From a virus, in the IMG/VR virus record IMGVR_UViG_3300003322_000736, positions 1 through 28,100 of that record: a stretch of DNA of 28,100 bases; one strand, given 5' to 3'. Positions 1 to 28,100 of the stretch are shown piece by piece. Every line of letters starts with the position of its first letter. Position 1 is the first letter of the stretch. Below the pieces are notes generated by a model that was given only the letters and a program-made list of their open reading frames with translations, did not search any database and had not been told where the DNA came from. The position numbers were made by a program, and so were the translations under genes.

Positions 1-1
1 G

Positions 2-1012
2 CTCAATACGGCGGGCTCGCTTGTGATGAACCAGGACCCGAACAGCAAGAAGTTCCTGAAGCCATCAGCCATTTCGGTGGCAGGGAAGGCCTATCATCCC
101 AGCCGGGCTTGCATCGTGATGAACGAGCAGCCTGTCTACATCGAATGGACGACGAGTGCCTTTGGCTTCGTCGGTCGATCGGTCTATCAGCGGCCCCTCT
201 TTCCGCTGAAGTCGTTTGTCCAGTCCATGATCACGGATGACATGGTGACACGGAAGGCGGGTGTGCTTGTCGCCAAGCTGAAGTCGCCGGGATCGATGAT
301 CGACAAGATCACGCGTGCCTTCTATTCAGCGAAGCGGCAGATCATCAAGGATTCGCGCACTAACCAAGTGCTATCCATCGGCGATACGGAAAGCATCGAA
401 TCGCTGAATATGATGAATTTGGATAAGGCGGGCGAGTTTGCCCGTACCAATATCATCAAGAACATCGCGACCGGTGCTGATATGCCGGCGCTGCTTCTGC
501 TGGAAGAAACATTGGCTCAGGGCTTCGGCGAAGGCTCTGAGGACGCCAAACAGGTCGCTTGGTACATCGACACCATCCGCAAAGACGCCGCTCCGATTTA
601 TCGGTTCATCGATGAGATCGTGATGCGCAAGGCATGGAATCCGAATTGGTACAAGTCACTCCAGAAAAAGTATCCAGGCGAGTATGGCAAGAAGGACTAC
701 ACCACTGCCTTCTATGAGTGGAAGAATGACTTCACGGCGACATGGCCCAACCTCATCGTCGAGCCGGATTCTGAGAAGGCAAAGACTGACGATGTAGTGA
801 CGAAGGCGGTTTTGTCCCTTGTAGAGGTGATGGCGCCGCAGCTCGATCCCGAGAACAAAGCCCGCCTGCTTTGCTGGGCAGCCGATCAATTCAATGGACG
901 CAAGACCTTTGAGGCCATCCCATTGGAGCTGGATGAAGAGGCCATTGCGGCCTATAAACCCCCAGTACCGATGACGGAAACCAAGCCGGAACCGGAATCG
1001 TCTCATTTATGA
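2..1012 (+). CDS. Phage portal protein, C-terminal part (DUF1073 type), 5' end outside window
   Basis: The reading frame is open to the left edge of the window, so the true start lies upstream; the GTG at 23 is probably internal. About 336 residues are visible. The stretch around residues 165-180, with the pattern ADMPALLLLEETLAQGFGEG, is what I know from DUF1073-type portals, which form the dodecameric DNA channel at one capsid vertex. The tail is acidic and Pro/Glu-rich and looks disordered. The gene ends in an ATGA overlap with the minor head gene, the usual portal-then-gpF order of tailed phages. The family call rests on remembered sequence character, not on a search. Terminase should lie just upstream, outside the window. 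Confidence 0.8.
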   Translation, partial: LNTAGSLVMNQDPNSKKFLKPSAISVAGKAYHPSRACIVMNEQPVYIEWTTSAFGFVGRSVYQRPLFPLKSFVQSMITDDMVTRKAGVLVAKLKSPGSMIDKITRAFYSAKRQIIKDSRTNQVLSIGDTESIESLNMMNLDKAGEFARTNIIKNIATGADMPALLLLEETLAQGFGEGSEDAKQVAWYIDTIRKDAAPIYRFIDEIVMRKAWNPNWYKSLQKKYPGEYGKKDYTTAFYEWKNDFTATWPNLIVEPDSEKAKTDDVVTKAVLSLVEVMAPQLDPENKARLLCWAADQFNGRKTFEAIPLELDEEAIAAYKPPVPMTETKPEPESSHL

Positions 1013-1830
1013 GCGCATCCTTTCGGCAAGCGATGGCAGAAGCCATGGAGGACTTCATCACCCATGGTTATCGCTATCCGGGCCAGCTATCGGAATGGAT
1101 GCAGCGTCTTCGTGTGTTGGCGCGCAAGGACATGCCTTCGTCAGAAGTGCTGCAGCAGCGCATGGCGGCATCGCTCAATGCCTATTTCAGGCGGGCGACG
1201 AGTTACCGCATGGGGCGGCGCAATCATCCCGGCGTGCCGCGGCAGACGATTGAGGCTGTCATTCCCAGCCTTCGCCCGCAGTTGACGAGTCGGATTCTGG
1301 CGAGCGCTGATCTGATCAAGCTCAATCGCGATCAGGCTATTGAAAAGACTCTGCAGCGATTCGCGGGTTGGGCATCTTCCATCCCCGAAGGTGGCTCCCG
1401 AGCCGTTGAAAAAGGTGACACCAAGGAAGGCATCCTGAAGTCGCTCCAGCAGCTCAGTTATGAGGAACGACGTGTCACGATAGATCAGGGCCACAAGTTA
1501 ATGGCTTCGGTCAGTGCGGTTATTGCTCAGCAGACCGGCGCCATCGCTGCAGTATGGCGCTCTCATTGGCGCCGTCCTGGCTACAACTATCGCGAAGATC
1601 ACAAGGAACGCGATCAGAAGGTTTACTTGGTGCGCGGCTCCTGGGCTCAGGAAAAGGGTTATGTGAAACCCGGCGACGCCGGCTATATCGATCAGATCAC
1701 CCAGCCTGGCGAGGAAGTGTTCTGCGAGTGCTATTTCGTCTATCTGCGCAATCTGCGGGACCTGCCCGTTGAAATGCTCACAGCGAAAGGCCGCGAAACG
1801 CTGGAAGCGACTAGGTTAAAGGCTGCGTAA
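1009..1830 (+). CDS. Minor head protein, Mu gpF-like (head morphogenesis)
   Basis: A 273-residue protein starting in an ATGA overlap with the portal. The C-terminal part (about residues 185-260) has the features of the phage Mu gpF family: a DHKERD segment, then YLVRGSW, then an ITQPGEEVFCECYF block that ends in YLRNLRDLP. The N-terminal two thirds are helical and basic. Mu gpF-type proteins are minor capsid components needed early in head assembly, usually encoded just after the portal, as here. It ends in a TAATG overlap with the next gene. The family call is by motif and position. Confidence 0.75.
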   Translation: MSASFRQAMAEAMEDFITHGYRYPGQLSEWMQRLRVLARKDMPSSEVLQQRMAASLNAYFRRATSYRMGRRNHPGVPRQTIEAVIPSLRPQLTSRILASADLIKLNRDQAIEKTLQRFAGWASSIPEGGSRAVEKGDTKEGILKSLQQLSYEERRVTIDQGHKLMASVSAVIAQQTGAIAAVWRSHWRRPGYNYREDHKERDQKVYLVRGSWAQEKGYVKPGDAGYIDQITQPGEEVFCECYFVYLRNLRDLPVEMLTAKGRETLEATRLKAA

Positions 1831-3641
1831 TGCCATCCGTCAGTGAGAAACAACACCGCGCCATGGAAGCTGCGGCGCACGGGCATTCGACGCTAGGCAT
1901 TCCGAAAGCAGTTGGTAGGGAATTCGTCAATGCCGATCAGGGACGCAAAGATAGTGCCAGTCATGGCGATTGCGCCGGCATCCTGTTTCGCGTCCGCAAA
2001 GGTCCGCTCTATCTGCTACTGAAGCGCGCGGATACGGGTGAATGGTGCAGTCCGGGTGGCCATCTGGAAGATGGCGAAACGCCCATGGAGGCGGCAGAAC
2101 GCGAATGCATGGAAGAGATCGGGATGTGTCCCGATGGCATTCGCTGGACGGTGCGGCGTAATTCCATACCGAAGGGCAAGGGCATCTTTACCTGCTATTT
2201 GCAGGATGTGCCTGAACCCTTCGAGCCTGAGTTAAACGAAGAACATACAAACTGGGGATGGTTCTCACCCGATAACCTTCCGCAGCCTATGCATCGCAAG
2301 GTGGCGGAAACGATCAAGCGCGTAACCGGCAACGAACTGGATATCGCCAAACGGATGGCGAAGGGCGAACTTCTCTCGCCGCAGCGTTACGAAAACGTCT
2401 GGCTATTTGATGTTCGTATTTCGGGATCAGGCGTCAGTTATCGATCCGACCCCGAGGAATATGTATCCAGGCCAGAGGACTATTACCAGTCCGATGAATT
2501 CCTGCAGCGCTGCAATGGATTGCCGCTGATCTTCATGCATCCCGAAGACGCGATCCTTAATGCAAAGGAATTTCGGGAACGCATCATCGGAACGATGTTT
2601 CTGCCCTATGTGAAAGGTGTTGAGCCTTGGGGCATTGCGAAAGTGTTCGACGACGACGGGGCGACGCTTATGCGGACGTCCCATTCATCGACAAGCCCGG
2701 CGGTTGTTTTCCGTGACGCCGGTTCGACTAAGGCCGTCCAGCTCAAAGACGGCTCAACGGCCTTGATTGAAGGCAAACCCTCCTACCTGGATCATCTCGC
2801 CATCTGCGAAGAAGGCGTGTGGGACAAGGGCGGGGAACCATCTGGTGTCAACTTAGACGGAGTATCAACCGTGGAAAATGAAGAAGAGAAGGTGCCCGCT
2901 TGGGCTGATGCGTTCATGAAGAAGTGCGACGAGCGCTTCGACGCGCTGGAGAACAAGGGCGAAGTCGCTGACCGCAAGGACGAAAAGAAGGCGGATTCCG
3001 AAGAGAAAAAGGCCGAAGACAAGAAGGCCGACTCCGAGGAAAAGAAGGCTGAGGACGAAGGCAAGAAGGAAGAGAAGGCCGAAGAAAAGGCCGCCGAGGA
3101 AGTAAAGGCTGCCGAAAAGGACGGCAAGAAGGAACGTGAAGCCGAAGAACGCGCCGATGCGCAGAACCGCAAGATCGCTGATCTCGAAGCGCGTCTCGCC
3201 TCCGTCACTGATCAGCTCAGCACCGTCACCAAGCCGCTGAGCATCGAAGACAAGGATCAGTTGGCCCAAGCCCAGTCCCGCGCCGACAGCATCGCCAGTG
3301 CCTTCGGTGAATCCGTGCGTGCGCCGTTGTATGGCGAGACCCCCGTGGCTTATCGCAAGGCGCTTGCGGCGAAGTTCCAGAAGCACAGCGCCACGTATAA
3401 AGACGTGAAGCTTGATTCGCTGGATGCCGTGAGCTTCGGTGCAGTGGAGAACTGCATCTACGCCGATGCGCAGACCGCCGCGCGCGCGCCGGCCAACATG
3501 CCGGAAGGCCGCTTGTTCGAGCACGTCACCATCGATCGCGCAGGTCGCCGCGTATCGGAATATACGGGTGATCCCGCCGCGGCGTGGGCTCCGTTCATGG
3601 CTCCGGCCATGGTTGCCCGCATCAACCGCAAGTTCAACTAA
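1830..3641 (+). CDS. Fusion: Nudix hydrolase + DUF2213-like prohead protease + Lys/Glu-rich scaffold
   Basis: A 603-residue protein in several parts. Residues 1-32 are a KQHRAM...GIPKAVGREF leader I have seen at the start of phage head proteins. Residues 47-165 are a Nudix domain with an intact box at 77-99 (G77, E83, R91, E92, E95, E96, G98). Residues 185-345 resemble the DUF2213 prohead protease family, with PLIFMHPED near 232-240, a SxSPAV segment near 288 and DHLAIC at 321-326. Residues 358-460 are Lys/Glu/Ala-rich and predicted coiled coil, with a 12-residue unit (KKADSEEKKAED) repeated exactly at 386-397 and 398-409. The rest is capsid-scaffold-like and runs to the end. Expected role: scaffold and maturation protease in one chain. 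The Nudix substrate cannot be told from sequence. Confidence 0.75.
   Translation: MPSVSEKQHRAMEAAAHGHSTLGIPKAVGREFVNADQGRKDSASHGDCAGILFRVRKGPLYLLLKRADTGEWCSPGGHLEDGETPMEAAERECMEEIGMCPDGIRWTVRRNSIPKGKGIFTCYLQDVPEPFEPELNEEHTNWGWFSPDNLPQPMHRKVAETIKRVTGNELDIAKRMAKGELLSPQRYENVWLFDVRISGSGVSYRSDPEEYVSRPEDYYQSDEFLQRCNGLPLIFMHPEDAILNAKEFRERIIGTMFLPYVKGVEPWGIAKVFDDDGATLMRTSHSSTSPAVVFRDAGSTKAVQLKDGSTALIEGKPSYLDHLAICEEGVWDKGGEPSGVNLDGVSTVENEEEKVPAWADAFMKKCDERFDALENKGEVADRKDEKKADSEEKKAEDKKADSEEKKAEDEGKKEEKAEEKAAEEVKAAEKDGKKEREAEERADAQNRKIADLEARLASVTDQLSTVTKPLSIEDKDQLAQAQSRADSIASAFGESVRAPLYGETPVAYRKALAAKFQKHSATYKDVKLDSLDAVSFGAVENCIYADAQTAARAPANMPEGRLFEHVTIDRAGRRVSEYTGDPAAAWAPFMAPAMVARINRKFN
2985..3056 (+). 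repeat. 36-bp coding tandem duplication in the scaffold region
   Basis: Two adjacent 36-nt units encode the same 12 residues (KKADSEEKKAED). They differ at several synonymous positions, so the protein copies are identical while the DNA copies have drifted. This points to an old duplication held by selection on the charged coiled coil. Confidence 0.85.
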
Positions 3642-3652
3642 GGGGCTAAGTC

Positions 3653-4252
3653 ATGAGCATTACTTTCAATCCCTCCCTGACCACGGCCCCGACTGGCAAC
3701 TTCGTCGTTTCGACGGAAGGCTTTTATGCCGGCTCGACGAAGGCCAATCCCTCCACGCGCCAACGCCTGGAATCGGGTGTCATCGCCTCCACGGTGAGTC
3801 AATCCTTGTGGGGAGGCATGCCGGTGACGGTAGGCGTCGATGCCGATGGCTCGCAGGGTTTCGGTTCGTCCCTGACGGTGCCGACTTCGCAAGCTACCAT
3901 CAATGGCTTCACCGTGTTCGACCAGGCCTATAACGGTACGATTGTTCCGGGTAACTCGGTGCCACTGTTTGCGCAGGGCCAAACCATCAACTACTTCCGC
4001 ATCGGCTCCGGTCAGACCATCCGCGTGCAATGCCTCGCTTCGCTGGTTTCGACTCTGGAAGCCGGCAATGCCGATCAAGCGCTGTATTGGGATCCGGCCT
4101 TGTTCCAACTCACCGCTTCTGGCACGTCCGGCGCGATTCAGTTGCCGGCGAGTGTGCAGATCAAGTCGGTGAACACCAATTCCAAGGTAGTCAGCTACAG
4201 CTCCGGTGTTGCGAGTTGGGTGGCCGGCGCCGTGGCCGAAATCATCCTCTAA
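3653..4252 (+). CDS. Capsid cement/decoration-like structural protein
   Basis: A 199-residue protein with a good AAGGGG site seven bases before the ATG. It is rich in Gly, Ser, Thr and Val, with alternating beta-strand character and no predicted membrane segment. It sits exactly between the protease/scaffold and the major capsid protein, where decoration or cement proteins are encoded in many tailed phages. The composition and the repeated ATINGF/TVFDQAYNG-type strands resemble the structural cement proteins (gp24-like) found beside DUF2184 capsids. The assignment is from position and composition; a structure prediction would settle it. Confidence 0.6.
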   Translation: MSITFNPSLTTAPTGNFVVSTEGFYAGSTKANPSTRQRLESGVIASTVSQSLWGGMPVTVGVDADGSQGFGSSLTVPTSQATINGFTVFDQAYNGTIVPGNSVPLFAQGQTINYFRIGSGQTIRVQCLASLVSTLEAGNADQALYWDPALFQLTASGTSGAIQLPASVQIKSVNTNSKVVSYSSGVASWVAGAVAEIIL

Positions 4253-4264
4253 GGAGCAGGCATC

Positions 4265-5293
4265 ATGAGCAATTACTTTCCCGCTCAGGCAAAAGTTACG
4301 CCGAGCTTCTCGGAACCGGACCTGATCATCACCTATGCGCAGCCTTCGGGCTTCTTGGGCGTCTTTGCGGGCGGCAAGCCGCGCGTGAAGATCGGAAGCG
4401 AAGACCTGTATGTCTACATCAACAAGCTCGACATTCGTTCGGCGGCGCAGATTTCTCAGGCCTCGTTCAACGAATTGCCGAGCGCCGCACTGGCCGCAAC
4501 CTACTACAGCACGCCGACGTATCTGGCCCGTACCCGTGCCATTTACGACCATCACGATATGGCGGCAGCGGCGAACTACAGTGTTTCGCTCCCGCATGCT
4601 CAAGAATTAGCCGGTCGCCAGGGCATCTTCCAGCAGATGCGCTCGGGTGCACTGTATGGCTACAACCCCTCCAATGGCGAAGGTCTGCTGAATACGCCAG
4701 GTGCCACCCAGGTTACGCTGCCGCCAGACAGCAATGGCAACGACACCGTATCGACCTACGATAACGGTGAGATGTCCTTGTGGCTGCTGGGCCAGATCGT
4801 GGCGCTCAAAACCGCCATGTTCCAGTCCGGCAAGAGCATCGCCAATCGCATCCAGATCCTTGCACCGCAGCGCGTAGCCCTGCAGTGGCAATACGGCGAC
4901 ATCGTGCAGGTTGTGCAGTATCAGCGCCCCGGTGCTGGCACGGCGACGACCTTGGAAGTCGTTAAGAAGGTGGCTGAAGAGGCCGGCGATTCGCTGGAGG
5001 TCTACTTCGACGATACCCTCATCGGCAAGGGCGCAGGCGGTACCGATGCGGTCATTCTGACCATTTCGGAAATCGAGCAACCCTCGATTGCCGGCATCAA
5101 TACCAATGAGTTCGCCGATCTGCAGCCGAACCTCAAGGCTGTCAACCTGATCTATACCGACATGGCGGCGCCGCGGAAGATTCCGACGCCTACCCCGGAT
5201 GGTGGCATCACGGAAGTCTACGAACAGCGCATGTCCTCGGGCTGGGGTGTTCGTCCTGAAGGTCTGTTCATCCTGAATCTCCAGTACCAGTAA
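4265..5293 (+). CDS. Major capsid protein (DUF2184 type)
   Basis: A 342-residue protein with a strong AAGGAG site nine bases before the ATG. It follows the scaffold and cement genes and is followed by a terminator, as expected for the most abundant virion protein. Features I associate with DUF2184 capsid proteins include the segment ARTRAIYDHHDMAAAANY, RQGIFQQMRSGALYGYNP in the middle, IANRIQILAPQRVALQWQYG and the ending WGVRPEGLFILNLQYQ. It should adopt the HK97 fold and build the icosahedral shell, processed or assembled with the protease upstream. Length fits the family. Confidence 0.85.
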   Translation: MSNYFPAQAKVTPSFSEPDLIITYAQPSGFLGVFAGGKPRVKIGSEDLYVYINKLDIRSAAQISQASFNELPSAALAATYYSTPTYLARTRAIYDHHDMAAAANYSVSLPHAQELAGRQGIFQQMRSGALYGYNPSNGEGLLNTPGATQVTLPPDSNGNDTVSTYDNGEMSLWLLGQIVALKTAMFQSGKSIANRIQILAPQRVALQWQYGDIVQVVQYQRPGAGTATTLEVVKKVAEEAGDSLEVYFDDTLIGKGAGGTDAVILTISEIEQPSIAGINTNEFADLQPNLKAVNLIYTDMAAPRKIPTPTPDGGITEVYEQRMSSGWGVRPEGLFILNLQYQ

Positions 5294-5317
5294 GCATTAC
5301 CGACAGCAGTACAGGCG

Positions 5318-5337
5318 GCTCCGAGAGGGGCTTTTTT
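5318..5337 (+). terminator. Rho-independent terminator after the major capsid gene
   Basis: Stem GCTCC, loop GAGA, stem GGGGC (one G-U pair), followed directly by six T. It starts 24 bases after the capsid stop codon. A second perfect hairpin follows at 5345-5362. Confidence 0.7.
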
Positions 5338-5344
5338 ATGCTCG

Positions 5345-5362
5345 GGCTCCAGCGATGGAGCC
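5345..5362 (+). other. Second hairpin in the capsid-downstream gap
   Basis: GGCTCC, six-base loop AGCGAT, GGAGCC: six perfect pairs without a T run. It lies between the terminator and the ribosome binding site AAGGGG of the next gene (5372-5377). It could protect the 3' end of the capsid message or act on expression of the downstream genes. Confidence 0.5.
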
Positions 5363-5384
5363 TGATCCTTTAAGGGGATCGATC

Positions 5385-5891
5385 ATGACTCTCTATATCG
5401 CCAACACCACGAAACAGAACTGGAACCATCACTTCCGGGTGCCGGAAATGACCCGTCCGTACTTCGTGCAGATTCCATCAGGTTCGCAGGTCAAGATGGA
5501 TGCGCGTTTCAGCCCGGAAACGGAAAATGTCATCATTGCCCAGCTTGAGAAGTATGGTGGTCGAAAAGCCAGCGATATCAGCGGCAAGCTGGAGCAATTC
5601 CCTGGCATCTTCTACCGACAGACCCGTCCCATCAGCGAAGACGAAATCGTTGCGGGCCATGAGGCTGTTGTGGATGGCCAGGAGAAACGTTCGGCGGCTG
5701 AGGCCACCCGTGCCGCCCTTGGCTTCGACGCCAGTAAGCGGGACAAGAAGCGTCGACGCAATGTCCAGGTGACGGAGGTGGAAGTCATCCAGGAAGTACC
5801 GCCGAATGAAAAGCCGACCGGTGATGAAGTGCATTTGCATGTCACCGTTGCGGCGGATGGCGCTACTAACGTCAAGCTGCCGGGCGTCTAA
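5385..5891 (+). CDS. Hypothetical head protein after the major capsid gene
   Basis: 168 residues from the ATG at 5385, chosen because AAGGGG lies seven bases upstream; an in-frame ATG at 5355 falls inside the hairpin and has no ribosome binding site. The N-terminal half (about residues 1-90) looks globular. The middle contains a very basic patch SKRDKKRRR, and the end is acidic with Val and Thr. I do not recognise a family. Position after the capsid gene and before connector genes fits a head-completion or minor virion role. The basic patch could touch DNA or another acidic protein. Confidence 0.6.
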   Translation: MTLYIANTTKQNWNHHFRVPEMTRPYFVQIPSGSQVKMDARFSPETENVIIAQLEKYGGRKASDISGKLEQFPGIFYRQTRPISEDEIVAGHEAVVDGQEKRSAAEATRAALGFDASKRDKKRRRNVQVTEVEVIQEVPPNEKPTGDEVHLHVTVAADGATNVKLPGV

Positions 5892-5894
5892 GTC

Positions 5895-6569
5895 ATGGCC
5901 TTTACCAATCCGAACACGCCGAATCTCGAGGATTTCATCACGTTCTGCCAAAACCAGGGCGTGAATGCGACTGTTCTTTCGCCGACGTCGGATTGGTTTC
6001 AGTGGGCGCTCAGCATTGCTCAGGACACGGCGCCTTACGTTTGTGAGGTGCCGGGTATTATCTATGTGCTGGCCGTCTACAACTTCGGCTTGCATTGGCT
6101 GATTTCGCAGGCACCGGACACGCTAGGTCTCGGACTGACAAGTCTTGCGTGGGCGAATGGTCTGGTCACGGCGACAACGACTGTCGCATTGGGTTTCAGT
6201 GTCGGCGATACGTTCAATGTGAGTATCGTAGGCGCGGCACCCATGGCCTACAACGGTTCCTATTTAGCCACGGTCACAGGCACGAATACCTTTACGTATC
6301 CGATGCCAACGAATCCCGGCGCATCCACAGCGCCCGGGTTGTTCAATCTGGCCTTCTTCTCGCAACTTCGTCGGCAATTCAACTTGCTTGGCTTTGTGGC
6401 GGGCGTGGTGCAGACCTCAACCGACCAGGGAACGAGCACGACGCTTTCTGTACCGGATTTCTTCAAGAACCTGACGCTTGATGATCTGGATTTCATCAAG
6501 ACGCCTTGGGGTCGCGCCTATAAGGCCTATGAGCAAAAGGCTGGCCCCACCGTCATTGGATTGACCTGA
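5895..6569 (+). CDS. Head-tail connector-like protein with inserted beta domain
   Basis: A 224-residue protein starting three bases after the previous stop, with only a weak ribosome site, so probably coupled. The framework at residues 1-81 and 150-224 is helical and resembles small head-tail adaptor proteins; it ends in WGRAYKAYEQKAGPTVIGLT. Residues about 82-149 are an inserted Thr/Val/Gly-rich strand region with SVGDTFNVSI, AYNGSYLATVT and NTFTYPMPTNPG, a motif order I know as an exchangeable Ig-like insert in many phage virion proteins. The adaptor role is inferred from gene order. Confidence 0.55.
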   Translation: MAFTNPNTPNLEDFITFCQNQGVNATVLSPTSDWFQWALSIAQDTAPYVCEVPGIIYVLAVYNFGLHWLISQAPDTLGLGLTSLAWANGLVTATTTVALGFSVGDTFNVSIVGAAPMAYNGSYLATVTGTNTFTYPMPTNPGASTAPGLFNLAFFSQLRRQFNLLGFVAGVVQTSTDQGTSTTLSVPDFFKNLTLDDLDFIKTPWGRAYKAYEQKAGPTVIGLT

Positions 6570-7042
6570 TGCCCGTCCTGAATTTAGGCGTCGTCGATGT
6601 CGGATATACCGACAGCGAAGGATCGGTGACGACGGGTGATGTGGCTGGCTGGCTGGAAGACCGCTATCACATCATGCGGACCTTCTTGGAATTGAACGAA
6701 GGATTCATTGAGCGGTGTCTCGTAGATGCTGCAGCGGGTGCCATTGAGAGCATCGCGCAGGGTCGTCCGGTTCCCGGATTGAATGCCGAACTCAATACGC
6801 GATTGGATGCACGGCAACTTTTTGGCTCCAGCGTCAATGATCGGATCGAAGAGCGCTTCCGCGACTTCCTGGATGCCGGTGAAATGAACCGATACTTGCC
6901 TCCCGATCAACAAAGTCAGGCGGCGGCGCAAGGCATCAATCACCGGAAGAAAAATCCGAATACGGGACAGGGGCGCCAAGCCTTCATCGATACCGGCCTG
7001 TATCAGGCCGCTTTTCGCGCATGGATGACGGGTGACCGGTAA
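6569..7042 (+). CDS. Neck/connector protein, function uncertain
   Basis: 157 residues, starting in a TGATG overlap and ending in a TAATG overlap. The N-terminal half is acidic and mixed. The C-terminal part has a linker (NHRKKNPNTGQGRQ) followed by FIDTGLYQAAFRAWM, a helix ending I associate with HK97 gp10-like or neck proteins ("DTGxxxxSF"). It lies between the connector and the candidate tail-completion gene. No enzymatic motif is seen. Confidence 0.55.
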   Translation: MPVLNLGVVDVGYTDSEGSVTTGDVAGWLEDRYHIMRTFLELNEGFIERCLVDAAAGAIESIAQGRPVPGLNAELNTRLDARQLFGSSVNDRIEERFRDFLDAGEMNRYLPPDQQSQAAAQGINHRKKNPNTGQGRQAFIDTGLYQAAFRAWMTGDR

Positions 7043-8001
7043 TGGGCCTCATCGGAGAAGCCACGCAAGCACCGCCACAGTTGGCGCAGGTGCTGGATGC
7101 CGGTATCAGCACGCTGTCGGCGGATCAGTCGATAACGTTTCAGCAGTACACCAAAGTCACGCTTTCCCAGGATGGCTATGTGTTTTGGGTAGCGACCGGT
7201 GAGGCGCAGGATTTCTCCGGTTCCCTGCATTACCTTACGGATCGCCACCAGGACGAAGATCAGACTGTTGCCGCGAATCGCTTTATCTTTACGGCGAAAC
7301 AGGAAATCACGGCGTTCAATTCCGTGAGCCCAACAGTGCTATGGATTGGCGCATGGACGGTTGATGGCGTCACGCTACAGATCGCCTTTGCGGATCGCGG
7401 ATCGTTCTACCAGCAAGCGGATCTCTGGCATTACTCAGGCTATGCGGTCTATCCCGCCATGGCTTCTCAGCTGGTGCAATCTAGTGCGGATTTGCCAGTA
7501 GGGCCGATTGTCAGCAATAGCCTGCCGATATGGCTGGCTCAGAATAGTTTTGCACCGGTCTACCCGTCATTCCTAGTTCCGGACAATATCAAACCGCCGT
7601 ATGTCGTCGCACATATCGGCGAGGAAGACACGGAGCCGCTAGGAGCTTTTCCTGTTATCCAGCTTCCAGGAACACCGGAAACGGGGACAGGAACAGCACC
7701 CATCAATCAGTTTGCCTCCGCGCAACTCATGCGCGACAAAGTACGATTGACGCTCTATGGCTTCACCAATCAATCAGCGGTGCAATTCCTGCAATCGCTG
7801 GTCGATGCCTCATGGGCCGATACGTTCGGCTTCTGCACCTCTCCCATACTTCGGGACGCCAAGCGCACGCAATCGGAAATCGCGGCGCTGGCCATGAAGA
7901 AAACGCTTGTCTTTGACGCCTCGTATTACCAAGGCACGGCGGATGCCTTTGCGCGGCGCTACATCCTTTCCGCCGGCTTCTCGTCCATTACTACGGAGTA
8001 A
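7042..8001 (+). CDS. Tail completion/terminator-like protein with N-terminal extension
   Basis: 319 residues. The C-terminal third (about 225-315) resembles tail terminator proteins: RDKVRLTLYGFTNQSAVQFL, then KKTLVFDASYYQGTADAFARRYI, a helix-strand arrangement typical of proteins that cap tail tubes. The N-terminal two thirds are beta-rich and I do not recognise them. Position just before the sheath gene fits a neck or tail-terminator role. The gene is coupled by TAATG to the one before. Confidence 0.5.
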   Translation: MGLIGEATQAPPQLAQVLDAGISTLSADQSITFQQYTKVTLSQDGYVFWVATGEAQDFSGSLHYLTDRHQDEDQTVAANRFIFTAKQEITAFNSVSPTVLWIGAWTVDGVTLQIAFADRGSFYQQADLWHYSGYAVYPAMASQLVQSSADLPVGPIVSNSLPIWLAQNSFAPVYPSFLVPDNIKPPYVVAHIGEEDTEPLGAFPVIQLPGTPETGTGTAPINQFASAQLMRDKVRLTLYGFTNQSAVQFLQSLVDASWADTFGFCTSPILRDAKRTQSEIAALAMKKTLVFDASYYQGTADAFARRYILSAGFSSITTE

Positions 8002-8006
8002 AACCC

Positions 8007-8315
8007 ATGCCTCAGAGTCCCATTGTTCCGCGTCCTGGCGGAAGCCGTTCTGCGCTCAACGTTACCGCGGCCACGGTCATCAAGGCCACGCCTGGAACCG
8101 TCTATCGCGTCGTCGTCCTGGCGGTCGCCACCGCGGGCACGTTCGGCGTTTATGACACCACCACCACGGGCGGCGCTGCTACGGCAAATGCCGTTTTCCA
8201 GGAAACATCCAGTTATCCCGCCGCAGGAACCGTGCTCTATCTGGAGTTCCCTTGCGCCAACGGCATCGTCGTGAATCCCGGCACCGGCGGCGCCGTCTCT
8301 GTTTCCTACGCCTAA
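8007..8315 (+). CDS. Small beta-rich virion protein
   Basis: 102 residues, almost all Ala, Thr, Val and Gly in alternating strands, with a PGTVYRVVVLAVATAGTFGVYD core and an ending YLEFPCANGIVVNPGTGG. I have seen this layout as a small structural protein next to phage neck or tail genes. It begins six bases after the previous stop. It may decorate the neck or tail. No specific function can be supported. Confidence 0.55.
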   Translation: MPQSPIVPRPGGSRSALNVTAATVIKATPGTVYRVVVLAVATAGTFGVYDTTTTGGAATANAVFQETSSYPAAGTVLYLEFPCANGIVVNPGTGGAVSVSYA

Positions 8316-8330
8316 TCGGAGAGCGCTCGC

Positions 8331-9659
8331 ATGGCGACTACGCAAACACCGCAAATTGTCAATCTCAATACGATCGTCACGCGGGCGTCTGTTCCTTCCC
8401 AACTTCAGCGCAGCGGCGCATTGATCTCGTTGGGAGGTACTACGCTTGCCACGGATGCTTATCAGTTCTGTGGACTTCTGTCCGATCTCACCTCAATTCT
8501 GAGTGCCAGTGGCAATTATCAGGAATTGACCAATATGGGCGAAACGTTCTTCGCTCAGGGTCAATCTAATGGTTTTTATGTACTGGAGCTAGGAACGGCT
8601 GTGGGAGTGGATGCGCAGATTGCATTGCTTCAGAGCTGGATTACCGCCAATCCGGGTGTGTTCTATATCTTCCTGGTTCCCGCTTCATGGGATTACTCGC
8701 AGGATGAGGTGGGTAGTGTTGCAGTCACCGCAGGTGGCACGGGATATACCTCAGCCCCTACGGTTGCATTCTCCGCGCCGACGTCCGGCACAACCGCCAC
8801 CGGTACGGCTGTCATCCAGAATGGCAAGGTCGTTTCCGTCACCATTACCAATCCCGGCTCAGGCTATACCGCAGCTCCTAGCGTGACCTTCACGGGCGGC
8901 GGCGGCAGTGGTGCGGCAGCTACGGCGAAACTTGCCTGTGCACTCGATATCCTGGCTGCCAACTATGCGAATCCGACGAGCAAGACTTACTTCTTCGTCA
9001 CGACCTCGCAAGCCAATCTGCCCAACTACGCCGGCACGAAATCGGTTCTCGCTTTTGTGCCCAGTCCGAATGCCGTATCGACGGAATTTGGCGCCGCAGC
9101 CTTCTTTTACCAATGGCTGGTAAACAATCCATCGGCGTCGAACAAGCTGGCACCGATGGCCTATCGGTATTTGTATGGCGTCACGCCATGGCCACAAACC
9201 GGTCAAAGTGCAGCCATCAATGCCATTCTTACAGGTAACGGCAATATCATCCTGACGGGTGCAGAAGGCGGCATTTCGAATGCCTGCATCTTCAAGGGAT
9301 TGCTCATGGATGGCTCACAAGCCAGCTGGTGGTATGGCGTGGATTGGTTCCAAATCAATGCCAAACAGAATTTGGCCGCGGCGATCATCAATGGATCTAA
9401 CAGTAATCCGCCGCTCCTGTATGACCAGCCCGGTATCAATACGCTTGCTGGCGTAGGCAACAACACGGGCTCAAGCGCGGTTTCTTTCGGATGCGCCTTG
9501 TCCGTATCCATCACTTCGACGGACTTCAACACCTACACCACGCAAAATCCGAACGATTATCAGGCAGGCATCTACAGCGGTTTTGCCGCAACGGTCGTGG
9601 GTCAAAACGGTTTCCTGACCGTCACCTTCAACATCGACGCGGTTCAGTTCGCGGTCTGA
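8331..9659 (+). CDS. Tail sheath protein (DUF3383-like) with inserted repeat domain
   Basis: A 442-residue protein with a CGGAGAG site before the ATG. The N-terminus, with the SLGGTTLATDAYQF and GNYQELTNMGETFFAQ segments, and the C-terminal block ending in NGFLTVTFNIDAVQFAV, match my knowledge of DUF3383 sheath proteins of contractile tails. Residues about 128-201 interrupt the framework with two copies of a G(T/S)GYT(S/A)AP(T/S)V(A/T)F motif (135-148 and 175-188) and a GGGGSGAAATA run. The tube gene follows directly, as in other myophages. This gene is the main reason for calling the phage contractile-tailed. Confidence 0.75.
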   Translation: MATTQTPQIVNLNTIVTRASVPSQLQRSGALISLGGTTLATDAYQFCGLLSDLTSILSASGNYQELTNMGETFFAQGQSNGFYVLELGTAVGVDAQIALLQSWITANPGVFYIFLVPASWDYSQDEVGSVAVTAGGTGYTSAPTVAFSAPTSGTTATGTAVIQNGKVVSVTITNPGSGYTAAPSVTFTGGGGSGAAATAKLACALDILAANYANPTSKTYFFVTTSQANLPNYAGTKSVLAFVPSPNAVSTEFGAAAFFYQWLVNNPSASNKLAPMAYRYLYGVTPWPQTGQSAAINAILTGNGNIILTGAEGGISNACIFKGLLMDGSQASWWYGVDWFQINAKQNLAAAIINGSNSNPPLLYDQPGINTLAGVGNNTGSSAVSFGCALSVSITSTDFNTYTTQNPNDYQAGIYSGFAATVVGQNGFLTVTFNIDAVQFAV

Positions 9660-9672
9660 TCAAGGATCAATC

Positions 9673-10119
9673 ATGGCTACCAATCCTCTCGTACAGCAGG
9701 GGACGCTTAACCGTGTCCGCGGTCAGGTCGTTGTCCCGAATTTCACTAATCTCAATATCACAGCGACTTACATGGGCAAGTCGATGCTTCGTCTTGCCCT
9801 GGAAGGCAATTTCACTGATCAAATTCCAACTGCCACGGGCGTGGTCAATTCGCCTGAGCCCTATGTGATGGCGACCTGTACGGTTGGATTGCTTCGCACT
9901 CAAGCGCTTTCGGGGCAGTGGTTGACGCAAGCACTCAACTATTCGGTCATCGGTCCTATCCAGGTCTATTCGGATAGTTCCGTCTTCCCGCTGGCTAATC
10001 TCGACAATTGCTCGATCTATCAGTTCGATCCTGGCGCCTTCGATGGCCAAGATCCGGTGGTACGCCTGATTCTGCGCGGCACGTTCTACCTCAATAACAA
10101 TCTGTGGAATCTGACCTGA
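9673..10119 (+). CDS. Tail tube protein (DUF3277-like)
   Basis: 148 residues with an AAGGATC site upstream. It has the size and beta-rich character of tube subunits and sits between the sheath gene and the tail-assembly chaperone, the fixed tube position in contractile tails. Features: LVQQGTLNRVRGQVVVPNF at the start and a C-terminal PVVRLILRGTFYLNN strand pair. It ends in a TGATG overlap with the chaperone gene. Assignment rests mainly on order and fold character. Confidence 0.7.
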   Translation: MATNPLVQQGTLNRVRGQVVVPNFTNLNITATYMGKSMLRLALEGNFTDQIPTATGVVNSPEPYVMATCTVGLLRTQALSGQWLTQALNYSVIGPIQVYSDSSVFPLANLDNCSIYQFDPGAFDGQDPVVRLILRGTFYLNNNLWNLT

Positions 10120-10861
10120 TGGCTACCATCAATGAGGCTTTGAATCTCGTTCTGCCGGCGCGCGCGGATGAGAAAGGTGTCCTGATCTATGCTTATCACT
10201 CGCCGATTTCACGCGAAGTGTTTGAGGCGAATTACCGATTCCTGGCGGCAACCAAAGCCGCCCTGGCGGGAAAGGGCGTTATCTACATGATGGATGCCGG
10301 CCCCCGTATCGCATCACTCACCTTTAAGGACGAGGCGCGCAGGGATGCGCTGGAGCGTGGTGATGTGGATGTCAAGGGAAATCCCAACGAAGATCACATG
10401 CATGCCTTCCTGGCTGAGATTCGGCGCCTCACCACCATTCTGGCACCGTCTGCCAATGGCTATCAGACCATCCCCGTGGATGCAGCTATCGCGCAAAATC
10501 TTCTGGATGAAGAGGAATGGATGGAAACGGAGTCCTCCATTGTTTTTTTTACCTTCAATTACTGGCTGAGCCGAAAAGCGATGCGAAGTCAGTTGGCATC
10601 GGCGACCGCTTCAGTCCTGAAAGCATCAGTTACATCCTTGTCAGCTATGGAGTTCATCGCTTCCTTGCAGACATCGATGCCGGTCGCGACTACCTCGGAA
10701 AAGGTGGTGTCATCGGGTCCCTGTTGAACCAGGTGGCGACTTATGGCTTTCAAGACGCCTTTGATCCTGATGATTTTCCCTATCGAACCGCGCGCGAGTT
10801 CCGTGAGCGGTATCTGACCACTTTGCTGAAAGAATTGCTGAAAGGATCGGGACGTGCCTAA
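10119..10861 (+). CDS. Tail assembly chaperone, two frames joined by a probable -1 frameshift
   Basis: The zero frame starts at ATG 10119 (TGATG overlap) and could run to 10727 as a 202-residue protein. After a run of eight T at 10543-10550, the -1 frame gives a coding-like sequence to 10861, while the zero frame becomes Ser/Thr/Ala-rich and noise-like. Slippage at T TTT TTT gives a fused product of about 247 residues: 144 from the first frame and 103 from the second, ending LKELLKGSGRA. A gene split over two frames just before the tape measure is the classic tail-chaperone arrangement (lambda G/GT). The zero-frame tail is longer after the slip than usual, so a real indel or a homopolymer sequencing error is the alternative. 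Confidence 0.65.
10544..10550 (+). other. Slippery heptamer T TTT TTT
   Basis: In the zero frame the codons are GTT TTT TTT ACC, so T TTT TTT is placed correctly for tandem -1 slippage. GGAG at 10529-10532 lies 11 bases upstream, at a distance where internal Shine-Dalgarno sequences stimulate -1 shifts. A six-pair hairpin at 10579-10601 lies rather far downstream. Confidence 0.6.
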
Positions 10862-12686
10862 CAAGCCTATTATCTCGATCGATGTCAACGATCAGCAATT
10901 TAAGGCTTTCTTTGAGCTGTTTCAGCAATTCAAAGGACAGATGGGGGAGTTGCCAGAGGAGTGGAAGCAGGTTGGACAGAGTGCCCAGGAAAGCCATGAG
11001 GCTATGGCGGGTGCGGCCGGCGCCATTGTTGACTCCATGCTGCAGGCGAAGAATCACGCCTCTGATCTCGCGCAGCATCTCAAGGGAGCCGTAGAGGCGC
11101 AGAAGCAATTCCGTCTCGTCACCAGCGAAGGCGAGACCGGCTTAAAGCGCATGGGCAAGGAAGCTAAGGAATTGGCCGATACGCTCTTTGGTATTGGCAA
11201 GTTCCTGTTCAAGTTGGGCGCCATTGGCGTCGGTCTTGGCGCTGGCGCACTTTTCGGCATTGACCGGCTCGCTGAAAGCGCTGTGGGAAATCAGCGACAA
11301 GCTCGCGGTCTTGGTCTGACGACCGGTCAATTCCGCGCCTTTAGTACGGATGTGGCGAGCCGCGGTTATTCGGATGAGGCGACACTCGCCAAGATCTCCG
11401 ATGCCAAGAACGATTATGTAGGCCGCGCCTATTTGGCCCAGGCCACCGGCTTGACCATGAATGAGATCATGGGGACTGATGCCGGAACCCTGGCCGTTCG
11501 CTTGGCCATGAAGGAGCATGCGCTATGGAATAGTACGGCACCGGAACAGCGCCCCACGCTCGCCCAGCTTCCCTCCTTCCAATATCTCGGCCAAGGAACG
11601 GAGCAATTCCAGCGCAATGGCGCCGCATCGCCTGCCGAGCTTCAATCCGCGCTCGCCAACTATCAGCGCGATAGCAAAAATTTGAACATAAGCAATAAGG
11701 ACACGGATGCGCTTTATTCGTTTTCTAGACGACTCACCTTAGCGGGACAGGATCTAGAGACCTATTTCACCTCCAAGCTTGCGCAGCTGGGACCAAAACT
11801 CGGCGACTTCATTACAAACCTGGAGAATGATGCAAAAATTCTTCTGGATGAAGTTTTGACTCCGGACAATCTCAAGAAAGTTGGAGAAAGCCTTAAAGAT
11901 TTTGCCCAATATCTAGGAAGTGACGATTTTCGAAAAACTCTCAGAGAAGTAGGAGAAGACATAAAGACATTTGGAAGTGACGTTATGGCGGTAGCCAAAT
12001 TCATCGCTGACCTACTTCCTGACAAATATAAGCTTCCAGAGGAGCAGATCGATCCAAACAGCAAGATTGATCCATATAGCTCGGCTTATATGAAGTCGAA
12101 TCCCTATAATTTCTCTCAGGATGTTCATAGAGGATGGTTTGGAGATTGGAAGGAGCCAATTTATCAGGGTCCTTACTACAATTTCCTTAATCCAAATAAC
12201 CCTGATTATGGGAAATATGCGTCAACCTTGAAGGGCCTTGAGGGACAGTATGGCCTTCAATCCGGATTGTTGAATTCCGTCGAATTTGCCGAATCGGCTG
12301 GAGTTCAAAATTCAGTATCACCCAAGGGTGCAAAAGGCCCATTTCAGTTTACGGATGCCACCGCTAAGGATTACGGAATCACCGATCCTTACGATTTTGG
12401 ACAATCATCTAAGGGTGCCGCTCAGTACTTATCCAATTTGAGTCGTCATTATAGGGGCGACATTAGGAAAGAACTTGCTGCGTACAATTGGGGTCCTGGA
12501 AATGTGGATGCCGATATCGTTGCCCATAGAGGAGATTGGGAGAAATACGCACCAACTGAAACGAAGGCATATATTGATCGGGTTCTAAAGCTTCTAGCCA
12601 AGAACCAGGCTCAAGGCACGAAGGTTACGGTCATCAACAAGCCCGGCACCAACGTATCCGTATCCACCAACGCGGGAAGCATCTGA
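10854..12686 (+). CDS. Tape measure protein with C-terminal lytic transglycosylase domain
   Basis: 610 residues from a GTG start; AAAGGA lies seven bases upstream and the start overlaps the chaperone stop by eight bases. The N-terminal 110 residues are helical. A glycine-rich hydrophobic segment lies near residues 118-140. The C-terminal part (about 455-600) is an SLT-type transglycosylase: the ES pair E480-S481 is the likely catalytic site, followed by SPKGAKGPFQF and AAYNWGPGNVDADI. Tape measures set tail length and often carry muralytic domains to cross the cell wall. At 610 residues the tail should be short. Codon use turns visibly AT-richer from about 11680 to 12600, over the C-terminal third. 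Confidence 0.8.
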   Translation: MPNKPIISIDVNDQQFKAFFELFQQFKGQMGELPEEWKQVGQSAQESHEAMAGAAGAIVDSMLQAKNHASDLAQHLKGAVEAQKQFRLVTSEGETGLKRMGKEAKELADTLFGIGKFLFKLGAIGVGLGAGALFGIDRLAESAVGNQRQARGLGLTTGQFRAFSTDVASRGYSDEATLAKISDAKNDYVGRAYLAQATGLTMNEIMGTDAGTLAVRLAMKEHALWNSTAPEQRPTLAQLPSFQYLGQGTEQFQRNGAASPAELQSALANYQRDSKNLNISNKDTDALYSFSRRLTLAGQDLETYFTSKLAQLGPKLGDFITNLENDAKILLDEVLTPDNLKKVGESLKDFAQYLGSDDFRKTLREVGEDIKTFGSDVMAVAKFIADLLPDKYKLPEEQIDPNSKIDPYSSAYMKSNPYNFSQDVHRGWFGDWKEPIYQGPYYNFLNPNNPDYGKYASTLKGLEGQYGLQSGLLNSVEFAESAGVQNSVSPKGAKGPFQFTDATAKDYGITDPYDFGQSSKGAAQYLSNLSRHYRGDIRKELAAYNWGPGNVDADIVAHRGDWEKYAPTETKAYIDRVLKLLAKNQAQGTKVTVINKPGTNVSVSTNAGSI

Positions 12687-12687
12687 T

Positions 12688-13410
12688 ATGCCCGGCGCCT
12701 TCGCATCATTGGCTAGCTCGGCCTATGATCTGGCCTTTCAGGTTTCACCGATCATCCTCGTTGGTGGCTCCTACGCCAATTCACTTGGCAATGCTATGCC
12801 CATTATCGGGCTTGTTGGACAATTGGCTGCATTGGGTCAAGGCATACTAACCAATGGCCTAAGTTCGGATGATTTCTTCGCGCGCTATCTAGTTGAGCCA
12901 GGCGGAACACTGATCAATTTCACGATCGGTAAGTATCCCTTCGCGAATCAACAGGTGGCTGCGAATGCGGTCATTCAGCAGCCTAAGAATGTTTCCCTGC
13001 GTATGATTTGCCCCGTCAAGGATCAGGCTGGCTATCTTTCTAAGCTGGCCATCATGACGTCATTACAGGTCTCCCTAGAGCAGCACATCAATGCAGGCGG
13101 AACCTTCAATGTGGCGACACCAGCGTTCCTGTATACCAATGGCATCCTGATCGGCATGACCGATATCACCTCTGGCACAACCAATCAGAAGCAGATTGAG
13201 TATCAACTCGACTTTGAATTTCCGCTCATTACACAAGGGCAGGCGCAATCCGCCCTGAGTACCCTGATCGGAAAAGTGAGCTCCGGTCAGCCGGTTACAT
13301 CCTCATCCTGGTCGGGACAGATTGGATCGCCTGGATCATTACCGGGCGGCAATGGCTTGTTGGCTGGCGTTACTGAGTCCAGTTATACGCCATCGATGAT
13401 CATGCAATGA
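12688..13410 (+). CDS. Tail/baseplate protein, family not recognised
   Basis: 240 residues, starting one base after the tape-measure stop. The N-terminal 60 residues are hydrophobic and glycine-rich (PIILVGGSYANSLGNAMPII, then LVGQLAALGQGIL), followed by a mixed beta region and a Ser/Gly/Pro-rich low-complexity end. In contractile phages this place is held by proteins linking the tape measure or tube end to the baseplate hub. No enzyme motif is visible. Confidence 0.55.
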   Translation: MPGAFASLASSAYDLAFQVSPIILVGGSYANSLGNAMPIIGLVGQLAALGQGILTNGLSSDDFFARYLVEPGGTLINFTIGKYPFANQQVAANAVIQQPKNVSLRMICPVKDQAGYLSKLAIMTSLQVSLEQHINAGGTFNVATPAFLYTNGILIGMTDITSGTTNQKQIEYQLDFEFPLITQGQAQSALSTLIGKVSSGQPVTSSSWSGQIGSPGSLPGGNGLLAGVTESSYTPSMIMQ

Positions 13411-13685
13411 CAACAGTCATTCCATTTCTGCCCAATCCGAACGGATCGCCGCCATTTCAGGCAGTTTTTACGCTGGATGGAGCAAATGTCACGGGCTCCG
13501 CAACATGGAACATAGCGGGACAGCGTTGGTATCTCACCTTGTCCGATCAGTTCGGCAATCTTTTGTGGTCGGGGGCTATGGTTGGATCTCCGATTGGGTT
13601 TGATATACCCTTGGCCCCTGGCGTATTTCAGACATCGACCATCCTTTATCGAGTCGACACCGGAAATTTTGAGGTGTCATCGTGA
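13407..13685 (+). CDS. Small baseplate-associated protein
   Basis: 92 residues with ATGA overlap at the start and GTGA overlap at the end, so tightly coupled to both neighbours. It is beta-rich, with WNIAGQRWYLTLSDQFGNLLW and a Pro/Gly ending. Small proteins of this type, sometimes described as similar to one another across myophages, precede the hub gene. Function unknown. Confidence 0.6.
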   Translation: MTTVIPFLPNPNGSPPFQAVFTLDGANVTGSATWNIAGQRWYLTLSDQFGNLLWSGAMVGSPIGFDIPLAPGVFQTSTILYRVDTGNFEVSS

Positions 13686-14635
13686 GGTATTACGACATAG
13701 CGATCACGCCAAAGGGATCGTCAACGCCGCTATCGACATGGAGTTCTCATCCTGGCGGAGTTTATGATCCTGCCGCCGCGAACATAGAATTTGACATGCC
13801 AGTTCTTCCCTATGGGACGCCGGCAGGCGGTCAATCGATCACCATAGAAGGCGTGTCGCTTCAAATGATCAGCCAAGCCAAGCAACTGGCTGGCCGGAAC
13901 CTGACGATCAAGGCGGGCATGCAGAAAGGGTTGCCTTTGGCGAACCCCGCTCAAGCCGGTGTCATCATCGCAGGGAACATCTTTCAAGCCTTCGGAAATT
14001 GGGAAGGCACGGAAATGTCCCTGGATTTTGTGTTATTTCCCGCCGTGTATGACTATAACAATCAGGGAAATTTTTCTTTTTCGTGGTACGCCGGGAGTCC
14101 TTTGTCAGATGCCATAAAGGCAACCTTGGCTATCGCATATCCTGATTTTCAGATCAGCATAAACATCGGGTCCAACCTGGTGTTGAACAACGATGAATTT
14201 AACGTCTGCCATACGCTAGACGAATTTGCGTCATACATTGGCGACCTTACGGAAGGCATCTTCCAACAGCGTGTAAATATCACCATTCAGGCGGGCAAAC
14301 TTGTCATTTATGACAAAACCTACCAGCCATCGCCGATTCAAATCGCCTTCACGGATCTCATCGGTCAACCGACATGGATCGAGCCGCAGGTCATGCAGAT
14401 GAAAACGGTGATGCGAGCTGACCTACAGCTTGGCTCGGTGATTACCATGCCGCAAGGTATGCAAAATGCGCCGGGGCTAGTCAATACGACGGCTGCATCC
14501 TATCCATCCAGTTCAAAATACGAAAGCGCATTTCAGAACAACTTCTTGATTACCGAGCTTAGGCAAGTTGGAAGCTATCGATCTTCCGATTCCTCGGCTT
14601 GGTCTACCATTTTCAACTGCACTCCGGTGATCTGA
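13682..14635 (+). CDS. Baseplate hub-like protein
   Basis: 317 residues from a GTG that overlaps the previous stop as GTGA. The order before a spike gene, the size and the domain character (beta-rich N-terminal half, a central LSDAIKATLAIAYPDFQISINIG helix, then a second beta region) fit a gp27/gpD-type hub, the trimeric ring on which the spike sits. It ends in a TGATG overlap with the spike gene. I infer the role from order and do not see a decisive motif. Confidence 0.55.
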   Translation: MRYYDIAITPKGSSTPLSTWSSHPGGVYDPAAANIEFDMPVLPYGTPAGGQSITIEGVSLQMISQAKQLAGRNLTIKAGMQKGLPLANPAQAGVIIAGNIFQAFGNWEGTEMSLDFVLFPAVYDYNNQGNFSFSWYAGSPLSDAIKATLAIAYPDFQISINIGSNLVLNNDEFNVCHTLDEFASYIGDLTEGIFQQRVNITIQAGKLVIYDKTYQPSPIQIAFTDLIGQPTWIEPQVMQMKTVMRADLQLGSVITMPQGMQNAPGLVNTTAASYPSSSKYESAFQNNFLITELRQVGSYRSSDSSAWSTIFNCTPVI

Positions 14636-15240
14636 TGGGTAACAACTACCTTAAGAACTGGCTGCAGAAGACGCAGAATCAGCAGGCGATCAGTCGCGCC
14701 ATGCAGATTATGCAGACAAAAGGCTATGCGTTTCCATGTCGCGTCGTTTCCGTTTCGGGCTCCATTGTCACGGTTGCTTTTGAGATTCAGGATGACACGC
14801 TAACGCTTCCACAGGTGACGATTCCAAAGGCCGAAAGCCAATGGATTCGATCACCGACGCAGGTTGGCGAATTTGGCATTACGGTGCCAGCCGATGCCTA
14901 TCTTGGCGGCATTTCGGGACTTGGTGGCGGAACGGCGAATATGACTCGCCGCGGCAATCTTTCGTCATTGGTTTATGTGCCCTGCGGAAGCAAGAATTTC
15001 CCGCACGTCGATCAGAATGCCGCTTATATCGCGGGGCCGCAAGGTGCGGTGATTCAGACGCAAGATGGCACGTCATCCATAGTGGTCAATGAATCAGGAA
15101 TTACCATGACTTTTGGCGGAAAAGTCGTGACGCTTAACGGATCCGGCTTCACTATCGATGGCATCTTGTTCGATACGCACAAGCATATCTATTCGCCCGG
15201 AACAGGAACACCAACGGATACGGGTGGTCCTGTGTCATGA
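14635..15240 (+). CDS. Baseplate spike protein (gpV/gp138-like) with HxH tip
   Basis: 201 residues. I chose the ATG at 14635 because it makes a TGATG overlap; an upstream in-frame start at 14599 lies inside the hub gene. Residues about 30-90 suit an OB-fold. The C-terminal half is a repetitive beta region (AVIQTQDGTSSIVVNESGITMTF in part) ending in DTHKHIYSPGTGTPTDTGGP, with H182 and H184 as the HxH pair. Phage spikes of the P2 gpV and phi92 gp138 kind bind an iron ion through such tip histidines. It would pierce the outer membrane on contraction. Confidence 0.8.
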   Translation: MGNNYLKNWLQKTQNQQAISRAMQIMQTKGYAFPCRVVSVSGSIVTVAFEIQDDTLTLPQVTIPKAESQWIRSPTQVGEFGITVPADAYLGGISGLGGGTANMTRRGNLSSLVYVPCGSKNFPHVDQNAAYIAGPQGAVIQTQDGTSSIVVNESGITMTFGGKVVTLNGSGFTIDGILFDTHKHIYSPGTGTPTDTGGPVS

Positions 15241-15584
15241 GGACCTATGGGCGCATAACCAATTCGGACGGAAGCCTAAGTTGGGTTGTCGTAACGACCG
15301 ACGCCAATGGGTATAACGACAACGTATATCTGACAAATCTCGCCCATGTCCTAAAGCTCAATCTGAACGAGTCACCGTTCTACGCCAATTATGGGATTCC
15401 GCAGTATCAAACGGTCATCACGCAGGTCTTCCCCGATTACTACGCGATGATCACGCAGATGCAGTTTGCGCCATATTTCGCATCTCTGACGATAACTCGA
15501 CGTCCAACGAGTAATCCACCCATCTACGATGTCACGGCAGTAACGCATAGCGGTGCCATCATCAACAAGATCATTGCGACATGA
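15237..15584 (+). CDS. Baseplate wedge protein, gp25/gpW-like
   Basis: 115 residues with ATGA overlaps on both sides. Its place between spike and gpJ-like wedge, its size, and the segment LTNLAHVLKLNLNESPFYANYG fit the gp25/gpW (or Mu gp46) wedge group, though the classic EPR motif of gp25 is not present. The C-terminal strands (ITRRPTSNPPIYDVTAVTHSG) would contribute to the wedge core. Confidence 0.6.
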   Translation: MRTYGRITNSDGSLSWVVVTTDANGYNDNVYLTNLAHVLKLNLNESPFYANYGIPQYQTVITQVFPDYYAMITQMQFAPYFASLTITRRPTSNPPIYDVTAVTHSGAIINKIIAT

Positions 15585-16792
15585 CCGATTCGACCTCCAT
15601 ACCGGTAGTTATGACCTCGGCTGGCGCGGTCGCCACCCCTCCGGAAGTGCTACGGACAACGTTAGTATCACAAGTGGAGGCAACCAATCCGGACTACACT
15701 GCCAACCTGCCCGGCGAATTGGTTGAGGATATAGCGTCCACGGATGTGGGTGCGATGGCGATGATCGATCAAGCGAGAGTGGATGCAATTAACAGCTTGA
15801 CGCCATATGGCGCTAATGCCTTCGTTCTTTCGCAACAAGGAATTATGTTGGGAATTCTACAGGGAAAGTCGACCAACACGAGTGTTCTCGTCGTTATCTC
15901 CAGCACAAATTCCAATGGCTATGTCATACCAGCTGGATTTATTGTTGGAGATGGTACTAATCAATATATAATTCAGGATGGCGGCATCATCGGAACAAGT
16001 GGATCTACGGCTCCTATGCTGGCAGTGGCGAGTCAATCAGGCTCTTGGCCAGTTCCATCCAATTCAGTCACGCAGATAGTCACATCAGTTCCTAGCCCTT
16101 ATAGCCTGACGGTCAACAATCCACAGGCCGGGACGCCATCCACGGGATCGGAATCGGTTCAAGACTACCGCTCGCGAATTATTCAAGCAGTTCGTATAGC
16201 TGGACAAGGTACACCCGACTATATACAAACCCTGATCAAGGCCGTTCCGGGCGTAACGCCGCGCCTTGTGTCTATCCTGCAATCTACTTTTGGATGGGAA
16301 ATTCTGTGCGGTGGCGGCGATCCCTACCAGGTAGCCTTTGCCATCTATCAGGGAACGCTTGATCTCTCCACGATCGTTGGGTCTAACACGTCCTCTCGCA
16401 ATGTCAATGTAACGATTACGGATGGCCCAAACCAATACACGCTAACCTATGTGAATCCGCCGCAACAGGTCGTCGGCGTTCAGGCCGTATGGAATACGGA
16501 TCTTCCAAGTTTCACATCAGGAGGTCAGGTGAATCAGGATGGCGCCACGGCCATCATGAATTACATTAACGGCATTATCGTCGGTCAGCCGCTCAACTTG
16601 ATGGGTCTACAAAATGCCTTCCAATCAGCTGTTTCCTCAATTCTACCTGTCGAGAACCTATCGGCATTGACATTCACTATTACGGTCAATGGTTCGGTTG
16701 TGACGCCGGAGGCAGGAACAAGCCTGATCCTCTCTGATCCAGAGAGCTACTTCCAGATCAGCGCCACTGGCATCACGGTCACGCAGGGCTGA
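15581..16792 (+). CDS. Baseplate J-like wedge protein
   Basis: 403 residues with an ATGA overlap. The N-terminus contains the helical block ELVEDIASTDVGAMAMIDQARVDAIN and the SLTPYGANAFVLSQQGIMLGI turn typical of gpJ/gp47 wedge proteins. Next come a beta region with GxIxG-type strands and an ESVQDYRSRIIQAVRIAGQGTPDYI helix, also standard for this family. The family builds the outer ring of contractile baseplates. Strong agreement of motif order, length and position. Confidence 0.8.
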   Translation: MTDSTSIPVVMTSAGAVATPPEVLRTTLVSQVEATNPDYTANLPGELVEDIASTDVGAMAMIDQARVDAINSLTPYGANAFVLSQQGIMLGILQGKSTNTSVLVVISSTNSNGYVIPAGFIVGDGTNQYIIQDGGIIGTSGSTAPMLAVASQSGSWPVPSNSVTQIVTSVPSPYSLTVNNPQAGTPSTGSESVQDYRSRIIQAVRIAGQGTPDYIQTLIKAVPGVTPRLVSILQSTFGWEILCGGGDPYQVAFAIYQGTLDLSTIVGSNTSSRNVNVTITDGPNQYTLTYVNPPQQVVGVQAVWNTDLPSFTSGGQVNQDGATAIMNYINGIIVGQPLNLMGLQNAFQSAVSSILPVENLSALTFTITVNGSVVTPEAGTSLILSDPESYFQISATGITVTQG

Positions 16793-16793
16793 T

Positions 16794-17513
16794 ATGTTGA
16801 CCGAATCGTTCTCACAGGTCCCTCTAACGCAAGTCATCCTGAGCTACCTCTATCAGGAGTATCAGGACGATGAGGATTTGCAGGCTTTCGTCAATAGCTT
16901 TAACGGTATTTCGCAGGGCTACCTTGACTGGTTTTCCAATACGCCATTGAGCGTCTATACATCGCCCAACATCTCTGGTCCGCTCCTGGACTGGGTAGGT
17001 CAAGGTCTCTACAACATTTTTCGACCCGTCCTATCGAATTCCACGTCGCGCTCCTATGGCTCCTATAACACGGCCCCGTATGACACATTAGCCTTCCGTG
17101 TGAGGCATAAGATCACATCGGGTTCTTCAAGCCTGGCAAACGACGATCTCTATAAAAGAACGCTGACATGGCATACCTATCTAGGCGATGGCCGCCAAAT
17201 GTCCGTGATATGGCTACGTCGCCGAGTCGCACGGTTCCTTTATGGCGTTGACGGTACCGACATTCCTGATATCAGCTTGTTGAATAATGTCAGTATCACT
17301 CGCTCTTCAACCGGGTATATGGGCCGATTTGCTTCATCTCCCTATAACACCCAAGCCTATAGCACTCGAAAAAGCAAAGAGAATCTTTCCGCAAGATCCC
17401 TACAGATAAGAATTCCTTCCGGCGTTACTTCATCGCAGTTCAAGAGCATATTCGATGGCGGATTTCTCGCCACGCCATTCCAAGTGAAAATATCGGTATT
17501 GATCAGTTCCTGA
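16794..17513 (+). CDS. Baseplate/tail protein, DUF2612-like
   Basis: 239 residues starting one base after the previous stop. Residues 1-60 are helical (LYQEYQDDEDLQAFVNSFN, then QGYLDWF), followed by ISGPLLDWVGQGLYNIFRP, a pattern I know from DUF2612 proteins that link wedge and fibre, in the same place as gpI of P2. The C-terminal half is basic and beta-rich. A clear terminator follows. Confidence 0.7.
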   Translation: MLTESFSQVPLTQVILSYLYQEYQDDEDLQAFVNSFNGISQGYLDWFSNTPLSVYTSPNISGPLLDWVGQGLYNIFRPVLSNSTSRSYGSYNTAPYDTLAFRVRHKITSGSSSLANDDLYKRTLTWHTYLGDGRQMSVIWLRRRVARFLYGVDGTDIPDISLLNNVSITRSSTGYMGRFASSPYNTQAYSTRKSKENLSARSLQIRIPSGVTSSQFKSIFDGGFLATPFQVKISVLISS

Positions 17514-17535
17514 TCGATATCGCACCGAGACCACC

Positions 17536-17560
17536 AAGGCGTCCCTAGGGCGCCTTTTTT
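17536..17560 (+). terminator. Rho-independent terminator between baseplate and fibre genes
   Basis: AAGGCGTCC, loop CTA, GGGCGCCTT (nine pairs, one G-U), running into six T at 17555-17560. It ends 13 bases before the ATG of the fibre gene. Confidence 0.85.
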
Positions 17561-17573
17561 ATTGGGCGACTTC

Positions 17574-18632
17574 ATGGCCACTTACATCTTTGCCAATAAC
17601 GTAAACACTCAGCTGGCCGCGGCGGCCAGCAGCGCAGCAACGACACTTACGCTTGCCAGTTCTGCCAATCTTCCGACGCTCTCGGCAGGCCAATCGATGC
17701 CGCTAACGCTTAATGACGCGGCGACCGGTCAGGTTTATGAGGTCGTCTATGTAACGGCGATCAGCGGCGTCACGCTGACCGTTACGCGAGGCCAGGAGGG
17801 CACCACTGCGCAGAATTGGAACATCGGCGACTTCGCTTTCTGTGCACCAACGGCGAGTACTTTGGCGCCCGTGCAGGGCAATCCAGCAAATACCTTTCAA
17901 GTCGCCCCCGCCACCGCTTCAAGTCAGGCCGCGCAGTTGAGCCAAGTGCTAGGCAAGCAGCAGCTTTTCACGGCGAGCGGTTCGTTTACAGTACCCGCGG
18001 GCGTCACAACGATCTATGGCAGTGGTTGCGGTGGCGGCAGCGGCGGTGGCGGCGGCGGCGGTAATACTTCCACAGGCGCCACAGGCGGTGGTGGTGGCGG
18101 TGCAGGCGCTCAATTCATTTACAAGCAAGCCATCACCGTCGTGCCGGGCCAAGTTTTGACGATCACCATTGGTACGGGAGGCAATGGTGGCAGTGCAGGA
18201 TCATCCGCGGGCGGCAACGGCGGCAACGGCACGGCTGGGACATCGACGACAGTCAGCGGTACAAGTCCTACTGTGAGCATTACACTGCAGCCAGGCGGTT
18301 TCGGTGTAGGTTCGATTGGCAATACAGGCGGGAGCAATAGCGGTCCGGGTAATGGCGGCACGCCGCCGACCGGCGCGCAGGCTGGCGCAGGCGGCACGAT
18401 CGGTCTCCCCAACCTTACAGGTCTATCGCCAGCACCTGGTTTTGGTGGCGCAGGCGGCGGTACGCCATTTGGCGTAGGTGGTCTAGTGTCCTCCGTTGCG
18501 TCGGGCGCTAACGGGCATGCCGGTGTCGGCTTTGGTGCGGGCGGTGCGGGCGGTAACGGCGCTACAACGGGTGGCCTTGCTGGAGGTGCAGGCGGCGCAG
18601 GCGCACCTGGCATGTTTTTAATCGAATGGTAA
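17574..18632 (+). CDS. Tail fibre/adhesin with glycine-rich C-terminal domain
   Basis: 352 residues from ATG 17574; a TTG at 17562 is in frame but would lie against the terminator. Residues 1-100 are a virion-binding N-terminus I know from many fibres (FANNVNTQLAAA, LTLASSANLPTLSAGQ, VTRGQEGTTAQNW). Residues 131-147 (FTASGSFTVPAGVTTIY) introduce a glycine-rich domain with runs of up to seven Gly, ending in GMFLIEW. Such domains form polyglycine helix bundles in phage adhesins (S16 gp38 is the known structure) and present variable receptor-binding loops. The ribosome site is weak. It probably determines host range with the next gene. Confidence 0.75.
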   Translation: MATYIFANNVNTQLAAAASSAATTLTLASSANLPTLSAGQSMPLTLNDAATGQVYEVVYVTAISGVTLTVTRGQEGTTAQNWNIGDFAFCAPTASTLAPVQGNPANTFQVAPATASSQAAQLSQVLGKQQLFTASGSFTVPAGVTTIYGSGCGGGSGGGGGGGNTSTGATGGGGGGAGAQFIYKQAITVVPGQVLTITIGTGGNGGSAGSSAGGNGGNGTAGTSTTVSGTSPTVSITLQPGGFGVGSIGNTGGSNSGPGNGGTPPTGAQAGAGGTIGLPNLTGLSPAPGFGGAGGGTPFGVGGLVSSVASGANGHAGVGFGAGGAGGNGATTGGLAGGAGGAGAPGMFLIEW

Positions 18633-18642
18633 GGATAAAAAA

Positions 18643-20394
18643 ATGAGCGTTCCGGCATCGGATGTTGTATTCACGAATGAGGGTACGGGCGGCGTTGCGC
18701 GCTCACTGGCTGATAAACTAAGTGAATCCGCTTTTGCATCAGCGGGAGACTTTGACAATCTCGCCGATGCCTGCGCAGCGTCAGATGTCATCAACGTTTC
18801 GGTTACTGTCGACGGAAGCACGACGTCTATCGCTAATCCTTCGGTTATGGACGCGCAGCTAATTGGCGATGGTGCTGTAACGGGTATAACTCGCAAACGG
18901 GTCATTCCACGCGTCTCGCCGTCTGACGATTTCGATGATGTGGATATTTCTGCGGCAATTCATCTCAAACAGTTGAACACCGCATACAACCCCGTTGTTG
19001 TTCTGCTTGGCGATAGTTTGTCAACGTATTTTGCCAATAGCATCGCGCGCAGTGACATGTTGGCTGAATGCCTTCGTACGGCATTGCAGGATCAGCTTGG
19101 GCCTATTCGTTTTTATGATCGAAGTATCTCGGGGACGAGCTATACCAATTTTCTTGGTAACAATTACAACGCATCGATCAGTTGGTACACCAATTCCTCG
19201 TGGGGATGGTACCAATATGTGCAGCAACTCGCTCCCGATATGGTAGTTCTTGCTTGGGGCATGAACGACAATTCGTCAATCAAAATGCAAGCTATCGCCA
19301 ACGTTGTGCAGTGGTTGACAAATCCGGCTAATCTACCCAAAACGCCCACGATCGTTTTTGCGACCAATCTTGTGCCTAGTCCATCAACACCCGCAAGCCT
19401 GGATGGCGTAGCGGGTCAGTTCACGCGCGACATATCGGCGGGCGCCGTACGAACGTACGCAAAGTTCTACGGTTATGGTTTGCTGGATTTTCACCGAAAA
19501 GTATGCCGTGTGCGCGACGGTTTCGATCCCGTATCAAGCGCTATCGGAAATACACAAACCATTTCAGCTGTTACATCGGGATCGCAACAAAATATCACCG
19601 GCACGAAACCGTGCATGGATTGGAAAGCGCGCATCTATTTCAATGCGGATGCGCTCAACACGACCAACACGATGACGATGTTGCTCGGCGCTGGCGGCAA
19701 TGATTTCTTGGCGATCGCACGCCCATCTTCCAATCAGTTGGAATTTACACTTTCCGCAGGGGCGTCTGATCAACTTGTTTATCTAAACAAAACAGTCAAC
19801 TATACACTACCATCAGGTAGTGGCTACTATCTTGTTGTCGAACGTTCCAACAATGGTGTAACGATTTATCAAGACTTGACTAGCAATGCGGGTGGCTATA
19901 GTGATCCGATTTTCAGCAGCAAGATCATCGCCACAGGCGGCGATTACACGCCTCGCATCACCAGTACAGCAGGAGGCTTTTTAGTCCAAGCCGATCTGTC
20001 TTATGGATCGCCGCGGCTCAACCGGCCTTCAATAAAAAATAGTGTGCTGTGGGGTGACGGAAGTCAGTCCGTCGGAGAGTATGGTGGGAGCGGTTTCAAC
20101 CATGCTAGCGGCTGGATGGCAACGCATGTTTATCGCCCCATGCTGCGTAATGTTCAGTGGTGCTATCCTCAGACGCCGCGCGGTACTGTTTACGTAGGCG
20201 TTGGCGCATCATCCTATTCGGTAGGTTTGCCACAGTTGGAAGGATCTGATCAATACCAAGTTTATTGGTCTCCGGTAGGGGGTCCATTGCCACCTGGTTA
20301 CGTGTCCGCAAAATCGATAAGCGGGTTTACCATTCAGTTTACGACGCAAACGACAAGCGCGTCCTATATGACGTGGTACATTGTTCGCCAGTAG
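18643..20394 (+). CDS. Tailspike with SGNH/GDSL esterase domain
   Basis: 583 residues with AAGGA before the ATG. Residues 1-110 are a probable virion anchor. The SGNH fold begins at about 115: block I VVLLGDSLS with Ser125, block II Gly164 (SISGTSY), block III GMND with Asn208. The catalytic His is most likely H487 in FNHASGWMATHVY; the usual Asp three residues before it is not there. Between block III and H487, residues about 300-455 form a beta-rich insert (KARIYFNAD, FLAIARPSSNQLEFTLS, YYLVVERSNNGVTIYQD) that resembles a lectin-type jelly roll. Expected role: removal of O-acetyl groups from surface polysaccharide during adsorption. Substrate unknown. Confidence 0.75.
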   Translation: MSVPASDVVFTNEGTGGVARSLADKLSESAFASAGDFDNLADACAASDVINVSVTVDGSTTSIANPSVMDAQLIGDGAVTGITRKRVIPRVSPSDDFDDVDISAAIHLKQLNTAYNPVVVLLGDSLSTYFANSIARSDMLAECLRTALQDQLGPIRFYDRSISGTSYTNFLGNNYNASISWYTNSSWGWYQYVQQLAPDMVVLAWGMNDNSSIKMQAIANVVQWLTNPANLPKTPTIVFATNLVPSPSTPASLDGVAGQFTRDISAGAVRTYAKFYGYGLLDFHRKVCRVRDGFDPVSSAIGNTQTISAVTSGSQQNITGTKPCMDWKARIYFNADALNTTNTMTMLLGAGGNDFLAIARPSSNQLEFTLSAGASDQLVYLNKTVNYTLPSGSGYYLVVERSNNGVTIYQDLTSNAGGYSDPIFSSKIIATGGDYTPRITSTAGGFLVQADLSYGSPRLNRPSIKNSVLWGDGSQSVGEYGGSGFNHASGWMATHVYRPMLRNVQWCYPQTPRGTVYVGVGASSYSVGLPQLEGSDQYQVYWSPVGGPLPPGYVSAKSISGFTIQFTTQTTSASYMTWYIVRQ

Positions 20395-20408
20395 CCAAGC
20401 ATTGGTGT

Positions 20409-20421
20409 ATGCTTTTAGCAT
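20409..20421. other. Short inverted repeat before the methyltransferase gene
   Basis: ATGCT, three T, AGCAT, in the 49-base gap between tailspike and methyltransferase. Too short for a terminator by itself; it may be an operator half-site pair or chance. Confidence 0.3.
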
Positions 20422-20443
20422 GGATAGCTAACGAGGATGGCTT

Positions 20444-21139
20444 ATGGACTTCGATTATACTGGCTCGGATTTGCTTACAGCAAACGAAAAGGCGTTGCAT
20501 TCCTACAATCGATGGATTGTTGATCGTTTCGTAGATATCGCAAAGCAGCATGGATCAAAAGCAATTGTTGATTTTGGGGCGGGAATTGGAACGCTATGCT
20601 CAATATTTCGCGATACATGCAATATATCTCCGATAGCCCTTGAAATAGACCAAGATCAAAGAAATGTCATATCCCTTCGTGGGTTCCAGTCCGTTAGCTC
20701 TATAGATGAACTTCCGTCTCATGTTGATCTGATATATACGTCCAACGTACTGGAGCATATAGAGGACGATATCGAAGCCCTCCGTAAGCTTGGCGAACAT
20801 CTTTTGCCTACAGGAAGGCTTGCTATCTTTGTCCCAGCTTTTAATGCACTTTGGTCATCAATGGATGACAAGGTTGGACATTATCGTCGGTATACAAAGC
20901 GGATACTTACGCGGCATTTAGAGCAAGCAGGTTATGAAATCGAATCAATTAAATATGCCGATTCTTTGGGGTTTTTCCTGGCCCTGCTATTTAAGACCAT
21001 TGGAAGCAATTCCGGTGAGCCTAGTGACGCCTCACTTCGCTTCTTTGATCGATATCTATGGCCAATAAGTCGATGCCTTGATGTGATCACTCATCCATTC
21101 TTTGGGAAGAACATCCTGGCGGTAGCGAAGAAGGTTTAA
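20444..21139 (+). CDS. Class I SAM-dependent methyltransferase, probable lysogenic-conversion gene
   Basis: 231 residues with GAGG seven bases before the ATG. Motif I is VDFGAGIGT (42-50), the acidic residue after strand 2 is E67 (ALEID), and DLIYTSNVLEHIEDD spans 95-109. GHYRRYT (145-151), followed by LEQAGYEIESIKYADSLGFF, is the ending I know from methyltransferases encoded with polysaccharide and lipid-glycan genes. Base composition is lower in GC than the virion genes. It is the last late-strand gene, next to the attachment site, where temperate phages carry cargo genes. A role in modifying host surface glycan is an inference; DNA methylation is unlikely because no DNA-recognition domain or DPPY-type motif is present. 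Confidence 0.75.
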   Translation: MDFDYTGSDLLTANEKALHSYNRWIVDRFVDIAKQHGSKAIVDFGAGIGTLCSIFRDTCNISPIALEIDQDQRNVISLRGFQSVSSIDELPSHVDLIYTSNVLEHIEDDIEALRKLGEHLLPTGRLAIFVPAFNALWSSMDDKVGHYRRYTKRILTRHLEQAGYEIESIKYADSLGFFLALLFKTIGSNSGEPSDASLRFFDRYLWPISRCLDVITHPFFGKNILAVAKKV

Positions 21140-21432
21140 CCATCCGGCCACGGCCAGGGCTCGTCGGGCTCCTGTCCACCCGACCCAATGCGCATAGCCT
21201 GTCCCTTGATCTTGTGCTCATGGTGGCGTGCGTACCCATCGATCCACCGCTTCGCCTGCTTGAAGCTGGCGGCGTAGTACGGCCCTGGATTCGCCGGTCC
21301 CTTGCCTGGCGCAAACAGGATCTCCCATTCGTGTCCCATATCCCGCACTCGACAGAAGGGCTGTGCGGCGTAGTGCACGCGGAAGTAGAACGAGTCATCG
21401 ATCCACTGGCACTGCTCGTAGGTGTAGCCCAT
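21136..21432 (-). CDS. Small hypothetical protein between methyltransferase and attP
   Basis: 98 residues. Its stop codon overlaps the methyltransferase stop (tail to tail, three shared bases region 21136-21139). Aromatic and Trp/Tyr-rich, with HEWEILFAPGKGPANPG, KQAKRWIDGY and an acidic Trp/Pro ending (EPWPWPDG). I do not recognise a family. The ribosome site GAGG is close to the ATG. It lies between the late arm and the attachment core, a place for cargo or early-lysogeny genes. Confidence 0.55.
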   Translation of the reverse strand: MGYTYEQCQWIDDSFYFRVHYAAQPFCRVRDMGHEWEILFAPGKGPANPGPYYAASFKQAKRWIDGYARHHEHKIKGQAMRIGSGGQEPDEPWPWPDG

Positions 21433-21452
21433 GGCCTCGATTTTAGGCTATT

Positions 21453-21471
21453 TGGTCTCACGCTGGTCTCA
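21453..21471 (+). repeat. Direct repeat TGGTCTCA x2, left of attachment core
   Basis: TGGTCTCA at 21453-21460 and again at 21464-21471, an 11-bp spacing from start to start. Related TGGTCACA copies lie on the other side of the core at 21627-21653. Candidate arm-type binding sites for integrase or excisionase. Confidence 0.45.
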
Positions 21472-21508
21472 GTCGCATCCTAAGTTATTGATTTAATGTC
21501 TAAGACAA

Positions 21509-21558
21509 GCCCCCTCCTAAGGGGAAGGTCGCACGTTCGAATCGTGTCGGGGGCACCA
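21509..21558 (+). other. Attachment-site core (attP-like): 3' part of a tRNA-Arg(CCU) gene
   Basis: From the anticodon arm on, this reads as tRNA: stem Cs at 21510-21513, anticodon CCT at 21516-21518, stem GGGG at 21521-21524, T arm GCACG-TTCGAAT-CGTGT at 21531-21547, acceptor strand CGGGGGC, discriminator A and CCA at 21556-21558. The 5' half is absent: the expected GCCCCCG acceptor strand and D arm are not found upstream. A 3' tRNA fragment beside an integrase gene is the standard att core. Because phage genes lie on both sides, it is best read as attP. Confidence 0.8.
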
Positions 21559-21570
21559 TTTTTCAATGAC

Positions 21571-22641
21571 TTACACGATGGATCGTTTCATGCGTACCGT
21601 TCTTTTGCGACGTTTTACGCGACGCTTGGTCACAGTGGTCACAGCAGTGACCAAGAGCTTATCCAATAGCTTTACAGCGCCGTCCGAACCCTCTGGCGTA
21701 AGGTGCGCATAGTACTTCTCTGTCGTCGCATAGTCAGCATGCCCCATCAGGATTTGAATGCGTCTTAGCGGCACGCCGGCCATGGTCAGATTTGCACCAA
21801 AGGTGTGGCGGAGTCGGTGCAGGGTACCCCCTATCTTGGCCTTCTTGGCATCCGCACGGAACCAATCACTAAGCGTATCTTTGTGCACGCTGACGATGGG
21901 GTCAGGCAATTGGTCAAGCGCCTGCTTGGCGCATTTGTTCAATGGGATCTCCCGCCATTTGCCGGACTTCGTACGGCCTTCCTCATTCTCGCCAGGCTCG
22001 GACTCAATCTGTAGCTTCCCACGTACGACCTTGTCTTTGGTGAGACCGGCAGCCTCGCCGCGGCGCAGTCCCGTGTGCGCCATGAACCGCCACAGCGCAG
22101 CGCGCTTCGGGTTTGCCTTATACAAGGCATTCAGCGCCTTTGCGTCATAGAACCGAACCGCGACACTCCGCACACCCTTGGGTGCGGTCACACCCTCTAG
22201 CGGGTTATGCGTGAACAGCTTCCAAGCAATGCCGCGCTTGATGGCAGCTTTCAGCCGACGAATTTCTTTCCCCACAGTTTCCTTTGAAACCCTATCGATG
22301 GTAAGTCGATCCGTCTTGTACTTGACCATCTCTGTAGGTTGGATGGTATCGATCTGGCGTGTTCCATATTTGGCCTTGAACAAGCGAAGCTCGCTCGTAG
22401 CCTTGCTAATCGTGGTCGGGTGTTCTGCCTTGTACCACTCTAGATACGAATCGATGAAGTCGCCAAGCCTTGGCGCAGTCGCAATAATGCGAACGCCATA
22501 ATTGAGTTCTATTTCCTTCGCTGCTCGAATCTCCTCAGCTTCTCTAGCGCTAATCTTACCGATGGAGAGGCGTTGCCGCTTGGGATCGCGCCAGTTGAGG
22601 TAGGCAGATTCACCACGCCAGTAGAGGGTGACGCGGACCAT
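21571..22641 (-). CDS. int: Tyrosine recombinase (phage integrase)
   Basis: 356 residues. The catalytic set is complete: Arg193 in HTGLRRGEAAGL, a Lys at 225-228 (TKSGKWREIPL), HxxR at 275-278 (LHRLRHTFG), His301 in LMGHADYATT and Tyr310 or Tyr311 in EKYYAHL. The N-terminal part holds the arm-binding and core-binding domains (LYWRGESAYLNWRD at the start). The C-terminus is very basic (KRRVKRRKRTVRMKR). GGAG lies seven bases before the ATG, inside the upstream gene. The gene ends 12 bases from the tRNA-derived core, in keeping with integration into tRNA-Arg. Confidence 0.95.
   Translation of the reverse strand: MVRVTLYWRGESAYLNWRDPKRQRLSIGKISAREAEEIRAAKEIELNYGVRIIATAPRLGDFIDSYLEWYKAEHPTTISKATSELRLFKAKYGTRQIDTIQPTEMVKYKTDRLTIDRVSKETVGKEIRRLKAAIKRGIAWKLFTHNPLEGVTAPKGVRSVAVRFYDAKALNALYKANPKRAALWRFMAHTGLRRGEAAGLTKDKVVRGKLQIESEPGENEEGRTKSGKWREIPLNKCAKQALDQLPDPIVSVHKDTLSDWFRADAKKAKIGGTLHRLRHTFGANLTMAGVPLRRIQILMGHADYATTEKYYAHLTPEGSDGAVKLLDKLLVTAVTTVTKRRVKRRKRTVRMKRSIV
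21627..21653 (+). repeat. TGGTCACAG direct repeat plus inverted copy, right of attachment core
   Basis: TGGTCACAG at 21627-21635 and 21636-21644 back to back, then the inverted form CAGTGACCA at 21645-21653. They lie inside the 3' end of int, where they also encode a VTAVTTVTK stretch, so part of the repetition could be coding. The similarity to the TGGTCTCA pair on the other side is what makes them candidate arm sites. Confidence 0.45.
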
Positions 22642-22835
22642 TGTTTCGCTCCGTGGATTGCTGCATATAGCGCAGCCTTCTCGTACAGTTGACGTCCCAT
22701 GAAGTTGCGCGGGACTAATCCGTATTCAGATGCCTTGCGCCGGAAGTGGTCTTCGCTGACGCCGCAATAGAACGCCGCCTCAGTGACAGTCAGCCAATCT
22801 TTCCCGCTGATATCAATCTTCTCCGCCGCCCCCAT
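22509..22835 (-). CDS. HTH DNA-binding protein, probable excisionase
   Basis: 108 residues from ATG 22835, chosen because GGAGG ends five bases upstream. Residues 13-55 hold a winged-helix/HTH_17-like unit: WLTVTEAAFYCGVSEDHFRRKASEYG, then LVPRNFMGRQLYEKAAL. This is the pattern of small excisionases and MerR-type DNA-binding proteins. The C-terminal half is Ser/Thr/Pro-rich with a basic end (LEKLRRFEQRRK). It lies just upstream of int and overlaps it by 133 bases in another frame. Excisionase is the best reading from position; it may also regulate int. Confidence 0.65.
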   Translation of the reverse strand: MGAAEKIDISGKDWLTVTEAAFYCGVSEDHFRRKASEYGLVPRNFMGRQLYEKAALYAAIHGAKQWSASPSTGVVNLPTSTGAIPSGNASPSVRLALEKLRRFEQRRK

Positions 22836-22868
22836 ATCACCCTCCAAATACCAATACGGTCTTCAGCT

Positions 22869-23057
22869 TCATTTCGGCGGCTCCAATGGCATCCAGTGAG
22901 TTGGCGTGTAATAGACATACATGGATCCATCTTCTAAAAACCACAAACGCCCGCGACGCTTCATGACATGCTCGTTACGTATACCATTTTTGTCATCGAT
23001 CTTTGTCATGACGGCCTGATTCTCCGGCGCGCTCTCAATAGGATTCCAATCACCCAT
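22869..23057 (-). CDS. Small DUF551-like protein
   Basis: 62 residues from the ATG at 23057, which has an AGGAGAAGGAG site just upstream; longer in-frame extensions run against the neighbouring gene. It begins WNPIESAPENQAVM, the hallmark of small DUF551-type phage proteins (W-x-P-I-x-S-A-P), and ends MYVYYTPTHWMPLEPP. The family has no known function. It follows the Cys-rich small gene with an eight-base overlap. Confidence 0.7.
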   Translation of the reverse strand: MGDWNPIESAPENQAVMTKIDDKNGIRNEHVMKRRGRLWFLEDGSMYVYYTPTHWMPLEPPK

Positions 23058-23223
23058 GCTCCTTCTCCTGCACGGCCATGGCGGCATCAATGAGCTTCCC
23101 TCCGCAATAGAGGCAAAACTCGGCGCTATTGTCCGAAGGGGTTCCATCGTTGAACAAGAAGCTGTGTCCGCATGCTGTGAAATATTGCCCCAGGTCGTCA
23201 AACGTCCATACGCACTCTTTCAT
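23050..23223 (-). CDS. Small Cys-rich (zinc-ribbon-like) phage protein
   Basis: 57 residues. Cysteines at 4, 18, 37 and 40, with CGH at 18-20 and FCLYCGGKL at 36-44. The pattern WTFDDLGQYFTACGHSF, a short acidic Asn/Gly linker, then CxxCG matches small phage proteins with a treble-clef-like metal site. Too short to be called by length alone, but composition, overlap with the next gene and motif support it. Function unknown; metal binding is inferred from the CGH and CxxC pairs. Confidence 0.7.
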   Translation of the reverse strand: MKECVWTFDDLGQYFTACGHSFLFNDGTPSDNSAEFCLYCGGKLIDAAMAVQEKEHG

Positions 23224-23259
23224 CTGATCCGATGATTCGGGATGGGTGAAAAGCTTAGT

Positions 23260-23595
23260 TCATGGCGGAATGTCCTCGCTATAAAGCTCAACTACTGAGT
23301 AGTGGCATTCAAACTTTTTGCAGATTTCGCCAACCGCCTCCTTGCTGGCGGAGAGGTGGGCGTCGATGTTAGCCAATGAATCGGCAAGCTTTTTTATTTC
23401 TGCTGCCCAATCTACGCACTGCCTGTCGGCATTATCTTCAGCAAACCTAGCATCGCGCGCGAGCGCCTTTGGTACACGCGCAGGCCATCGCCAACCATCT
23501 ATGCTAGGCATGCCTTTTCGTTGAGCCATTTCTGCACCGAGTTTGATAAGCTGCCCGCGCACCTGCTCCAACGTCATCGGTTTGTTGGTGGTCAT
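23260..23595 (-). CDS. Hypothetical early protein
   Basis: 111 residues from ATG 23595 (MTTNKPMTLEQ). Mostly helical and charged, with a Trp-rich segment (SIDGWRWPARVPKALARDARF), then a helical region AEIKKLADSLANIDAHLSAS that could form a coiled coil, and KKFECHYSVVELYSEDIPP at the end. I do not recognise a family. Four bases separate it from the gene before. It belongs to the early operon read towards int. Confidence 0.55.
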   Translation of the reverse strand: MTTNKPMTLEQVRGQLIKLGAEMAQRKGMPSIDGWRWPARVPKALARDARFAEDNADRQCVDWAAEIKKLADSLANIDAHLSASKEAVGEICKKFECHYSVVELYSEDIPP

Positions 23596-23599
23596 GGGA

Positions 23600-23770
23600 T
23601 TAATCATCCAGATCAATGATGCGGGTTACCCAGCCAACCTGTGCATTTTCTTCGAGCCACATCATTGCGGCGTCAGCGGACGAAAATACTTTGTTTTCCA
23701 TGTCATCTTCGTTTTGGATAACATGCACAAGATCGGCATTATCCGCGTCAAGCAGAATAACGGCACTCAT
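23600..23770 (-). CDS. Small acidic hypothetical protein
   Basis: 56 residues, with AAGGGAA just before the ATG; the start overlaps the stop of the preceding gene by four bases (ATGA). Acidic, with a two-strand, one-helix look: LLDADNADLVHVIQNEDD, VFSSADAAMMWLEENAQV, WVTRIIDLDD. This layout, with a "F-S-S-x-x-A-A-x-x-W-L" helix, is common in small phage proteins of unknown function. Too short to be picked up by a 60-codon cut-off. Confidence 0.65.
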   Translation of the reverse strand: MSAVILLDADNADLVHVIQNEDDMENKVFSSADAAMMWLEENAQVGWVTRIIDLDD

Positions 23771-24174
23771 TTCCCTTCCCCTTGCGCTGGCGCGGCAGCA
23801 GCTAGAAATGCAGCATAGTTAAGCAGCATTTGCTTGCCCGTAGCACGCGATGTCCAGTTATTAGCCTCATCTAACACCATTGCTGCGCTAAATCCGTCTG
23901 GATCATCCGGCACGCTCACCGCAGCGGATGGCGCGGATTGGAGGGCGGCGCATAATTGTTCCATCCAGAACCCGGCAGCCATTGGCTTGCGATCAGCCAA
24001 TTTGCACAGCCTGAAATATTCATCGCCCACTTTGCGAGCTAGATCAGTGGGCGTCACCACCGCGCGCTGCTGGCGTTCGGCGAGCCATGCGCGAAGATAT
24101 ATAGCAACTTGTGGATCGCCAGCATCATCACAACCCTTAGCAAGAAACTCGATCTGCTCGTTCGTGTAGGTCAC
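23767..24174 (-). CDS. Hypothetical early protein
   Basis: 135 residues from the GTG at 24174, chosen because GTG and the preceding TGA overlap as GTGA; an upstream in-frame ATG lies deep in the neighbour. N-terminus TYTNEQIEFLAKGCDDAGDPQVAIYLRAWLAE is helical; the middle contains ARKVGDEYFRLCKLADRKP; the end is Ala-rich. Family not recognised. Part of the coupled early gene string. Confidence 0.6.
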   Translation of the reverse strand: MTYTNEQIEFLAKGCDDAGDPQVAIYLRAWLAERQQRAVVTPTDLARKVGDEYFRLCKLADRKPMAAGFWMEQLCAALQSAPSAAVSVPDDPDGFSAAMVLDEANNWTSRATGKQMLLNYAAFLAAAAPAQGEGK

Positions 24175-24455
24175 GATTGCACCGCCTTTTTCTTCATGCG
24201 CGTGATGACGCCGCGAAGCGAATTGCAACGCCTGTCCGCATGCTCACGGGCCTGGCGCTCTGATTCGTACCAGCGTTTATATCGATCACGCTCGCTTACA
24301 AGCTGATCATGGTTTTTCACCATCAGCTCGCAGGCATCGGCGATGCGCATAAGGCTTCCGGTCTTGAGCGAATCGTTATCAAGCCCGAAGCCTTCCTGCA
24401 TGTCACGGTAATACTCGCCGCGTGATTCTTGTCGGTAATATTTACGCTCGCTCAC
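24171..24455 (-). CDS. Small basic coiled-coil protein
   Basis: 94 residues from GTG 24455, supported by AGGAGG five bases upstream and a GTGA overlap with the ninB stop. Tyr/Arg/Glu-rich: ERKYYRQESRGEYYRD at the start, then a long helix (KNHDQLVSERDRYKRWYESERQ, in two parts) of coiled-coil character, then a basic end KKKAVQS. No known family. Its coupling to ninB suggests a DNA-metabolism or accessory role, unproven. Confidence 0.6.
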   Translation of the reverse strand: MSERKYYRQESRGEYYRDMQEGFGLDNDSLKTGSLMRIADACELMVKNHDQLVSERDRYKRWYESERQAREHADRRCNSLRGVITRMKKKAVQS

Positions 24456-24868
24456 GCCCACCTCCTACCTAATTCCTCGTCTGAGTCGCGGATGCCACGG
24501 GCGGCTTTGACTACGTCGCACCAGTAGACCGGATTGCATGTAAGACCTTGCTCACGCGGTTCGTCACCGATGTAGAAAGCCATGGTGATCGCGTCTGTAG
24601 CCTGCGTTCGCGTGAGCTTGAGACTTGATCCACCGAGCATTACAAAGCCCCGGGGACCGTTTCCCATATCGATGCCTGGCAGCATTCGCCAGCCCAACAC
24701 CGTGCCGCTGATGAAGTGACGCCAGTCGTCTTTCGACAACCGATTACCGTGCCACTGCATCTGCTCCAAATCACCACACGCGGCATTGAGCAAGCGCCGC
24801 TGAGCGTCGGACATGAAGCCCTCGCCAGATAGGCGCCAGTCGGCCTCGGTGATGGGCTTTGCGTTCAT
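24452..24868 (-). CDS. ninB: NinB family recombination protein (lambda Orf-like)
   Basis: 138 residues from ATG 24868, in a TAATG overlap with the ssb stop. NinB hallmarks: ITEADWRLS near the start, GTVLGWRMLPGID in the middle, then GPRGFVMLGGSSLKLTRTQA and VYWCDVVKAARG. In phage lambda, Orf/NinB is a recombination mediator that binds SSB and single-stranded DNA and replaces RecFOR. It lies right after ssb and the exonuclease, so it belongs to the phage recombination set. Confidence 0.85.
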   Translation of the reverse strand: MNAKPITEADWRLSGEGFMSDAQRRLLNAACGDLEQMQWHGNRLSKDDWRHFISGTVLGWRMLPGIDMGNGPRGFVMLGGSSLKLTRTQATDAITMAFYIGDEPREQGLTCNPVYWCDVVKAARGIRDSDEELGRRWA

Positions 24869-25305
24869 TACCAAAGCTGCCTGCGCTGATACGGGGCGAA
24901 CGGGATATCGTCATCGGGCGGTACGTCAGAGCCGCCGCCGTGCGCGGGAGCAGATGAGCGGCTACGAGACTTCGATTCACCGGATAGCTTGCCACCGAGC
25001 AGCGCTACGTCATTCACCAGGACTTCCAGCGAATAACCCTTCCCGCCGTCTTTGCGGTCAAATTCCTCATTGCGCAATTCGCCGCTTCCGCCAATCTGCG
25101 TACCTTTCTTGAGTTCCAGCTTCGCGAGACCTTCGGCACGCTTCCCGAATGCTTTGACCGTGACCCAATTAGTTCCCTTGTTATCTCCATAGCCGTAGCC
25201 AATCGCAACGCGTGCAGACCATACGGCGGTACCGCTTCCGGTGTATCGCGTTTCAGCGTCAGCACCCAGCCGGCCAGTGAAGGAATAGTTGTTTAGATCG
25301 CTCAT
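24868..25305 (-). CDS. ssb: Single-stranded DNA-binding protein
   Basis: 145 residues from ATG 25305, with GAGGG upstream and an ATGA overlap with the exonuclease stop. The OB-fold occupies about residues 1-106 (NNYSFTGRLGADAETRYT, TNWVTVKAFGKRAE, GSGELRNEEF). A Ser/Gly-rich linker leads to the acidic motif DDDIPF at 131-136, which normally ends SSB proteins and binds partner proteins. Here nine more residues follow (APYQRRQLW). Encoded between exo and ninB, as in a recombination/replication operon. Confidence 0.9.
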   Translation of the reverse strand: MSDLNNYSFTGRLGADAETRYTGSGTAVWSARVAIGYGYGDNKGTNWVTVKAFGKRAEGLAKLELKKGTQIGGSGELRNEEFDRKDGGKGYSLEVLVNDVALLGGKLSGESKSRSRSSAPAHGGGSDVPPDDDIPFAPYQRRQLW

Positions 25306-25955
25306 GCTGCCCTCACATTTATTTGGTTGATGATTGCCTGCACGTCGGCCTCCATGAGAAGGCAAGCCTGTTCAAGCCGACTGATGTACTCGTCGTCTCG
25401 TTCGACGCGCTGCACATAAAGGCGTAGTTGTTCGGGAAAATCGGGGTGGTATGAAATGAAGTCCCACCACAGACGCTCTGTTACCCATAGGCCGCCTTGA
25501 ATCTGTTCGATGTGCTCCTGCGGTAGTCCGGTCAGCAGGGTTTCAAGGTGAACCTCAGGCGACTCAGGAGATTTGATTTCACCGCCGCCTACCGTGCCGA
25601 CAAGAAAATCAGGCGATGCGCCAATGAAGTCGTACTTTGGGTGCTGGATGAATCCGCACATTTCGACAATGACGCCGGTTTCAGCCTGGTAGGCAGCGAC
25701 TGCCGCAGGCTCAACGTCTCGTCCCCACTGGAGCGCAAAAGCCTTGACCTGTTTTCGAGGCTTCATAGTCAGCCTCTCAGCCGCCAACTGATGCGCGTAG
25801 TTAACTAGGGCGAGAGGCTGCGGCTTGGGCTGGCCCTTGCGCGGGCCCGACTTGAACTCACCACGCTCACGCTCGACCATCACGTCATGCATGCGTGACG
25901 CAGTGATCTTACCGGCGCGTTCGGCGAACCATTCTTCGCTTCTCTGCTCGATCAT
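25302..25955 (-). CDS. exo: Lambda-type exonuclease (YqaJ family)
   Basis: 217 residues. The YqaJ nuclease core is complete: ITASRMHDV near the start, QWGRDVEPAA with Glu82, then GASPDFLVG with Asp116, and GGEIKSP with Glu126 and Lys128. These bind the metal ions of the lambda exonuclease fold, which digests the 5' strand of DNA ends and leaves 3' tails for an annealing protein. A candidate annealing gene lies directly upstream, SSB directly downstream, so the three work together in recombination. Confidence 0.92.
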   Translation of the reverse strand: MIEQRSEEWFAERAGKITASRMHDVMVERERGEFKSGPRKGQPKPQPLALVNYAHQLAAERLTMKPRKQVKAFALQWGRDVEPAAVAAYQAETGVIVEMCGFIQHPKYDFIGASPDFLVGTVGGGEIKSPESPEVHLETLLTGLPQEHIEQIQGGLWVTERLWWDFISYHPDFPEQLRLYVQRVERDDEYISRLEQACLLMEADVQAIINQINVRAA

Positions 25956-26782
25956 TGTTGATTCTCCGCGTCCGCCTTTTCGGCGATCTGCTGGTATTTA
26001 GGAAGGAGATCGGCGACAAGAAGTCGCTTGTCCTTTGCCCATCCCGCCCACATGGCGCGGAACTTCTCGACACCCATGGCTGCCACATCCAAAGCCTCCT
26101 TATCGGCGGCGTCACGCTCCGGGCCTTCTTTGATGGTCTGCTGTACGGCAGAGGCACCGGCGCTTGCGCGGTTCTGGCCTACAATCTCGGCCACAACTTC
26201 ATCCGGCAAATCCTCAATGTCCTGGGTAAAGATGTCGGATGCAGCAGTGGCGGTAATGACCGCATCTACCTGGGCGCGCTTCTTGGCCATCTTCAGAATC
26301 GTATTAGCGACGTCTGATGGATTGGTTCGAACCTGCTTCTTTTTCTCAACACGACCCTGCCACTTGGAAAACTTGATGCGGCGCCGGTTTTCCGGCGTAA
26401 CGTCGTATTCCTCGTCACAGATGGCAGCGCGCCAGGCGTACTTGTCTTCGTTGCTGCTGCATTCGCCGATACCGGCCCCCACAAAGGAGCCGTTTGACGA
26501 AAGCAGGTTTACGGTCACCCGGTAGGCGATCTCCCCGTCAGCGGACAAGTCTTCTACCTCCGGTTTAGCAGCGAGCCGGAAGGTTGCCATCAGCTTTTCG
26601 GCGCCGGCCTTATAGAGGCTCTTTGACTTGGTTCCAGGGATCGTCCCGTAATGGGTTCCATCCCTCATCACCTCAGCCATGACGTCCTGCATCAGGTTTA
26701 CATGCGCACGGACGTCTGCAGCGGTCAGCGATCGAGCGCCATACGCCTCGACTGCTGGCTGGAATTGAACAACCTGATTCAT
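25952..26782 (-). CDS. Candidate single-strand annealing/recombination protein
   Basis: 276 residues with GGAGG five bases before the ATG and an ATGA overlap into exo. The N-terminal half holds the conserved-looking HYGTIPGTKSKSLYKAGAEKLM and the segment ICDEEYDVTPENRRRIKFSKW; the middle has TNPSDVANTILKMAKKRAQVDAV and TQDIEDLPDE; the rest is helical and Ala-rich. I have met this family in phage recombination operons beside lambda-type exonucleases, but it is usually annotated as hypothetical. Position suggests the annealing partner of exo (Redbeta/RecT/Erf role). The biochemical role is inference. Confidence 0.6.
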   Translation of the reverse strand: MNQVVQFQPAVEAYGARSLTAADVRAHVNLMQDVMAEVMRDGTHYGTIPGTKSKSLYKAGAEKLMATFRLAAKPEVEDLSADGEIAYRVTVNLLSSNGSFVGAGIGECSSNEDKYAWRAAICDEEYDVTPENRRRIKFSKWQGRVEKKKQVRTNPSDVANTILKMAKKRAQVDAVITATAASDIFTQDIEDLPDEVVAEIVGQNRASAGASAVQQTIKEGPERDAADKEALDVAAMGVEKFRAMWAGWAKDKRLLVADLLPKYQQIAEKADAENQQ

Positions 26783-26818
26783 GAAATCCTCCGCCCTCTA
26801 CCGGATGGCGCGGTGTGG

Positions 26819-27244
26819 TTAGATCGGTTCTTCGACAAGTTCAGGGTGCAGTGCCGCCTTCAAGGACGCTTGCAGCTTCTCGATCTGCAGTTTCAGCGAA
26901 TCAATCTCGCGCGATTTTTCCTTAAGTTCGGCTTCTTTCTTATCGCGATACGCCTTGTTGCTCCGGTACACCTCTGGACTTTCGGCAACAAATTCGTCAC
27001 CAATCACGTCACCGCTTGTGATGATCTTGAGCGCCTCGCCATCGTTGTTATCAATGTCATAAGTATCACCCAGGACGATTGTCATGGAGGCTTTTGTAGT
27101 CTCCATTTCGCGCCATGATTTCTTGATAAACACCGCGTTCGTTTCCAGCATGCGAGCAATCGCGGGAAGCGACTCGGCAGCTTTTTCGGCTGGGATGTGG
27201 ATCGCGATGTGCGTCGCGTCTTTTGTTTCGATCAGTGCGTACAT
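26819..27244 (-). CDS. Hypothetical early protein with C-terminal coiled coil
   Basis: 141 residues, with AGGAGA before the ATG. Residues 1-92 look like a compact alpha/beta domain (YALIETKDATHIAIHIPAE at the start, SMTIVLGDTYDID further on). Residues about 95-132 form a charged coiled coil (KKEAELKEKSREIDSLKLQ and on) and the end is acidic. No family recognised. It is the gene just before the annealing protein and may be part of the recombination set or of its regulation. Confidence 0.6.
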   Translation of the reverse strand: MYALIETKDATHIAIHIPAEKAAESLPAIARMLETNAVFIKKSWREMETTKASMTIVLGDTYDIDNNDGEALKIITSGDVIGDEFVAESPEVYRSNKAYRDKKEAELKEKSREIDSLKLQIEKLQASLKAALHPELVEEPI

Positions 27245-27261
27245 TTCAAATCTCCTGCCAG

Positions 27262-27408
27262 CTACCCGCTGGCGTGTTGGTAGTGGGTGGGGTGGCCGGT
27301 GCTGATCTCCGGCTTTCCGGTTTCACGGATATGAGCCGACAGGTTTAACCGAACATCTCCACTGTCGATTTCTACCGTCTCTCTTATTGAAGTTCGGAAG
27401 ATTGTCTT
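27262..27408 (-). other. Open frame of 48 codons without a start codon
   Basis: Between two genes of the operon, one frame reads as protein-like sequence (SIRETVEIDSGDVRLNLSAH, then HIRETGKPEISTGHP) to a stop at 27262. The frame opens right after a TGA at 27409-27411 and contains no ATG, GTG or TTG start. Removing one A from the GTGAAAGACA stretch would join a GTG in the adjacent frame to it. It is either a small gene broken by a single-base change, or chance. No strong ribosome site is seen. The remaining gap up to 27452 shows nothing else I can support. Confidence 0.3.
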
Positions 27409-27452
27409 TCACTACGCAGTGCGCATCAGCCTGCGCATTCACCCCATAATCG

Positions 27453-27620
27453 TTACTTCGCCTTAGGCACTGTCACCCGAATCCTAGGCTTCTGCTGCCG
27501 AAGGTGATGACCTGCGCCGAAGAACTTTGCAGCCCAAATTGCGCGACGTTCGTTGTTGCTCAGTGGCCGATAGGTCTCGGCGCGCTGGTCGGCGCGAGTG
27601 AGGAAGTGAAGGACGTTCAT
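27453..27620 (-). CDS. Small basic hypothetical protein
   Basis: 55 residues; ATG overlaps the stop of the upstream gene as ATGA. Basic and Arg-rich: FLTRADQRAETYRPLSNNE, then RRAIWAAKFFGAGHHLRQQK, and a KPRIRVTVPKAK end. Coupling by ATGA overlap and the coding-like composition support it although it is short. No family recognised. A nucleic-acid-binding role is possible from the charge only. Confidence 0.6.
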   Translation of the reverse strand: MNVLHFLTRADQRAETYRPLSNNERRAIWAAKFFGAGHHLRQQKPRIRVTVPKAK

Positions 27621-28099
27621 GCCACTTCCTTCGCAGACTGGGCGATGACGTTCCCATCGATGTCAACCTCGACTGCAGCACGAACCACGCGCGGCGCTTT
27701 GCATTTAGCCGTTGCGTTGCGATCATGAATGGGCCGTAATTCGGAGACGCGGACGCCCACAGCTACAAACTTGGTTGCCTCTCGGAAATAGGCTAAGGCA
27801 TGCATTGGAGTGGGGCCGAAGTGAAGGCCCCCGCCGCATGAATTGTCCGCGCGGAAATCGTCGCAGGTTGTTTTCGAGCCAGGCGAATAGTCGAATCCAC
27901 GATCAGTGGTCCACTTGTCATTGACCGCCTTGTAGACTGTGGCGATACCGCGCTCCACTTTGACGCCGTGGTAGGCGCACCACTCTTTGCCGTCGAAGCT
28001 AGTGACCTTGGTATGGTCGATAACTACTCCGCCAGTTAGATGGACGGTCGCGTCATGGAGATGGACTGCGACAGAGCCGCACGCCGTCACCGTGGACGA
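27617..28099 (-). CDS. Uncharacterised phage protein, N-terminus cut by window end
   Basis: The frame is open to the right edge, so the start is probably outside; GTG 28090 is only a fallback. The N-terminal visible part (SVAVHLHDATVHLTGG) has alternating short Val/Ala/His strands, like the last rungs of a repetitive beta-helix that is common in this family. Next comes a conserved-looking domain: VYKAVNDKWTTDRGFDY, CGGGLHFGPTPMHALAYF and KFVAVGVRVSELRPI. I know this combination from phage proteins without assigned function. First gene of the visible early operon. Confidence 0.6.
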   Translation of the reverse strand, partial: SSTVTACGSVAVHLHDATVHLTGGVVIDHTKVTSFDGKEWCAYHGVKVERGIATVYKAVNDKWTTDRGFDYSPGSKTTCDDFRADNSCGGGLHFGPTPMHALAYFREATKFVAVGVRVSELRPIHDRNATAKCKAPRVVRAAVEVDIDGNVIAQSAKEVA

Positions 28100-28100
28100 G

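Follow-up and report, generated by a model that had tools for sequence, protein, structure and literature searches.

Why does a fragment amounting to about the last two thirds of a tRNA gene lie mid-sequence in the DNA of a temperate phage? The stretch analysed here, which we call the window, is a whole virus contig of 28,100 bases (28.1 kb). The original prediction, made from the letters of the window, read the fragment as a phage attachment site and the DNA around it as phage DNA in circular or virion form, or as the joint of two tandem prophages. In our best explanation, to which as a whole we assign a probability of about 0.9, the fragment is the core of an attP (P.core.P′) of the type used by tRNA-targeting tyrosine integrases, and the phage is a temperate one with a contractile tail, from Dyella or close Rhodanobacteraceae.

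The record is a linear fragment, whose ends interrupt the portal gene on the left and an early gene on the right. Late genes occupy the left side on the plus strand, and the integrase (int) and early genes the right side on the minus strand, so that the fragment is situated between the late arm and int as had been proposed (Table 1). The late arm encodes the portal protein (N terminus missing), a head morphogenesis protein, the major head protein, the tail sheath, a tape measure protein with a lytic domain, baseplate proteins, a tail fibre, an SGNH-like hydrolase and a methyltransferase. The early arm encodes a NinB-like protein, SSB, a YqaJ/RecE-type exonuclease and other proteins without an assigned function. 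Searches of the window with PHROGs and Pfam identified neither a terminase nor a repressor, and both genes presumably lie in the missing part of the genome; two terminase sets, one on either side of the core, were thus not present. Complete related prophages measure 39–47 kb, from which we infer that the window represents about 60–70% of the genome.

Table 1. Features of the window that bear on the attachment site, in order of position
Feature	Position	Strand	Evidence or remark
Late arm	2..21139	+	PHROGs and Pfam matches; portal to tail fibre colinear with a Dyella prophage
98-aa ORF, late-gene end beside the att core	21136..21432	-	Homologues in G010 (72%), L148 (79%) and L149 (73%)
P-arm, two direct TGGTCTCA repeats	21453..21471 (21453-21460, 21464-21471)	+	Probable arm-type integrase sites; function inferred
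P-arm TAAGTYATTGA	21481..21491	+	Motif search of the window; inverted partner of 21563-21573
att core, 3′ part of tRNA-Arg(CCU)	21510..21558	+	49-bp exact identity to complete Dyella tRNA genes
P′-arm TAAGTYATTGA	21563..21573	-	Motif search of the window
Tyrosine integrase, 356 aa	21571..22641	-	PHROG 1, E 1.4e-51; Pfam Phage_integrase (PF00589), E 1.7e-17
P′-arm, two direct TGGTCACA repeats, inside the int 3′ end	21627..21643 (21627-21634, 21636-21643)	+	Probable arm-type sites
112-aa ORF overlapping the int start	22509..22847	-	Homologues 48-59% identical
Early arm	22869..28099	-	PHROGs and Pfam; last ORF truncated by the contig end

Two proteins of the late arm have unusual domain compositions. 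The 603-aa protein encoded at 1830–3641 (+), between the head morphogenesis and head protein genes, carries an N-terminal NUDIX hydrolase domain, an unusual fusion, and almost the entire protein matches phrog_6216, a phage family without a known function. The tail sheath protein (8331–9659, +) contains an insert at about residues 127 to 205 that matches tail-fibre and baseplate families. Its best alignment with the sheath of the Dyella prophage G006 starts only at residue 202, and the insert may not be shared.

The core, which is present once in the window, reads CCCCCTCCTAAGGGGAAGGTCGCACGTTCGAATCGTGTCGGGGGCACCA. It comprises the anticodon stem-loop (anticodon CCT at 21516–21518), the variable loop, the T arm, the 3′ acceptor strand and an encoded CCA. 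Its assignment as a 3′ piece of tRNA-Arg(CCU) was confirmed, with the correction that the exact match to real tRNA genes covers 49 bp from 21510, leaving out base 21509, with which the fragment had been said to begin. ARAGORN found no complete tRNA in the whole window. A functional phage tRNA gene was rejected as an interpretation, because the 5′ part is missing and ARAGORN calls no gene. Complementation by a phage-encoded tRNA, as described in PMC10865867, was also rejected for the window: a core of 49 bp is sufficient for the tRNA to be restored, and the window contains no further tRNA.

If the core is part of an attP, the complete gene in the host should contain it. An exact search of 84,980 species genomes with a 46-bp core query matched three loci, all of them in Dyella (Dyella choica, D. 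flagellata and D. nitratireducens), and ARAGORN identified each locus as a complete tRNA-Arg(CCU) gene. A 46-bp exact match that occurs in three species only, and always within tRNA-Arg(CCU), is not a chance match, and the expectation that the core would point to the host gene was borne out. In all three species the identity begins at 21510, where the anticodon stem starts, and extends to 21558, the CCA end; in D. nitratireducens it continues for 6 further bases.

A pattern search of 234 genomes of the family (102 with a match) revealed four T-stem variants of tRNA-Arg(CCU). The GCACG/CGTGT variant of the window was found in 12 genomes; the full 49-mer was present in the three Dyella genomes and missing from the other nine, which indicates that the core tracks one particular lineage of hosts. 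In these three Dyella genomes the window's integrase matched distant tyrosine recombinases only; no close relative of it was found, hence no lysogen of this phage. An exact search with a 41-base core gave no match in viral contigs, the window's own record being excluded. In a distant DNA search no phage record covered the junction, and the two matches obtained both fell in the exonuclease region.

The gene beside the core encodes the tyrosine integrase. It converges on the core, and its stop codon is 12 bp away. In related elements, integrases 63–70% identical to it adjoin tRNA-Arg(CCU) cores. Homologues of the 112-aa ORF occupy the corresponding place next to int in G010, G066, G087 and G125; the ORF itself matched no Pfam or PHROG family, and from its location it could possibly encode an excisionase.

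The sequences flanking the core have the features anticipated for the arms of an attP. The octamer TGGTCWCA occurs four times in the 28.1 kb, in one pair on either side of the core and all within 191 bp; 1.46 occurrences per window are expected from shuffled sequences, a figure to be read with the reservation that the motif was picked after being seen. GGTCACA-type repeats are located at the matching place in the relatives L012 and L015 and in the attR arm of G066, and were also called flanking the core in the prophage arms of G066. The block GGTCACAGYGGTCAC, or a close variant, is retained in L011, L012, L014, L015 and G066. A second motif, TAAGTYATTGA, has only two matches in the window, which flank the core in opposite orientation, and a similar sequence occurs beside the tRNA 3′ end in L010, L011, L012, L014 and L015. 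TAAGTYATTGA is a putative site for integrase or an accessory protein. The repeats on both sides would fit arm-type sites of a single integrase in an attP of about 200 bp. Within the core, the stem halves CCCC (21510–21513) and GGGG (21521–21524) form an inverted repeat around the 7-nt anticodon loop (21514–21520); these 4-bp halves are likely the core-type integrase sites, and the crossover probably takes place within the loop.

The relatives of the integrase show both forms of the site. Integrases with 65–67% identity are encoded beside a complete tRNA-Arg(CCU) gene in L005, L010 and L011. In two Rhodanobacteraceae prophages the complete tRNA is found at the int end and a 3′ fragment at a distance: in G066 the fragment is identical over 50 bp and lies 39.5 kb away, in G125 it comprises 49 bp and lies 47.4 kb away. 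Contigs L012, L014 and L015 carry the tRNA fragment beside int within the contig. On the far side of the fragment L012 has a phage ejection gene and L015 a tail-fibre gene; in L014 the sole finding there was a weak match to a family whose function is unknown. Since G066 and G125 display attL and attR, and the three contigs have the fragment beside int, we interpret the fragment and integrase of the window as attP. The original prediction is supported in its interpretation as well as in its observation: att sites flank the integrated relatives, and the window has phage genes on both sides of the fragment.

The order of the arms leads to the same conclusion. The Dyella prophage G006 is colinear with the late arm of the window from portal to tail fibre (40–70% amino acid identity) and also carries a 66% homologue of one early gene. 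The borders of G006 are the two copies of a 74-bp tRNA-Leu repeat, 47.2 kb from each other; int is located immediately within one border, and the late genes extend toward the opposite one. In the element G010 a homologue of the 98-aa ORF is at one end, and int, the exonuclease and the 276-aa gene are at the other. About 42 kb separate the 98-aa gene from int in G010, compared with 138 bp across the core in the window. The late and int ends, which are opposite prophage ends in the relatives, are thus joined at the fragment in the window, as they would be in attP. A search for the portal gene in the integrase relatives gave no match, and int and the late module therefore seem to have been inherited separately.

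The 98-aa ORF is the gene immediately to the left of the core, where a host gene would have spoken against attP. It is not a host gene: its homologues adjoin tRNA genes or 3′ tRNA fragments, at the att sites of other elements. The family had no Pfam or PHROG match. It was located beside a tRNA or a tRNA 3′ fragment in all four elements in which it was found (the window, L148 1074–1361, L149 343–597 and G010). The adjoining tRNAs differ between elements, and the gene recurs at the att end away from int.

Some elements of these groups have a different arrangement. G010 (L055–L057; region 10345–10421 and around 55000) seems to contain the 5′ half of tRNA-Arg(CCU): the complete tRNA is at the end away from int and the 5′ half, with 44-bp identity, is beside int. 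Its arms have CTCTACA repeats on both sides instead of TGGTCWCA. Islands with a 5′ fragment are a known minority, 159 against 3,760 with a 3′ fragment in Islander (PMC4383910). In L002 (about 9026–9100) and in L046 of G087 (about 5190) int and the tRNA fragment share one strand, an arrangement flipped with respect to the window; in G087, moreover, a short core is found next to int and the remainder of the 3′ part is missing there. The att region of the window is nearly symmetrical, with its stem-loop core, the inverted TAAGTYATTGA pair and the TGGTCWCA pairs. Together with the 5′ half in G010 and the int of L002 on the opposite side of the core, this symmetry suggests, as a speculative reading that we consider doubtful, that members of the integrase group may have taken up the tRNA as its 3′ or as its 5′ part and may have it on either side with respect to int. 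These elements would then make up a natural series in which the att orientation has switched at a single tRNA gene.

Two further observations concern relatives of the late module. L146 (contig G250) has a complete tRNA-Gly(UCC) at 2162–2234, in the interval from int to the late genes in which one would look for attP. This tRNA might be connected with tRNA-dependent lysogeny (PMC10865867) or with an integrated form. In the early region of G006, near int, there is a reverse transcriptase gene (Pfam RVT_1; L058 4025–5374, minus strand), possibly a retron, a diversity-generating (DGR) or a defence gene.

In what physical form the DNA was present can be approached through gene order. We compared late-gene relatives with a recognised integrase. 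In five metagenomic contigs and in the window, int is 16–19 kb downstream of the head gene and opposed to it. This attP order was thus found in all six metagenomic contigs with int (window included) and in none of the six isolate prophages, which all have int at the upstream record end (Fisher p = 0.002); because isolate IMG/VR records are trimmed at prophage borders, the comparison is biased toward the integrated form and is supporting, not decisive. The attP order arises in the phage circle or the virion, and also in the middle of a tandem array. The window is very probably non-integrated phage DNA, in virion or circular form.

A tandem array would give the same picture if the window were the joint of two identical or related prophages at one tRNA-Arg(CCU) gene, whose middle junction is also P.core.P′. 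The local sequence would then be identical, and the contig, linear and with no terminase identified, cannot be closed into one genome; in Islander 125 arrays are listed against 3,919 islands (PMC4383910). The same proportion makes a joint rare a priori (about 3%), none of the late-family isolate prophages has the attP order that all six metagenomic contigs with int show, and single elements (G010, G006) hold genes from both sides of the core, so that both arms fit one phage. We therefore regard the tandem joint as improbable. The two options of the original prediction, circular or virion form and tandem joint, both fit the junction, and the relatives favour the former; the check for circularity turned out negative, the record being classed as linear and having no end repeats, and the genome is incomplete.

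An assembly artefact, in which a common 49-bp tRNA fragment caused two phages, or two prophage ends, to be fused, has in its favour that many phages carry this fragment and that 49 bp of identity could mislead a short-word assembler. We consider it very unlikely, for all four TGGTCWCA octamers and the inverted pair span both arms, as they would in the attP of one integrase, and the arrangement recurs in the independent contigs L012, L014 and L015, of which L012 and L015 have phage genes for structural or ejection proteins beyond the fragment. Least probable of all, to the point of being negligible, is that the fragment is the attR of a single prophage and the right side is host DNA or the int of another element that neighbours the late genes by chance. 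A displaced 3′ fragment away from int does resemble the left side of attR, as in G066. To the right of the core of the window, however, there are not host genes but a cognate integrase 12 bp off, conserved P′ sites, SSB and the exonuclease; the sequence contradicts an attR save where an unrelated second element occupies the same tRNA, which is the tandem case.

Under the attP reading, integration would proceed as follows. The tyrosine integrase would bind the core-type sites in the anticodon-stem halves and the arm-type repeats on either side, and would then catalyse recombination between the circular phage DNA and the tRNA-Arg(CCU) gene of the host, with the exchange probably in the anticodon loop. 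The host would retain the 5′ part of the tRNA and receive an identical 3′ part from the phage. This would restore a complete tRNA at the int end (attL), whereas the far end beside the late genes (attR) would be marked by the displaced 3′ fragment. The window, in which both arms are joined, would most likely have been assembled from non-integrated phage DNA, either virion DNA or an excised circle.

This system is a standard tRNA-targeting tyrosine-integrase attP, ordinary and textbook in its mechanism. Class A of Islander is characterised by an anticodon-centred crossover and a 3′ tDNA fragment in attP, and anticodon-centred sites are the commoner class there (2,083 versus 1,836) (PMC4383910). 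The window shares several features with this class: a 3′ tDNA fragment in attP restores the target, the identity starts from the anticodon stem, and a tRNA and a fragment bound the integrated relatives. Its attP measures about 200 bp, compared with about 250 bp given in Islander (PMC4383910). No difference in kind was noted, the particulars being the Dyella tRNA-Arg(CCU) target and the TGGTCWCA arm repeat.

In Escherichia coli the tRNA-Arg CCU gene is argW. The KplE1/HK620-type elements integrate in argW with a tyrosine integrase and have core-type and arm-type sites beside int (PMC2951348); the corresponding sites of the window are putative. The intS promoter of KplE1 overlaps attL (PMC2951348), whereas in the window int converges on the core and the att region overlaps the 3′ end of int. 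Promoter autoregulation in the manner of KplE1 is therefore not expected. The Dyella prophage G006 (47 kb) shares the colinear late module with the window and has int and late genes at opposite ends, but it uses another integrase and targets tRNA-Leu(UAA), and in G006 the int end bears the 3′ tRNA fragment and the late-gene end the complete tRNA.

The contig is thus phage DNA carrying an attP and does not derive from a single integrated prophage. For a phage fragment that had no assigned host, the core provides a firm prediction of the host gene, the tRNA-Arg(CCU) gene of Dyella. The attP/int pair could possibly be developed into a tool for genomic integration in Dyella and other Rhodanobacteraceae.
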